DNA of 64,000 bases, from contig NZ_JAJSSH010000010.1 of NCBI RefSeq assembly GCF_021403115.1, positions 62,001 to 126,000 of the forward strand. Reading direction: 5' to 3'. The translations under genes and the position numbers were made by a program. A model generated the notes under the pieces. The model saw only the letters and a program-made list of their open reading frames with translations, had not been told where the DNA came from and did not search any database. Position 1 is the first letter of the stretch; every line of letters begins with the position of its first letter. This document shows, piece after piece, positions 1 through 64,000 of the stretch. The DNA comes from Sphingobium sufflavum (GTDB lineage Bacteria; Pseudomonadota; Alphaproteobacteria; Sphingomonadales; Sphingomonadaceae).

Positions 1-120
1 CCGCAGACCGACCTGCGCGCCGCCATCGGGTTCGCCGCTGAACGGGTCCAGAGCCTCGAACGGCGGGGGCGACCCGGCCTGCGGCGCGGTGGGGCGATTA
101 TAGGGGTCGATGCCTGGCAT
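1..120 (-). CDS. N-terminal fragment of an unrecognised protein
   Basis: The minus-strand frame opens with ATG at 118-120 and stays open for 40 codons to the window edge. The visible peptide begins MPGIDPYNRP and is rich in Pro, Gly and Ala, with no signal peptide or membrane segment, so it looks like a flexible N-terminal tail. No convincing Shine-Dalgarno precedes the ATG. A TTGACT hexamer and an inverted repeat lie just upstream, which supports a real start here. It follows HPr on the same strand after a 293-base gap, so it is probably a separate transcription unit. The family cannot be named from 40 residues. Confidence 0.5.
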   Translation of the reverse strand, partial: MPGIDPYNRPTAPQAGSPPPFEALDPFSGEPDGGAQVGLR

Positions 121-132
121 GCGCGCTTATAG

Positions 133-158
133 CTGTATTATGATTGCGATACAGTCAA
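133..158 (-). promoter_or_regulatory. putative promoter with operator-like inverted repeat
   Basis: An inverted repeat CTGTAT (133-138) N10 ATACAG (149-154) overlaps a minus-strand TTGACT hexamer (153-158) located about 35 bases upstream of the ATG at 120. The arrangement resembles a repressor site over a -35 element. The -10 is not clear. The role is inferred from position and symmetry only. Confidence 0.35.
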
Positions 159-222
159 GCGGCGATGATGAGGAGCTAGGCAGTTTATGATGCTTGGCAG
201 GGCTATGGAGTGATGCAGAAGG

Positions 223-241
223 TTGTCCCAAATTAGGACAA
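223..241. repeat. inverted repeat TTGTCC-N7-GGACAA
   Basis: Six-base arms at 223-228 and 236-241 are separated by an AT-rich 7-base spacer, in the 293-base gap between HPr and the left-edge gene. This gap (121-413) holds no convincing gene; overlapping plus-strand frames there are shadows. The repeat could be a dimeric regulator site. A terminator is less likely because there is no T-run. Confidence 0.3.
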
Positions 242-413
242 TCATTTAAGCATAGCCGCATGGGACGGGAGCGTTACGGCCGTTGGGTGGCGACCTGATT
301 CATCGAACGAACGCGCGAGCCAATCCGGTGGAAGAAAAGTCTGCATGGTTCGATGGTCGATTCGCAAATATTGTCCGTCAATCAGGGTGCCCCGGCGGAG
401 AGGTGCTCCACGG

Positions 414-689
414 TCACTCCTCGCCGAACTTGTCCTCGACCAATGTCACCAACTGTTCCAGCGCGACATGGGCGTCCTGCCCCGTGGCGCTGATCGTGAT
501 GCTGTCGCCCATGGCGGCACCCAGCATCATCAGACCCATGATCGACGTGCCGACCACCGCCGGGCCGTCCTTGGCCACCTGAACGTCGGCGGTCAGCCCG
601 CTGGCCATCGTCACGAACTTGGCACTGGCCCGCGCATGCAGGCCCCGCCGGTTGGTGATCTTGACCGTCTGCGACAATGGCTCGCTCAT
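414..689 (-). CDS. ptsH: HPr-family phosphocarrier protein
   Basis: A 91-residue HPr, close to the usual 85-90. The phosphorylatable His18 sits in RRGLHARAS, the HPr active-site signature, and a regulatory Ser49 lies in GTSIMGLMML, matching the Ser46 region that HPr kinase modifies. It would accept phosphate from enzyme I and pass it to EIIA proteins in the cytoplasm. In alphaproteobacteria lacking sugar permeases this relay is regulatory (PTS-Ntr type). Its start overlaps the stop of the EIIA gene by ATGA, so the two are translationally coupled. The HprK that would act on Ser49 is three genes upstream. No sugar-specific IIB or IIC component is present in the window. Confidence 0.95.
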   Translation of the reverse strand: MSEPLSQTVKITNRRGLHARASAKFVTMASGLTADVQVAKDGPAVVGTSIMGLMMLGAAMGDSITISATGQDAHVALEQLVTLVEDKFGEE

Positions 690-1090
690 CCATTCTCTCC
701 CAGCAAGTCGGATGCGACACTGATATATTTGGTTCCCGCTTCCCGTGCGGCTGCCACCGCCTGCTTCACCGTCATCGCCTTGCGCGCGCTTTCGAGGCGG
801 ATCAGCATGGGCAGGTTGACGCCCGCAATCACTTCCACATGGCCCGCGCGCAGCAGGGAGATGGCGAGGTTGGAGGGCGTGCCGCCGAACAGGTCGGTCA
901 ACAGGATGACGCCGGAGCCATCATCGACACGGGCCACGGCAGAGGCGATGTCGGCGCGGCGCGCCTCCATATCGTCTTCAGGCCCGATGCAGATCGCCTC
1001 GATCGCTTGCTGCGGGCCGACCACATGCTCCATCGCGATGCGAAATTCTGTGGCGAGCCGCCCGTGCGTCACCAGGACAAGACCAATCAT
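686..1090 (-). CDS. mannose-family PTS EIIA component
   Basis: A 134-residue EIIA of the mannose/fructose (ManX) type. The phosphorylated His9 lies in the N-terminal LVLVTHG motif. The body has the LTDLFGGTPSN stretch characteristic of this fold. It takes phosphate from HPr. Since no IIB, IIC or IID gene is nearby, it is probably a regulatory orphan, as is usual in alphaproteobacteria. It overlaps RapZ upstream by 4 bases (1087-1090) and HPr downstream by 4 bases, so the rapZ-EIIA-ptsH order forms one tightly coupled operon. Confidence 0.93.
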   Translation of the reverse strand: MIGLVLVTHGRLATEFRIAMEHVVGPQQAIEAICIGPEDDMEARRADIASAVARVDDGSGVILLTDLFGGTPSNLAISLLRAGHVEVIAGVNLPMLIRLESARKAMTVKQAVAAAREAGTKYISVASDLLGENG

Positions 1091-2115
1091 TCGGATTTCA
1101 CGCCCCGTTTTGCTTCGGCCCGTCCTTGTTCGACGTCGCCGGTTCCGACCTGCTGTGTTTCGGTTGCTGTCATATCGGTTCTTGCCGCCCCCCGGCGGCG
1201 ATCCTCATAGGCTTCCAAAGGTTGCGATTCCAGATTCCTGTGGGAAATGGTGAGTGAAAATCCTGCGTCGCGCAAGCGTTTCGCCATATCCTGCGCGACA
1301 CAGACCGAACGATGCTTTCCACCCGTACAGCCGAAAGCGACGGTAACATAGGCCTTTCCTTCCGCAATATAGCGGGGAAGGACGGTCAGCAGCAGTGCCT
1401 CTATCTGCCCCGTCACCAGCGTATAGAGCGGGTCGGCGGTGACATAGGCCACCACATCCGTCTCCAGCCCCGTGCGCGGGCGCAGGTCCGGATCCCAGTG
1501 CGGATTACGCAGGAAACGCATGTCGAACACCAGATCGGCGTTGCGCGGCACTCCGCGCGAATAGCCGAACGACAGGATGGAGAGGGTGGTCGCCATGTCC
1601 TGCCCGAAACGCGCCCGTATCTCCTGCTGGAGCGCATTGGCGTTCAGGTCGCTGGTATCCACGATCTGGTCGGCATGGCGGCGCAGCGGCTCCATCAGTT
1701 CCCGCTCGCGGGCGATGCCGTCCGACGCGGGCCGGTCGAGCGCCAGGGGATGCCGCCGCCGCGTCTCGGCAAAGCGTCGCTCCAGCACGGAGCCGGAGCA
1801 ATCGAGGAATAACGTCTCCACCGTGGCGCCGTCCGACCGCAAGGCGCGAGCGCGTTCCACGATGTTGGCCGCGTCAAAACCGCGGGTCCGGCTGTCGATG
1901 CCGATGGCCAGCGCGCGTTCCTCCGCCGGGTCATGCCCCGCCGCGACCGGGGCCGCCAGCAGCGTATCGAGCAGCATCAGCGGGAAATTATCGACCACCT
2001 CCCAGCCAATATCCTCCAGCGTACGCAGGCTGGTCGATTTGCCCGCGCCGGACAGGCCGGTGACGATCAGGATAGATTTGGGCTGGGCCGTGGAAAAGGG
2101 AGAGGAATGTGTCAT
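1087..2115 (-). CDS. rapZ: RapZ/YvcJ-family nucleotide-binding protein
   Basis: About 342 residues from ATG 2113-2115, chosen because it overlaps the hprK stop (ATGA) and places the P-loop GLSGAGKST at residues 20-28. The open frame continues upstream to 2199 but that part lies inside hprK. The C-terminal half has the conserved GCTGGKHRSV motif. In enterobacteria RapZ is an RNase adaptor controlling glmS through small RNAs; in alphaproteobacteria its target is less clear, but its place beside HPr and HprK is conserved. Oddity: after the usual end (LEAYEDRRRG) there is a hydrophilic tail of about 35 residues, not typical of the family. Confidence 0.93.
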   Translation of the reverse strand: MTHSSPFSTAQPKSILIVTGLSGAGKSTSLRTLEDIGWEVVDNFPLMLLDTLLAAPVAAGHDPAEERALAIGIDSRTRGFDAANIVERARALRSDGATVETLFLDCSGSVLERRFAETRRRHPLALDRPASDGIARERELMEPLRRHADQIVDTSDLNANALQQEIRARFGQDMATTLSILSFGYSRGVPRNADLVFDMRFLRNPHWDPDLRPRTGLETDVVAYVTADPLYTLVTGQIEALLLTVLPRYIAEGKAYVTVAFGCTGGKHRSVCVAQDMAKRLRDAGFSLTISHRNLESQPLEAYEDRRRGAARTDMTATETQQVGTGDVEQGRAEAKRGVKSE

Positions 2116-2570
2116 TGACCCGGAAAATCCTCGATCCCCATGTCCCGCAAGGCCAGTTCCACCTTGATCGGCGCCGACCCCTCCCGTGCGTCCAGACACA
2201 GGACGGGGATTTCGACTCCGGATAGGGGGATGGACTGGCGGCGGTCGGGCATACGCTCAGGCTTATCATCCAGCCGAATCGCCAGTGCAACCGGAAGATT
2301 GTGCAGATGCGGGAATGATAGGATCCCGACATGGCGCACTTCCATCTGTCCCGCGATGGTGGCGGGCGGGGAGGCGAACAGGCGGCCGTCGCGCAGGGCG
2401 AGCTCGGTATAATCGTCGCTGACCAGTGTCGCGCCCCGGTCGATCAGGCGCAGACCAAGGTCGGACTTGCCCGAACCGCTCGCCCCCATCAGCAGAACGA
2501 CGCGTCCGCCAATCGCCACGCTGGTTGCATGGAGGAGATGGGGGGCGGATGCGGCGGCCGCATCGCTCAT
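2112..2570 (-). CDS. hprK: short HPr kinase/phosphorylase
   Basis: A 152-residue protein corresponding only to the kinase domain of HprK. Firmicute enzymes are about 310 residues with an extra N-terminal domain, and the short form is normal for alphaproteobacteria. The Walker A motif GASGSGKS is at residues 29-36, followed by the SDDYT segment. It would phosphorylate HPr on its regulatory serine (Ser49 in the product at 414-689). It overlaps ChvG upstream (2567-2570) and RapZ downstream by ATGA. This links the two-component genes and the phosphotransferase genes into one operon. Confidence 0.93.
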   Translation of the reverse strand: MSDAAAASAPHLLHATSVAIGGRVVLLMGASGSGKSDLGLRLIDRGATLVSDDYTELALRDGRLFASPPATIAGQMEVRHVGILSFPHLHNLPVALAIRLDDKPERMPDRRQSIPLSGVEIPVLCLDAREGSAPIKVELALRDMGIEDFPGQ

Positions 2571-4144
2571 TCCTCCCGCTCCTCATGCCCCGGCAGTTCC
2601 TCGGCCAAGGGCAGATGGACGATGAAGCGGGCGCCGGGCTGGCCGTCCGCCCGATCCTCTATGGTGATGGTGCCATTATGCCCATCCAGAATGGATCGGG
2701 CGATGGCGAGGCCCAGTCCGCTGTGCCGGCCGAAATCCTCGCCGTCCGGCCGGTGCGAATGAAAGCGGCGGAACACCGATTCCCGGTCGTCGGCATGGAC
2801 GCCCGGTCCCTCATCCTCCACCGTCACCACCGCCCAGTCCTCGTCCGCGTCCAGCCCGATCCGCACCGTGCCGCCATGGGGGGAGAAACTGATGCCGTTG
2901 GCGATCAGATTTTCGAACACACGCGCGAGCCTTTGTTCGTCCCCCGCGATGGCGGGCACAGAGTTGGGCGCTTTCACGAAGCGCAGCCGCACATCATTGT
3001 CCACGCCGCGCATTTCGTGCGCGCGGATCAGGCGGCGCAGCAGCAGGGACAAGTCGATGGCGCGGAAGGTCGCGCGGGAAAGCTGAGCGTCCATCCGGCT
3101 CGCCTCCGCAATGTCCGACACCAGCCGGTCCAGCCGCAACACGTCATCCTCCGCAATCGCCATCAGGCGCGAACGCAGCGCGGGATCGTCGATCCGCCGC
3201 AGTCCTTCCAGCGCGGAGCGGAGCGAGGCGATGGGGTTTTTCAGCTCATGGCTGACATCGGCGGCAAAGCTGTCGGTCGCGTCGATGCGCTTGCGCAGTG
3301 CCTGGCTCATGTCCGAAATGGCGCGGGCGAGCAGGCCGATCTCGTCCCGCCGGTCGGGCAGGCGTGGCACGATCACCTCCCGCGCGCGCCCCAGCCGCAC
3401 GCGCACGGCGGCACGGGCCAGGCGTTGCAGCGGTTGCACGATGGTCCGCGCCAGAAAGCGGGAGAGCAGGTAGGAGATCAGGATCGCCGCGCCCAGCACC
3501 AGACTGAGCCGCAACCGCTCGGCCCGCACGGTGATGGTGATATCGCGTGCGTTCTTGGTGGCGAGCAGGATCGAGCCGCGCGCGTCGAACGGTGTCGCGA
3601 TGGTCAGCATGGGTGTACGGTCGGGGGCGAGGCGAAAGGCGCTGGCGGCGGTGTGCGTGGCGCGCGCCGTCAGCGCCTCCGGCCAGGCCTCGACGCTATC
3701 CTGCCGGGGTTCGGCATGGAGCGGGGGGACGCGGGCAAAGACGATGCTATCCACCACCTGGTCCAGCACGCGGGCGGCGCGCATGTTCAGCGGTTCGGTG
3801 GCCGGATCGACCATCGCATCGCCCGTGACGCCCAGCGCTACGCTATCCTCCTGCCGATGTCCGTCGGGACCGTAGAGCCGCACGCGATAGCCGGTCAGCC
3901 CTGCCAGCCGCGCGATCATCGCGGGCCGTTCATCGGCGGGCAAGGCGCGCAGGGCCGTGCTCATCAGCACCATCTCGCGCGTGATGCGGTTGATCCGCTC
4001 GTCGATGATGCGGGTGCGATAGCTGTCGAGATAGAAGAAGCCGCCGGCCAGCAGCGCGAGCGCGAGGATGTTCACCGCCAGGATGCGTCGGGCGAGCGAC
4101 ACGCGCAAAGGCCAGACACGCGGCATGGGCCTTGGCCTACGCAT
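2567..4144 (-). CDS. chvG: ChvG-like sensor histidine kinase
   Basis: A 525-residue membrane histidine kinase. A hydrophobic helix at about residues 20-40 is followed by a periplasmic stimulus-sensing domain, a second membrane segment near residue 220, a HAMP-like linker, and a HisKA box (DVSHELKNPI) near residue 298. The C-terminal HATPase domain shows an N-box and the G boxes EDEGPGV and GLGLAI. In Agrobacterium and Sinorhizobium, ChvG/ExoS senses acidity and envelope state and phosphorylates ChvI. The partner regulator lies 29 bases upstream and hprK overlaps the 3' end, the standard alphaproteobacterial order. Confidence 0.92.
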   Translation of the reverse strand: MRRPRPMPRVWPLRVSLARRILAVNILALALLAGGFFYLDSYRTRIIDERINRITREMVLMSTALRALPADERPAMIARLAGLTGYRVRLYGPDGHRQEDSVALGVTGDAMVDPATEPLNMRAARVLDQVVDSIVFARVPPLHAEPRQDSVEAWPEALTARATHTAASAFRLAPDRTPMLTIATPFDARGSILLATKNARDITITVRAERLRLSLVLGAAILISYLLSRFLARTIVQPLQRLARAAVRVRLGRAREVIVPRLPDRRDEIGLLARAISDMSQALRKRIDATDSFAADVSHELKNPIASLRSALEGLRRIDDPALRSRLMAIAEDDVLRLDRLVSDIAEASRMDAQLSRATFRAIDLSLLLRRLIRAHEMRGVDNDVRLRFVKAPNSVPAIAGDEQRLARVFENLIANGISFSPHGGTVRIGLDADEDWAVVTVEDEGPGVHADDRESVFRRFHSHRPDGEDFGRHSGLGLAIARSILDGHNGTITIEDRADGQPGARFIVHLPLAEELPGHEEREE

Positions 4145-4173
4145 ATGTCATGCTGCCCGTCGCCGCTTCGGTC

Positions 4174-4917
4174 CTATTCCTCGGCAAAACGGTATCCGGC
4201 GCCATAGAGGGTGTCGATCGCGTTGAACTCCGGGTCCGCCTCGCGGAACTTGCGGCGCAGGCGCTTGATATGGCTGTCGATGGTACGGTCATCGACATAG
4301 ATGTCGTCATGATAGGCGGCGTCCATCAGTTGGTTGCGGTTCTTCACCACGCCGGGCCGCTGCGCCAGCGCCTCCAGGATCAGGAATTCGGTGACGGTCA
4401 GGGTGACGGGGACGTCCTTCCACGTCACCTTGTGCCGGGCAGTGTCCATCGCGAGGGCACCGCGCACGAACGGTTCCGGAGCGCCGTTGGTCGGCTCCGC
4501 ATCCTTGCGCGCCATTTCGGCCCGCCGCAGGATCGCCCTGATCCGTGCGATCAGCAGCCGCTGGGAAAAAGGCTTGGCGATATAGTCGTCCGCGCCCATC
4601 GACAGTCCCAGCGCCTCGTCCGTCTCGTCCGTCTTGCTGGTGAGCATGATGACCGGCAGCGCCGAACTCTGGCGCAGGCGGGTCAGGAGTTCGATCCCGT
4701 CCATGCGCGGCATCTTGATGTCGCACACCGCAAGGTCCGGCGGATTGTCGAGCAAGGCGGTCAGCGCCGACTGCCCGTCCGAATAGAGGCGTGTCGCAAA
4801 CCCCTCCGCCTGTAGCGCGATGCTCAGCGAGGTGAGGATGTTCCGGTCGTCATCGACCAGAGCGATGACGGGGGCGGTGACGTTTGCGGCGGGCGGCGGG
4901 GTGTTGGTGGCGCTCAT
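4174..4917 (-). CDS. chvI: ChvI-like response regulator
   Basis: A 247-residue OmpR-family regulator from ATG 4915-4917; the frame is open upstream to 5001 but that extension is a Pro/Arg-rich non-conserved tail. The receiver domain has the acidic pocket at residues 22-24 and the phosphoacceptor Asp66 in [10 protein letters not shown], with the conserved Lys in DDYIAKPFS. The C-terminal winged helix ends GAGYRF. It is the cognate regulator of the ChvG kinase encoded directly downstream. Its promoter must lie in 4918-5133, a gap shared with a divergent small gene. Confidence 0.93.
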
Positions 4918-5133
4918 GCGCGGTCTGCTTCCAAAAAGGGCGGGGCGCGGGCTGGGGGCTATAGGGCGCGAAGGGATAGACCATGGCGGGTCCGGCGGCA
5001 AGCTGTGGCCGTTGCCGTCGAAACGACCGGCGCGTCTGGTCGGGTTACAGGATGTTACGCGACCGTGCCTTTCGCGGACAGGTTCGTCATGCTACTCTAC
5101 GGCCTTCACTTCACTCTGGGTATTGAGGTCGGC

Positions 5134-5445
5134 ATGAGCATTTTCGACGGCATTTTGGGCAATCTCGAAGGCGTAGCCGAAAAGCTGGGTATCCCGGCGG
5201 ACACGCTGCAGTCCATCGCGGCCAACGCGCAGGAGAAGCTGGCGAATGGCGGGGATCTGTCCTCGTTGCTCCAGACCGCGCAGGAGCACGGTATCTCCCT
5301 CGACAAGGTGCAGGAGCTGCTGGGCCATGCGTCGGTCGGCGACCTGATGGGCAAGGCGCAGGATCTGCTCGGTGGCGCGAGCGGTAGCGAAAGCCCGCTG
5401 GGTGGCCTGGCGGATATGGCGAAGGGCTTCTTCGGTAAGGAATGA
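5134..5445 (+). CDS. small acidic helical protein of unknown function
   Basis: 103 residues from ATG 5134, selected because GAGG lies 8 bases upstream and the peptide MSIFDGILGNLE begins a folded-looking sequence; the open frame reaches back to 5005 without support. The protein is soluble, helical and Gly/Ala/Leu-rich, with repeated short amphipathic helices and a C-terminal AKGFFGKE. No signal peptide or membrane segment is visible. It is divergent from chvI and is followed by a strong bidirectional terminator. I do not recognise the family. Confidence 0.7.
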   Translation: MSIFDGILGNLEGVAEKLGIPADTLQSIAANAQEKLANGGDLSSLLQTAQEHGISLDKVQELLGHASVGDLMGKAQDLLGGASGSESPLGGLADMAKGFFGKE

Positions 5446-5481
5446 AGGCTGGCGGACGGTGTTCGCTGGTGTTCGCGTAGA

Positions 5482-5523
5482 ATGAAACGGCCCCTGTTCC
5501 CATCGGAGCAGGGGCCGTTTCAT
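5482..5523. terminator. bidirectional intrinsic terminator
   Basis: A near-perfect stem, ATGAAACGGCCCCTG facing CAGGGGCCGTTTCAT, with a loop of about 11 bases. It sits between two convergent genes ending at 5445 (plus) and 5546 (minus). The A-rich and T-rich stem ends would give short U-runs in both directions. Confidence 0.85.
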
Positions 5524-5545
5524 AGTAAGCTGACCGCCGTCTTTC

Positions 5546-6025
5546 TTATCCTGCCGTGCGCGCCTTCATCCAGCGTGCGGGGGTGTAGGTCATCACCAGC
5601 GTGCCGTCTTGCTTATAGACATCATTCCGGGTTCGCACGACGCCGCGCTCCGGCTTGCTGCGCGACCGCTTGGCCTCGATCACTTCACACACCGCATGGA
5701 CCGTATCGCCCACGAAGGTGGGGGCATGCACCTTCAACTCGCAGTCGAGAAAGGCAAAGCCGGTGTGCTGGCCGGTATAGTTCAACACCAGTCCGTCGAT
5801 GAAGCTGAAGATCATCGCCGCAGGCACCAGCCGACCCTTGATGTCGCTATGCGTTTTCACAAATTCGCTGTCGGTGAACAGCACCTCGCCATAGCCGGTG
5901 CAATGGACGAAGGCCATCAGGTCGGCTTCATAGAATGTCCGGCCCAGCGTCTTGAACCGGCGGCCGACGGGCAATTCCTCAAAGAAGAAACCATGTCCCA
6001 CCATCTCTATGTCGTCGGAATTCAT
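5546..6025 (-). CDS. MaoC-like hotdog-fold dehydratase
   Basis: 159 residues from ATG 6023-6025, preceded on its strand by a GGGGGGAGCG ribosome site; the frame extends to 6106 without conservation. The sequence follows the MaoC/R-hydratase pattern: FEELPVGRRF near the N-terminus, GRTFYEADLMAF where the catalytic Asp/His pair sits in family members (here the His lies in FVHCTGY), and GDTVHAVCEV later. Such proteins hydrate enoyl-CoA thioesters or bind acyl chains. The exact substrate cannot be told. It stands alone, convergent with the small helical protein and divergent from the membrane protein at 6109. Confidence 0.8.
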   Translation of the reverse strand: MNSDDIEMVGHGFFFEELPVGRRFKTLGRTFYEADLMAFVHCTGYGEVLFTDSEFVKTHSDIKGRLVPAAMIFSFIDGLVLNYTGQHTGFAFLDCELKVHAPTFVGDTVHAVCEVIEAKRSRSKPERGVVRTRNDVYKQDGTLVMTYTPARWMKARTAG

Positions 6026-6108
6026 CTTTGCGCTCCCCCCTGCCGATAACCCCCTGTCTGGCATAGCCGTGCACCTGTGAAAAGCGGGGAGCATCACCCG
6101 ATGCACAT

Positions 6109-6612
6109 ATGGACGACCCCATCCATCGGCGTTACTGTACCGTCATGATGATATCGCGTGAGGATGCTGAGCGTGCGAGAAAGCGCGCCGACCAGAAGCG
6201 GGACACGTCGGTAATCGGCATAGGCGGGGCCATTTTTCTGGTTCTGGCGGCGTTCGGCATTTATCTGTTCGTCACGGCCCAGCCCGATGAGAAGCCGGTT
6301 GTCCCCTATTCCAGCAACATGGTCATGTCGGATTCGCTCCAGTGTGACCGGCTGGTCGAGATCAGTCGGCGCGAAGGCATTGTGAAGGGCGAGCGCGCCG
6401 GCAACCGCATTCGGGTGGACGAGAAGCGATGGGCCGCGATGACGGACGAGGGACGCCGCAACCTGCTGCAATATGTCGCCTGCGCCGCCTTTGCGGGGCG
6501 TGGCCTCGACGCGCTGGACGATGGTGAAACGGTTGTTGCGATCGGCGCTGCCTCCCGCAAGGTCGTCGCCAGTGCGGGGCGGGATGGCATGAAGCCTGCC
6601 CCGTCGCGCTAG
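6109..6612 (+). CDS. single-pass membrane protein of unknown function
   Basis: Up to 167 residues; ATGs at 6145 and 6148 are equally plausible starts. A basic N-terminal segment rich in Arg and Lys is followed by one hydrophobic helix (GIGGAIFLVLAAFGIYLFV), then a soluble domain of about 110 residues with two Cys (in LQCDRL and VACAAF) that could pair in the periplasm. The topology suggests an inner-membrane anchor with a periplasmic domain. No family is recognised. It runs toward cpaF but with about 146 bases between them. Confidence 0.7.
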   Translation: MDDPIHRRYCTVMMISREDAERARKRADQKRDTSVIGIGGAIFLVLAAFGIYLFVTAQPDEKPVVPYSSNMVMSDSLQCDRLVEISRREGIVKGERAGNRIRVDEKRWAAMTDEGRRNLLQYVACAAFAGRGLDALDDGETVVAIGAASRKVVASAGRDGMKPAPSR

Positions 6613-6758
6613 TCGCCGAGGGTGCGCCACGCTCCATGTTCAGGGCATCCGCGCCGCACTCTTACCCAAAAGCCTTAACCGGACTTAGGACTTTCTAAAA
6701 AGTTTGTCGGCTATCGTCGGCCCGATACATGCTGCAACGTTGTCGGGCTTCACAAGAT

Positions 6759-8270
6759 ATGAGCGCATTTGGACGGAAAAATGGCCTGACCGGGCGCGGT
6801 TCCTTCGGCGTGGCGCGTCCCATGCAGGGGCCTGGCGGCGGCCAGCCCGCTACCACTGCGGGCAGCCAGTTCCCCCCCATTCCCGCACCGCCGCCCCTGC
6901 CGACGCCGGGGGAAAGCAACCCCGCATCCGATCGTAACGCCGATGCCATGCAGCGGCTATCGGACCGGATGAACAACGACCACACGCCGGTCGACCAGAA
7001 TCAGGGGTTCGAGGCGTCGGTCCACAAGATCAAGGAACAGGTGCTCCCCCGCCTGCTGGAGCGCGTCGACCCGGAAGCGGCCGCGACCCTCAGCAAGGAC
7101 GAACTGGCCGAGGAGTTCCGCCCGATCATCATGGAGGTGCTGGCCGACCTCAAGCTGACCCTCAACCGGCGTGAGCAGTTTGCGCTGGAAAAGGTGCTGG
7201 TCGACGAACTGCTGGGCCTCGGTCCGCTGGAGGAATTGCTGGCCGACCCGGACATCACCGACATCATGGTGAACGGACCGCAGCAAACCTATATCGAAAA
7301 AAAGGGCAAGCTCCAGATCGCGCCCATTCATTTCCGGGATGAGGAGCATCTGTTCCAGATTGCACAGCGCATCGTGAACCAGGTCGGCCGTCGCGTCGAC
7401 CAGACCACGCCGCTGGCGGACGCCCGCCTGCCCGATGGCTCCCGCGTCAACGTCATCGTGCCGCCGCTGTCGCTCAAGGGCACGGCCATCTCCATCCGTA
7501 AATTCTCTGCCAAGCCGATCACGCTGGACAATCTGGCCAACTGGGGCGCGATGAGCCAGAAGATGTGCACCGCGCTGAAAATCGCGGGCGCATGTCGGTT
7601 CAACGTCGTTATTTCGGGCGGTACGGGTTCGGGAAAGACGACAATGCTCAACGCCCTGTCGAAGATGATCGACCCCGGCGAGCGCGTGCTGACCATCGAG
7701 GATGCGGCAGAACTACGCCTGCAACAGCCGCACTGGCTACCGCTGGAAACCCGTCCTCCCAATCTGGAGGGTCAGGGCGCGATCACCATCGGCGACCTCG
7801 TCAAGAACGCCCTGCGTATGCGTCCGGATCGCATCATCCTGGGCGAAATTCGTGGCGCGGAGTGCTTCGATCTCCTCGCCGCGATGAACACCGGCCATGA
7901 CGGCTCCATGTGTACGCTCCACGCCAACAGCCCGCGCGAGTGCTTGGGCCGTATGGAGAATATGATCCTGATGGGCGACATCAAGATCCCCAAGGAAGCC
8001 ATTTCCAAGCAGATCGCCGACTCGGTCGACCTGATCGTTCAGGTCAAGCGCCTGCGCGACGGTTCGCGCCGCATCACCAATGTGACCGAGGTGATCGGCA
8101 TGGAGGGCGACGTGATTGTGACGCAGGAACTGTTCAAATTCGAATATCTGGACGAGGATGCCGAGGGCAAGATCATCGGTGAATATCGCTCCATGGGTCT
8201 GCGCCCCTATACGCTGGAAAAGGCGCGTAGTTTCGGCTTCGATCAGGCGCTGCTGGAAGCCTGCCTGTGA
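6759..8270 (+). CDS. cpaF: CpaF/TadA-type secretion ATPase
   Basis: 503 residues from ATG 6759; the frame is open from 6729. An N-terminal Gly/Pro-rich linker of about 75 residues precedes the VirB11/CpaF core. The Walker A motif GGTGSGKTT lies near residue 290, the Walker B region (RPDRIILGEIRGAE) follows, and the His box is MNTGHDGSMCTLHAN. CpaF hexamers power assembly of Flp/Tad pili at the inner membrane. None of the other tad/cpa genes (cpaB, cpaC, cpaE, tadB, tadC) is in this window, so this is either a lone copy or the end of a scattered locus. Confidence 0.93.
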   Translation: MSAFGRKNGLTGRGSFGVARPMQGPGGGQPATTAGSQFPPIPAPPPLPTPGESNPASDRNADAMQRLSDRMNNDHTPVDQNQGFEASVHKIKEQVLPRLLERVDPEAAATLSKDELAEEFRPIIMEVLADLKLTLNRREQFALEKVLVDELLGLGPLEELLADPDITDIMVNGPQQTYIEKKGKLQIAPIHFRDEEHLFQIAQRIVNQVGRRVDQTTPLADARLPDGSRVNVIVPPLSLKGTAISIRKFSAKPITLDNLANWGAMSQKMCTALKIAGACRFNVVISGGTGSGKTTMLNALSKMIDPGERVLTIEDAAELRLQQPHWLPLETRPPNLEGQGAITIGDLVKNALRMRPDRIILGEIRGAECFDLLAAMNTGHDGSMCTLHANSPRECLGRMENMILMGDIKIPKEAISKQIADSVDLIVQVKRLRDGSRRITNVTEVIGMEGDVIVTQELFKFEYLDEDAEGKIIGEYRSMGLRPYTLEKARSFGFDQALLEACL

Positions 8271-8393
8271 GGGGGTGATCCGGGGGATTTAGCGGTCCGA
8301 CCAATGGATGGGAGGGATGCCGGTGAGGGCCTTTCTCCGTCATCCCACCAACATCGACAGGGAACCGCTGCGGTGCAGCATGGTTCACCCGAT

Positions 8394-9464
8394 ATGATGG
8401 ACCGCATCGCCCAGTGGAGCCTGCCGATCTGGCTCATCGACACGGCCGTCGTGGCGGTGGCGATCTTTTCCGCACTGGTTATCCATGCCGTCGCCATGAG
8501 CCTGTTCCGGCGTCTGGCGGCGCGCACACCGGATAGTATCGACGATATTCTCGTCGCCCATGCCCGTTCACCGCTGCGCTGGTTGATGATCGGTTTCACG
8601 CTCGCCTTCGTACGGGAGCAATTGCATCTCACCGCTGGCGCGTCGCTCTTGTGGAGTCAGGCGGCGGGCATCATCGTGCCTGGCCTTGGCGGCTGGCTGG
8701 CCATCGCGCTGATCCGTGCGGGCGCGCGTATCGTCGAACATCGTTACGACATCACGGTCGCGGACAATCTCTCCGCCCGCCGTCGCCGCACACGCAGCGC
8801 GATCATGACGCGCATCCTCGTCCTGACGGTCGGCTTCGTCACTATCTGTCTGATGTTGCTCAGCATCCCTAGCATCCGGACGGTCGGTGTCACTCTGATG
8901 GCGTCGGCGGGCATAGCGGCGCTGGCGGTGGGTGCAGCCGCCCAGCCTGCGTTGAAAAACCTCATTGCGGGCATCCAGATGGCCTTTACCGAGCCGATCC
9001 GCATTGATGATGTGGTCATCATCGACAATGAGTGGGGCCGGATCGAGGAGATTTTCCTGACTTATGTCGTCGTCGCACTGTGGGATGAGCGGCGGCTGGT
9101 CGTGCCGGTGTCGCGTTTTTTGGAGCAGAGTTTTCAGAACTGGACGCGTCATTCCTCGCAATTGCTGGGGTCGGCTTTCCTCTATCTCGACCCTTCGGCG
9201 GATATTGCGCGGCTGCGAGCGAAGTCGGCTGAACTGATCGAGTCCAATCCGCGCTGGGACAGGCGCTTCCACAACATGCAGGTGACGGATGTAAAGCCGG
9301 AGGCGGTGGAGGTACGTATCCTCGCCACCGCGCGTGATGCTTCGACTGCTTTCGACCTGCGATGCGACATTCGCGAGGGGCTGCTGGCCTTCGTCCGCGA
9401 CGAAATGCCCGAAGCTTTGCCGCGCAGCCGGCAGATCAACCAGCCATCGCCCTTGCCCGCCTGA
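8394..9464 (+). CDS. MscS-family mechanosensitive channel
   Basis: About 356 residues from ATG 8394 (8397 also possible; the frame is open from 8304). Four or so hydrophobic segments lie in the N-terminal half. These are followed by the pore-lining helix with the Gly/Ala pattern ASAGIAALAVGAAAQPALKNLIAG, the hallmark of MscS TM3, and then the beta domain (EPIRIDDVVIIDNEWGRIEEI). It would release solutes under osmotic downshock. It converges on the NfeD gene with only 3 bases between stop codons and no obvious hairpin. Confidence 0.9.
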   Translation: MMDRIAQWSLPIWLIDTAVVAVAIFSALVIHAVAMSLFRRLAARTPDSIDDILVAHARSPLRWLMIGFTLAFVREQLHLTAGASLLWSQAAGIIVPGLGGWLAIALIRAGARIVEHRYDITVADNLSARRRRTRSAIMTRILVLTVGFVTICLMLLSIPSIRTVGVTLMASAGIAALAVGAAAQPALKNLIAGIQMAFTEPIRIDDVVIIDNEWGRIEEIFLTYVVVALWDERRLVVPVSRFLEQSFQNWTRHSSQLLGSAFLYLDPSADIARLRAKSAELIESNPRWDRRFHNMQVTDVKPEAVEVRILATARDASTAFDLRCDIREGLLAFVRDEMPEALPRSRQINQPSPLPA

Positions 9465-9467
9465 CGG

Positions 9468-9923
9468 TCAACCCGCAGCGACATCGACTGTCAGCGTCGC
9501 ACCATGCGCCGCCACAACGACCAGCCGCGCGCCCAGTGGCGCATCCGGTCCCACGGCGGTCCATGTGCCATCGTCTAGTCTTACCCGGCCTTCGCCATCG
9601 ACGATCGGTTCTACCACCGTCACCTGTCGTCCGATCAGTCGGGCAGCCCGATCGTTGAGGAGGGGATCGGACGATTCCACGGGATTATCCCGATACCAGC
9701 GCCGCCCTGCCCAGGTGGCGAGGAGGCAGGCAAGCGCGAAAACCAGAATTTGCGCGGGAAGGGGCAGGGGGATGAGGAAGGCCACGCCGCCGGCGATGGC
9801 CGCTGCAATCGCGATCCAGATCAGGAAGATGCCAGGAAGCACGATCTCCCCGATGGCCAGCACCACGGCAAAGACCATCCAGCCGACCCATGGCGTCATA
9901 TCGCCCGAAAAAAGCCCGCCCAT
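9468..9923 (-). CDS. NfeD-family membrane protein
   Basis: 151 residues. Two or three hydrophobic segments in residues 10-75 (WMVFAVVLAIGEIVLPGIFLIW) are followed by a C-terminal OB-fold domain (LIGRQVTVVEPIVDGEGRVRLDDGTW), the short NfeD architecture without protease domain. These proteins work with SPFH proteins at the membrane, and the SPFH gene lies 6 bases upstream on the same strand. A role in membrane quality control or microdomain organisation is inferred from the family pairing. Confidence 0.9.
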   Translation of the reverse strand: MGGLFSGDMTPWVGWMVFAVVLAIGEIVLPGIFLIWIAIAAAIAGGVAFLIPLPLPAQILVFALACLLATWAGRRWYRDNPVESSDPLLNDRAARLIGRQVTVVEPIVDGEGRVRLDDGTWTAVGPDAPLGARLVVVAAHGATLTVDVAAG

Positions 9924-9929
9924 CGCGCC

Positions 9930-10946
9930 TTACTCCTGCGGGCGGGGGCTGGATGGGCCGCTGGCGGGTATGCCGCTGCCACTGGTTGGGCGCCGGGGCG
10001 GTGTGGCACCACTCTCAGGCCCCTTTCCACCAAAGGCGTCGCGCGCCAGTTCGCCGATGCCGCCCAGTGTGCCGATCAACTGTGTGGCCTCGACCGGGAA
10101 GAGGATCGTCTTGGCATTGGGGGAGGTTGCGAACTGGCTGACCGCCTCCACATATTTCTGCGCGATGAAATAGTTGATGGCCTGGGCATTGCCGCCTGCG
10201 ATCGCCTCGCTCACCATCGCTGTCGCCTTGGCCTCCGCCTCCGCCTCGCGTTCGCGGGCTTCTGCATCGCGGAAGGCGGCTTCGCGGCGGCCCTCGGCCT
10301 GAAGAATCTGCGATTGCTTCTCGCCCTCCGCACGCAGGATTTCGGCGTTCTTGAAGCCTTCCGCTTCTAGCACATTGGCGCGCTTCTCGCGTTCCGCCTT
10401 CATCTGTCGGCCCATGGCGTTGACGATGTCGGCGGGCGGGCGAATGTCCTTCAATTCGACGCGGGTGATCTTCACGCCCCAGCTGTTGGTGGCATGATCG
10501 ACCACCGAAAGCAGCCGGGCGTTGATCTCGTCACGCTTGGAAAGGGTTTCGTCCTGGTCCATCGACCCCATCACGGTGCGGAGGTTCGTCGTCGCCAGTT
10601 GTAGCAGCGCCACATTGAGCTGGCTGACCTCATAGGCAGCCTTGGCCGCATCCAGCACCTGGAAGAAGACCACGCCGTCGACGGACACCATCGCATTGTC
10701 GCGGGTGATGATCTCCTGCGAGGGCACGTCGATTACCTGCTCCATCATGTTGATCTTGCGGCCGACCGCATAGAAAAAGGCCGGGAAAAAATTGAGGCCG
10801 GGATGGGCGACCTGCGTAAAGCGGCCAAATCGCTCGATGGTATATTGATAGCCTTGTCGCACGATCTTCACGCTTGCGGCCAGATAGAAGAAAACAAGGA
10901 CGGCGACGAAGACGGCGAACATGCCCATGGGGATGAATCCTCTCAA
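9930..10946 (-). CDS. SPFH/band 7 protein, QmcA-like
   Basis: 338 residues. One N-terminal membrane helix (FAVFVAVLVFFYLAA) is followed by the SPFH domain with the paraslipin signature (RFGRFTQVAHPGLNFFPAF) and a long coiled coil rich in Glu, Arg and Ala (residues about 180-250). It ends in a Pro/Ser-rich tail. It forms membrane-bound oligomers and pairs with the NfeD protein encoded 6 bases downstream. An alternative start at residue 7 or 9 (MGMFAV) is possible. Confidence 0.92.
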   Translation of the reverse strand: MRGFIPMGMFAVFVAVLVFFYLAASVKIVRQGYQYTIERFGRFTQVAHPGLNFFPAFFYAVGRKINMMEQVIDVPSQEIITRDNAMVSVDGVVFFQVLDAAKAAYEVSQLNVALLQLATTNLRTVMGSMDQDETLSKRDEINARLLSVVDHATNSWGVKITRVELKDIRPPADIVNAMGRQMKAEREKRANVLEAEGFKNAEILRAEGEKQSQILQAEGRREAAFRDAEAREREAEAEAKATAMVSEAIAGGNAQAINYFIAQKYVEAVSQFATSPNAKTILFPVEATQLIGTLGGIGELARDAFGGKGPESGATPPRRPTSGSGIPASGPSSPRPQE

Positions 10947-11066
10947 TATCCATCCATGACAATGCCGCGATTGGGGTCGTTAGAGAAGTGCAATTGTCTA
11001 ATCATGGCCGATTTGATGCGGGAAGGGATGCTGAGCTATCCATTCCATTGGCGAGAGGTGCAATGC

Positions 11067-11101
11067 AAAGGCACCGCCGGATCGCTCCGTCGGGGCCTTT
11101 A
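11067..11101. terminator. intrinsic terminator of the PEP-CTERM gene
   Basis: The arms AAAGGC-ACCG-CCGGA and TCCG-TCGGGGCCTTT pair with one or two mismatches around a TCGC loop. The hairpin lies 18 bases past the restored stop codon (11119-11121) of the frameshifted PEP-CTERM gene. Its presence supports placing the original gene end there. Confidence 0.7.
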
Positions 11102-11118
11102 TCCTATCTGCGGCAGGA

Positions 11119-11763
11119 TCAGGCGTAGCTGACCGATAATGTCTGCTTGCCTTGGCGACTGCGCGCATCGCGTAGCCGACCGCGCCGAAACCGAACAGCA
11201 TCATGGCCCAGGTCGCCGGTTCCCCGACCGCGCCGGTGCTGACAAAGCTGATCGGGCCAAGCGAAGCAAAGCCGTCCGTCACGCCCGCGCTGTCAAGGCG
11301 CAGCCTCGTGATCGAACCGATGCCGTCAACACCGAAGAAGGAGAAACTGTCATGGACGCCGCCCACGATGGGCGTCCCCGAATATATCTGGGTCGCGCCA
11401 TTGTAGAGCGAGATACCGATCGGCGAGGAGCCATAACCGCCCGCGACATAAAAGCCGATCGCAGAGGTGGCAGCGAAATCAACCTCGATAAAGCCGTTGA
11501 ACTGGTTCGCCAGGATGCTGTCGACGGAACCCCAGAAATGGGTGCTGACGGCATGGATCGCGCTGCCGCTGATCGTAATGCCATCCTTGGTGAACGGAGA
11601 CGAATAGGGTGTCAGCGACAGGATCAGGCGAGAGAAAGCGAAGTGGTCTTGACCGGATGGCGGCGGTGAACGCTGCTTCCGAAATATAGACGGCGGCGGA
11701 TGCCATGTTGGACCCGCTGGCCAGCGCAACGGCTGCGCAGAGTGCGAGTGCCCGAAATTTCAT
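11119..11763 (-). pseudogene. PEP-CTERM anchored exoprotein, two frameshifts
   Basis: The N-terminus (ATG 11761-11763, GGGGGTG site upstream) encodes a signal peptide, MKFRALALCAAVALASG with cleavage near ASAAVY. Within about 11600-11690 the homologous reading moves to another minus frame (open over 10998-11729) that encodes a beta-rich secreted body (GITISGSAIHAV, FNGFIEVDFAATSAIGFYVAGG) and a PEP-CTERM hydrophobic segment (EPATWAMMLFGFGAVGYAMR). Just after this, a third frame restores the expected Arg-rich sphingomonad tail (SRQGKQTLSVSYA, then TGA at 11119-11121); one missing C in CGC(C)GCAG near 11155 would explain it. The usual VPEP box is GEP here. Function would be an exosortase-sorted surface or matrix protein; as read it cannot be made. 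Sequencing error is an alternative. Confidence 0.75.
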
Positions 11764-11928
11764 AATCACCCCCCTGACTATCGACAGGATGGCGCCGGGT
11801 GGATTCATCCCCAATCATGTCCGCGGATAGGGCGATGCCATGTCGTTGCTATAGGCCGATTATTCAGGATGGCGGGATGCAGGCAAGATCGTTCACCCTC
11901 TCCGTTAAAAGAGATGCTTCGCAATGAA

Positions 11929-11965
11929 ACAAAAAGGCCCCGGAGAAACGAATCTCTCCGGGGCC
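11929..11965 (-). terminator. intrinsic terminator of rpoBC
   Basis: Perfect 11-base arms, GGCCCCGGAGA and TCTCCGGGGCC, are separated by about 8 bases and followed on the minus strand by TTTTTG. It lies 24 bases beyond the rpoC stop and is a textbook Rho-independent terminator ending the rpoB-rpoC transcript. Confidence 0.92.
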
Positions 11966-11988
11966 TGCTGATTATCTATTGATCGAGA

Positions 11989-16239
<4,251 letters not shown>

Positions 16240-16312
16240 GTCTTCAATCCCTCATGAGGGCTAAATCTTGGGCGAAGGGAGGGGCGCGGCATGTCCACCG
16301 CGCCCGACCTCC

Positions 16313-20479
<4,167 letters not shown>

Positions 20480-20581
20480 AAGGAGTTCCTGCCTCGATTG
20501 GTCCCGAAATTCTTTCCGTATCCCGACGGACGCTCAGCCCAGAGCGAGTCTCACGAGAGATCCGCCCTGTTGTTCAGACGC

Positions 20582-20617
20582 AAAAAAGTGCGGGCCGGGG
20601 CTGTCCGATCCGCACTT
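20582..20617 (-). terminator. intrinsic terminator or attenuator in the rpoB leader
   Basis: On the minus strand the arms AAGTGCGG and CCGCACTT enclose a GC-rich 16-base loop and are followed by TTTTTTG. It lies about 165 bases after the sodC stop and 103 bases before the rpoB start. It may end upstream transcripts, or act as an attenuator for rpoB if the promoter is further upstream. The rest of the 302-base gap (20480-20781) holds no gene; the only other structure seen is the inverted repeat at 20655-20679. Confidence 0.7.
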
Positions 20618-20654
20618 GAGCGATTGATAATCCCCGACTTTCGCCCCAATTCAT

Positions 20655-20679
20655 GGATGTCATTCGCAAGGTGACATCC
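20655..20679. repeat. inverted repeat GGATGTCA-N9-TGACATCC
   Basis: Perfect 8-base arms (20655-20662 and 20672-20679) with a 9-base spacer lie between sodC and rpoB. It could be an RNA hairpin after sodC or a regulator site in the rpoB control region. There is no T-run, so it is not a clear terminator. Confidence 0.4.
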
Positions 20680-20781
20680 TTCCCGGACGAAGGAGGACGG
20701 GTGGCTCCGGTTGACCGCAGCCGCCCCTGTTGGATCGCGATATAGCGAGCTGTTGGATGGTTGGAAAGGGGTAAGTCCCGC

Positions 20782-21342
20782 TTATTTGCCGATTTTCTCG
20801 ATCACGCCGCACAGGATACGCCCGCCGCTGTTGCCGCTGGGGTCGGTCTTGTTGTCATCGGGACCGGCATGGACGACGAAAGCCGCGCCATCCGCGTCCA
20901 GGAGCGTGGCAAGAGCCGAATGGGCCATGAACGTGCCGCTGCCGGTGCCGTCCGCACCGACCACGATGTCGGGCAGGTCGCCCTGATGCGGGCCTTGCGG
21001 ATTCTGGAGGCCATGCTGCTTGGCATCGGGATTGAGATGCCCGCCCGCCGTGGTGAAGCCGGGTACCTCGCACTTGCCGGTGGTGTGGATATGGATGGCG
21101 TGCAGGCCGGGCGAGATGCCGTTCACGCTGGCCGTGCCATGCAACATGCCATCATGGACTGTCAGCGTGACCGTGCCCGCTTCGCGTCCCTGCGCATCAT
21201 GCAATGTTGCCTGCGCCACATTCTTGGCGACGACGGGCTTGGACTTGGATGCGGCATAAGCGGAGGATGCGCCGAGTGCAGCAACTCCGGCCATCAGGGC
21301 GAGGGCGAGGGCGAGGGGGGCGGGGCGACGATGCTGCGGCAT
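20782..21342 (-). CDS. sodC: periplasmic Cu/Zn superoxide dismutase
   Basis: 186 residues from ATG 21340-21342, preferred over the ATG at 21348 because AAAGGGA then lies 8 bases upstream instead of 2. The signal peptide (LALALALMAGVAALG, cleavage near SAYAAS) directs it to the periplasm. Metal ligands are visible: HAIHIHTTGKCE (Cu His pair and the disulfide Cys), the His/Asp set in GGHLNPDAKQHG and GDLPDIVVGADG, and FVVHAGPDD with the last Cu His and the active-site region. It dismutates superoxide. It is the last host gene before the prophage and reads away from it. Confidence 0.93.
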   Translation of the reverse strand: MPQHRRPAPLALALALMAGVAALGASSAYAASKSKPVVAKNVAQATLHDAQGREAGTVTLTVHDGMLHGTASVNGISPGLHAIHIHTTGKCEVPGFTTAGGHLNPDAKQHGLQNPQGPHQGDLPDIVVGADGTGSGTFMAHSALATLLDADGAAFVVHAGPDDNKTDPSGNSGGRILCGVIEKIGK

Positions 21343-21530
21343 TGGCATATTCCCTTTGCAATGATGGCGGCCACGGGCCGGGCATGCCGGTCTATCCCCT
21401 CTCCGGGCGGAAGCGGCAATCGGAAAAGTATGAGGGGGCAAAAGAGTTCCGGTCGGGCCTTCAGAAAGGCGCCGATTGTGCATTACGGCCTGTTAAGAGG
21501 GCAGTGAGATTTTCTGGCCTGTTCAGGTCG

Positions 21531-21553
21531 TTACGGCAGCAAAACCGCCGTAA
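21531..21553 (+). terminator. short hairpin followed by TTTTAT
   Basis: TTACGGC (21531-21537) pairs with GCCGTAA (21547-21553) around a 9-base loop and is followed on the plus strand by TTTTAT. It lies in the 280-base gap between sodC and the first phage gene (21349-21628), which contains no other gene. It could be a weak terminator shielding the phage arm from host transcription, or part of the attachment region. Confidence 0.4.
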
Positions 21554-21588
21554 TTTTATCAATATCTTGCACGGTGAGAGCAAAACCG

Positions 21589-21604
21589 ATTTCGCGCGCG
21601 AAAT
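21589..21604. promoter_or_regulatory. 16-bp perfect palindrome ATTTCGCGCGCGAAAT
   Basis: A perfect 16-base palindrome lies 25 bases before the first phage frame and is flanked by an imperfect outward continuation (CAAAACC on the left, GGTGTTTTTG on the right). Position and symmetry suit a dimeric phage regulator site controlling the early arm. No protein that binds it can be named. Confidence 0.45.
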
Positions 21605-21628
21605 GGGTGTTTTTGACGGTGTGCCGGC

Positions 21629-21934
21629 ATGATGCGCGGCCCCGATATGACCTCCGTACCAGACCTCCGCCGGAGGATAGGCCGGGCATGGCAGCTCTAC
21701 CGGCGTGACCTTCGGATCGCTCGTCGAGAGCGGTGGAATTTGCCGTTCGTTGACCTATTCACGGCGGCGCGGCTGGGCGTCTTTTCCGGCAATAGGGCGC
21801 TTCTTATGCCGGGAACCGTCACTCGGATGGTTCGTGGCCTTACGAAGTTCGGGTTCCAGCCGCTGGCAGACGCGCCAGGTTGTATATTCGAAAGTCTGCC
21901 ATGCGAAGCATCCGTACGGAGGCCCGTCGCATGA
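21629..21934 (+). CDS. small basic phage protein, unknown function
   Basis: 101 residues from ATG 21629, or 95 from ATG 21647 (MTSVPDLRRR). The N-terminal half is rich in Arg and aromatic residues (WQLYRRDLRIARRERW) and may bind nucleic acid. It ends at 21934, overlapping the methyltransferase ATG as ATGA, which implies translational coupling and supports this being a real gene. It is the first gene of the phage early arm. I do not recognise a family. Confidence 0.55.
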   Translation: MMRGPDMTSVPDLRRRIGRAWQLYRRDLRIARRERWNLPFVDLFTAARLGVFSGNRALLMPGTVTRMVRGLTKFGFQPLADAPGCIFESLPCEASVRRPVA

Positions 21935-23841
21935 AGCTGTTCGAGGGCCTCTTCATCGACGGCTTCGCAGGTGGCGGCGGTGCGTCCACCGGCATCGCCC
22001 AGGCCATTGGCCGCGACGTCGATCACGCCATCAACCACAGCGAAACCGCGATCGCTATCCACCGGGCCAATCACCCCGGCGCTGAGCATCATTGCACGGA
22101 CATTCGCATCCCGATGCTGCCCCAGACGGTGACGCGCGGCCTGCCTGTGGCGGGTGCGTGGTTCTCCCCTGACTGCAAGGAGTTCAGCAAGGCGAAGGGC
22201 GGGCCGGTGAAGGACCGGAGCATCCGCGCCCTTTGCTGGGAGGTCGTGGCCTGGCTGAAGGATGTCCGCCCTGAGCGCGGCTATCTGGAGAATGTCGAAG
22301 AGTTCGAATACGCCGCGCCGCTGGACGAGGGTGGCAACCCGATCAAGGGGCAGGAGGGTCGCGAGTTCAAACGGTTCGTCAAGGCGATCCGCGCGCTCGG
22401 CTATCGGGTCGCATGGAAGATCCTGCGCGCCTGCGACTATGGCGCGCCGACCAGCCGCAAGCGGCTCTACATGGTGATGAGCCGGGACAAGGGGCCAATC
22501 TTCTGGCCGAAGCCCACGCATGGCGCGCCGAACTCGCCGGGCGTGCGCAGCGGCAAGCTGCTGCCCTACCTGACGGCGGCGTCCTGCATCGACTGGAGCA
22601 TCCCGTGCCCGTCCATCTTCGGCCGCGCACGGGAGCTGGCGGAGGCCACCAAACGCCGGATCGCCCATGGCGTGATGCGCTATGTCGTCAATGCGGCCCG
22701 GCCGTTCATCGTCGGCAGCGACCGTGCCCCGCACATCACCAAGTTCCGCAATGGCAGCATCGGCTCGGATATGGCTCTGCCCATGCCCACCGTTACGGCG
22801 AACGGCGAGCCAAAGCGGCCAGCCGGAGCGACGCCGCTGGGGATCGTGGACACCGTCCTCGCTCCCCACATCATGACCAACCGCAATTCGCAGAAGCCCT
22901 TCAACGGGGCGGACGAGCCGACACACACCATCACCGCCGGCGGGGCACACCTCAACGCGGTGCAGGCGTCCCTTGTGACCTATGGCCAGCACGGCGGGCG
23001 CAACCGTCCAGTGGATGAGCCGCATCATACCGTCGCGGCTTCGAAGAAGGACACGAACGGCGTCATCGGCGCAACACTGGTCGGGGTTGGAGGCCGCCGT
23101 GGACAGAGTCCGCCGATGGCCGTCGACGGCGTCTACCCGACCACGACCACGAAAGCGGATGCTGCGGTTGCGACGGCCTTCTTATCGCACTTCTACACCA
23201 GCAACACCAATGGGGGCGAAGGCGACCCGGAGGCCCCAGTAAAGGCGATCACGGCAGGCGGCCAGCACCACGCCGTCGTCACTGCCCACCTGGAGCAGGC
23301 GAACGGCGGCCCGCGCAACAAGAATTCGGCGGGCCGGTCCGCCGAGCGCCCCCTGTCCACCGCCACCACGACGGGATCGCAGCAGCGCATCGTGCAAACG
23401 ACGATGATCGCCAACGATGACCTGCCGCCGGAGCTGATGGACCGGGCGGTGCAGACCGCCGCCTTCCTCGTGAAATACTATGGCACCGACAGTGAGAACG
23501 AGGCGGCCCAGATCCAGCCCGTTGACCGCCCGCTGGACACGGTCACCACTAAGGCCCGCTTCGCCGTCGTCACCGTCACCATTGATGCTGTGACCTATGT
23601 CATCGTGGACATCGGCCTGCGCATGCTCAAGCCGCGCGAGCTGGCGCGGGCGCAGGGCTTCCCTGACGACTATGTGCTGGATCCCATCGTGCGGAAGTAC
23701 CTTCGCGGGAAATGGGTCGAGCGTCCGCTGACCATCGCGGAGCAGATCAGCGCCATCGGTAACAGCGTCTGCCCGCCGGTCGCGCGGGCGCTCGTGGCGG
23801 CGAACCAGCCGGGCCTTCCTGAAATGCGGAGGGCGGCATGA
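21931..23841 (+). CDS. DNA C5-cytosine methyltransferase
   Basis: 636 residues from ATG 21931. Motif I is FIDGFAGGGGAS (residues 8-19). The catalytic Cys82 lies in FSPDCKEFS, a variant of the usual PPCQ form. Motif VI is ENV at 120-122, motif VIII is APTSRKRLYMV, and motif X near the C-terminus is QISAIGNSVCPPVARAL. It would transfer methyl from SAM to cytosine C5. The region between motifs VIII and IX is very long and built of about seven related units (see the repeat entry), so the target site is probably set there. It overlaps its neighbours by ATGA on both sides. A phage enzyme of this kind usually protects phage DNA from host restriction. Confidence 0.93.
   Translation: MKLFEGLFIDGFAGGGGASTGIAQAIGRDVDHAINHSETAIAIHRANHPGAEHHCTDIRIPMLPQTVTRGLPVAGAWFSPDCKEFSKAKGGPVKDRSIRALCWEVVAWLKDVRPERGYLENVEEFEYAAPLDEGGNPIKGQEGREFKRFVKAIRALGYRVAWKILRACDYGAPTSRKRLYMVMSRDKGPIFWPKPTHGAPNSPGVRSGKLLPYLTAASCIDWSIPCPSIFGRARELAEATKRRIAHGVMRYVVNAARPFIVGSDRAPHITKFRNGSIGSDMALPMPTVTANGEPKRPAGATPLGIVDTVLAPHIMTNRNSQKPFNGADEPTHTITAGGAHLNAVQASLVTYGQHGGRNRPVDEPHHTVAASKKDTNGVIGATLVGVGGRRGQSPPMAVDGVYPTTTTKADAAVATAFLSHFYTSNTNGGEGDPEAPVKAITAGGQHHAVVTAHLEQANGGPRNKNSAGRSAERPLSTATTTGSQQRIVQTTMIANDDLPPELMDRAVQTAAFLVKYYGTDSENEAAQIQPVDRPLDTVTTKARFAVVTVTIDAVTYVIVDIGLRMLKPRELARAQGFPDDYVLDPIVRKYLRGKWVERPLTIAEQISAIGNSVCPPVARALVAANQPGLPEMRRAA
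22773..23585 (+). repeat. tandem P-x-x-T-x-T units in the methyltransferase recognition region
   Basis: Seven divergent protein repeats of about 35-55 residues can be aligned: MPTVTANG, EPTHTITAGGAHLNAVQASL, EPHHTVAASKKDTNGVIGATL, VYPTTTTKADAAVATAFL, APVKAITAGGQHHAVVTAHL, RPLSTATTTGSQQRIVQTTM and RPLDTVTTKARFAVVTVTI. Each has a Pro, a short T-x-T strand, a turn and a hydrophobic strand. The array lies where C5 methyltransferases carry their target-recognition domain. Confidence 0.75.
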
Positions 23842-24296
23842 ATATGCTCCTCCCGCTTGCGACGTGGGTGCCGATCCTCGATGGCGACGATATAGCCGCA
23901 CGCATCTACCTTGAGCATTATGCCAGTGAGCGCAGCCGTGCGCGCCGTATCGAGCGCGATACGAAACTTATCATGGGGCCGGGGCAGAAGCTCCTGCTCG
24001 CCACGCCATGCCGCCGCGCATTATTCGGCTGGCGGGTGTTCATAGACGACGCTGGGCAATCGGGGGTCAACTGCGCCGTCTTCTCGAACCGAGGCGCAGG
24101 CCGAGCCTCAGACTTGATCCGCGCAGCTGATGTTATCGCCGACCGTCGCTGGCCGGGCGAGAGGCATTACACCTATGTCGATCCGCGCAAGGTCGGAGGC
24201 AACCCACCGGGAAATTGTTTCCGGCACGCGGGCTGGCGGGAGTGTGGCTTGACGAAGAAGCGCGGGCTTCTCGTTCTTGAGCGGAGGGCAGCATGA
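23838..24296 (+). CDS. phage protein, possibly Mom/GNAT-like DNA modification enzyme
   Basis: 152 residues, ATGA-coupled to the methyltransferase and to the next gene. The C-terminal half (WPGERHYTYVDPRKVGG, then NPPGNCFRHAGWRECGLTKK, then GLLVLER) resembles a phage family whose pattern of Tyr-Val-x-Pro, Asn-Pro-Gly and Ala-Gly-Trp recalls Mom-like GNAT folds, which modify adenines in Mu and relatives. This link is from memory of sequence pattern only. The position between a DNA methyltransferase and a PP-loop protein supports a DNA-modification role. It could equally be an unrelated phage protein. Confidence 0.45.
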   Translation: MNMLLPLATWVPILDGDDIAARIYLEHYASERSRARRIERDTKLIMGPGQKLLLATPCRRALFGWRVFIDDAGQSGVNCAVFSNRGAGRASDLIRAADVIADRRWPGERHYTYVDPRKVGGNPPGNCFRHAGWRECGLTKKRGLLVLERRAA

Positions 24297-24529
24297 GCGG
24301 CTGGCACCCCAATCCCGGCTATCCGCCCACATTCACGCCGTCTAGCGACGGCGACGAGTGTCCGCCTGATCGCATCTTGGCGACGGAGGCAGAAAGCGCG
24401 CGTGTGTTTGTGCGGCTTGCGAACGGCCGGGAGTGCGCTGGGCACTGGCCGGTGCTGGGCAGGCCAAAACCTACCCGGTGGAGCGTAATGGGCAGCGACT
24501 GGGATATAGCGTTTTGGAGGCGAGGATGA
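24293..24529 (+). CDS. small phage protein, unknown function
   Basis: 78 residues, rich in Pro, Trp and acidic residues, with no membrane segment. It overlaps the preceding gene and the PP-loop gene by ATGA on each side, which is the main support. The C-terminal part (GHWPVLGRPKPTRW, then MGSDWDIAFWRRG) looks like a small beta-rich domain. No family is recognised. Confidence 0.6.
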   Translation: MSGWHPNPGYPPTFTPSSDGDECPPDRILATEAESARVFVRLANGRECAGHWPVLGRPKPTRWSVMGSDWDIAFWRRG

Positions 24530-25758
24530 GCATCGACAATCTGTTCGCCCGTGGCGCCCGTATGGTCCATCAGGAAGCCGTAAATCTTACCCTGGCAAGC
24601 CTGCTCGCCTATTGGGATCGTCACCAGCACTATGCCATTGCATGGTCGGGCGGGAAGGACAGCACCGCCACGCTGACGCTACTCATCCATCTGATCGAGG
24701 CGGGTGAAATCCCCCAGCCAGAATGTCTTCACGTTTTTTACGCTGACACACGGCAGGAGATGGCACCAATACAGGTGGCCGCCGAGCAAATCATTGCACA
24801 GTTGCGCCAACGCTGCTGGATCGTCGTCCATGTCGTTCGCGCTGCCATGGATAAACGGTTCATGGTCTACATGCTGGGCCGGGGCGTACCTCCTCCAAAC
24901 AACAACACCCTGCGCTGGTGCACACGGCAGATAAAGGTCGACCCAATGTCGATGGCGCTGGAGCAGGCACTTGAGGGTGCACCCGGCACCGCGCTGATGA
25001 TTACGGGCGTGCGACAAGGCGAGAGCGCGATCCGCGACGGGCGGATCCGCATGTCCTGTTCGAAGGATGGCGCGGAATGCGGCCAGGGCTGGTTCCAGGA
25101 GGTGCTGCCCAATGCGAAGGGCATTAAAGGGCGGCTGGCGACGCTTGCCCCTTTACTGCATTGGGGGGTCTGCATCGTCTGGGACTGGCTCAAGGTGTAC
25201 GCCCCGCAGCCGGAATTTGGGGGCTGGCCTACAGCAATCCTTGCCGACGCCTATGGTGGTGACGATGCTGTCGAGAAAAATGCCCGGACGGGGTGCATAG
25301 CGTGTCCGCTTGCTGAGGACGACACCGCCATGCGCAACATCGTCGCGATGCCCCATTGGGCACATCATGCACCACTGCTCGACCTGAAGGCTGTTTATCG
25401 CAAGCTGCGTGAACCAACTATGCGGCTTCGGAAGGCAGGGGCGGAAACCCTCAAGGACGGTTCGCTGGCTTCCAACCCACAGCGAATGGGACCGTTAACG
25501 TTTGAAGCTCGCCTTTGGGCACTTCAAGAGATCCTCGCCATCCAGGCGAAGGTCAATGCTGACGGTGAACGTCTCGACCTGCCCGGCATTGATATTCTGA
25601 ACAGTGAAGAGGAAGCACGCATCCGAGAAATGATCGCGGCAAAGACCTGGCCCAACGGATGGACTGGCGATGAACCGGCCGCCGATGTTTGGCTTGATGC
25701 CGTCTATGGCGATGGCTCCGTTCAGCCGATCCTGTTCCGGGAGCTTGTGGGGCTATGA
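24526..25758 (+). CDS. PP-loop protein, PAPS reductase/DndC-like
   Basis: 410 residues from ATG 24526, coupled to the previous stop. The PP-loop AWSGGKDSTATLTL (near residue 40) binds ATP. Further motifs are RWCTRQIKVDPM and TGVRQGESAIRDGR, which match DndC and PAPS-reductase proteins, and a Cys pair TGCIACPL near residue 268 that could bind metal or a cluster. DndC transfers sulfur in DNA phosphorothioation; PAPS reductases reduce sulfate. In a phage next to a DNA methyltransferase, nucleic-acid modification or sulfur transfer is more likely than assimilation. No DndA, DndD or DndE partner is seen. Confidence 0.8.
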   Translation: MSIDNLFARGARMVHQEAVNLTLASLLAYWDRHQHYAIAWSGGKDSTATLTLLIHLIEAGEIPQPECLHVFYADTRQEMAPIQVAAEQIIAQLRQRCWIVVHVVRAAMDKRFMVYMLGRGVPPPNNNTLRWCTRQIKVDPMSMALEQALEGAPGTALMITGVRQGESAIRDGRIRMSCSKDGAECGQGWFQEVLPNAKGIKGRLATLAPLLHWGVCIVWDWLKVYAPQPEFGGWPTAILADAYGGDDAVEKNARTGCIACPLAEDDTAMRNIVAMPHWAHHAPLLDLKAVYRKLREPTMRLRKAGAETLKDGSLASNPQRMGPLTFEARLWALQEILAIQAKVNADGERLDLPGIDILNSEEEARIREMIAAKTWPNGWTGDEPAADVWLDAVYGDGSVQPILFRELVGL

Positions 25759-26273
25759 CAAGCGAGGGTAAGATCGTCAGCCAGTTGGAGCTGACCCCGC
25801 TCGGTTCGGCCGATAGCCATTGGAGGATCAATGATCTGCGTTCGGGCGTGGAGTGCATGGTATGGCCTTGGACGCGCGACCGCCCTGATCTGACCGACTG
25901 CATCGCAGAACGCCTTCCCGGCCGCCCGTGGCTCCTCCAGCTATGGGAGCCGATCCAGACCAAGGCCCCATCGCCCGCGCACTGCACACCACATTGCTGC
26001 TACAGCCGGACGGTCATCTTCTACCACCAGCCCTACATTCGCGGTCCCAAGAGCATATCCAGATGGCGGGATGGGAAAGTCCACGTTTCGGATGGCGGGT
26101 TCGCCGATTATGGTCAGGTCGAAACTCGGCTGTCGTGGGATGATGTCGTTGCGTTCGACGGCGACCATTTCAAGATCAATGGCGGCCGGGTGGTCTGGCG
26201 CCACCAACGCTGGTGGATGTTCCGCGCAGCGCGGCGGGTAGCGCAGGTCGTGCTGCTGGGTGAAAAGGAATGA
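25755..26273 (+). CDS. phage protein, unknown function
   Basis: 172 residues, overlapping its neighbours by ATGA at both ends. It is rich in Trp, His and Arg, with a Cys/His cluster (PAHCTPHCC) and a segment FDGDHFKINGGRVVWRHQRWW. It is soluble with no signal peptide. The position directly after the PP-loop gene suggests the same transcript and perhaps the same process, but no function can be assigned. Confidence 0.6.
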   Translation: MTSEGKIVSQLELTPLGSADSHWRINDLRSGVECMVWPWTRDRPDLTDCIAERLPGRPWLLQLWEPIQTKAPSPAHCTPHCCYSRTVIFYHQPYIRGPKSISRWRDGKVHVSDGGFADYGQVETRLSWDDVVAFDGDHFKINGGRVVWRHQRWWMFRAARRVAQVVLLGEKE

Positions 26274-26461
26274 GCGTTTCGCCACACCCGGCCGACATAT
26301 GCGCTTGTGGCCATGACCGGGATGAACATGGTGCCGATGGCCATTGCCAGCACCATCACGCCCCGACCCCATGCACATCCTTCCGGCTGTCCTGTACCGC
26401 TGCGGAAATGGCGGAGGCATATGATGAGTGGTCGCGCATCTGCGAGGAGCGGGGGGTATGA
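26270..26461 (+). CDS. small Cys/His-rich phage protein
   Basis: 63 residues, ATGA-coupled on both sides. The N-terminal half reads CACGHDRDEHGADGHCQHHH, followed by C-T-S-F, a spacing that suits a zinc-binding site. The C-terminal half is a short acidic helix. Many phage early regions carry such zinc-ribbon miniproteins; the target is unknown. Confidence 0.6.
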   Translation: MSVSPHPADICACGHDRDEHGADGHCQHHHAPTPCTSFRLSCTAAEMAEAYDEWSRICEERGV

Positions 26462-26706
26462 CGTGCGAGCGCGTAACCCTGCCCGTCGGCGGGACGGCAT
26501 TCGTCTGCTCGTCTCGTCGCCGCCAGAAATGCCACTGCGGCCGGACAGCGTCGTTGCTGTGCGATTGGAAAATGCCTGACCGCGAAAGCGGGACATGCGA
26601 CGTGCCGATTTGCAAGGATTGCGCCACGTCGCCAGCGCCGGGCAAGGATCTGTGTGCGGCGCATGCCGAAGCATTCGAAAAGTGGAAGCGGGATCGGCAA
26701 CCATGA
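26458..26706 (+). CDS. small Cys-rich phage protein, zinc-finger-like
   Basis: 82 residues from ATG 26458, overlapping the previous stop. It contains CHCGRTASLLCDW, CDVPICKDC and LCAAHAEAFEKW, enough Cys and His for two zinc sites, similar to a small treble-clef or ribbon fold. It ends overlapping the next start by ATGA. No enzyme motif is visible. Confidence 0.65.
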   Translation: MTCERVTLPVGGTAFVCSSRRRQKCHCGRTASLLCDWKMPDRESGTCDVPICKDCATSPAPGKDLCAAHAEAFEKWKRDRQP

Positions 26707-26924
26707 GTCTCGATCTGAGCAGCGAATTTGAGAATATCGTTACAGCACAGGTGACGCGCTTCACTGCATGGGCGTCGAAAAACTGGCAGCTCGACAGCAA
26801 GGACGAACTGGAGATGCGGCGGCAGGGTCATTCTGCGGACTATCTTGCAGGCTATAATGCTGCCTTGGACGGACTTCAGATGGCGATTGAGGTATGGATC
26901 GATGAGGGAGGGCCTTCATCGTGA
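26703..26924 (+). CDS. small phage protein, unknown function
   Basis: 73 residues from ATG 26703 (coupled to the previous stop; the frame opens earlier at 26595 inside the preceding gene). It looks helical and acidic (EFENIVTAQVTRFTAWASK, then DYLAGYNAALDGLQMAIE). No family is recognised. Confidence 0.55.
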   Translation: MSLDLSSEFENIVTAQVTRFTAWASKNWQLDSKDELEMRRQGHSADYLAGYNAALDGLQMAIEVWIDEGGPSS

Positions 26925-27112
26925 GCCGCTCCTGTATAGTCACCGCCTGCGAGGGCGAGGTAGGCCACGGCCAACGTATTTGCCGTACCCACTATGCGAA
27001 GCTGTCCGGCCGCACTCGGTCACGCCTGTCGTTGACCGCCCGGAACCGACGGTCTGACGTCACCGATGAGATATGGGACCGCGCACGGCGCGAGATTGAG
27101 GGAGAAGCATGA
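26921..27112 (+). CDS. small basic Cys-rich phage protein
   Basis: 63 residues with a GTG start at 26921 that overlaps the preceding TGA. The sequence has SCIVTACEGEVGHGQRICRTHY, a Cys-Cys-Cys-His set like a small zinc finger, then a basic Arg-rich segment. It ends overlapping the next ATG by ATGA. Confidence 0.6.
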   Translation: MSRSCIVTACEGEVGHGQRICRTHYAKLSGRTRSRLSLTARNRRSDVTDEIWDRARREIEGEA

Positions 27113-27567
27113 GCGTCGAGAATATCCGCGAATTGCGCTGCGACCGGTGCGGCGAGGCGGTCACGCTTCGGAGCCATGAGGACACCCCAACCCCTTGGGG
27201 GCAGCTCACTGTCCTGCGCGGCTTCCGGGGCGATCAGTCGGACGATCTTTGCACGGCATGTGTGGACAGCCTCAAACTGTGGTTTTCCGCCGCTGACCAG
27301 CCGCCAACGATCGCAGAAGCGTTGCCGATGGAGCCTGCGCCCGCGCCTCTGGCGCTCGGACCCACGGCGGAGCAGCACCGGGCGGCTGTCGGTATCGTCA
27401 TCGCGCAGATGCGCGCCCAGGTCGCATCCGTACTGGAGCTGAGCCTATCCCTGAACCTGCCAAAGGACGCCGCTCAGCCTTTTCCGATGTCGTACGAGGG
27501 CATTGAGGAGCGCGCGCAGGTGGCGGTGGACACGCTCTTGATGCTGTTCGAGCCGGTCGCTGCATGA
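27109..27567 (+). CDS. phage protein with N-terminal zinc ribbon
   Basis: 152 residues. LRCDRCGEA near residue 10 and LCTACVDSL near residue 45 form a C-x2-C plus C-x2-C zinc ribbon. A Pro/Ala-rich linker and a helical C-terminal part follow. ATGA overlaps link it to the neighbours. The function is unknown; nucleic-acid binding is plausible. Confidence 0.65.
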   Translation: MSVENIRELRCDRCGEAVTLRSHEDTPTPWGQLTVLRGFRGDQSDDLCTACVDSLKLWFSAADQPPTIAEALPMEPAPAPLALGPTAEQHRAAVGIVIAQMRAQVASVLELSLSLNLPKDAAQPFPMSYEGIEERAQVAVDTLLMLFEPVAA

Positions 27568-27752
27568 AACCCCGGCGTCCGCGACATGAACCCAGCCGAC
27601 CGTGGGAGCCGCATGAGGACGAGAAGCTCGCAGAGATCACGCGGATAGGGTTGGATAATCATTGGTGGCCTCTGGCTCTGCCCGACCGGGGCTATCATGA
27701 AATCGACGATCGGCGGCGCGCGCTCGACATTCGCAAGGCCCCACTGCTTTGA
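27564..27752 (+). CDS. small phage protein, Myb/SANT-like helical motif possible
   Basis: 62 residues, ATGA-coupled to the previous gene. The pattern RPWEPHEDEKLAEITRIG, then WWPLALPDRGYHEIDDRRRAL, is reminiscent of small SANT-like or helix-turn-helix DNA-binding proteins, with Trp residues spaced along helices. This is a weak resemblance. It is the last gene of the overlapping chain before the SOS-box promoter. Confidence 0.5.
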   Translation: MKPRRPRHEPSRPWEPHEDEKLAEITRIGLDNHWWPLALPDRGYHEIDDRRRALDIRKAPLL

Positions 27753-27777
27753 TCGACGTCACACCGTCGCAACCCGC

Positions 27778-27812
27778 TTGACCGAATCACGCCGAATGTT
27801 CTCATCTTGTTC
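27778..27812 (+). promoter_or_regulatory. LexA (SOS) box over a putative promoter
   Basis: GTTC (27798-27801), seven bases, GTTC (27809-27812) is the exact alphaproteobacterial LexA consensus GTTC-N7-GTTC. A TTGACC hexamer at 27778-27783 lies 17-18 bases before the weak -10 candidate (27801-27807), so LexA would cover the promoter. It sits in the only real gap (27753-27814) of the early arm, just before the unit that ends in SRAP gene remnants. A chance match of eight fixed bases is possible, but the context fits. Confidence 0.7.
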
Positions 27813-27814
27813 TC

Positions 27815-28558
27815 ATGGGAACGAGAAAGTCACAGCGGTTCATTTGGGCAGGCGCTGCCACGGTAGGCGCGATGATCCGTGAGGGATGCGTGGTGCAGGC
27901 GACATGCACGGACTGCGGCGGTGTCGCGCCCATTGATCTGCATAAGTTGCTGGCTACCAAAGGCCCGGATTACAGCCTCGTCAATCGCCACTGCCGCTGC
28001 CGTCTGACCGAGGGATGCGATGGCTGGAACCGGTTCCTTTACCTGCGGGGTGTGATGGTGCCGCTGTGGACCGTTGAAAGAGCCGATGACGTGTTGCGCC
28101 AGGAGCGAGCCATGCGGGAGGAGGCGAGGGCGTTTGGCGTTTCGTTTGACTTCTCGACCACCCCGCGATTGTATCCCGCCATGTGCAACAGAGCAGAGCG
28201 CGGCGACACCCATCATATCCGCACGCTGTTTGGCGCTGCGATGCTGCGGGAGTTCAACGATGGCCCGCTGGTCGTTCATCCGAAAGAACCCGGCGTCGTG
28301 GTTCGTCAGCAGGACGGGCAACTCGTCGTGGAGCAGATGACATGGGGCTTTCCGGTGTCGCTGGCGAGCAAGCGTGATCCCCACCGCTCGATATGCGGAG
28401 GCCGTGGGCGAAAAAGGGCGCATGACGGAGACGTGGCTATCGGTGACGGACCAGCCTGTCTTCGCATGGGCGGGCCTATGGCGGGAGTCCGACGAATGGG
28501 GCACCGTCTATACGGGCGTCATGACGGCCAACGCTCCAGAGCTGGCCCACATCCATGA
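27815..28558 (+). CDS. Cys-rich phage protein fused in frame to an SRAP fragment
   Basis: The frame runs 247 codons. ATG 27815 lies only 2 bases after the LexA box; ATG 27872 (MIREGCVVQA) is a more likely start if transcription begins near 27815. Residues about 20-100 hold CTDCGG, then HCRCRLTEGC, a zinc-binding pattern seen in small phage proteins. From ATG 28181 the same frame reads the N-terminal half of an SRAP domain (MCNRAERGDTHHIR to MTWGFP), after which the translation is out of frame (from about 28370 on) and not meaningful. The first part is probably a gene of its own that lost its stop codon. Confidence 0.5.
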   Translation: MGTRKSQRFIWAGAATVGAMIREGCVVQATCTDCGGVAPIDLHKLLATKGPDYSLVNRHCRCRLTEGCDGWNRFLYLRGVMVPLWTVERADDVLRQERAMREEARAFGVSFDFSTTPRLYPAMCNRAERGDTHHIRTLFGAAMLREFNDGPLVVHPKEPGVVVRQQDGQLVVEQMTWGFPVSLASKRDPHRSICGGRGRKRAHDGDVAIGDGPACLRMGGPMAGVRRMGHRLYGRHDGQRSRAGPHP

Positions 28559-28727
28559 TCGCTCGCCCGTCATCATCGATCCTGTCGACTGGATGACCTG
28601 GCTTACGGCACCGCTGCCGGATCTCTATCAGTTCGACCGGCCATATCCGGCCGATCGTATGATCGTTGAAGCGACGGAAGTCCCATGGTTCCAGCGACCA
28701 GTAGCGCCACCGACGGCGCGATCATAG
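28181..28727 (+). pseudogene. SRAP/YedK-like peptidase, internal deletion and frameshift
   Basis: SRAP proteins shield abasic sites by a covalent bond through Cys2. Here ATG 28181 begins MCNRAERGD with that Cys, followed by VVHPKEPGVVV and MTWGFPVSLAS. The matching C-terminal half is in another plus frame (28374-28727): IPTARYAEAVGEKGRMTETW with the active-site Glu, FAWAGLWRESDEWG, and the active-site His in HIHDRSPVII. The central segment with the Asn-Ala-Arg motif (some 30-40 residues) is missing at the joint near 28360-28374. Both a deletion and a frame change are needed, so this is a decayed gene. It sits downstream of a LexA box, as expected for an SOS-associated protein. Confidence 0.75.
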
Positions 28728-28742
28728 AATAGTTCGTCGGTT

Positions 28743-29591
28743 CTAGCAGCTCCCGTCAGGGCGCTCGTCCTGCACATCGTTCCCGCACCGCCGCGCAAGG
28801 CCGGGCCGGATTACGGCCTTGTAGATCGACCCCGCGCCGCGCGTGACCTTGTTCCACTCGATGCGGCACTCCCGACATTCGCCCAGCGTGATCGTGTGGG
28901 GCGTGGTGACGGCGATGCGGTTGGCCCGCGCGGTGATCCGCTCGAGCGGCGCGTCACCGGCCGTGTCGAACTGCCCAATGCCCTGCATCGCGCCCGACAG
29001 CTCGTTGTTCTCGATCAGCGCGTCCGTGACGCCGTTGCGCATCTGCACCCCATCGGCGTGGAACCCGTCGGTCCATGTGCCGGCACAGGCGCGCTGCGGC
29101 ACGTTCAGCGTGACCGAGCCGCCGACGCGGCACTCGGTTGGCTTGCCGATCACGTCGGCGAAGCGGTTGCGGACGACGGTCAGGCCCGCGACCCGGCTGG
29201 CAATGATCCCGTCCTCGCCCAGCAAGAGGAATCGGCTGTCGGCGATAGTCACTCCGGCCGCCTGATCGATGACGATGCCCTTCTTGGCGTCCGTCACCAG
29301 CGCGCCATCGATGCGGATGCGTCTGCCCGCGATCTTGATGGCATAGCCGTTCGGTCCCAGCGCCATGGCACCACCGGTCGCGCGGTAGGTTCCCGACCGC
29401 AGCCGCCAGCCCGCTCCGGTGATGACCAGACCACGCAGGGTGGACCCGCCCAGATTGAGCGTGGTCTGTTTCGGCATATCGCGGGCAATGCGGACACCCG
29501 CGCAATCGCTGCCCTTTGCCACCGATATGGTGCTGCCGGGCGCGGCGGACGCCAGCACGGCGGCGAGGGTGGCGCAAACCACGGCGCTCAT
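28743..29591 (-). CDS. parallel beta-helix protein, tail-spike-associated
   Basis: 282 residues. The start MSAVVCATLAAVLASA resembles a signal peptide but may be a virion segment. The body has the short repeated turns of a right-handed beta-helix (GVTIADSRFLLLGEDGIIASR, LTVVRNRFADV, DALIENNELSGA, RITARANRIAV), as in pectate-lyase-like phage spikes. Its start overlaps the stop of the 968-residue protein by ATGA (29588-29591), so they are co-translated. It probably binds or cuts surface polysaccharide. It converges with the SRAP remnant at 28727. Confidence 0.7.
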   Translation of the reverse strand: MSAVVCATLAAVLASAAPGSTISVAKGSDCAGVRIARDMPKQTTLNLGGSTLRGLVITGAGWRLRSGTYRATGGAMALGPNGYAIKIAGRRIRIDGALVTDAKKGIVIDQAAGVTIADSRFLLLGEDGIIASRVAGLTVVRNRFADVIGKPTECRVGGSVTLNVPQRACAGTWTDGFHADGVQMRNGVTDALIENNELSGAMQGIGQFDTAGDAPLERITARANRIAVTTPHTITLGECRECRIEWNKVTRGAGSIYKAVIRPGLARRCGNDVQDERPDGSC

Positions 29592-32494
29592 GCTGCACGC
29601 TCCCGAACGCCAGCCGCGCCTGTGCCGTCATCGAGACGCGGAAGGCCATACAGGTCGAAAGGCATTGCAGCACGCCCGGCCGGGACGCGATTGAGTAGGG
29701 GGCTATCTACGCCATCGACGGCCAGCGTCTTGGGCCGATAGTCCCCGCGCGACGACAGCGCGCCGCCACCCGTCGCCGCCTTGTACCAATCGCTGTAGTT
29801 GATCGCGATGGCACCAAGCCGGCTGTTGCGCTCCGGCAAGAACGCGGTCGCGTCGCCCAGCGTCGAATTGCCCTGCGCGTCGCCCGCCATAACGACGCCG
29901 ATATGGCCGACCTGGTGCCGCATTCTCCAATTGCCGGTGCGCAGCGGCTGGCGGCCATAGGGAATCCCATTCACCTGGCCTATCGTCTTCCACAAGGCTG
30001 GGTTCGGCAAATCGCCAGCGACCGAAAGCGGCATCTCAGCAACAGCCTGATACCAGACACGGCTGGCGGTGGTCGCGTTGCCGTCATGGACCAGATAGCC
30101 CTTGGGGTAGAAGCGGCCCGCCGCAAAGGGAACATCGACCGGGGTTTCCGGTGCGTAGAACCCTTCCGTTTTGGTGTTGAACGACGGGACGGCGCAATAA
30201 AGGAGCGTCATCTCCGCGACTTTGTGCAGATAGCCCTGATCGTTATAGTCGACGTTCAAGCGCGCTTTTGCCTGATGAGCGCGTGTTGGCGTGACCGCGT
30301 CGAACCCGCCATCCGACCCGCAATAATGCATGTCGATGTTCGTCATGTCGGAGAGCGTTCCGTCGCCGCCGATGCGGAATGACGGCTGGCTTGCTGCGCC
30401 AGCCTGCCGCACGAAGACATTGGCGAAGCCCATGCCCATGACCGTGGATTGCTCGCTTCCGCACAGCGCGATCGCGGAAGACGTGTTGCCGTCGACCGTC
30501 GTCTCGACGTTCGTGAAAACATGCCCGTCGACCTTGTGGACACCGGCCAGCGTGATCTGACCCTGACCGCCAATAGGAAGATTGTCGAAACGGCACCCGG
30601 CGGCAAAAACCGGGTACATCATTGGGCCGATAGTGTCGTTGTGATACCAACTCCCGACCATTCGTTGGGTGACTTGCCATGTCCCCATATAGCCCGCGCC
30701 GGTGATGCCTGCCGCGCCGGTCACATTGGCATGCTCGACCCGAACGTCCGACCGGAAGCCGAACCGCCAGATTGCATTGTTGGCACTGCCGGACCCGATC
30801 CGCTCGAAAATGTCACAGTCCCACAGCGTCATATGACTGAGGACATTGGCAATGCCCGTCACGACAGAGCCGGTTACGCCGTCGACCACGATGTTGTTGA
30901 CGTTGGACGAGACGCCCTCGCTGTCGACCATGATGTTGTGGAACTCGACCCGGCGGCTGATCGCGCGCGAGGCGGGCGCACTGCCATCCGGCAGTTCGCC
31001 GCGCATGCGGCATAGCTGCGAGGTCGCGCCCGAAGCTGCCACGATGTGCAGCGGGACCAGCGTCCCGCCCGTCGTGGCCGCCCGGACGGAATAGGCACCG
31101 GTGTTGCCGCCACGGACCGAACCGGCAACGTCGCGCAGCATGATGAAGCCGCCGTCAGGGTCGTTGTGCGCCAGCCCGCCGCCGCGCGCGTTGTTATAGG
31201 CCGCAATGGCCGCTGATGCGGTCGCCATGTTGGCATAGCTGGCGGCGCTGCCGGGGTCTGCCGTGGTGCCGACCTGGACCGCAGGGGCCGCGCCCGCCGT
31301 GCCATCCTGATTGACCCACGCATGTACCGCCGAATATTTGCCTGCATAGTCGCGGACGAACGGCAACTCCTGCTCGACCAGGGCGGACGGGAACGCCACG
31401 CCCTCTACCCAGCTATCCCACGCCTCGCCGACGAACGGATAGACGCGGACGCGGATGCCGCCACCGCCATCGGCCAGACCGGCACCGCTGACCGCGACGC
31501 GGTAGCTGGCGGCAGGGAGACCAGAAGGGAGGCGTCCCGCCTCTGGCGTGTACGCGCTGCGGCCCATAACCTGCGTGCCGGCCGCCGCACCATCGACCCC
31601 GGCGACGCGCGCCCACATCTCAACCTTGTCCCACTGGCGACCCGCACGCGGATAGCGGTGCGTCCCGGTCACTTCGACATCAAGCGTGCCGGCTGCGGTC
31701 ATCCGCTGGTGAGGCGGTGTCAGGATGCGGACCTTGGGCTTAGGGTATGCGCGGCTGTCGTTGCGGACGACGCCCGCATTGACGACGATCTGGGCGGAGC
31801 CTTCGATAAAGCCTGCCGCAAAGGTGAAGACGACATCGACGTCCGGCTGATGGACCTGTTCGTCCAGCGTCACATAATAGCTGTTCGCCCCGGCAGGCAG
31901 GAACGTGAGGTGATTGCCGCCCGATGACCATGCGCGGCGAAGCAGTCCGGTGCCGCGTGCCGTATAGGCCCGTGTCGTCGGCGCGCCGTTGGCAAAGCCC
32001 TGCTTGCCCATGCTCACGACGAGCTTGCTCCAGTCCAGCGGGATCAGGCCGTCGGCAAGCGTCACCTTCACCACCCAGCCGTTCGTGGGGAGCAGGATGG
32101 GGTCGCCAGCGGCAAGGATGGGGGAGGTGGCAGCCGCGAGATCAAGCAGGTTGCCCATCACCTCGACGCCGACGATGGCGTTCGGTGGAGGGAGAACGAC
32201 GGCCTCAGCCGTCAGTGCGAGGCTCCATGGTATGACGACGCCGTCAGCCCCGGTGGCCGTGCCGTTGATGTTCTGGGTGTTCCCCGCCCCGATTGCTGTC
32301 GTTGCCGAGATGACGCCGGTCGCGACATTCAGGGTAAGATTGTTGCTACCGCCCGCCTTTGCATAGGTGACGGGAGCCTTGAGGCCAAAGAGGCCGAGCG
32401 TGCCCAGAACGCCGGATGCGCTGGCAACCTTGCGGGTGAGAACCTTCGCGCGCGGTGAGCCGCCGGAGGTCCGGTTGGGGAGAAAGCCGCCCAT
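29588..32494 (-). CDS. large tail-fibre or tail-spike-like protein
   Basis: 968 residues. The N-terminal third is Gly/Thr/Asn-rich beta sequence (SNNLTLNVATGVISATTAIG), followed by Ig-like domains with Val/Pro patterns. The middle (FIMLRDVAGSVRGGNTGAYSVRAATTGG, split by turns) begins a beta-helix-like region with many Asn, Asp and His. Such proteins contact the host surface. It lies between a small structural protein and the beta-helix protein, all on one strand, after the lysis genes. Exact fold and enzyme activity cannot be assigned. Confidence 0.65.
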   Translation of the reverse strand: MGGFLPNRTSGGSPRAKVLTRKVASASGVLGTLGLFGLKAPVTYAKAGGSNNLTLNVATGVISATTAIGAGNTQNINGTATGADGVVIPWSLALTAEAVVLPPPNAIVGVEVMGNLLDLAAATSPILAAGDPILLPTNGWVVKVTLADGLIPLDWSKLVVSMGKQGFANGAPTTRAYTARGTGLLRRAWSSGGNHLTFLPAGANSYYVTLDEQVHQPDVDVVFTFAAGFIEGSAQIVVNAGVVRNDSRAYPKPKVRILTPPHQRMTAAGTLDVEVTGTHRYPRAGRQWDKVEMWARVAGVDGAAAGTQVMGRSAYTPEAGRLPSGLPAASYRVAVSGAGLADGGGGIRVRVYPFVGEAWDSWVEGVAFPSALVEQELPFVRDYAGKYSAVHAWVNQDGTAGAAPAVQVGTTADPGSAASYANMATASAAIAAYNNARGGGLAHNDPDGGFIMLRDVAGSVRGGNTGAYSVRAATTGGTLVPLHIVAASGATSQLCRMRGELPDGSAPASRAISRRVEFHNIMVDSEGVSSNVNNIVVDGVTGSVVTGIANVLSHMTLWDCDIFERIGSGSANNAIWRFGFRSDVRVEHANVTGAAGITGAGYMGTWQVTQRMVGSWYHNDTIGPMMYPVFAAGCRFDNLPIGGQGQITLAGVHKVDGHVFTNVETTVDGNTSSAIALCGSEQSTVMGMGFANVFVRQAGAASQPSFRIGGDGTLSDMTNIDMHYCGSDGGFDAVTPTRAHQAKARLNVDYNDQGYLHKVAEMTLLYCAVPSFNTKTEGFYAPETPVDVPFAAGRFYPKGYLVHDGNATTASRVWYQAVAEMPLSVAGDLPNPALWKTIGQVNGIPYGRQPLRTGNWRMRHQVGHIGVVMAGDAQGNSTLGDATAFLPERNSRLGAIAINYSDWYKAATGGGALSSRGDYRPKTLAVDGVDSPLLNRVPAGRAAMPFDLYGLPRLDDGTGAAGVRERAA

Positions 32495-32497
32495 GGA

Positions 32498-32791
32498 TCA
32501 GGCAACCTCAGCGCAGGCAATGACCATGCCGCTTTCCAGCCACCAGACTTCAACCGACCCGGCCGGGAAACGAGCGCCGCCATTAGCGTTGGCCAGTCCA
32601 GTGCCAGCGCGCACCCGGCAATCGGTCGTGGCGTAGATGCGATAGAGGCCCGGTCGGGTGACGGGCGCGCTGACCGCTGCATTGACCTCGAACATGGACC
32701 CTTCTGCCCCCTGCGGCTGCGCCGCCAGCGCATCTAGGGTGTCGTTCTGATCGACTGGGCGGCGGCCATGCGGCGTCACTTCAATGGACAT
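32498..32791 (-). CDS. small virion-associated protein
   Basis: 97 residues, beta-rich, with PGLYRIYATTDCRVRAGTG and GGARFPAGSVEVWWLESG, resembling small phage decoration or spike-cap domains that occur before fibre genes. It ends 3 bases before the 968-residue gene and starts 10 bases after the Rz1 gene stop. The function is not known. Confidence 0.6.
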   Translation of the reverse strand: MSIEVTPHGRRPVDQNDTLDALAAQPQGAEGSMFEVNAAVSAPVTRPGLYRIYATTDCRVRAGTGLANANGGARFPAGSVEVWWLESGMVIACAEVA

Positions 32792-32801
32792 GACAGGATT
32801 C

Positions 32802-33110
32802 CTACTTGGTGGAGGCGGCGAAGAAGTCGGCCAGCCAGTGGAGCTTTTCGTTGGCGGCGGTCAGCGCGGCGTCATAGGCCCGCAGCAGCGAGCCATTCTG
32901 GCTGTCGCTGAGGCAGCGACGCGCGGGATTGTCAGGACAGGGTACGTCCCCGTCCGGGATGGCCGGATAGGGCGTGGGTTCGGTGCGGGTGCTATCGGGC
33001 AGGCTGAGCCGCCCGCTGGCGGCGCAGCTCGTCAACGACAGCGCCAGTAGCGGGGCCAACAGGGCGGGCCGCGCCGACCGGATCGTGCGACTGAGCTGAT
33101 TGCTGGGCAT
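32802..33110 (-). CDS. Rz1-like outer-membrane spanin lipoprotein
   Basis: 102 residues from ATG 33108-33110. A basic N-terminus, a hydrophobic stretch (LLAPLLALSLTSC) and a lipobox with Cys29 show lipoprotein processing. The mature part is Pro-rich near the front (RTEPTPYPAIPDGD), as in Rz1 proteins. It overlaps the 3' end of Rz in another frame (32992-33110), the classic nested spanin arrangement. It would join with Rz across the periplasm and fuse the membranes at lysis. Mature length is longer than in lambda. Confidence 0.8.
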   Translation of the reverse strand: MPSNQLSRTIRSARPALLAPLLALSLTSCAASGRLSLPDSTRTEPTPYPAIPDGDVPCPDNPARRCLSDSQNGSLLRAYDAALTAANEKLHWLADFFAASTK

Positions 33111-33342
33111 CGTGCAAATCCTCCTCGTTGCGCCGGGCGACATCCTGCCGGGCGGCGGAGTTGATGTTGGCGGCGCGCTCTGCACCGAGCGTACGGACCG
33201 CTGTGTCTGCGGCCTGCCGGGCGTCGTGGTCCCTGATGACGGCGGCGTCGTGCCGAGCGAACCAGACCAGCACAGCGGTCAGGATCGCGCCCGTGATCGC
33301 AATGCCGAGAGCGGCGCGGCCCAAGACGGGCGACGGCATCAT
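32992..33342 (-). CDS. Rz-like inner-membrane spanin
   Basis: 116 residues from ATG 33340-33342, which overlaps the endolysin stop. One membrane helix near the N-terminus (ALGIAITGAILTAVLVWF) is followed by a charged coiled coil (DARQAADTAVRTLGAERAANI, split) rich in Ala, Arg, Glu and Gln. This is the i-spanin layout. Its 3' end overlaps the Rz1 start region in a different frame. Confidence 0.78.
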   Translation of the reverse strand: MMPSPVLGRAALGIAITGAILTAVLVWFARHDAAVIRDHDARQAADTAVRTLGAERAANINSAARQDVARRNEEDLHDAQQSAQSHDPVGAARPVGPATGAVVDELRRQRAAQPAR

Positions 33343-33893
33343 GCGGCTACCCGCGTACGCATCCAGCCGTAGGTGAAGTCCTCGTTGGCTTCCCGCGCGC
33401 GCGTGATGGTCTTGTAGCGTTCGCCCTGCGAGCAATTCAGCGCGGCGACCATGACCTTGTCGGCTTCCGCTCCCCGTGCCTTGCGATAGGCCGTGAGGGC
33501 ACGGATCGTCTCACCCTGTGGCCGTATGTCCCCATCTTCCTTGATGTCAGGATAGAGCTTGCCACGCTGGTTGAAGGCGTTGAGCCATTCCTGAAGCCAA
33601 AGCGCGGGCCGGGCGACGCCCAGGTTCACGCCGGAATCGAACAGCTCAGCACCAACGGCAGGACTGATCTCGGCGACAGCGGCAAAGCCAGGCTTCACGG
33701 CATATTCCGTGTAATAGATCCTGACGGCTGTTTCCCGCGGCAGGTTCCTCATCGGGCCGACGTAGCCGTTTGCCACCGCCACGCGCTTTGTGATGCCCCA
33801 CATCGTTTCTCCGCCTGGATCTGACGGATGGTTGGAATAACCACCCTCCACGCCGATGGTCCGATTGATGATCGCGAGAATGACCGGATTCAT
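33339..33893 (-). CDS. GH108 endolysin (N-acetylmuramidase)
   Basis: 184 residues from ATG 33891-33893. The GH108 signature GVEGGYSNHPSDPGGET carries the likely catalytic Glu16. It is followed by MWGITKRVA and a C-terminal peptidoglycan-binding part (WLQEWLNAFNQRG, ALTAYRKARG). It would cut glycan strands at lysis. No signal peptide is seen, so release depends on the holin-like proteins encoded just upstream. The start overlaps the small membrane gene stop (ATGA) and the end overlaps Rz, making a compact lysis cassette. Confidence 0.92.
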   Translation of the reverse strand: MNPVILAIINRTIGVEGGYSNHPSDPGGETMWGITKRVAVANGYVGPMRNLPRETAVRIYYTEYAVKPGFAAVAEISPAVGAELFDSGVNLGVARPALWLQEWLNAFNQRGKLYPDIKEDGDIRPQGETIRALTAYRKARGAEADKVMVAALNCSQGERYKTITRAREANEDFTYGWMRTRVAA

Positions 33894-34036
33894 GAGCGTT
33901 TTCCTTTTTCGCAAGATCGGTGCCGCCCTGCCTGCCGCTGCTTTTCGAGCTGATAGGCGTGGTAGAGAGCGACGCCCGCACACGGCACGCTGACGACGAC
34001 GCTCAGAACGGTGAGAATCTCGACGAACTCAGGCAC
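33890..34036 (-). CDS. short membrane protein, candidate holin/antiholin
   Basis: 48 residues from a GTG start (34034-34036) with AGGAGG 6 bases upstream. One hydrophobic segment (VEILTVLSVVVSVPCAGVALYHAY) is followed by a basic tail. The start overlaps the stop of the 128-residue gene, and its stop overlaps the endolysin ATG. Position, size and topology suit a holin partner. It is shorter than usual ORF-length cut-offs and easily missed. Confidence 0.65.
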   Translation of the reverse strand: MPEFVEILTVLSVVVSVPCAGVALYHAYQLEKQRQAGRHRSCEKGKRS

Positions 34037-34415
34037 CGCTGGCCTCCTCTCCGGGAAGGGAGATGCCGAGGCGCTTCAACCTGTCCCGGTACAGAAGTTG
34101 GGCACCATGCAGCAGCAGCGGAAATCCGACGGCGCCGAGCGTCATCGAGATCGGCACGGCCGCGATGGGATTGAGGGCGCCGTAATAGACCGCCACGACG
34201 CCTATGGTGGCGAAGGCAGGCAGGGCCGAGATTTCGGAATAGGCGCTCCAGCGCCGACGGCGTTGCCAGCGCGAAAATTCCGCCGGATCGCTGGGCGGCT
34301 CGGCGGCCAGTCCCCAGAAGACGGCACCCAGCTTGCCCCCGATTACCGTGGATGTGGCCACGATGCACAGGAACCAGAGCCAGACGGACTCGCGCAGCTC
34401 CATGGGGTCAGCCAT
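34029..34415 (-). CDS. holin-like membrane protein
   Basis: 128 residues (ATG 34413-34415; an alternative is Met5). Hydrophobic segments occur at about residues 12-35, 65-80 and 85-105 (VWLWFLCIVATSTVIGGKLG, ALPAFATIGVVAVYYG, AAVPISMTLGAVGFPLLLH), with a charged linker between the first two and a charged C-terminus. It is the first gene of the lysis cassette. Three-helix topology and position suggest a class I holin. Confidence 0.65.
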   Translation of the reverse strand: MADPMELRESVWLWFLCIVATSTVIGGKLGAVFWGLAAEPPSDPAEFSRWQRRRRWSAYSEISALPAFATIGVVAVYYGALNPIAAVPISMTLGAVGFPLLLHGAQLLYRDRLKRLGISLPGEEASGA

Positions 34416-34543
34416 GGCGGGCAGCGGTCTGCGGAGAGGGGGGAAATCGCGTCACGGTTCGGCCTCGTCAAAGGACCGCACTCATGCGCGATAGATGTCT
34501 GAACGAACTCTAGAGGATTGAGGTTGCGGTGCCAATCGCAAAT

Positions 34544-34572
34544 GCGGCACCGAACATCATGCTCGGTGCCGC
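34544..34572 (-). terminator. strong hairpin after the giant gene
   Basis: Perfect 10-base arms GCGGCACCGA (34544-34553) and TCGGTGCCGC (34563-34572) with a 9-base loop, 30 bases after the stop of the 4730-residue gene. On the minus strand it is followed by only a short ATTTG stretch, so termination may be partial. The gap 34416-34602 has no gene and probably also carries the lysis promoter. Confidence 0.6.
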
Positions 34573-34602
34573 CTGTTCGCCGACGAGCGCGGGGGTGGGA
34601 GC

Positions 34603-37600
34603 CTACTCGTCAGAAGAGTATAACAGCTCCGGGGCCTCTTCGTTCAATCGGTCCGCCAATTTCGGATTGAGAGCCACGCCGCCGATTTTCCTCTCACGCA
34701 TGCCGGCGCGCGACCGCATCGACTGCCTGATGGAGCGGACGGTGATGGGATAGTCTGGGTTGGCGTCATTGAATTTCGCCATCCGTTCCTCGATCGGCGT
34801 CGTGTCCTCGTCCGCAAGCACCGCGGCGTCCATGTCGTTGAGAATGCCCCGCCGCTCATCAAGGATGCGCTGTTCCCGGTTCTTCATCGATCGGTTGCGT
34901 TCGTACCGCTCGGCCAGCTCGGCCGGGGTGAAGCCCAGCGCCTGCTTGATGGCCGACGATGCATCCATCTCCTCCATGATCGGATCGCCCTGAAGCGTCC
35001 GAGCGCCCTCGGTCATATACCGGGTCGCGCGCATGAGATCCTTGGCGAACTTGGGCGACATGGTTTCAATGCCCCGTTCGACATGACCGTTGAGCGCCTG
35101 CGACGTCCCGACCCACGCATTGCGAAGCATCCCGACGCCAGCGCCGAGGATTTGCATCGCCCAATAGTCGAACTCGGTTGCGCCTTCCATTTCCCGGTCA
35201 GGCGAGCGGAACCACAGGTCCGGCATGCCGATGCGGTTGGACAGGTCGATGCCCAGAAGGTCGCCCGGCACGCCATTCAGCGCCATGCCGCCCAGCCGGT
35301 GGCCAAGTACGTCAACGACGGCGCGCTTGAAATCGTCCTCAGCATCGTCACCGAACATGAGCGAGGCCAACATGATCGCGATACCGTACAGCCAGGTGCC
35401 GCGCACGCCCGCCGACAGCATCATCATGCCGGTTGTGCCTGCGAGCTGGGTCAACGCCTCACGCCGGTCTGACGTCGTCCCGCCCTTCACGGCCTGATGG
35501 GCGTCGCGGAACAGCCGCCAGAGCATGTTGGCGTTGAAATTGCGGAACACCAGCAGCGCCTTGGCGGTGTCGGACTGCATGACGCGGGGGCGGCTGGTGT
35601 TCTGATAGTCAAAGTGGATCTTCCACGTCAGTTCCGCAGCCTTGTCGATAGCCATGTCATGGGAAAGGCCCTTCTGCGTCCCCATGCGATAGGCGGCGAG
35701 AAAGGTCACTTCGCGGTTCATCCGCTCCGTGTGGTGAAACGCTACGCTGATCGCGGCCATGACCTTTGCCCGGACCGGGCTGTAGGCCACGCCGGAATCG
35801 CCTACACCCGCGAGGTCGTGGGATTGCGTCCGCTCGATCAGCCCCGTTTCATAGGCCGCCTCCATCGCTTTGCGTTCGAGGTCGGTCAGAGCCTTGGCCT
35901 TTCCGGCGTGCCCTCGGCCGAGAGCGAAGTCGCGCAGGGATTTGCTCAACTCCGCAGAAGCGCGGGCCGCACCCCGGCCGGGCCGTCCGTCATAGGCGGC
36001 GAGGATCGGGACGCCCAATACTGCCGTTTGCGCGGTGTTGACCAGAGCGGCGGCAGGACTGACCGAGAGGAAATAGACGAACGCGGCCGACGTCACCCGT
36101 TGCGCCAGCGCGCCGCCGGTCGGGTTCATGATGAATTGGTGCCGCCGCGCCATCTCGTTGACGACAAGACCGGCGCGCACAGGGTCGGGCATGGTCTTGC
36201 CCTGATCGCCAGCCAGAGCCAGAGCCTCGTCAAGATCGAGCGCATATTTCAGGCGCGCGAGCTGGTGGGAGCCATGGAACATGTGGTTGCCGAACGCGCG
36301 CAGGGCGTCGGTGGTGAAACCGGCCCGTCCTTTTCGGTGGATGCGGCTGGTTCGCACCGACATATCGGGCATCGTCTCCAACCACCGCTGCCAGACTGCG
36401 TCCTTCACGCCGTCGCCGACGTCAGCACCCTCCAGGATGCTTTCAATGTCGGCGATGAACCGCGCATCCACCTGGTTACGGAGTTTTCCGCCATCCTGAA
36501 GGACGCCATGCTCGACGTCGTGCCCCGCTTTGCGCATCTCGGCCGCGAAAGCCTGTTGAGGCCCCGTTTTCTCGAACCGGGAAAAGCTGATGACGTCGCC
36601 GCTGTCCCTACTCTTCACGGACACGAAGAAATTGCCGAACCGGGCGAGAGGGAAATAGGGGCCGGACAGATTGTTCGTCTCGAAGAAGGCCCTCATGCGC
36701 GTCATGCGCGCACCTTTTGCCCAGCCCTGCATCTGCTTGGCCCGCGCCAGCTCCTGCTCGGCAGCCTTCACCCTGTCGTCGCGCTCCGCGTCAGCGGCCC
36801 CGCTGTTGGCGATGTCCCACATCTCGGTATCGAACGCGCGCTGCGCCTGCCGGAATTTGATGTCCAGCGCCTTGGACAGATTGTCGAGCAGGATCTGTTC
36901 GAAAGCGTCGGACAGCGCCTTATAGCTGTCGCGCACCTGCACATAGATCCGCTGAGCCTCTGGCGAGAGCGCCTTGAACAGCGGCGTGAGTCGGTCGTGG
37001 GCGACCTGTCGCGATGTGTCGCGCGCGACCTTCGCCGCGGCGGCCTCATAAGCCTCTGTGCCCGCGCCCTCCGCGAGTATTTGGCGATCCAGCTTGGTGA
37101 TGGAGGATGTGAACGCCTCGGCCGGGTCTGCGCCGTCCAGTGTCGCCTCATGCATAAGGTCCATGAGGGCGGTGTTTTCGGCCCGGTGCAGCACACGATA
37201 TTTGAGCCAGGGCTGAGCGACATCGTCTGCCCGCGCGTGCCAACTGTCGCGCATCTGGTCCATGGCCTGCTTCAGGCGCAGATATTCCTGCGCGGCGGGC
37301 AGGGGGGCGGCCAGTTCCGCGAGCAATGGTCGTAGCGGAACAGCAGCGAGGATGCTGGCGCTGCCATCCATGGCGTTTGTCACGAGATTGTGGACGAAGC
37401 CGGGCGTCACCGCATCGATCACGCTCTCAGGCGGCACGACGCGGCTGTAGAATGTCTGCCCGGCACCGGCCGGACGCGCGACCGTGGTGTGGGAGTGGAT
37501 CGCGGCAATTGCGAGCGCCTGCAATTGCGCTGGCGTCACGGCGCCGATCTGACGGCCGAAACGTCGCAGGAGCCACGCTTTCAAGCCACCGAGGAGGCGG

Positions 37601-40600
37601 TCAACCATCTCACCCACCCCGGCTGGAGCCAGTGCCCGAAGCTCGATGGCATAGGCGGCGAATTCTTCCACCTCTTGACCGAGCGGCGGGCCGGCCGCTT
37701 CCACGCGCGCCAGGGCTTGCTGCCAATATGCGGCGTTGCCGCGATCTGCCGTGGCCTCGCGGAGAGCAGCGGAGCGATAGAGCGTGGAAAGACGGCCTAG
37801 GAGGCGCTGCCATGCCGCATCACCCACCAACGGACGGACGCCGGCATGGAACATCTCATGGAACAGCACCGGAAGGGCGGTGCGGCTGGTGAGACGATCC
37901 GCGACCAGGTGGATACGCCCATCGGGCGTGGTCATGCCCTGGACTGCGCCTTGCTCGCTGCTCTTCTTGACCACGTCACGCGCCGATAGTATCTTGCGCG
38001 CTGGTTTGGTCGACACTCCAGACGCAACAGGAGCGTGCGGAGGGGCAGCCCCCGGCAATCCCTTGGGATTGACTAAAGCGTCGGCCAAACCCTCCCGCAC
38101 ATAATGCAGACGATTTTCGCTGGCGGCGCGTTTGAGATCGGCCGCGATGACGCTGTCGCCATCGTCCTTGCCATAGACGGACAGGACAATCGTCGTGCCG
38201 TCCGCGCTTGCCGTGACGGGAACGAAGATGGGGTCGTTCTGGGCGTCCCGCCCTTCGATGACAATCACGAGAGAGCCGTCATCACGGCGCGACGGGAAAA
38301 CCGCGCGCGGGTCGGCGATCAGGTCAGGCAGCGCCTTCCACACCGACAGAGGGACGGCGGGATGTTCGCGGCGTGCCTTGGCAACCTTCGCCCGCGCCAT
38401 CATGATTTCGCCATCGGGCATGCCGAGCGCCTTGAGGACGGCAGGGGTCTTGCCGAGGCGGACCAGCGCCCGCCCAACGCCATCGCCGCGCACGATGGCG
38501 TCGATGGCGCGCGACCATGCATTGGTATCTGCGCGGCTCTGCGCGCTCCGCAGTCCCGCACCTGGCAAGGTTGCGCCTGTGGTGTGCAGGACGATGCTGC
38601 CTGCGTCGATCAATGGCATGATCGACGCTCCCACGCCGGTGTCCGCCAGATGAGCGGCAAGGCCTTCCGTGGAGGTGAAGCCGCCGCCCTCCAGATTGCC
38701 TATGCTGTGCGCGGATGGTTCATCCGCGTCGACCCCGGCGTCCTGCTTCACGCTCTTCGCTTCCACCACTTCGGGGGCCTCGAACGGACGCTCTTCGTAA
38801 AGGTCGATGCCTTGGGCATCCTTGGCCTGCATGTAAGGGATGCTCACCGTGCCGCCATCGTCCTCGGCCTGCACATACCAGCCGCTGTCGTTCCAGCGAT
38901 GACCGGAGACGGTGAAGGATTTTCCGTGCCAGAACATTTCCGTATCGACGGGCGCGCCCGCGCGCAGCCATGCCGGCGGCGGGACGGGGTTCGTCCGGAT
39001 GTCCACCTCAAGGTCGGAGAGTGCCTTGTCATAGCGGGCGAGGTCCGCCGCCATGTGGAACGGCTCGGCCGCGACCGCGCGCAGGCGCTCTATAGACGCC
39101 TCGCTCTCCGAGATGCCTGCCCGCTGGCGCTCGATGTCAGGCCCGAACCGACGCAGCGACTTTTCAAGCCCCTGCATCGATCCACCACGAAATTCCTCGC
39201 CATCGATCTCCATGCGCAGTTGCGGGTCTGCTGAAGTGCCCGGCCAGTAGATGGTCAGGTCATGGCCACCGAACATGCCGAGAGCCTTAGGTTCGTCTCC
39301 GACATGCATATTGTGCGCGGCCCAAGCCTGAATGGCCTCGTCTGCGTCCTTGCGCTTGTCGTGGATCTTGCCGTCGATGGTGACGCTGAACCCGTCTGCT
39401 GTGTTGTCGGCAACAATCTTCCCTACCGTCGCCGCCGTTCCCTTCTCCTCGATCGCCCTCAGTTCGGCGCGCGTGTCGGCAATCAGGTTGGTCAGACGCC
39501 GGGATTGGCTCAGCGCATTGGCGACGCCTTGCGTGTGCAGACGCTCGCGGCGCTGCGCGCCGTCGAGCTGCTTGCGTAGCTTTTCCCGGATCAGGATGCG
39601 GGGATCGCCAGCGGCTTCAGCGAACGATTGGAGGATGTCGCTCTGCTCATCGGCCGCCGCTTCGCCCTCTATGACGCGCGTGCTGTCGTCAGCCTTGAGG
39701 AACGCGGTGATGAACCGCTGCTTGATCGCCAACACCTGCCAGCGTCGGCCGTCCAGCCGGTCGGTAAGATAGCGATATTCCTCGACGGTGTTCCACTGGT
39801 TGCCCTGCCGTTGGCCCCGACCGTTGCGCTGCTCCAGGTCGCCCGGCATCCATGGCGCGTCCATATGGTGCATGGCGCGCAGGTTGCGCTGCATGTTGAC
39901 GCCGACGCCGAGCGTGGCGGTGCTGCCGATGACGACGCGGATTTTCGCCGCGTTCATCTTGAGCGCGATTTCCTTGCGCTTGTCCTTGCTGGTGCTGCCG
40001 TCAACGACCGCGATCTGTTCGCGCGAGATGCCCGACGCCACCAGCCGCTCCACCACGTCGCGGATGGTTGAGAAGGACGGGAAGGTACGTGTCTGGCGGT
40101 TGCCCTCGCCGTCCTTGCCCAGACTGCGGGTCACGCGATTGGAAAAGCCCTGTTCGGCGAAAATCACCTGTGTCGTCTGGGGGTGCCAGTCGTAGATCCG
40201 TTTCACATTATCCACGACGTTGGACGCCTTGCTGCCCGGATCGTCGAACGACGTCCCTTCCTGCCCGGCGAGGGCCTCGCCGTCATATAGACGCACGTCG
40301 AAGCTGGCCTTGGCCGCCAGCCCCTCGGTAATGATGGGCGATTCTGGCGCACCCGACGCCATCGCGTCCTTGCGCTCCTTGCCGGTCATGGACCGCCACC
40401 GGCGCGCATAACCGCGGAGCTGCTCGAATATGACCTTCTGCTGTGGTGTCAGGTCGGATGTGACGTTGATGACCCGCTTATAAGGGCGGTCCTGCGCGCC
40501 CTCCGTCCGGCCGTTCAGCAGTTCGGCGCGCTCAGCTTCGGTCAGCTCATCGGCCATGGTCTTGCCGGACGCCGTGCGGCGTGGCTGCATTTCCGGCATG

Positions 40601-43600
40601 TCGTCGGCGAACACCGTGTCCATGTACTGGCCGATCATGCGGCGCAGCTCTGGGACGTTGATGAAGCCCGCCAGCCGGGTGACGGCTTCATATTCCGCCG
40701 CGGCGTTCTGCTCGACGTCCATGACCTCACGGGCGAAGCTGCCGAACCAGCCGTCCCACTGATCGATGCCGGCGGCCTGCATTTCCTCCTGCATGATGTA
40801 GCGCATCATGTGGAAGACTTCGGTCAGCGTGTTGGTGACGGGGGTGCCTGTGAACAGATGGACGTTGCCACCATTGTTCTGCGCCCGGACATAGCGGGTC
40901 ATGAACGACAGCGCGATGGAGCGATCGGAGGTCTGGGTGTTCAGACCCTTCATCTTCATCCTGGTGCTGATTGGCGGCTTCTTGAATTCGTGCGCCTCGT
41001 CCACCTGAAGCATGTCGATGCCGAGATCCTCGAACGCGATGGCGCCCTCGCGGCTGGCCCGGCTGGACTGCTTCTTGATCGTTTCGATGATGCGCTGACG
41101 CATCTTCACCAGCTCTTTGGCCGTGGGTGAGCGGAGCTTCTTCAGCTCCTCCGGATCATCCCACATCTCGTCTTTGATGGTCGCGCCGTCCTCTACGGCT
41201 GCTGCATAAGCCTCCTCTTCAAGGGCCGCGATGTCCTCGCGTGCCATTTCCATCAACGTCTCTTCCTTGAAGGCGAAGCGATCAATGAGGCTGTGCGGGA
41301 CGACGACCGCGTCCCAATCGTCATTGGCGATCTGGCGCATCTTCACGTCGATGACGGCGGGCGTGAGATTGTCGATGTAGAGAATTTTGGCCGCTGGATA
41401 CATCATCTGGATTTCAGCGGCGACGGTCTTGCTGTTGGCATTGTGGGCCAGGATCAGCGGCTTGCGGGCGATGCCATAGCGGCGGCTCTCGACGGCAATG
41501 CCTCCCATGGTGAAGGTCTTGCCAGTGCCCACCTCATGAGCGTTGAGGCTGCGCCGCGATACGATGCCGCGCCAGATGGCGTCGCGTTGATGCGAGCGAA
41601 GATCGAACGGGCCTTCGCCCAACGACAGCGCCATCCCTTCGAACCGCAGGAACGATCCGTCGAATTTCGGCGTGGCAAAGGCGTTGCGCACCTCGTTGTA
41701 TTCGGCCTCGACCGCGACCCGCCGTTCAGGGTCCGACCAGAGCCAGTCCGCGAACTTCGTCCGCATCTCAGAAATCTTGCCGTTGACCTCCTCGGTCGCG
41801 GCGTTGTCGACATATTGCCCGCCTTCGCTGTCGCGCCTGCGGATGGTAACAGTCTGATTGCTGAAGGCCGCGTTGACGAGCCGCTGAAAGCCATATTCGG
41901 CCGTGCCGAAACCTGTGCGCGCCTCTGGGCGGCTCTTCGCGCGATCATCGATCCGAACGGACCAACGCCCGGCATTGTAGCGGACCTCCACACCCTTCGG
42001 GTCGGGCAGGGCAAGCATGTGGGCGACGAACTGCCCATAGACATCGGGCGAAATCCATGTCGCGCCCAGTTGCGTCTCGATCTTGAAATAGGGCACGTCG
42101 GCGGGGACGACGGCCGCCAGCGCGTCTACATTGCGCTGGAGATGGGTCATTCCCTCGGCAACGGCGGCCTTGGCCTGTCTCAGCTTCTCGCGGACATTGC
42201 CCGACAGGTAGAGGTCGGACGGCAGCACATCACCGCTGGCCAATTCGAACGCGGCCCCGTTGGCGAGCAGCTCGGCCTTGGCTTCGTCGCGGCTGACCTT
42301 CGCCCGCGCCGCGATGGCGTCGAGCGAGGGATTAACGCTGCTGTTGCGCTCCAGCACGAACGCCTCAGCTATCGTGGGGTTGTCGATGCTGGGCGCGGCG
42401 CGCGTCGTCGTGCGCGACAGGATGGCGGCAGGCTTTCCGTCGATCTCCAGCGCGGCAAGGGCTGGATAGAAAGGATCGTCGATTTTCTTCAGGTAGGAGA
42501 GGCCGAAGGAATCCGCGAGCGCGCCGTGCGCCTTGCGGAACGCGGTAAATGCCGAACTCAACGCCTTGCGTTCAGTGGATGGGTCGCCTTTCCGCTCCGC
42601 ATCGATCAGAGCCGCATATTTTTGCCGCATGTCGATGAGCTTGCCGAGCTGCTCCACGCGCTGCGCGGTCGCGGCCTTGTCCTTTACGGCATAGGCGCGC
42701 ACCTCCGCCGCCGGTGCCAGATGCTCACCGCGCACGATAAATAGGCCATCCGCCGTCCTCGTCAGTGCGCCCTCGCGGTCCGCCGTGTGGTTGGCGATAA
42801 AGCTCAGATGCTGCACGCGCTGTTCGGCCTGATAGGCGCCCTCCGGCACGGCGGCGACGATGCGCTGGAGCTGAGCGGCCATATCGTCCGGTCGATGGAC
42901 GATCAGACCCGGTTGGCCGCGCGTGGTTCCATGCCCGAAATCGATCTTGCCAATGACGTGGGCGGGATTGGCGGCATAATATTCGTTGAGGAACACCTCA
43001 CCATTGGCGGTTTGGAATGGCGCAGACCGTATCCAGCCCTCGCTATCGGCGAGGCTGATCGGCTCGGCCCGTTTGCGCAGGATGATGATGTCGGTCACCA
43101 CCTTCGTCCCAGCATATTCGGCGAAGGCCCCGGATGGCAGGCGGAATGCGGCCACCAATTCGGCCCTCTTCGCCAATTCGCGGCGTATGCCGGTAGCCTT
43201 CTTGTCCATCGTGCCAGACGACGTGATGCCCATGACAAGGCCACCAGCGCGCACCTGGTCGATGGCCTTCAGGAAGAAATAATCATGGAGGAAAGGGGAC
43301 AGCCGATCATAGCGCCGGTCGGAAATGACAGTGTTCTCGAACGGCCAGTTGCCGATGACGGCGTCATAGAAGCCGTCGGGCGTCTTGCTGTCCTGATAAC
43401 CCATCACGCGGATATTGGCGTCAGGATAGAGGAGCTGGGCCATCCCGCCGGTCAGGCTGTCCAGTTCGATCCCAGCGAGGCGCGACCGGGCGGCGACATC
43501 CTGCGGCATCATGCCGAAGAAATTGCCGATGCCCATGGATGGCTCCAGCACCCGGCCGCCCTGAAATCCCATGCGCTGCATCATGGCCCACATCGCCATG

Positions 43601-46600
43601 ACCGTTGGCGGGTCAGTGTAATGGGCATTGGTGATGGAGCGTTGGGCGCTCTGCCACTCTTCCTTTCCCATCTGGTCGCGCAACCAGCGGTCGCGCTCCG
43701 CCCACGCTTCCTTGGGCATGGGGCGGTCCCATGTGCCCTGGAACAGCTCCTGCCCGAAGCTGCCCCAGCCGGTATAGCCCGCCAGCACGCGCTGCTCCTC
43801 CGCCGTGGCGGCGCGAGCTTCCTCGCGGATGGCGTTGTAGGTTTCGATGGCCTGCCGGTTGCGGTCGAACCGGGCGACCGGGCCACCGCCAACGATTTCT
43901 AGCGGGTTGGCGATATGGAAGTTGCCGGGACCGGATCGAGCCGGGCTGGCGACTATGGAATCAGATTGGACCTTTTTCGGCGTGTCCCGAAAAAGGTCTA
44001 CGCCTCCGTCTGTTCCTGCTGGCTTTCCGGCTCCAGCAGCAGCTCCTCGCGCTCCGCCTGTTCGCGCGCGTCCGTCACCGGCATCCCCGCCTTCAACAGC
44101 TCGTCGTTCCGGCGCCACATCCGTTCCTGCACCACGAACGCCAGCTTCTCCGTCAGGCCCTGCGCTTGCAGGTTGGCCCACATCTGCGGGCTGTCCTGTT
44201 TCCAAGACGCCAGTATCCGGTCGCGCAGCGGTATCGTCTCCGACACCTCTTCCGTCTTGTACCGGCGATACTCCGCCTCGATCGCCGCCTTGTCCAACAG
44301 GTTGGGATTCTCGGACATGATCGCGTGCCAGCTCCGGTGTGGTGCCGCCCGCTTCGCGCTCGATGAGTTGTGCGAGGTCGGCGGCCGTCAAATCAACAGG
44401 TGCCCAACGGTTTACACCCTGCGATGCGAACTTGTCGCCGTCTTTCTGCGACACGCGATAGAGGATGCTCACCCCGGACTTGCTGGTCGGCACCGCGCCG
44501 CGCATGGCGCTGGCACCGATATGCACCCACACATTGACGCCGGTGTCCTCATGGCGGAGCGAAAGGCCCACATCGCCCGACACGGCAACACCGCCCTCAT
44601 TCTTGGCGACAGGGTTGCCCGGTTTTCCGTTCCGGCCCGCATGCGGCGCAAAACCCGCCGGGACCAGCGTGGAAGATACGGCGCGCAGATAGGCCGTGGT
44701 GTCGGAAAGGAAGGCATCCTTCACCCCTCCGATCAGCCCATAATCCGTGTCGCGGTTCTTGCCGCCTTCGATGGGGGTGTAGCCGTCGATATGCTCGACG
44801 TTCCAGTCATCGCGCAGCGTCCGGGCCGCGCCCGTAGATTTGGGCTTCGCCGCTTTCGACGGCCGGGCGACTTCCGATCCCAACGCGCCTGCTTCCTCAA
44901 CGGGCAAGCCCTCGGCCAGCAGCGCAGTGTGGAGTGCTCGCGATTCGTCTGGCGTGGACATGCCATTCGTGTCGAGGCCAGGATAGTTGCGCGCGCCTTC
45001 CCAGAAGGAGAGGAGGTAGGGCGTGATCCTGTTACCGAAGTCTTCGCGCATCGCCTTGGCGTAATCGGCAAAGCCGCGCACGCCCGCCTCGATATAAGCG
45101 CCCGCGATCGTCATGCCCGCAACGAGGGCCTCCGGATCGACGCCGCTGTTCAGATTGCCCATCTTGGAGCGCAGCAGCGCGCGGGCGGCCTCGACCTTGT
45201 CCGCGGTAAACAGTTTGTTCGCCGCGAAGGGGTCGGCCTTCGAATCTTGTTGGGTCGAAGGCATTGGCGTGGCGATCCCTGGAGACACCTTCGCTTCGCG
45301 GGCGGGCAACTTTTCAGGATCGCTTAATGGTTCGACCGACGGTGCTGGCGGCGCGGGCTTTTCTGCGGTTTCTCCGGCACCCAGCGCGCGGAGCAGCATA
45401 GCCTCCTGCGCCTCACTCCCATCGGTGCGCCCACGTTCGAGCATGGCGGCCCGCACCGCCTGTTCGTCGGCGTCGGTGGGCTGATACGCTTCAAGCGACT
45501 GTCGCTCGTTCGGAAGCAGGATTTCGTGATCGTCTCGGGCCTCCTGAACAGCCTTGTCGATCTGGCCCTGCGTCACGGACCCCACTGGGCCAAGCGTGAC
45601 GTCGCCGCCATCACCCACACCACCGTTCGCAGACTGGAAGACGATATGTCCGTCGCGCTCGATCAGCTTATAGCCCTTCGGCAGAGCGGCCGCGCTGATC
45701 GCACGACGCGCATCGAATTTTGGCTTGCTGCGCGAACTCATCTCTTTGCGCGCTGCCTTGGCGCCAGCCGCGAAGGCTTCGGGATGCGCGGTATTGTCTG
45801 CCGTAATGGGTGCGCCGCTATCCCGCGAGGGCACGCCCAGTTCATTTGCAGCACCAGCGCGGAAGGCTGCACGCTCGGCCGCGGGCGCTGTAGCGCGGCG
45901 GACCATATTGTTGGCATCGACCACAGCAAGGGCGTCCTGGCGGTCTGAAACGTCGTCAGCATCGGCCACAGGAACAGCGGCTGGGGCGGAAGCCAACGCT
46001 GCCGCTACTTTCGTGCCCGCCGGTCGCAAGGTCTGTGCCGGATCTTTCACCCATTGCTGGAACTGGTCGAATGGCATCGGGGTGATGTCGCCCAGACCGG
46101 CCCAGCCCTTCTCATAATTCGCAAGATAGCCCCGCCGCGCCGCGCCTTTGTCCGGGAAGCCGACCATGACTTTATGTTCGTCGAAGCTGCCGTCCTCATT
46201 GATCTGATCGACGATGAAGACGGGATTGGTGGCGTCGTCGGCCTTTGGGCCAAGGAACACGTCGACGTGATCGCCGTCGGCGCCCTCGCTGCGCTTCACA
46301 TAGCCGTAGGTATGCTTGAGCGGGGGCCATTCCGGGCGGCGGCTGGTGCCGGCAGGGTTCTCGATGCTGACGTCCAGGCCACCGATAGCGACATGGCCTT
46401 TGGCGTAATTGCCCGCTTCTTTCTGCGCGTCGGTCGGTTCGGGCAGGTCATTGAGCGGGGAGGTCGCTGCCTGCGCCTCGGCTGCGGCGATGGGCGATGC
46501 CGGGGCGGCGATAGCGTCGATGGCGGCTGTGACGCGCTTTCTCTCGGCCAATAGCGGCTTCGTCCAACCGTTGTTAGTTTTCGCCTGATCGGCCAGATAG

Positions 46601-48795
46601 CGAAGGCGGTCGCGAAGTTCCGCCTCGGATTTTCTGCCGATGTCAGCGGCCGGGTCGGGCCGTACAGGGGCTTTGGGTCGGCTGGCCGGAGCGACAACAG
46701 GCTGGTCGGCTGTCGCAGGCATCTCCCCGGCTGGAGCAATCTCCCCCGTCTGGGGGTCTATTGTCTCGTCGCGCGCGGCCGCAGGGTTAGCGGCGGGCGC
46801 TTCCGGGGCTTCGACAGGCGCAGGGTCGGCGGCGGCAACCTTTACGGTTTCTGCAACAGTTGATGGCGGTTGAGCTGTCAAGGATTGCTTGACAGCTGCC
46901 GGGTCCACCAACTGCGCGTTGCCTGCTTCGATCTCGCTGAGCGGGATTTGCAGTTCCTCACCGCCGGGCGCTTTGACCCACACCGCGTCCTCGGTCTGAC
47001 CGATGAACTGGACAGGGGTTTCGATCCCGGCCGCGACGAGTGTCATGGGGCGGGCGGGCGCGTCGCTCTCCACCGGGACCGGCACATCGATCGACATCGG
47101 CGCGGGGGCGGGAGCGTGCTGCATCGCACGACCCAACGGCCCGGATGGCGGGGGCGGCGGCGCGGCAGGGGGTGCGACGGCAGCGGGCGGCTGGGCAACC
47201 GGCGTGGCCGCCTGCGATTGGTCGGACTCGGCACGCGCTTCGGCCATGTCTTCCTGCGCGACGCGAGCAATTGCGGCATTAACGCCAGCAAATGCCCCGG
47301 TCTGCATGAGGGTGGCCACCGCAGTCTTACCCGCCGCGTCGGCGCGCTCGGCCCAGAAATCACCCCAGCTCTTGTCTGGGTTGGCTATGGCCGTGTCGAT
47401 GGCGTCCTGCATGAAAGTCGCCGCCTGCTCTGTCGGCATTTCACGCAGGAGATATTGGCTCAGAAATTTGGTGAACCCGACCTTGCCGAAACGGTCGGCA
47501 AGCCATCCCATCGGCAGCATCTCCGTGCCAGCCTCAACCAGCCCTTCACCTGCGCCGCCCAGCAACGCCATGCCCGGCGATGCTCCGCGTTCACGATATT
47601 TCGCATAGGACTGGGCCTCGGTCTGGCCGCCCAGAATTGCCAGACCCACGCCGGGACCGGCGACGACGCCCGCCGCGATACCGGGTGCGGTCTGGATGAT
47701 GCTTTGCAGCCCCCCATAGGCAGCGTCTGCCCACCAGCTTTCAAATTGCGGCTTGGCATCCTGCGCGCGTCCGGCGGACCGGGCGTAATCGCGTTCGGTG
47801 TTGGTCTTGCCGAACAGGGCACGCTGTTGCTTGAGACTGAGGCCCGGCGCATCCGGCATGCGCTTTTCCACCCAGTCATCGATAAACGATCCGGCCGTGT
47901 CCTCGAATTTCATGCGGACGCCTTGCCCGACCTGCCGAAAGGCTTCCTTGCCAGCCATCGCCGCACCTTTGAGCGCATTGCCGAGGGTGGGGGCAGGGCG
48001 CGATGGCTCGGACAGGCCACTCTCGCCCGGCAGGCGCTGTAGCTCGCTGTCGCGCCGCGCCACGATGGACCGCATGGCGTTGGGATTGCGGATGGTGGAG
48101 GCCAGCCCGGTATCAAGTGGCTGGCGCTGCCCCATGGCACCCGTGGCCACCGCTATTTCCTCTGCGGTGGGCGTGCGGGAGGAGACAGGGGCGTCGACGG
48201 CGCCGGGCGCGTACCAAGGGCCGAATTCGGGTGCCAACTCGCGCTTGAGCCTCGCCGCCCGGCCCAGCACCTCTATGCCATAGCGCGCAGTCTTCACGCC
48301 CCATTTTTGACGGTCCGTCCCAGCGAAATGCTCCTTAACGGCATCCGCCATGGAATAGCCCTTGTCGAGCCTCTCGCGGATTTGCTTGGCGGCGGCAGGG
48401 ATCGACTGGTTCGGATCATATGGGTTGATGCCCAGACGCGCCGCCGTGTCGTCCAGATATTGCATCACACCCTTGGCCCGGCCCCATTGCGTCTGAACGC
48501 CCAGCGCCTGCGAGTTGTATCGCGATTCCTGCTCGGCCAGCGCCATGATGACGTTGACGGGAACCTGATATTTCTTCGACGCTTCGACGAAGATTGGCTT
48601 CAGGTTCGCTGGGAGCGGAACAGGACCAATCTCCGCGCCTTTGCCCGGCCGCGCACGGTTCGACACAACGGGAACACTGGGCGCGGCGATGGCGGGCAGG
48701 TCGAGCGGACCTATGTCCGGCATGGCGGCATCCGTCGCCTCGATGTCGGCAAGGGCGTTGTCGAGCGGGGACTGCTGGAAAATGCTTTTGACCAC
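34603..48795 (-). CDS. giant polyvalent phage protein (SLT, pyrophosphatase-like, methylase, helicase, peptidase, PLxRFG)
   Basis: 4730 residues in one frame, with a GTG start at 48793-48795 and no clear ribosome site (Met25 is an alternative). Domains in order: SLT-type lytic transglycosylase with catalytic Glu in LAEQESRYN (about 90); Pro/Ala linker; pyrophosphatase-like domain (about 835, GADGDHVDVFLGP); N6-adenine methylase (motif I EPSMGIGNFF about 1755, motif IV NWPF about 1817); SNF2-like helicase (Walker A EVGTGKTF about 2422, DEAH about 2600, QRNGRGQRQG about 2993), as in DarB antirestriction proteins; HExxH zincin-like peptidase (FHEMFH about 3645); PLxRFG (PYFPLARFG about 4048) with hydrophobic helices near 4244 and 4470. 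Such polyvalent proteins are packed in virions and ejected, so this should open the wall and shield incoming DNA. A second ORF is nested at about residues 1492-1599. Confidence 0.9.
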   Translation of the reverse strand: MVKSIFQQSPLDNALADIEATDAAMPDIGPLDLPAIAAPSVPVVSNRARPGKGAEIGPVPLPANLKPIFVEASKKYQVPVNVIMALAEQESRYNSQALGVQTQWGRAKGVMQYLDDTAARLGINPYDPNQSIPAAAKQIRERLDKGYSMADAVKEHFAGTDRQKWGVKTARYGIEVLGRAARLKRELAPEFGPWYAPGAVDAPVSSRTPTAEEIAVATGAMGQRQPLDTGLASTIRNPNAMRSIVARRDSELQRLPGESGLSEPSRPAPTLGNALKGAAMAGKEAFRQVGQGVRMKFEDTAGSFIDDWVEKRMPDAPGLSLKQQRALFGKTNTERDYARSAGRAQDAKPQFESWWADAAYGGLQSIIQTAPGIAAGVVAGPGVGLAILGGQTEAQSYAKYRERGASPGMALLGGAGEGLVEAGTEMLPMGWLADRFGKVGFTKFLSQYLLREMPTEQAATFMQDAIDTAIANPDKSWGDFWAERADAAGKTAVATLMQTGAFAGVNAAIARVAQEDMAEARAESDQSQAATPVAQPPAAVAPPAAPPPPPSGPLGRAMQHAPAPAPMSIDVPVPVESDAPARPMTLVAAGIETPVQFIGQTEDAVWVKAPGGEELQIPLSEIEAGNAQLVDPAAVKQSLTAQPPSTVAETVKVAAADPAPVEAPEAPAANPAAARDETIDPQTGEIAPAGEMPATADQPVVAPASRPKAPVRPDPAADIGRKSEAELRDRLRYLADQAKTNNGWTKPLLAERKRVTAAIDAIAAPASPIAAAEAQAATSPLNDLPEPTDAQKEAGNYAKGHVAIGGLDVSIENPAGTSRRPEWPPLKHTYGYVKRSEGADGDHVDVFLGPKADDATNPVFIVDQINEDGSFDEHKVMVGFPDKGAARRGYLANYEKGWAGLGDITPMPFDQFQQWVKDPAQTLRPAGTKVAAALASAPAAVPVADADDVSDRQDALAVVDANNMVRRATAPAAERAAFRAGAANELGVPSRDSGAPITADNTAHPEAFAAGAKAARKEMSSRSKPKFDARRAISAAALPKGYKLIERDGHIVFQSANGGVGDGGDVTLGPVGSVTQGQIDKAVQEARDDHEILLPNERQSLEAYQPTDADEQAVRAAMLERGRTDGSEAQEAMLLRALGAGETAEKPAPPAPSVEPLSDPEKLPAREAKVSPGIATPMPSTQQDSKADPFAANKLFTADKVEAARALLRSKMGNLNSGVDPEALVAGMTIAGAYIEAGVRGFADYAKAMREDFGNRITPYLLSFWEGARNYPGLDTNGMSTPDESRALHTALLAEGLPVEEAGALGSEVARPSKAAKPKSTGAARTLRDDWNVEHIDGYTPIEGGKNRDTDYGLIGGVKDAFLSDTTAYLRAVSSTLVPAGFAPHAGRNGKPGNPVAKNEGGVAVSGDVGLSLRHEDTGVNVWVHIGASAMRGAVPTSKSGVSILYRVSQKDGDKFASQGVNRWAPVDLTAADLAQLIEREAGGTTPELARDHVRESQPVGQGGDRGGVSPVQDGRGVGDDTAARPDTGVLETGQPADVGQPASAGPDGEAGVRGAGTDVAPERRAVEGGDAGDGRARTGGARGAAAGAGKPAGTDGGVDLFRDTPKKVQSDSIVASPARSGPGNFHIANPLEIVGGGPVARFDRNRQAIETYNAIREEARAATAEEQRVLAGYTGWGSFGQELFQGTWDRPMPKEAWAERDRWLRDQMGKEEWQSAQRSITNAHYTDPPTVMAMWAMMQRMGFQGGRVLEPSMGIGNFFGMMPQDVAARSRLAGIELDSLTGGMAQLLYPDANIRVMGYQDSKTPDGFYDAVIGNWPFENTVISDRRYDRLSPFLHDYFFLKAIDQVRAGGLVMGITSSGTMDKKATGIRRELAKRAELVAAFRLPSGAFAEYAGTKVVTDIIILRKRAEPISLADSEGWIRSAPFQTANGEVFLNEYYAANPAHVIGKIDFGHGTTRGQPGLIVHRPDDMAAQLQRIVAAVPEGAYQAEQRVQHLSFIANHTADREGALTRTADGLFIVRGEHLAPAAEVRAYAVKDKAATAQRVEQLGKLIDMRQKYAALIDAERKGDPSTERKALSSAFTAFRKAHGALADSFGLSYLKKIDDPFYPALAALEIDGKPAAILSRTTTRAAPSIDNPTIAEAFVLERNSSVNPSLDAIAARAKVSRDEAKAELLANGAAFELASGDVLPSDLYLSGNVREKLRQAKAAVAEGMTHLQRNVDALAAVVPADVPYFKIETQLGATWISPDVYGQFVAHMLALPDPKGVEVRYNAGRWSVRIDDRAKSRPEARTGFGTAEYGFQRLVNAAFSNQTVTIRRRDSEGGQYVDNAATEEVNGKISEMRTKFADWLWSDPERRVAVEAEYNEVRNAFATPKFDGSFLRFEGMALSLGEGPFDLRSHQRDAIWRGIVSRRSLNAHEVGTGKTFTMGGIAVESRRYGIARKPLILAHNANSKTVAAEIQMMYPAAKILYIDNLTPAVIDVKMRQIANDDWDAVVVPHSLIDRFAFKEETLMEMAREDIAALEEEAYAAAVEDGATIKDEMWDDPEELKKLRSPTAKELVKMRQRIIETIKKQSSRASREGAIAFEDLGIDMLQVDEAHEFKKPPISTRMKMKGLNTQTSDRSIALSFMTRYVRAQNNGGNVHLFTGTPVTNTLTEVFHMMRYIMQEEMQAAGIDQWDGWFGSFAREVMDVEQNAAAEYEAVTRLAGFINVPELRRMIGQYMDTVFADDMPEMQPRRTASGKTMADELTEAERAELLNGRTEGAQDRPYKRVINVTSDLTPQQKVIFEQLRGYARRWRSMTGKERKDAMASGAPESPIITEGLAAKASFDVRLYDGEALAGQEGTSFDDPGSKASNVVDNVKRIYDWHPQTTQVIFAEQGFSNRVTRSLGKDGEGNRQTRTFPSFSTIRDVVERLVASGISREQIAVVDGSTSKDKRKEIALKMNAAKIRVVIGSTATLGVGVNMQRNLRAMHHMDAPWMPGDLEQRNGRGQRQGNQWNTVEEYRYLTDRLDGRRWQVLAIKQRFITAFLKADDSTRVIEGEAAADEQSDILQSFAEAAGDPRILIREKLRKQLDGAQRRERLHTQGVANALSQSRRLTNLIADTRAELRAIEEKGTAATVGKIVADNTADGFSVTIDGKIHDKRKDADEAIQAWAAHNMHVGDEPKALGMFGGHDLTIYWPGTSADPQLRMEIDGEEFRGGSMQGLEKSLRRFGPDIERQRAGISESEASIERLRAVAAEPFHMAADLARYDKALSDLEVDIRTNPVPPPAWLRAGAPVDTEMFWHGKSFTVSGHRWNDSGWYVQAEDDGGTVSIPYMQAKDAQGIDLYEERPFEAPEVVEAKSVKQDAGVDADEPSAHSIGNLEGGGFTSTEGLAAHLADTGVGASIMPLIDAGSIVLHTTGATLPGAGLRSAQSRADTNAWSRAIDAIVRGDGVGRALVRLGKTPAVLKALGMPDGEIMMARAKVAKARREHPAVPLSVWKALPDLIADPRAVFPSRRDDGSLVIVIEGRDAQNDPIFVPVTASADGTTIVLSVYGKDDGDSVIAADLKRAASENRLHYVREGLADALVNPKGLPGAAPPHAPVASGVSTKPARKILSARDVVKKSSEQGAVQGMTTPDGRIHLVADRLTSRTALPVLFHEMFHAGVRPLVGDAAWQRLLGRLSTLYRSAALREATADRGNAAYWQQALARVEAAGPPLGQEVEEFAAYAIELRALAPAGVGEMVDRLLGGLKAWLLRRFGRQIGAVTPAQLQALAIAAIHSHTTVARPAGAGQTFYSRVVPPESVIDAVTPGFVHNLVTNAMDGSASILAAVPLRPLLAELAAPLPAAQEYLRLKQAMDQMRDSWHARADDVAQPWLKYRVLHRAENTALMDLMHEATLDGADPAEAFTSSITKLDRQILAEGAGTEAYEAAAAKVARDTSRQVAHDRLTPLFKALSPEAQRIYVQVRDSYKALSDAFEQILLDNLSKALDIKFRQAQRAFDTEMWDIANSGAADAERDDRVKAAEQELARAKQMQGWAKGARMTRMRAFFETNNLSGPYFPLARFGNFFVSVKSRDSGDVISFSRFEKTGPQQAFAAEMRKAGHDVEHGVLQDGGKLRNQVDARFIADIESILEGADVGDGVKDAVWQRWLETMPDMSVRTSRIHRKGRAGFTTDALRAFGNHMFHGSHQLARLKYALDLDEALALAGDQGKTMPDPVRAGLVVNEMARRHQFIMNPTGGALAQRVTSAAFVYFLSVSPAAALVNTAQTAVLGVPILAAYDGRPGRGAARASAELSKSLRDFALGRGHAGKAKALTDLERKAMEAAYETGLIERTQSHDLAGVGDSGVAYSPVRAKVMAAISVAFHHTERMNREVTFLAAYRMGTQKGLSHDMAIDKAAELTWKIHFDYQNTSRPRVMQSDTAKALLVFRNFNANMLWRLFRDAHQAVKGGTTSDRREALTQLAGTTGMMMLSAGVRGTWLYGIAIMLASLMFGDDAEDDFKRAVVDVLGHRLGGMALNGVPGDLLGIDLSNRIGMPDLWFRSPDREMEGATEFDYWAMQILGAGVGMLRNAWVGTSQALNGHVERGIETMSPKFAKDLMRATRYMTEGARTLQGDPIMEEMDASSAIKQALGFTPAELAERYERNRSMKNREQRILDERRGILNDMDAAVLADEDTTPIEERMAKFNDANPDYPITVRSIRQSMRSRAGMRERKIGGVALNPKLADRLNEEAPELLYSSDE
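43969..43998. repeat. perfect 12-bp inverted repeat inside the giant gene
   Basis: GACCTTTTTCGG (43969-43980), loop CGTGTC, CCGAAAAAGGTC (43987-43998). It begins at the stop codon of the nested 106-residue ORF in the direction of transcription. In the giant frame it encodes DLFRDTPKKVQ. Such a hairpin is normally found between genes, so it may mark an old gene boundary, or work as an RNA element. Confidence 0.75.
43998..44318 (-). CDS. 106-residue ORF overprinted in another frame of the giant gene
   Basis: ATG 44316-44318 to TAG 43998-44000, same strand, different frame. The peptide has normal protein composition: MSENPNLLDKAAIEAEYRRY, TIPLRDRILASWKQDSP, LTEKLAFVVQERMWRRNDEL, DAREQAEREELLLEPESQ. 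It is soluble and helical and resembles small proteins found next to polyvalent-protein genes in alphaproteobacterial plasmids and phages (recalled pattern, not searched). Across the same bases the giant frame encodes only Gly/Ala/Asp/Arg-rich low-complexity sequence (GQGGDRGGVSPVQDGRGVGD and on), as expected of an out-of-frame reading. No strong ribosome site is near its ATG. Either the two are expressed together or a fusion has trapped a former separate gene. Confidence 0.6.
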   Translation of the reverse strand: MSENPNLLDKAAIEAEYRRYKTEEVSETIPLRDRILASWKQDSPQMWANLQAQGLTEKLAFVVQERMWRRNDELLKAGMPVTDAREQAEREELLLEPESQQEQTEA

Positions 48796-48822
48796 GGGAT
48801 ACTCGCAGATTGGGGGAAGGGG

Positions 48823-50019
48823 TCAGTAGAGCGGGGGCATCACGCCACGCCCGCCGCTTGGTGCGCCGGAGGACATGACGCCGCGCGCGCTGGAACGCTG
48901 GCCGTTCAGCACCGAAACGGCGCGAGCCGTTTGCTCTTCAGGTGAGAGTTTATAAAAGGAAGGATCGCTCTCGGAGAGCCGCTTGGTGATGTTTTCCAAA
49001 GACTTGCGAACATCTTCGGGGGTCTCGACGCTATCGGCGGGCGGCGCGCGATAGGCCGCACTCGCCTGCGCGCCGTTCACATCCTCTTCCATGCGATAGC
49101 CATGCAGGGTCGCGTCACGGCTGGCGGTTCGCTGGGCCTCCCTGCCGGCGGCCTGATCGTCGATGACACCTTTTGCGCGCAGCTTGCCAATGTCATAGCC
49201 AAACTGCCGCCTGTCACCCGCCGCATCCGCGACCGCCTTTGCGCGCGCCGCCTGCGCGGCCCGCAGTTCTGCCAGGCTGGCTGTGACCTGTTGCTCCGGG
49301 GACGTTGCCCATAGGGCGGTACGCGCGAAATCGTCGGAGCTGGCGAAATCTTGGCTGAACTCCTTCCCCGAATCGCTATCCTTCCATTTGACGCGCCAGC
49401 CGCCCGTGGCCTCCGTGCCGGTCTGTACCTTCGTGGTTTTCCCCGTTTTCTTGTCCGTCCGGTCCTCATAGATCGGCTGCATGATCTGCTCATGGCCGAC
49501 GAGGTCCATGCCGTTACCGATGCGGCCATTGAGATCGGCGAGCCGTTTGAAACCGCCCTCATGGTCGCCCATGGCGAAACGCTGGGCAGCGACAGACCAG
49601 TCCTTGGTCCGTGCCTTGCCGTCTTCGCTGTCCAGATACTGCTGGAAGTGGGCAGCGCGATCATTCTCGCCGCGCTGGATGTAGCCTTCGATCAGCTTTG
49701 GCACGGACGTGGATCGATAATAATCCATGAAGCTGCCCACCTTCTTCTCGGCTTCGTCGCGTGAAATTGGCAGATCGGTGTCCTCGATTTTCCGCACCGC
49801 CCCCTTCTCGTCGATCATTCCCGAAGGATCGGCCGGGATCGCTGGCCCGCGTGTCAGGTCGCCAATGTCTCGCTCCCGCGCTGCGCGCGCATCTTCGATT
49901 GCACTGCGCTCCATCTTGCGAGTCTTGCGATCGTCGATGACGCCCCGCACCTGCTGGCCAAGTTTGAGGCCGCCCTGCACGCCGTTCATGAACGCGCCGA
50001 GGCCCATACCGAAACTCAT
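48823..50019 (-). CDS. internal virion protein, probable
   Basis: 398 residues, rich in Ala, Asp, Arg and Lys. A Gly/Met-rich N-terminus (MSFGMGLGAFMNGVQGG) is followed by coiled-coil segments, a beta-rich centre (GWRVKWKDSDSGKEFSQDF) and a Ser/Gly tail. Size, composition and position between the giant ejected protein and the S74-type protein fit an internal or tail-needle virion protein. No enzyme motif is seen. It lies 27 bases upstream of the giant gene in transcription. Confidence 0.6.
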   Translation of the reverse strand: MSFGMGLGAFMNGVQGGLKLGQQVRGVIDDRKTRKMERSAIEDARAARERDIGDLTRGPAIPADPSGMIDEKGAVRKIEDTDLPISRDEAEKKVGSFMDYYRSTSVPKLIEGYIQRGENDRAAHFQQYLDSEDGKARTKDWSVAAQRFAMGDHEGGFKRLADLNGRIGNGMDLVGHEQIMQPIYEDRTDKKTGKTTKVQTGTEATGGWRVKWKDSDSGKEFSQDFASSDDFARTALWATSPEQQVTASLAELRAAQAARAKAVADAAGDRRQFGYDIGKLRAKGVIDDQAAGREAQRTASRDATLHGYRMEEDVNGAQASAAYRAPPADSVETPEDVRKSLENITKRLSESDPSFYKLSPEEQTARAVSVLNGQRSSARGVMSSGAPSGGRGVMPPLY

Positions 50020-50035
50020 GTCTATTCCCCTTGGA

Positions 50036-51145
50036 TCAGGCGGCCTTGCGGATCACGGATTTCTCGGTGGACTTGCCGCGCGGCAGGATCTTGTCGACCT
50101 TGCGGTCCAACTCCTGGATGGCTCCCAGCGCGACGCCCAGCGCATCCGTGATGGGAATGACCTTCCCATCGCCCTTGCCGGTGGCGGCGTGGAAGTCTTC
50201 CGCATAGGGGCCAATGTGACGGCCACCGTCGGCGATCCCCTCCTTGTAGGACCATTCCTCCACCGGCATCTTGCGGACGGCCGCCAGCACGCCCTTCACG
50301 GGAGCCTTGTCCTCCTTGAAGTCCTTGGAGGACAGGAGCGACATGCCAGCACCCGCAATGGAGCCGAGCGCACTCATGAAGCCGCCCGACGACTGCTGTT
50401 GGGCCTGCCATGCCTGAATCTGGTTTCCGTACAGCCCGTTCAATGCGCTGGCCTGTCCGGCATAACCGTTCATGGCTGTGCCGTAGCCAGATTGCAGGAC
50501 GCCCATCGATTGGGTGTATCCGGCATTACCCGCCGCTGTGGTTCCGGCCGCCGTCGATCCTGCACTCACGCCGAGGCCCAGCGAGGACGCTGCCGAGCTG
50601 GGCAGGCCGTTGCCCATGTTCACGGCGTCGCCCTTCAGGGCAATCGCCTCTTTGCGAACGGCGGATCGCGCGGTGTTTTCCGCGCCAGCCGCCGCCAGCG
50701 CGGTGCCGGTGTCGGCGGCGCGCTCCACGCCCGCATAGCGTCCGCTGGTCGGACTGATTCCCGCTGCGGCCATGGTGCGTTCGCGGCTGGCGGCCTGCCG
50801 GGTGGCGTTATTGATGACGTCGGCGCGCGCTTCAGCCGCGACGCTGCCCTGTCGTTCCGCGCTGTCCCACGTCTTGGCCGAGCTGATGAGGTCATCCTGC
50901 ATCGGCTGGTAGACGGACTTGTATCGCGCCCGGTCCTCAGACGCCCATTCCTGCGCCTGCCGCGACGCGGCGAGCTGCTCGGCGCTGACCTCCTTGGTCA
51001 GCTCCGCCATCGTGTCGTTGCGCTTGTTCTCGGCCGCCCACTGCTCCTTGGAGATGGCAAGCCAATCTTCGCCGAGCTTCGCCTGTTTCAGTGCGGCCTG
51101 GCCGATCTGCGGATCGGGACTGGGTGCGCTTGAACTACCGCCCAT
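50036..51145 (-). CDS. virion protein with C-terminal S74-like chaperone domain
   Basis: 369 residues. The first 260 are Ala/Ser/Gln-rich coiled coil with Gly-rich runs. The C-terminal 100 residues match the Peptidase S74 intramolecular chaperone pattern: SSKDFKED with a Ser-x4-Lys dyad, VLAAVRKMPVEEWSY, GRHIGPYAEDFHAATG and GVALGAIQELDRKV. In tail spikes this domain folds the trimer and then cuts itself off. Here it ends a protein encoded among internal virion genes, which is less common. Its start overlaps the GNAT stop by 11 bases. Confidence 0.7.
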   Translation of the reverse strand: MGGSSSAPSPDPQIGQAALKQAKLGEDWLAISKEQWAAENKRNDTMAELTKEVSAEQLAASRQAQEWASEDRARYKSVYQPMQDDLISSAKTWDSAERQGSVAAEARADVINNATRQAASRERTMAAAGISPTSGRYAGVERAADTGTALAAAGAENTARSAVRKEAIALKGDAVNMGNGLPSSAASSLGLGVSAGSTAAGTTAAGNAGYTQSMGVLQSGYGTAMNGYAGQASALNGLYGNQIQAWQAQQQSSGGFMSALGSIAGAGMSLLSSKDFKEDKAPVKGVLAAVRKMPVEEWSYKEGIADGGRHIGPYAEDFHAATGKGDGKVIPITDALGVALGAIQELDRKVDKILPRGKSTEKSVIRKAA

Positions 51146-51602
51146 GGGAAACTCCTTGTCGAGAGGCGAGGGGGATGAACCGACATTCGGACCGAAGCAT
51201 GCCCAGGACGATGATGTCCTGTCCGCTGGGGCCAGCGTTGCGCATCACGCCCTCCTGCCTGAAGCCGAGATGCTGGTTGAGGCGAAGGGCGCGCGCATTG
51301 TCTGCGGGGACGAGGCCGGTGACGCGGCGGCGGTCGGCCTCAACGAACGGAAAGGCGAAGCCAGCCGCGAGGAAGGCTTTCGCTCCGAACAGGCCCGTGC
51401 CGTTGCTCGCGAGATGAACGTGGCAATCCGTCTCGGTCCACCGGTCATAGACCGCCACCCCCCGAATGTCGGCGTCGGGCGCCGCGACATCGTCGTTGAC
51501 GCCCCAGCCGATAGCACGCGCATCGGGGAAAAAGCGGATGCCTATCACCCGTTCTGCCCACGCGATAAGGCCGTTCCCATCGTTAAGAAGAAGTCTCAGC
51601 AT
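51135..51602 (-). CDS. GNAT-family acetyltransferase
   Basis: 155 residues. The C-terminal half has the GNAT acetyl-CoA pattern: VTGLVPADNARALRLNQHLGFRQ, the typical NxxA...LGF motif, followed by a closing strand DIIVLGML. The N-terminus carries the first strands (LIAWAERVIGIRFFPDARAIG). Such enzymes sit among virion genes of several podovirus-like phages, where they may acetylate host proteins or virion parts. The substrate is unknown. Confidence 0.82.
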   Translation of the reverse strand: MLRLLLNDGNGLIAWAERVIGIRFFPDARAIGWGVNDDVAAPDADIRGVAVYDRWTETDCHVHLASNGTGLFGAKAFLAAGFAFPFVEADRRRVTGLVPADNARALRLNQHLGFRQEGVMRNAGPSGQDIIVLGMLRSECRFIPLASRQGVSHGR

Positions 51603-51664
51603 ATCCCACCATCATACTGAATATGCTTGCGACTATGCCCTATAGTTCCAAAGGCTGGTAGGGG

Positions 51665-51988
51665 CTATGTGAGGGCGGCCACGATCTCGATCAGGGCTGC
51701 CCGAATATGGGCAACGTCTGCTTGCAAGCTGTTGAAATCGGCTTGCGTGGGTGCCGCGCTGATGGGTGCGGAGGCAAGCGGAGGGACCGCTATGGCCGTT
51801 ATAGCCTCATTTTCGTCCTGCTCTGCGCGCTCAAGGGATGCGACCGCACTTCGCAATTTCGCGATCAACTCACGCAATGCTTCGCCGTCGCCCTTCCGCA
51901 TCGCCGCTTTTGTGCCGTCGCCCTGCCGCCCCGACAGGACACCCACGACTTCCTGAAGCTGGCGAAACTCCTGCGGGCTGATTGTCAT
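51665..51988 (-). CDS. small coiled-coil virion-region protein
   Basis: 107 residues from ATG 51986-51988, which overlaps the stop of the 580-residue gene by ATGA. The frame opens upstream at 52099 without support. Two helical stretches (EALRELIAKLRSAVASLERAEQDE and FNSLQADVAHIRAALIEIVAAL, each split by a Pro/Ala linker) suggest a trimeric or dimeric coiled coil. Function unknown. Confidence 0.6.
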   Translation of the reverse strand: MTISPQEFRQLQEVVGVLSGRQGDGTKAAMRKGDGEALRELIAKLRSAVASLERAEQDENEAITAIAVPPLASAPISAAPTQADFNSLQADVAHIRAALIEIVAALT

Positions 51989-53727
51989 CCTGCTGCCAGT
52001 TCCGATGGGGATGCGCCGATGGATATGGCGGTCACCAACTGGTTTCCACGCACCTCCACCTCCCAGGTGCGCGCCAGAAAGCCGCCGGGGAGGCGGCACG
52101 TCAGGTTCATGTCGACGATGTCGGCCACCGGCTTTCCGTCGGCATAGACGGTGACAAGGAACAACGGCTCAAATTCGTCCACGGGGGATAGCAGGGAACC
52201 CGCAAATGTGACCAGGCCAAGCGGCATGGATGGAAATGTCCCGCCGGTGACGTCGCCGTCGATGAGGGCTTCATTCGCCTCGCGGATCGCCTGTGCCAGC
52301 GCCTTCGACGCGGCGCGCTGCTCCGGGGTCATGGCGCTCTCGCCTTCGATCAGGATGGCGCCAAAATTGGTGTCGGCGGGCAGCACAAACCGCTTCGACC
52401 GCCAATACATCTCGCCATAGGACGTCGATATGGCGTCCCATTCATAGATGTCTTCGCCGTTCTTGAGCAGGTATAATGCCCCGCCAGCGGTGTCGGAGAA
52501 CATGGCGTCGGCGCTGTCGCTTCCGCGCGTGATGAACGGCGTTTCTCCGGTCAGGTCGATGATGAGCATGCCCGTGCGCTCAATGCCATCGCCGTCTGTG
52601 AAGGCGTAGCAGGTCAGGTATCGCCCGTTGAACGATCCCGCCACGAAGCTGTAGGGGTTCATGCGCAGCCAGTCGTCGCGCGTGATGAGGTTGCGCGTGA
52701 TGGTGTTCGCCCCGCTCTGGCTGATGACGACGAGGCCGTCCGTGGACGGGTAGGCGATGGAAGCGCCTAGGTCGACAATCCCGCGCGCGGATACGCAGGG
52801 CAGGTTCACCTCCAGCTTTTCCATGGACATTGTGTCCGGGCTGGTGCCAGCGACGACATAGGGCTGTCCTTGCGTCAGAACGGCCACTGCCGAGCCGAAG
52901 ACGCCCAGACCCATGATGGGAAAGTCCACGGTCAGAATGTATTTTTCCGGCCATGCGTGCGGTTTGTATGGTTCGGAGAAGTAGAGCTTTTTGCCCTCGA
53001 ACGCCGCCATGATGCCGTTCGGCAGCGCAATTAGTCCCGCCAATCCGTCAGGCGGTGTGTTGTAATCGAGAGAGGCAAGCGGCTCGGCGAACGGATGGTC
53101 GGCGATGACGTCGACGAACGGCGTGATGCCCACGGCCCGCTCAGCGATGAAATAGAGCTGGGTTTCCCCCAACGCGCTGGTCTGCGACCGGTAGATCCGC
53201 ATGCGATTGATGGCCCGGTCGGCGGCGGGCACGACGAACCCCGTAACCTGCACATCCAGCCCCGGACTCCAGAGCAGAGGATTGCTGACCGGCGACGGCT
53301 CGCTCTCCTCGTCGAGTGCTGTCACCCACGTATAGGCGTAGAGGATGGTCTGTTGCAGCGTGGGATCGGGGGAACCGCTGACCAGCGCGGCGGCGGGTGG
53401 CGTGAGCGGGCGTTGCAGGGCGAGGGGATAGGTGGAACCCGCTGCCCGGACCTTCGGCACGCCGTCGCCGGTAATGTACAGCCTGTTCTCTGCGATCGGT
53501 GCCGGTACAACATTGACCGGCACCGACCATGACAGCCACTCGTCGCCATGGAGGTATATGGCCTGAGCGGGTTCATCGAGATGATGAGCATAGCGCCCGC
53601 GGCGAACAGGCATGATTGCCCCATTCTCCAGCTTCGTATTCTCCGCCGCCTGCGCCGCACTATTGGGCAGCAGCCGGGGAATGAGCCGGGGGATTTCGCC
53701 TGTGAAGGCCGCAATGCGGATGCTCAT
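51985..53727 (-). CDS. beta-rich tail protein
   Basis: 580 residues from ATG 53725-53727; the longer frame to 53952 runs over the next small gene and is not used. The protein is rich in beta-strands with repeated Gly-Asn-turn patterns (GSFNGRYLTCYAFTDGDGIE, MYWRSKRFVLPADTN), like tail-tube or nozzle proteins of podoviruses. No enzyme motif is visible. The position between adaptor and internal virion genes supports a tail role. Confidence 0.6.
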   Translation of the reverse strand: MSIRIAAFTGEIPRLIPRLLPNSAAQAAENTKLENGAIMPVRRGRYAHHLDEPAQAIYLHGDEWLSWSVPVNVVPAPIAENRLYITGDGVPKVRAAGSTYPLALQRPLTPPAAALVSGSPDPTLQQTILYAYTWVTALDEESEPSPVSNPLLWSPGLDVQVTGFVVPAADRAINRMRIYRSQTSALGETQLYFIAERAVGITPFVDVIADHPFAEPLASLDYNTPPDGLAGLIALPNGIMAAFEGKKLYFSEPYKPHAWPEKYILTVDFPIMGLGVFGSAVAVLTQGQPYVVAGTSPDTMSMEKLEVNLPCVSARGIVDLGASIAYPSTDGLVVISQSGANTITRNLITRDDWLRMNPYSFVAGSFNGRYLTCYAFTDGDGIERTGMLIIDLTGETPFITRGSDSADAMFSDTAGGALYLLKNGEDIYEWDAISTSYGEMYWRSKRFVLPADTNFGAILIEGESAMTPEQRAASKALAQAIREANEALIDGDVTGGTFPSMPLGLVTFAGSLLSPVDEFEPLFLVTVYADGKPVADIVDMNLTCRLPGGFLARTWEVEVRGNQLVTAISIGASPSELAAG

Positions 53728-53731
53728 CGGA

Positions 53732-53977
53732 TCAACGGCGCTGCGTGATCGCGGAAAGGCCGGTCCGAATCGCGGCCAAGTGGACGCCCATGTCCTCCAG
53801 TCCGTCGAGCTGGACCAGCTTCTCCGAAAACGCCGAGACGGCCGGATCGGCGAGGAACTCGCGGATGGCCTGCCGTTCAGCCGCGACCGTGGCGAGATGC
53901 TCTGCCGCCTTCTTCGCATCGTCCTCGGCAATGATCTGCCGCATCTCTTCAAGGGTGGGTATTTTTGCGCTGGTCAT
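53732..53977 (-). CDS. small coiled-coil protein
   Basis: 81 residues, mostly helical with heptads (LEEMRQIIAEDDAKKAAEHL, FSEKLVQLDGLEDM). It lies 4 bases before the tail protein start and 78 bases after the DUF4376 gene. It may be a chaperone or connector. No family is recognised. Confidence 0.6.
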   Translation of the reverse strand: MTSAKIPTLEEMRQIIAEDDAKKAAEHLATVAAERQAIREFLADPAVSAFSEKLVQLDGLEDMGVHLAAIRTGLSAITQRR

Positions 53978-54055
53978 GTCTTGCCTTCCGTTCTGCCTGA
54001 CGGGTTGTCCGCGATGGCCGGGAGGCAGTGACCCGGCTATCGAATGTGAGGAAGC

Positions 54056-54601
54056 CTATCCCGGCCAGCCGCCCTCAATGTCGACGGCATCCAGTTCGGT
54101 TTGCGTCGTCGCGGCATCGATCGACGCTCGCAGGTCGCTGGCTCGCCCGTGCGCGGCGTCGATGAACGCCAGCCCGGTCAGATGGACCGTGATGATCTGC
54201 TGGGCGGTGAGGGGGACGCGGCTGTTGTCCTTCAGCGTCCAGGTCGTTGCAAAGGACAGGTCGAGGAGGAGCGCGGCTGTCGCGCCCGCCGCCGCGCCGG
54301 ACACATTGTCACGGGCTTCCTGATCGCTGTCGAATACGCCGATGCCGGGCACGTCTATGCCCGAATCGATCACGGTCGCCCGTTTAAGCTGCACGGACAG
54401 CCACATATCGACCTTCTGCTGCGCCAGCGGCGCGACGAAGGGGAGCAGGCTCTCTCCATCTTCCGCGATCACATAGGCGCCTATATCGTCGGCTTCGACT
54501 GCGACCTCTCCGGCTTGCAGGTGCGACATGGCGTGGGGCGTCAGGTCGAGGGCTGTGCGCGGAACCTCGCCCGGCACGCCCAGATAGAGGAACCGGCTCA
54601 T
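54056..54601 (-). CDS. DUF4376-domain protein, tail-fibre assembly type
   Basis: 181 residues. The C-terminal half (FATTWTLKDNSRVPLTAQQI, VHLTGLAFIDAAHGRASDLR, DAVDIEGGWP) matches the DUF4376 pattern often encoded next to phage tail fibres and thought to aid their assembly. Its ATG overlaps the fibre stop codon by TAATG, so the two are coupled. Confidence 0.72.
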   Translation of the reverse strand: MSRFLYLGVPGEVPRTALDLTPHAMSHLQAGEVAVEADDIGAYVIAEDGESLLPFVAPLAQQKVDMWLSVQLKRATVIDSGIDVPGIGVFDSDQEARDNVSGAAAGATAALLLDLSFATTWTLKDNSRVPLTAQQIITVHLTGLAFIDAAHGRASDLRASIDAATTQTELDAVDIEGGWPG

Positions 54602-57600
54602 TATTTGTACCTCCGGTCGCTCATGACCTTCGAGACGCCTGCGGGATAGAAGATGTCGGCATCGCCTTCGGCCCGCAGTTCGACGGTAGCCCAGGTGTTC
54701 GCGGCGATTTCAGCCTGTCCAAGCACAGGCATGCCGTCCTGCATCGAGCCAGAGCCATCGGTGAAATCAACTTCAGCCCCGTTGACCCGCGCCGAAACAC
54801 GAAACCAACGCCAGCCCGACGCAAAGCTCTGCCGGACCTTCCCAGTTACGTACAGCGTGCCAGCAAACTCAAAATAGACCGAATGACTCGTGAGTAGGAT
54901 CGTCGCGTCGTGCGGAGGATATTCATTCCCCCACTCATCGAACCCGCCGGGGTAACTGCGACCAGCACTCCAATGATTTGCGGTGCTATAGCTGGTGGTG
55001 ATGAGGCTGACGCTGTTGGGCGCGATCAGCGGCGTCGTGACCGCCTCATAATCCAGATGATCGGTCTTGATGCTGCGCGCGATGAGGTCGCCAAGGAAAT
55101 ACGCCTTGCCGCCCGCGATGACGAGGACATCCTCATCATCGCCCAGGGCAATGGACTTGGCGCGTAGGCCGATAAGCGAGCCGGAACCGCTCGCGGTGGA
55201 ACGCATGACCGCCCGGTTGCCACCTGCCTCCACGACGTTTTCAAGATAAGCCTGCGTTCGTCCGTTCACTCCGGCGAGAACACCCGCGTTGGTCTGCACC
55301 TGTGAATAGAGCGGTGCGAGCACCGTCTGGTCGCGGATTTCCTCCAGAGTGGCGGGACGAAGGGCGCAGCGATACCAGTCGAGGGTCTTGGCAGGCTGCG
55401 AACCGGTCCATCCTTCCCAGTTCGTCATCCTGACGATAACGGCCCGATCGGCGTTTGCAGGCGCCTGGATCAATTGGCTCCACCGATAAACCTTGCCTAC
55501 CTGTCCTGCGCCAGGAGCGGACCCGGTGGAATCGGGATCAGCGTACATATTGACGCCGTCACCTCCAACGCCCCCATTGCCGCTGTTGAGGAACTGCACA
55601 TAGCAGCCGGCGCCTTCGAGGGTGCCTGCGATCAGTTTTGCATGCACCTCTGCCACAAGCCATTGGAATGGCCGTATGCTGCGGAGCGCACTGGGCTGCT
55701 CCTGCTTGTGCCCCACGGTCTGGTTGGCGGCGGCGGCATCCCGCAGCGCATATCCAACTCCGTTCTCGCCCGTGATGCGCTGCGCCAGCCAGCCGAAACC
55801 CCAATCCTCCCAGTCGGCCGGGAATGCGGTGTCGTCGGGAAAGTTCAGGAAGCCCGGATTGGGATTGAGGGAGCCGAGCGATATACTGGCGGCGAGGATG
55901 GAGCTGGTGCGCGCTGAACTCGCCTGTTCCGTCGCGACAGATGCCTGAGACGCGGCGGTGCTGGAGCTGCCGGCCGCCGCCGCCGCCGCGTTCTGCGACA
56001 CCCCTGACCAATAGTTTGCGGTGTCACGGTGAGACTGGGCCGACGTGGAACTGCTCAGCGCGGCGGAGGCGGATCCAGCTGCCCCGCTCGCGCTGGAACT
56101 GGCTTGCCCTGCCGATGTGCTGGCCTGTCCGGCCGAGGTCGCCGCGGTGGTCGAGCTGTTCTGTGCAGCGAGGGCGGAATTTCCGGCCTCGCCTGCCTTG
56201 GTGGAGGCGGTGGACGCGGATGTCGATGCAGCGGAAGCGGCGTCCTGCGCGGCCTTCTCCGACGTGATGTCGTCGAAGTCGAGGGAGCGTACATGGAAAA
56301 CCGCGTTGCTGAAAGGAGAGTTCCAGTTACAGTGGATTCGGGGACGCCCCCATGCATAGCTGCCGGTGCACAGCCACTCGAACGACCGCGTAACAAAGGT
56401 CTGGAAGGGAAGGGCGTCGCCGTCGATGCCGAGCGTCTCATAGGTGAAATTGCCATCGCCATGGGCGAGACAGAAGCCCACAAAATGCACGGACGCAACG
56501 CCATTCGTCGCGTTGATGACGCGGGCGAGCTGCACTGTCACGCGGTAGCGATGGCCAGTAATGGGCACGAAGGGCGCGCGCTGAGCTAGGACATTCGTAG
56601 CTAACGGCTGGGTCGCAAAGACCGGATATTCGGCTGGCCCGAAATAATTGTCGGCGTAGGCGGCGGCTCCGGCAGAATCCTGCGTGGTTTCGTCGTAAAT
56701 CCAGAATGGCCTTTCCGCCGGCGAGAAGCCCGACGGCCGCGAAACGGACGCTGCTATCCGCGCGGTGACCGCCGATGATGTAGCGGACTGGGCGGACTGG
56801 GACGCTAATCCGGCCTGCGTCGTCGCGGTTGAGGCGCTGCCCGCTGCCGCGCCCGCGCTGATCCCTGCCGAATTTGAACTGTTGGCTGCGTTGGACGCAT
56901 GGCTGCTGGCGAGACTGGCGGAACCGGCGGCGCTGCTGGAGCTGGAGCTGGCCTGCCCAGCCGACGTGCTGGCTTGCCCGGCGGAGGTGTTCGCGTTCGT
57001 CGCCGATACAAGCGCGGCGGCGGCCTTCGAACCGGCATCGTCGCGATAGGTTGAGGCGGCGCTCGCGGAAGTTGCGGCGGCAGACGCCCCCTGCGCTGCC
57101 AGCTCGCTCTCGGTCACGTCCCTGATCGTCAGGCCAGACCATTGTGCGTCATGTGTGGGGTCATTCCACGGGCCGTTCGAGACAACGAGCGGCATGATGC
57201 GAACGGCATCCGACGGCGTGGTGATGAGATAGTCGACCGACGTCCAGACGTTCGTTGTCGTTGCCTGCGGGATGACGAAGGTGATGGTGCCGGCCGCATT
57301 CTGCGTCGCGACCCCGATCAGCATCGGAAAGGCGAACGTTCGCGCGTAGCAGCGCACGCGCAACTTGCGGCTGGCGTAATTTCCCTCACGCCAGTCCCGC
57401 TCGTAAATGTCGCGGTTGATTCCCTTGAACCAGTGGGTCGATCCGTCTGGCGGCAGGTCCGCCACATCGGTAACGACGGTGGTCCATGCGGCGTCCCACT
57501 TGCCTTTCAGGCCGTCGCTCGCCGTGGGCTTGGCGACGAGGTTTCCAGAGGCATGACTTTCAGCGGCGATCCGGCTGAGCTGCGCCGCGCTCGCGCTGTT

Positions 57601-58467
57601 GCCGCTGTTGCTCGCCTGCGTGGCCGCACTAGATGCGCTGGTCGATGCGGCGGATGCCGATCCGGCCGCCTGATCGGCTTTGCTGCTCGCGACATTCGCC
57701 GACCCGCTCGCGCTGGATGCGCTGGTCCCAGCCTCCGATGCTTTGTTGATGGCGACCGACGCGGACCCTGCGGCACTGGACGCGCTGCCCGTGCTGTTGG
57801 TCTGGCTCTGCGCCGATGCATTGGCCGCTTCGATGGCGCCATCCTCAGCGTCGCGCGCGGCGTCGCGCGCGGCGGTCGCCTGAACGAGAGCGGCGGTGAC
57901 GTTGTCCTTGGCGATTTGCGCCGTGGATGCGCTGGTCGCCGCGGCGCTCGCGCTGGCTGCGGCACTGGCGGTGCTTCCATAGGTGTTGAACAGACCGTCG
58001 ATGTCGGTTTTCGCCTGGGCGAGATCCTCCACCATGATCGCGACGCTCGACGTGCCTATGGCGGTGCCGGGGAGGGCGGTGTTCGTTGCCCCGGCCTGCG
58101 CCGGGCGCAGCGCATCGATGGGCGTGCCATCCGCATAGGTGAAGCCGACCTCGCCCCCGACGGCCACCAGTTCCTGTAGCGCGGCGGTGGTCAGGCGCAG
58201 CTCGACCGCATCGCCCGCGCTATAGGCACGCGGCTCACTACCCTCCTGTCCGCGCACGACGGTCAGCGCATCGCCGATCCTGCCGGTGCAGCGCAGATAT
58301 TCGATCTGGGCGCTATGGTTTTCGAGGGCGAGGGGAAACCAGTCGCCGACGTCCGGCGTGGCGGGAAAGCGAACGCCGTGGCCCAGTTGCACCATGATCG
58401 TGGTGGAGGCAGCGGAGATGGACGCCGACAATCTGGAACGGCTGTTGTTCTTGAGCTTGAGCGTCAC
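54601..58467 (-). CDS. long tail fibre with Ala/Ser-rich triple-helical blocks
   Basis: 1288 residues. The N-terminal 105 residues form a beta adaptor domain (VRFPATPDVGDWFPLALENH, RAYSAGDAVELRLTTAALQ). Three long Ala/Ser blocks follow, the first at about residues 166-308 (SASSASGSANVASSKADQAA type), each made of short heptad-like repeats that should form trimeric coils. Between them are beta-sandwich domains with similar texts (IRDVTESELAAQGA and LDFDDITSEKAAQDA), suggesting duplicated carbohydrate-binding modules. The C-terminus is beta-rich. It probably recognises the host surface. The DUF4376 protein is encoded directly downstream. Confidence 0.75.
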   Translation of the reverse strand: MTLKLKNNSRSRLSASISAASTTIMVQLGHGVRFPATPDVGDWFPLALENHSAQIEYLRCTGRIGDALTVVRGQEGSEPRAYSAGDAVELRLTTAALQELVAVGGEVGFTYADGTPIDALRPAQAGATNTALPGTAIGTSSVAIMVEDLAQAKTDIDGLFNTYGSTASAAASASAAATSASTAQIAKDNVTAALVQATAARDAARDAEDGAIEAANASAQSQTNSTGSASSAAGSASVAINKASEAGTSASSASGSANVASSKADQAAGSASAASTSASSAATQASNSGNSASAAQLSRIAAESHASGNLVAKPTASDGLKGKWDAAWTTVVTDVADLPPDGSTHWFKGINRDIYERDWREGNYASRKLRVRCYARTFAFPMLIGVATQNAAGTITFVIPQATTTNVWTSVDYLITTPSDAVRIMPLVVSNGPWNDPTHDAQWSGLTIRDVTESELAAQGASAAATSASAASTYRDDAGSKAAAALVSATNANTSAGQASTSAGQASSSSSSAAGSASLASSHASNAANSSNSAGISAGAAAGSASTATTQAGLASQSAQSATSSAVTARIAASVSRPSGFSPAERPFWIYDETTQDSAGAAAYADNYFGPAEYPVFATQPLATNVLAQRAPFVPITGHRYRVTVQLARVINATNGVASVHFVGFCLAHGDGNFTYETLGIDGDALPFQTFVTRSFEWLCTGSYAWGRPRIHCNWNSPFSNAVFHVRSLDFDDITSEKAAQDAASAASTSASTASTKAGEAGNSALAAQNSSTTAATSAGQASTSAGQASSSASGAAGSASAALSSSTSAQSHRDTANYWSGVSQNAAAAAAGSSSTAASQASVATEQASSARTSSILAASISLGSLNPNPGFLNFPDDTAFPADWEDWGFGWLAQRITGENGVGYALRDAAAANQTVGHKQEQPSALRSIRPFQWLVAEVHAKLIAGTLEGAGCYVQFLNSGNGGVGGDGVNMYADPDSTGSAPGAGQVGKVYRWSQLIQAPANADRAVIVRMTNWEGWTGSQPAKTLDWYRCALRPATLEEIRDQTVLAPLYSQVQTNAGVLAGVNGRTQAYLENVVEAGGNRAVMRSTASGSGSLIGLRAKSIALGDDEDVLVIAGGKAYFLGDLIARSIKTDHLDYEAVTTPLIAPNSVSLITTSYSTANHWSAGRSYPGGFDEWGNEYPPHDATILLTSHSVYFEFAGTLYVTGKVRQSFASGWRWFRVSARVNGAEVDFTDGSGSMQDGMPVLGQAEIAANTWATVELRAEGDADIFYPAGVSKVMSDRRYK

Positions 58468-58479
58468 TTCGCGCGGACC

Positions 58480-59079
58480 TCACATGAAACGGGATTTGGC
58501 ACGCGCTGGCGCGCGCTGCTGGCCTCGGATGCTGAGGTTGAAGCCCTTATCCATCGCCCGTTCGAACAGGCTGATGTGGTGCGCGGCGAGAGCCGGGTTG
58601 CTGAACGGCTGGTTCGGAATTGCCAGCAGCGTTCCCAGCGCGCCGTTGGCGATGTCGCGGCCGTGAAGGTCGCGCAGGAAGTCGGGAAGCTCATCCGCCA
58701 AGGGCGCGGGCATGAGGAACAGGCTCAGCTCCAGCTTGCCCGGCTGGGCGCGGGGGACAAGCTGTAAAGCAGCCGGGCTGCGTTGAGTGATGGCCCACGG
58801 CATGCCGTCGTCGCCGAACTCGGCATCTGAATAGCGCGTCTTGCCGAGGGGGCGGCCATCGAACGCGCTGCTCTCGATGTCGATCAGGACGGCATCTTCG
58901 GGCGTGCAGGGGATATCGGTTTCGGTGCCGTCGAGCGTTATGCTGTGCCGGCTGCGCCAGCACCGCGTGCGCTTGCAAAAATCCTGCGCCGCATCGATGA
59001 CGTGGGCGCTGACCGTTGGTTCAGGCGCAGTCGTCGCAGAGGGCAAAATCCAGCGGAAGAAGTCCGTTGGATCGGCCAT
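58480..59079 (-). CDS. head-tail adaptor-like protein
   Basis: 199 residues. A helical N-terminus (DFFRWILPSATTAPEPTVSA) leads to FCKRTRCWRSR and a mixed fold ending in helices (NPALAAHHISLFERAMDKGF). The start overlaps the stop of the 244-residue protein at 59079. Size and order (capsid, adaptor, tail) suggest a connector. No strong family match is claimed. Confidence 0.55.
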   Translation of the reverse strand: MADPTDFFRWILPSATTAPEPTVSAHVIDAAQDFCKRTRCWRSRHSITLDGTETDIPCTPEDAVLIDIESSAFDGRPLGKTRYSDAEFGDDGMPWAITQRSPAALQLVPRAQPGKLELSLFLMPAPLADELPDFLRDLHGRDIANGALGTLLAIPNQPFSNPALAAHHISLFERAMDKGFNLSIRGQQRAPARAKSRFM

Positions 59080-59813
59080 CAGACTGGCCCCGTCGCTTCG
59101 CTCTTGATGCCGGGTGAACGGTTAGGGCTGTTTAGCATCTCCTTGTTCAGCTTGATACCGACGGAGGTGGCGAACTGCTGATAGTGCAAGGTCGCACGCT
59201 GGCCATTGCCTGCGTAAGTCGAGTCCTTGCTGTACGCGCGATAGCAGACGAAATCGACGAGGGCGGAGATGTAGATGTCCGGCAGCGAGAGATTGATTTC
59301 GTAGGACGCAATCTCTTCCGGTTCGTCGTCCTCTGCAACTGCGATAGCGGCTGGCACCGTCGACAAGACTGCTTCGATTTTGCCTGTTCCGGTGTTGCCT
59401 GGATAGACGTAGAAGCTGCGCGTATCTTCCTCGTCATAGATATAGTGCTTCACGGCCTGCTTGAACGGGAGGACATTGCTGTCGTGCCAGTCGCGGTGCT
59501 GGGCGTCGAGGATGTCGCGGGACACGATGCGGATTGCGGAACCACCGGTGCGCAGATGGTTCGGTGCATCGCCGACGGCGGTGATGTTGCGAACGATGCG
59601 GAGCAAAGACAGCGCGTCGTCGGGTATCTGCTGCCAGGTGCCCGCCAACAGGGGGATCACGCGATTTTCGCTCGATGCCGACGGCTTGTGCAGCACGATT
59701 TCGCGCTGACCGTCGTTGAGCCACATGCACAGCTCAACGAGCGGCCAGCGCACACTCGTTTCGTCGAGGATGATGCGCCGCGCGCGGTCGAGGATATGCG
59801 ACGCCATCCCCAT
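59079..59813 (-). CDS. phage adaptor protein (DUF6682-like)
   Basis: 244 residues (Met3 is an alternative start). The opening MASHILDRARRIILDETSVRWPLVELCMWLNDGQREIVLH, read in pieces, follows the pattern of head-tail adaptor proteins found after N4-type capsid genes: an N-terminal helix pair with WLNDGQREI and a later DIYISALVDFVCYRAYSKD. It would join portal and tail. It lies 3 bases after the 243-residue gene. Confidence 0.7.
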   Translation of the reverse strand: MGMASHILDRARRIILDETSVRWPLVELCMWLNDGQREIVLHKPSASSENRVIPLLAGTWQQIPDDALSLLRIVRNITAVGDAPNHLRTGGSAIRIVSRDILDAQHRDWHDSNVLPFKQAVKHYIYDEEDTRSFYVYPGNTGTGKIEAVLSTVPAAIAVAEDDEPEEIASYEINLSLPDIYISALVDFVCYRAYSKDSTYAGNGQRATLHYQQFATSVGIKLNKEMLNSPNRSPGIKSEATGPV

Positions 59814-59816
59814 GGA

Positions 59817-60548
59817 TCAGCCCTCCGCCTTCTTGGCGTCGAGGACGGCCTTGATCTTGTCGGGCTTCCACTTGCCGTTGGGACGATGACCGAACAGTTC
59901 GTCATATTCCTTGGCAAGCGCCTCACGGTCGAGACCGCCGTCTTCGCCGCCCTCATCCTCGTCCGTGGATTCGGCGCCGACGCCATCCGCTGCGTCGGCG
60001 CCGCCATCGCCAGCATCCCCGGCATCGCCGGTTTCAGCGCCGCCCCCGTCGTGCTGGCCATGGATAGGAAGAATGGTGTTGTCCGCCGGCGGCCGAGGAG
60101 AGGTTTCGGACGGCGGCGGAGCGAACTCGCCAGGAGGCGAAGCAGGATCGGGGATCGCGGGCGGCTCCACGAATTCCACGATTGGAAAGTCGCCCAGACT
60201 GGCCTCGCCGAGCGCGATCTTGTCGACCAGCAGCATCTGGTCGAACTGATCGAAATCGGACATTTCGGGGATCGACTGCACCCAATGGGTAAGAGCGCGG
60301 GCATCCTGCGGGCCGCGCACGATGAAATAGGGGCCGTCGAACTGCTCGCCAAGACCGCCGACGAGTGCGGCAACCTCGCCGTTGGCGGGACGGAAGCCGT
60401 CACGGATGCTGAGCAGGCGCGAGATGTGGTCGGTTTCCTCGACTTCGGCAACATGGCGGCCGTCGTCGTCAGGCTTGAAATGATAGGTTTTGGTGTCGAA
60501 CTCGACCTTCGTGCCCTCAGGGCGCTTGATGATGGATTCGATGAGCAT
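59817..60548 (-). CDS. virion protein with acidic linker and C-terminal helical motif
   Basis: 243 residues. The N-terminal half is globular (KVEFDTKTYHFKPDDDGRHV, LGEQFDGPYFIVRGPQDARA). A Pro/Gly/Asp-rich linker follows, and the end (EYDELFGHRPNGKWKPDKIK) resembles the small helix-extended-loop-helix motif of some phage proteins. It lies downstream of a strong hairpin that separates it from the capsid genes. The function is unknown. Confidence 0.55.
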   Translation of the reverse strand: MLIESIIKRPEGTKVEFDTKTYHFKPDDDGRHVAEVEETDHISRLLSIRDGFRPANGEVAALVGGLGEQFDGPYFIVRGPQDARALTHWVQSIPEMSDFDQFDQMLLVDKIALGEASLGDFPIVEFVEPPAIPDPASPPGEFAPPPSETSPRPPADNTILPIHGQHDGGGAETGDAGDAGDGGADAADGVGAESTDEDEGGEDGGLDREALAKEYDELFGHRPNGKWKPDKIKAVLDAKKAEG

Positions 60549-60579
60549 GCGAAGCTCCTTGCGGCGGATGACGAGGGGA

Positions 60580-60614
60580 AACCGGCAGGTCGCAAACGGC
60601 GCGACCTGCCGGTT
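60580..60614 (-). terminator. strong hairpin between capsid genes and the adaptor unit
   Basis: Perfect 14-base arms AACCGGCAGGTCGC (60580-60593) and GCGACCTGCCGGTT (60601-60614) with a 7-base loop, followed on the minus strand by TTTCCCC. It lies 8 bases past the stop of the 147-residue gene. It probably cuts or lowers transcription after the highly expressed capsid genes. Confidence 0.8.
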
Positions 60615-60621
60615 CGGCTTT

Positions 60622-61065
60622 CTACTGGGCGTAGAAAAGGATCAGGTTCACCTTCTTGGCCGGGTCGGCCGCGACCTGGCCGCTGAACTTGAGGCCGATG
60701 CCGCGCGGCGTGGCGACCGCCGACAGGACCAGCGCGTCGATCTTGGCCGGGTCTTTCAGGGCGTCCAGCGCGGTCCCTGCGGCGAACAGCTCCGTACCGG
60801 CGTCGCGGGCGTTGTCCTGCACGCCCACTTCGCCCGTCATGATGCCTGCGCTGCACGTCACGCCCGCAAACGCGCCTTCGGGGACCAGCTTATAGTCCAC
60901 GATATGCGCGAATTCAGGCAGGACGCCCAGTTCCAGGATGGCACCGGCGGGAAGAGCGGTGGTGAACGTGTACGGGAACTTCGCGACGTGGACCGCGCCC
61001 GCGCTCTGGGGGCGCGGCGGGGTCCGGGTGCCGAGGGCAAAGCGGGAGAATACAATGGTTGCCAT
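60622..61065 (-). CDS. capsid-associated protein, possible decoration protein
   Basis: 147 residues, beta-rich with many Ala and Gly (FPYTFTTALPAGAILELGVL, FAGVTCSAGIMTGEVG). It lies 12 bases after the major capsid gene and just before a strong terminator, the usual place for head decoration proteins in N4-type modules. No family name is claimed. Confidence 0.6.
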   Translation of the reverse strand: MATIVFSRFALGTRTPPRPQSAGAVHVAKFPYTFTTALPAGAILELGVLPEFAHIVDYKLVPEGAFAGVTCSAGIMTGEVGVQDNARDAGTELFAAGTALDALKDPAKIDALVLSAVATPRGIGLKFSGQVAADPAKKVNLILFYAQ

Positions 61066-61077
61066 GTCCTGCGCTCC

Positions 61078-62178
61078 TTACTGCGTCGGGTCTTTGGCAT
61101 AGGTGTCGAGCGCCATCGCGCCGAAGTCCCTGCCATTGAAGCGCGTCTTCTTGACGCCGATGATGGTGCCCGCGACGACGGTCGGCTCGTTGCCGTAATC
61201 GTCCTCCTCCTCCTTCCAGGTGAAGCGCAGGCCGCCCGCTGTGCCATAGGCGACGACACCGGCCTGACGGCCGAGGAACAGCCCGCGCGCGGCGGGCAGG
61301 TTCGCGCCAGCACCATAGTCCGCGAACCGGATTGCCGATTCATGGCTGTGGAGGACGCAGTTGTTCACCATGCCAAGGCCGCCCTTGAAGATCGGGCTGC
61401 TACGGCCTTCCGCACCGGCCGCAGCCTTCTGGATTTCCAGCCAGCCGGTCGCGCCCGCGCCGGTGCGCATGTCATGCTCCTGGAACGGAGACATGAGGCA
61501 GATGTAGTGCTTCTCCCCGTTCACATCGACGGGCAGCATGTTCGCCGTCTTGGGGTCTTTGGCCTTCATCATGCGCGCCTGCACGCTGGCCTTTTCAACC
61601 AGGTCGCGGTCCATCTTGTCGGTCGCGGTGATGGTGGCCTTGCTGGTGGCCGAGCCACCGAACAGGATATGCTGGCCGTCCGGTGCCTGGACCGGGTTGC
61701 CAGCGTGGCCCGTGTAATCGGTGTCTTCGAGGAAGTCCTCGTTGATCCCGCGTGCGCCCGACAGATAGATGAAGTGCAGTTCGTCGATATACTGCGACCA
61801 ATAGTCGGAAAGCCGGGCTTTCGCGATCTGACGCAGATTATGGATGGTGCGCTTACGCGTCATCTTGCCGCCCGCCGACACAGGGTGGCGGAGCTGGTCG
61901 ATTGCCACTTCGTCCGTATAGAACTTGAGGCTCTCTTCCTTGCCCTTCACGCGGTTGTCGCCCGCCGTCGGTTTGCCGCGCAACTGGACGGACAGGTCAA
62001 AGCTGATCTTGTCGCCCGCGTCGCTCTCCAGCTCGGTTTTCTGCTGGATGATGTTGTTTTCATCGCTGCCGATGAATTTCTTGCTGAAGTAGCTCTTCTT
62101 CACCGTGTCGAGGAAGAGAGAGCCACTCCACTTCTTCTGCGCCTTGGCATCGCCGAAGGGGATGACAGTCTGACCCAT
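61078..62178 (-). CDS. N4-gp56-type major capsid protein
   Basis: 366 residues from ATG 62176-62178; the frame is open to 62214. The sequence fits the N4-gp56 capsid family: GQTVIPFGDAKAQKKWSGSL at the start, SYFSKKFIGSDENNIIQQKT, DKISFDLSVQLRGKPTAGDN, DQLRHPVSAGGKMTRKRTIH and the later MSPFQEHDMRTGAG. It builds the icosahedral shell. A scaffold-like gene and the portal C-terminus lie upstream on the same strand, giving the standard order portal, scaffold, capsid. A palindrome lies in the 98-base gap before it. Confidence 0.9.
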   Translation of the reverse strand: MGQTVIPFGDAKAQKKWSGSLFLDTVKKSYFSKKFIGSDENNIIQQKTELESDAGDKISFDLSVQLRGKPTAGDNRVKGKEESLKFYTDEVAIDQLRHPVSAGGKMTRKRTIHNLRQIAKARLSDYWSQYIDELHFIYLSGARGINEDFLEDTDYTGHAGNPVQAPDGQHILFGGSATSKATITATDKMDRDLVEKASVQARMMKAKDPKTANMLPVDVNGEKHYICLMSPFQEHDMRTGAGATGWLEIQKAAAGAEGRSSPIFKGGLGMVNNCVLHSHESAIRFADYGAGANLPAARGLFLGRQAGVVAYGTAGGLRFTWKEEEDDYGNEPTVVAGTIIGVKKTRFNGRDFGAMALDTYAKDPTQ

Positions 62179-62243
62179 GATGTGCCCTCGTGGAGTTGAA
62201 TCCGCAAAGAGCACTCATGCGCTGTTCTGCTGCGCCGCCGTTT

Positions 62244-62259
62244 CTGCCTTATAAGGCAG
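62244..62259. promoter_or_regulatory. 16-bp perfect palindrome before the capsid gene
   Basis: CTGCCTTATAAGGCAG (62244-62259) lies 66 bases before the capsid start and 18 bases past the CsrA-like gene stop. It may be a regulator site or RNA hairpin in the capsid leader. There is no clear -35/-10 pair around it. Confidence 0.45.
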
Positions 62260-62276
62260 TATCTTGCAACACGTTC

Positions 62277-62444
62277 CTAAGACACAGTGTTAGGTTGATC
62301 CGGCTCCCGATTGAGGAGCCGGACCTTGAGCGCGGGCGGGGCATCGACCGAAATGCGCGCGAGCTGGCCCGACTTTCGCTCTACCGTCAGGATAATGCCG
62401 TCTCCAATCTGGAGCTGGCCGCCCACGCGCACGTCGAATTTCAT
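62277..62444 (-). CDS. CsrA-like RNA-binding regulator encoded by the phage
   Basis: 55 residues from ATG 62442-62444 (ATG 62445-62447 directly before is an alternative), with GAGGGTGGG upstream. The sequence aligns along its length with CsrA/RsmA: VGGQLQIGDGIILTVERKSG matches [20 protein letters not shown], and ARISVDAPPALKVRLLNRE matches the RIGINAPKDVAVHREE segment that ends in the RNA-contacting Arg. CsrA dimers bind GGA motifs in mRNA leaders. The N-terminal Leu/Thr contacts of CsrA are replaced here. It lies between the scaffold-like and capsid genes, so it may tune translation of virion or host mRNAs. Confidence 0.72.
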   Translation of the reverse strand: MKFDVRVGGQLQIGDGIILTVERKSGQLARISVDAPPALKVRLLNREPDQPNTVS

Positions 62445-62481
62445 CATGTTCCCACCCTCTGTTGAAGCGGAACCGGCCCGA

Positions 62482-63429
62482 TCAGGCGCGGCCCAGATAA
62501 TCTTCGAGGTCTGCTTTCGACAGATTTGCCAGCGCGTCCTCATAGTCGAGCATGCGTCCTTGGGTCAGGAGCGCGTCGAGGTGGCCGAACTTGCCATCCT
62601 CATCCGCATCATGCTCGGCGGCAGGCAGATTGTGCAGGGTCGGCGGCAGCTCCACCTTGGCCTTGCTGGGCTTCGGCTTTGGCTTCGGTTCCTCTTCGCG
62701 CTGGCCGTCGACCTTGGGCACCGGTGCCGATGCGGCCGGGATGCCCATTTCCTCCTTCCAGATGGCATGCGCCAACTTGAGTTGCGCCCTGTTGGACAGA
62801 CCGCCGTTGTTCGGGTCGGACGTGACCTCGCGCACGACGGTGTCGAAGGACATGAGGCGCGTTTTGTTGGCCTTCAGGTCGGGGTTGGCGGTCAGGAACT
62901 TGTCGACGTCACCATTCCAGCGCGCGACGACGCCCTCGTCATGCTGCTGCTGGTGGGCCAGCTTGTTGGTGAGGCCGTTCTTTTCCTCGTTCAAGGCGTC
63001 GAGCTGCGCCCGGAACTCCTTGGTGGTGATGTCGCCATCGTCGAGCTTGTCCGAGAGCGCATCGGCGCGCGTGGCGATGTCGGCCAGCTTCGTTTCGATG
63101 TCCTTCGGATCGACGCGATCCTTGAGCGCCGGAATGACGGGTTCGGGATCGTCGTCGTCATCCTCGTCGGCTGCGGCTACGCCGTCGTCCCGTCCTGCGG
63201 CTTCGCTGGCGGCAGCACGCGCAGCGGCGGCGTCTGCCTCCGCGTCATTTGCATCGAGCTTCTGCTGTTCGCTCAACTGTTCCGCGCCATCTTCGCCATC
63301 GTCGCCGTCGGAATCGTTGCCTTCATCGTCCTGCTGGCCGTCGTCGGCTTCGTCGCTCTCCAATTCCTGCAATCCGGCCAGCTCTTCCTCGGTCAGGAGG
63401 GCTTTTTCGGCGTCGGTGAAACCATTCAT
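62482..63429 (-). CDS. acidic scaffold-like protein
   Basis: 315 residues. The first 90 are very acidic (DDGQQDDEGNDSDGDDGEDG), then helices (TKLADIATRADALSDKLDDG, FRAQLDALNEEKNGLTNKLA) and a C-terminus with LSKADLEDYLGRA. The composition and the place between the portal and capsid genes are typical of phage scaffolding proteins, which are used in head assembly and then lost. Confidence 0.72.
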   Translation of the reverse strand: MNGFTDAEKALLTEEELAGLQELESDEADDGQQDDEGNDSDGDDGEDGAEQLSEQQKLDANDAEADAAAARAAASEAAGRDDGVAAADEDDDDDPEPVIPALKDRVDPKDIETKLADIATRADALSDKLDDGDITTKEFRAQLDALNEEKNGLTNKLAHQQQHDEGVVARWNGDVDKFLTANPDLKANKTRLMSFDTVVREVTSDPNNGGLSNRAQLKLAHAIWKEEMGIPAASAPVPKVDGQREEEPKPKPKPSKAKVELPPTLHNLPAAEHDADEDGKFGHLDALLTQGRMLDYEDALANLSKADLEDYLGRA

Positions 63430-63456
63430 GTCAGCGTCCTTTGCTGTGGGTGTGGG

Positions 63457-64000
63457 TCAAGCGCCTGGCTGCGGCGCGGGTGGTTGCTGTTGGGCGAGGG
63501 CGGCCTCCTGTGCGGCCTGTTGCTCCGCCGCCTGCTGCTGGGCCTCGCCTTCCATGACGCCCGCAATCCGGGCGTCCTCCTCTTGCTCGGTCCGGGACAT
63601 GATCCCGGCCTCGTGCAGGATCTGGTCGGCGACGGGCACGGCGGCCGGCGCGGACAGCATGGCGAGCGCGGCCTCCAGCGCCGCCTTGGTCGCGCCGACA
63701 TTGCCCGCGGCGATCGCGCTTATGGCCTTCTGCGTCTCGGCGCTGAGGCGCTGCGCCTGCGCGGCCTTCTGCTGCGCACTGGCGTTCTTGTCGGCGATGG
63801 TCGCGTCGGTGAGGGCATCCTGGCGCTTCTGCTGGGCCTGCTGCGCCTCCTGCCGGGCGATCTCCTCTGGCGTCAGCTCCTCTGCGTCGGGGTCGCGCAT
63901 GCCTGTGATCTGCCGGATGCGCTTCACCAGCTCGTCGCGCTGGGGGATGTCCATCATCTCGACCGTGAGATCCAACATGACCAACGCCACCTGCGGGTTG
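63457..64000 (-). CDS. portal protein, C-terminal part
   Basis: The frame is open from the window edge; an apparent start at 63988-63990 is an internal GTG. The visible 180 residues begin NPQVALVMLDLTVEMMDIPQ and read RDELVKRIRQ, which matches the helical wing of phage portals, followed by a Gln/Ala-rich barrel-like tail (QEAQQAQQKRQDALTDATIA). Long Gln/Ala tails are usual in large portals of N4-type phages. The N-terminal body lies beyond the window. The next gene (scaffold-like) starts 27 bases downstream. Confidence 0.72.
   Translation of the reverse strand, partial: NPQVALVMLDLTVEMMDIPQRDELVKRIRQITGMRDPDAEELTPEEIARQEAQQAQQKRQDALTDATIADKNASAQQKAAQAQRLSAETQKAISAIAAGNVGATKAALEAALAMLSAPAAVPVADQILHEAGIMSRTEQEEDARIAGVMEGEAQQQAAEQQAAQEAALAQQQPPAPQPGA

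Follow-up and report, generated by a model that had tools for sequence, protein, structure and literature searches.

The window analysed here, a stretch of 64,000 nucleotides of a Sphingobium sufflavum contig, carries a giant open reading frame (ORF) of 4730 aa, located at positions 34603-48795 of the minus strand and opened by a GTG codon. Domain searches of the giant returned a lytic transglycosylase (SLT) domain (giant residues 69-147; 48355-48591, minus strand), an InPase domain (residues 789-917; 46045-46431, minus strand), MuF_C, Helicase_C, LPD39 and PLxRFG (tail-700) domains and a weaker SNF2 match, while its best PHROG match is phrog_10089, 'DarB-like antirestriction'. The methyltransferase region covers giant residues 1630-1950, approximately (42946-43908, minus strand), and the SNF2/helicase region residues 2398-3005, approximately (39781-41604, minus strand). 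DarB of phage P1 aligns with both the methylase and the helicase parts of the giant, the alignment starting only at the methylase (DarB residue 91 against giant residue 1725). A methylase is thus fused to an SNF2/SF2 helicase together with other polyvalent domains, and the giant is, by its predicted domain content, a DarB-like polyvalent antirestriction protein (a family treated in PMC5512222), which is predicted to protect injected DNA from type I restriction. The genes upstream of the giant are major head, tail-fibre and internal virion genes; hence the window carries a prophage in which the giant is placed after the virion genes. A 968-aa ORF of the window (29588-32494, minus strand) was matched by neither Pfam nor PHROG at the thresholds applied.

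Directly upstream of the methyltransferase region, an ORF of 106 aa with an ATG start and a TAG stop occupies positions 43998-44318 of the minus strand. This ORF begins at position 2 of giant codon 1493 and is therefore shifted by +1 relative to the giant frame, its whole length being contained within a longer coding gene of the same strand. The first-pass annotation had claimed such an ORF, in a different frame from the giant and spanning a Gly/Ala/Arg-rich low-complexity part of the giant protein, and it was correct on both counts: Gly, Ala and Arg make up 51% of the giant-frame stretch over the nested ORF, versus 31% overall, which is the highest value among 4623 windows of the same length, and the entropy of this stretch is about the lowest among them. 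Across 43998-44318, the giant-frame translation is an open linker whose residues are not conserved. The length of the nested ORF alone is not beyond chance in such a GC-rich giant; the giant contains seven +1 stretches that stay open for 107 codons or more, compared to 7.3 expected from synonymous shuffling. What does exceed chance is the combination of same-phase relatives, inverted codon-phase substitution, an own ribosome-binding site and the avoidance of stops in the giant frame.

A perfect inverted repeat (43969-43998; 12-bp stem, 6-base loop) is situated at the end of the nested ORF, sharing one base with its stop codon, and contributes extra residues to the linker of the giant. A 20-base piece of this repeat occurs only once in the genome, and its 10-base half-sites are missing from four related loci (L003, L004, L005 and L029).

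A codon alignment of five giants revealed an excess of third-position differences outside the nested stretch, which is reversed inside it. Between the window and L003, the differences at giant codon positions 1/2/3 amount to 63/57/157 upstream of the nested stretch (299 codons), 22/12/10 within it (105 codons) and 25/24/112 in the methylase (321 codons), and the same pattern was obtained with L004, L005 and L029. When measured in sliding windows, the third-position share of 0.19 inside the nested stretch is the lowest along the gene, the 704 windows outside showing a mean of 0.58 and a minimum of 0.36. To estimate dN/dS, 24 pairs were used, no two of which have a sequence in common (2500 codons), and each change was classified simultaneously for the two frames; the ratio was 0.31 for the nested ORF (bootstrap 0.25-0.37) and 1.22 for the giant over the same stretch (bootstrap 1.05-1.43). 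Estimates from sites that are synonymous in both frames, which are wide as only 53.5 such sites exist, were 0.49 (0.24-1.03) for the ORF and 1.91 (1.00-3.99) for the giant. Judged from these substitution patterns, the nested frame is under purifying selection. The first-pass annotation had expected the small ORF to be constrained and the giant merely to read through it, and had called for codon-phase rates in both frames; these rates place the constraint mainly in the small frame (dN/dS of 0.31 versus 1.22), and constraint in the giant frame only is rejected on the same figures.

The openness of the giant frame and the start of the nested ORF were assessed in 68 dereplicated members of the family, leaving out L016, L066 and L085, two loci that run off their contigs (L075 and L086) and two that are not nested (L018 and L020). 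Giant-frame stops within the nested stretch numbered 0, compared to 78.9 ± 6.6 expected from synonymous shuffling, although this openness is partly built in, since the members were picked as nested, with few dropped for lacking nesting. Similarly, a nested codon ending in T before AA, AG or GA, which equals a giant-frame stop, was found in 0 of 1511 instances versus 360 of 3163 elsewhere. Some of these members sit in loci with a GC content of only 42%. The lack of stops implies that the giant is read through the nested stretch while its residues there drift, and a constrained small frame combined with a stop-free giant frame would make the giant stretch an unconstrained linker. The suggestion of real dual coding therefore holds as far as both frames are kept open, but not for the giant residues, which are not conserved there.

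The start codon of the nested ORF is ATG in 63 and GTG in five of the 68 members. Finding a start codon there is to some extent a product of the procedure, since the codon nearest the aligned N-terminus was chosen (manually in nine cases, including L016, which was later excluded), irrespective of any Shine-Dalgarno signal. A Shine-Dalgarno duplex energy of -4 or better was calculated for 66 of the 68 members, compared to 22% of 680 control ATGs taken from that frame elsewhere in these giants (p = 1.6e-29). In the window, a GGAG motif with a duplex energy of -5.8 is located at 44332-44335 (minus strand), upstream of the nested ATG. Among 12 further ORFs, recognised by place only or as TnpV (both described below), 11 possess a site of -5 or better, the exception being the +1 ORF of phage BKO1, for which no ribosome-binding site was observed. 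The nested ORF is thus equipped with a putative translation start signal of its own.

Searches with the 106-aa protein produced no Pfam, PHROG or NCBIfam match. Relatives were identified at seven loci in viral contigs (ten, including these seven, in a later search), at seven loci in genome contigs and in two Pseudomonas phage records, one of which was opened. At 15 of 18 loci with window-type relatives, the small ORF occurs in the same +1 phase within a long ORF that is open on both sides. The exceptions are a free copy in an apparent element remnant of Rhodoblastus (L016), where the giant frame contains two stops and a stretch recognised by eye as tRNA-like lies nearby, an in-frame fusion of the family domain in Skermanella (L018) and a relic with a broken N-terminal part (L020). 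In the Skermanella contig, the small domain (6871-7465) is in frame with, and N-terminal to, a domain similar to giant residues 1207-1269; this contig, which also carries a DUF927/Toprim gene, presents another architecture of the nested family.

A separate retrieval employing the methylase region alone yielded 15 viral loci, five of which were contigs already seen, and 13 of the 15 harbour the nested family in the same phase. It is missing at L032, where only 335 bases are available upstream, and at L036, where a giant-frame stop occurs just before the match. Thirteen annotated phage records were opened from the 60 listed of 102 matched, and nine of these contain the nested family as detected by HMM (PBC5 only at E 0.05 and VvAW1 at 0.01), while in the remaining four (BcepIL02, JC1, Y7 and 8P) the site is occupied by a +1 ORF without a match. 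On position alone, a +1 ORF was likewise recognised at the equivalent place in Bacteroides phage BKO1-TP3 and in a Helicobacter prophage; no +1 ORF was seen at the equivalent site of the Streptococcus rum element. The ORF of the Helicobacter ganmani prophage (L052, 5516-5917; 134 aa), from a locus of 38% GC, is preceded by a strong ribosome-binding site and displays no detectable sequence similarity to the nested family.

A second subfamily (alignment A3, PEp14 type) was encountered in phages of Erwinia, Klebsiella, Agrobacterium, Vibrio and Microcystis, and is linked to the window type by profile comparison (E 1.5e-6 for the pair, probability 90%). Scanning viral contigs with this type revealed 67 loci, some of them the same phages as in the annotated records, and +1-phase nesting in 63. 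The other four comprise decayed giant fragments (L066), two contig ends (L075 and L086) and, again, PBC5 (L085). In this Sinorhizobium phage (L043/L085), the giant is split: its upstream part shares the frame of the small domain, and the methylase is read in a different one. The frame change, about 45 bases ahead of the start of the small ORF, could reflect natural variation or else a sequencing error in one old record. The in-frame upstream giant of PBC5, together with the in-frame fusion in L018, makes a fused product possible in some elements. The plasmid collection gave no match (tblastn, three queries), and the genome panels (298, 385 and 398 genomes, own included) only one weak match beyond the own genome (G279, E 0.009, 33%). 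Homologues of the 106-residue protein, the absence of which had been named as evidence against a real gene, are present in many phages, and the same predicted nested gene is found at the same place and in the same phase in dozens of them.

A possible link to a described family is offered by TnpV (PF14198). The window ORF itself does not match TnpV, for which the curated cut-off is 27 bits; however, 20 of 49 nested proteins match it at E<=0.1, versus 2 of 49 for each of the next families. Among the matches listed, L121 is the only nested phage relative to pass the curated cut-off (30.9 versus 27 bits). A profile built from six TnpV ORFs recovered 15 of the 49 members at >=12 bits, compared to none of 980 shuffles, and also matched the JC1 and BcepIL02 ORFs (E 3.5e-4 and 6e-4, respectively). 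Using hhalign, the A3 type gave a weak match to TnpV (P 0.0057, probability 6%) and the window type nothing useful, and a scan of viral contigs with one TnpV protein returned no match. The two families share a small size and, by eye, a similar KExxPxxYxxLxxxGxL stretch, whereas the C-terminal part of TnpV is unlike that of the nested family and TnpV also occurs in non-nested form.

Six TnpV records (L053 and L125-L129) were inspected, all chosen because they carry a methylase too, and in each of the six a methylase-SNF2 ORF encloses the TnpV ORF in the +1 phase. The methylase frame of L053 opens only 69 codons ahead of TnpV, so the real start of the methylase ORF could be further down, and only 64 codons are present upstream of TnpV in L129. 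At least 13 of 25 TnpV records also appear among the methylase matches listed. In the Streptococcus rum element, TnpV is non-nested and follows the SNF2 gene in two pieces; we take TnpV-bearing elements such as this one to be conjugative elements of Firmicutes. The giant-frame linker over TnpV displays, by eye, a low-complexity pattern in some of the six records (EERRLPDS..., DEH...GGGSD), which is possibly a mere shadow of TnpV conservation.

The AlphaFold2 model of the nested protein, based on 49 sequences, consists of five helices (pLDDT 84.5, pTM 0.74). Trp39, Pro44, Gly78 and Ala84 are invariant across these sequences, and most of the nested proteins are acidic (pI 4.3-6.9, with a median of 5.1; 4.6 for the window protein). 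A Foldseek search of the model against the PDB gave a best E of 3.0, and the best VIA-align Z of 5.6 (2apl, 66 residues, 3.5 Å) is within the noise stated for helical models. In a viral structure library, the best match was Q8W6J4_2 (E 0.059, probability 1.00, query TM 0.59), which we suspect, judging by length (1093; phrog_938 is 2185 long), to be the second half of PBC5 orf33. There is accordingly no convincing fold match among the solved or viral structures, which does not in itself imply a new fold. A PDB sequence search with profile A2 produced no match, PADLOC matched none of the 49 nested proteins, and none of the 15 Pfam families matched by the 49 members (E<=0.1) is named a nuclease.

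Overlapping genes of several kinds are available for comparison. The Rz/Rz1 spanin genes differ from the nested family in their proteins and function. The likeness resides in the gene arrangement, a small phage gene being embedded entirely within another coding sequence (PMC9144972). The antirestriction gene ardD overlaps tniA of Tn5053 (PMC3533173), but on the complementary strand and inside a transposase gene. The HNH gene of phage ShiLan is reported to lie hidden, out of frame, within a phage methylase gene, the host frame remaining stop-free (PMC11855218). The ShiLan gene is a homing endonuclease insertion, whereas the nested family lacks a nuclease match and occurs in 13 of 15 methylase-retrieved relatives. 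P1 encodes a small protein, Ulx, beside its DarB gene, described as one of the internal Dar proteins and an internal virion protein (PMC9024508, PMC12810830), which 'Aids DarB localization' (PMC9024508), implying that DarB can need small partners. The Ulx gene is separate, downstream of darB and un-nested. As a homologue, Ulx was discarded on the lack of similarity (HMM E 0.16 at best, score below zero), P1 DdrA likewise found no support, and no +1 ORF resembling the nested family was seen in P1 darB.

We consider it very probable, on the strength of the relatives, dN/dS values and predicted helical structure, that the 106-aa ORF encodes a protein and is a gene lying entirely within the giant, in its +1 frame, where the linker immediately precedes the methyltransferase. 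Ribosomes would start independently at the conserved internal ATG or GTG with its own Shine-Dalgarno site, so that one message would give both the giant and a separate, acidic five-helix protein of 12 kDa. This gene accompanies the methylase-SNF2 module in virion giants as well as in records bearing TnpV, which points to a helper function for the module. The protein would then be a TnpV-related accessory factor assisting the module in shielding incoming DNA from restriction, in a role comparable to that of Ulx with DarB, a proposal drawn from neighbourhood and analogy which we put forward tentatively. Such a helper might assist packaging or folding, or be a subunit of the methylase.

As to its origin, a small gene beside a methylase-SNF2 gene was probably swallowed when the polyvalent gene on its upstream side grew through it without losing its own frame. 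As the giant residues are a by-product, the small gene is probably the older tenant, through which the giant was subsequently extended. The first-pass annotation had offered three genes fused into one as an alternative to dual coding; as an origin this is plausible, although no intact three-gene arrangement was found. The non-nested TnpV beside an SNF2 gene (one record), the free copy in L016 and the alignment of DarB from the methylase onward all bear on it. A wider and somewhat more speculative version would see a single ancient TnpV-like gene lineage, overprinted in the +1 frame in the linker ahead of the methylase-SNF2 module of antirestriction genes, in phages and other mobile elements of several bacterial phyla. 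Its product would be a dedicated subunit of the module, and the giants would have grown by reading through the gene, the low-complexity linker being its shadow.

Other explanations must be weighed against a nested helper gene with its own start. A chance open frame in GC-rich DNA might be expected where about seven such +1 stretches are predicted for the giant, and length alone would not have rejected it, but it is refuted by codon-phase substitution, and the Shine-Dalgarno sites, stop avoidance, dN/dS and the members in loci of 42% GC leave it a negligible probability. Were ribosomes translating the giant instead to enter the small frame through programmed +1 frameshifting, the N-terminal part of the giant would be tailed by the small domain, much as the upstream giant of PBC5 runs in frame into the small ORF and the Skermanella domain is fused in frame to a giant-type domain. 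We regard this as very unlikely, given that 66 of 68 members have their own Shine-Dalgarno site and that in 20 of 88 an in-frame stop precedes the start by just 1-5 codons, so that slippage would have hardly any space in which to occur, quite apart from the possible sequencing error in the single old PBC5 record.

The rivals to the role are less remote. The nested gene might encode a free-standing factor unrelated to the methylase, e.g., a regulator, or a selfish passenger sheltering in a linker that tolerates it, as the unconstrained host linker (giant dN/dS 1.22), the L016 copy surviving in a remnant near a tRNA-like stretch, the two methylase loci without the family and the known precedent of a hidden out-of-frame gene in a phage methylase (PMC11855218) would allow. 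The family is nevertheless present at the other 13 of 15 methylase-retrieved loci, the two misses being accompanied by a short upstream sequence (335 bases) or a giant-frame stop; no nuclease is named among the matched Pfam families, and the same site and phase recur in distant phages and TnpV records, all of which renders such a factor unlikely, if still a serious contender. A capsid-loading chaperone, i.e., a small protein that brings the giant into the virion, appears slightly less likely again, as TnpV relatives are also carried by mobile elements, the Streptococcus rum element among them (the record of which was deposited as a phage), and such elements presumably transfer by conjugation without a capsid. 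In its favour are the location of the giant after virion genes, the DarB-like gp69 among the structural proteins of JC1 (PMC9144972) and the assistance of Ulx in DarB localization (PMC9024508).

In 21 phage records, the feature annotated under the nested match is a long CDS and never a separate small gene; in PBC5, the small domain is part of the annotated orf33 (in frame), and in Itty13 the CDS annotated at the site is antisense. The conservation of the nested gene in dozens of phages implies that phage genome maps are probably missing a gene. Nested genes, TnpV and DarB are each known already, while no description of a nested gene in DarB-like or methylase-SNF2 genes was found in open-licence papers (titles and abstract starts). 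DarB-like genes can fill over a fifth of a phage genome, accounting for 22.3% of the CSP3 genome and 22.1% of that of JC1 (PMC9144972). If our reading is true, phage antirestriction has a conserved component that escaped notice, and constraint on another gene accounts for some of the sequence of a giant protein. The locus furthermore provides a clean natural example of same-strand overprinting with selection measurable in both frames, and the partner needs of the methylase-helicase dyad are testable, since the nested start can be removed with the giant residues unchanged. Elsewhere in the window, a 1390-aa open frame (12085-16257, plus strand) runs antisense to nearly all of an rpoC-like gene (11989-16239, minus strand), and is possibly an effect of GC content and codon usage.
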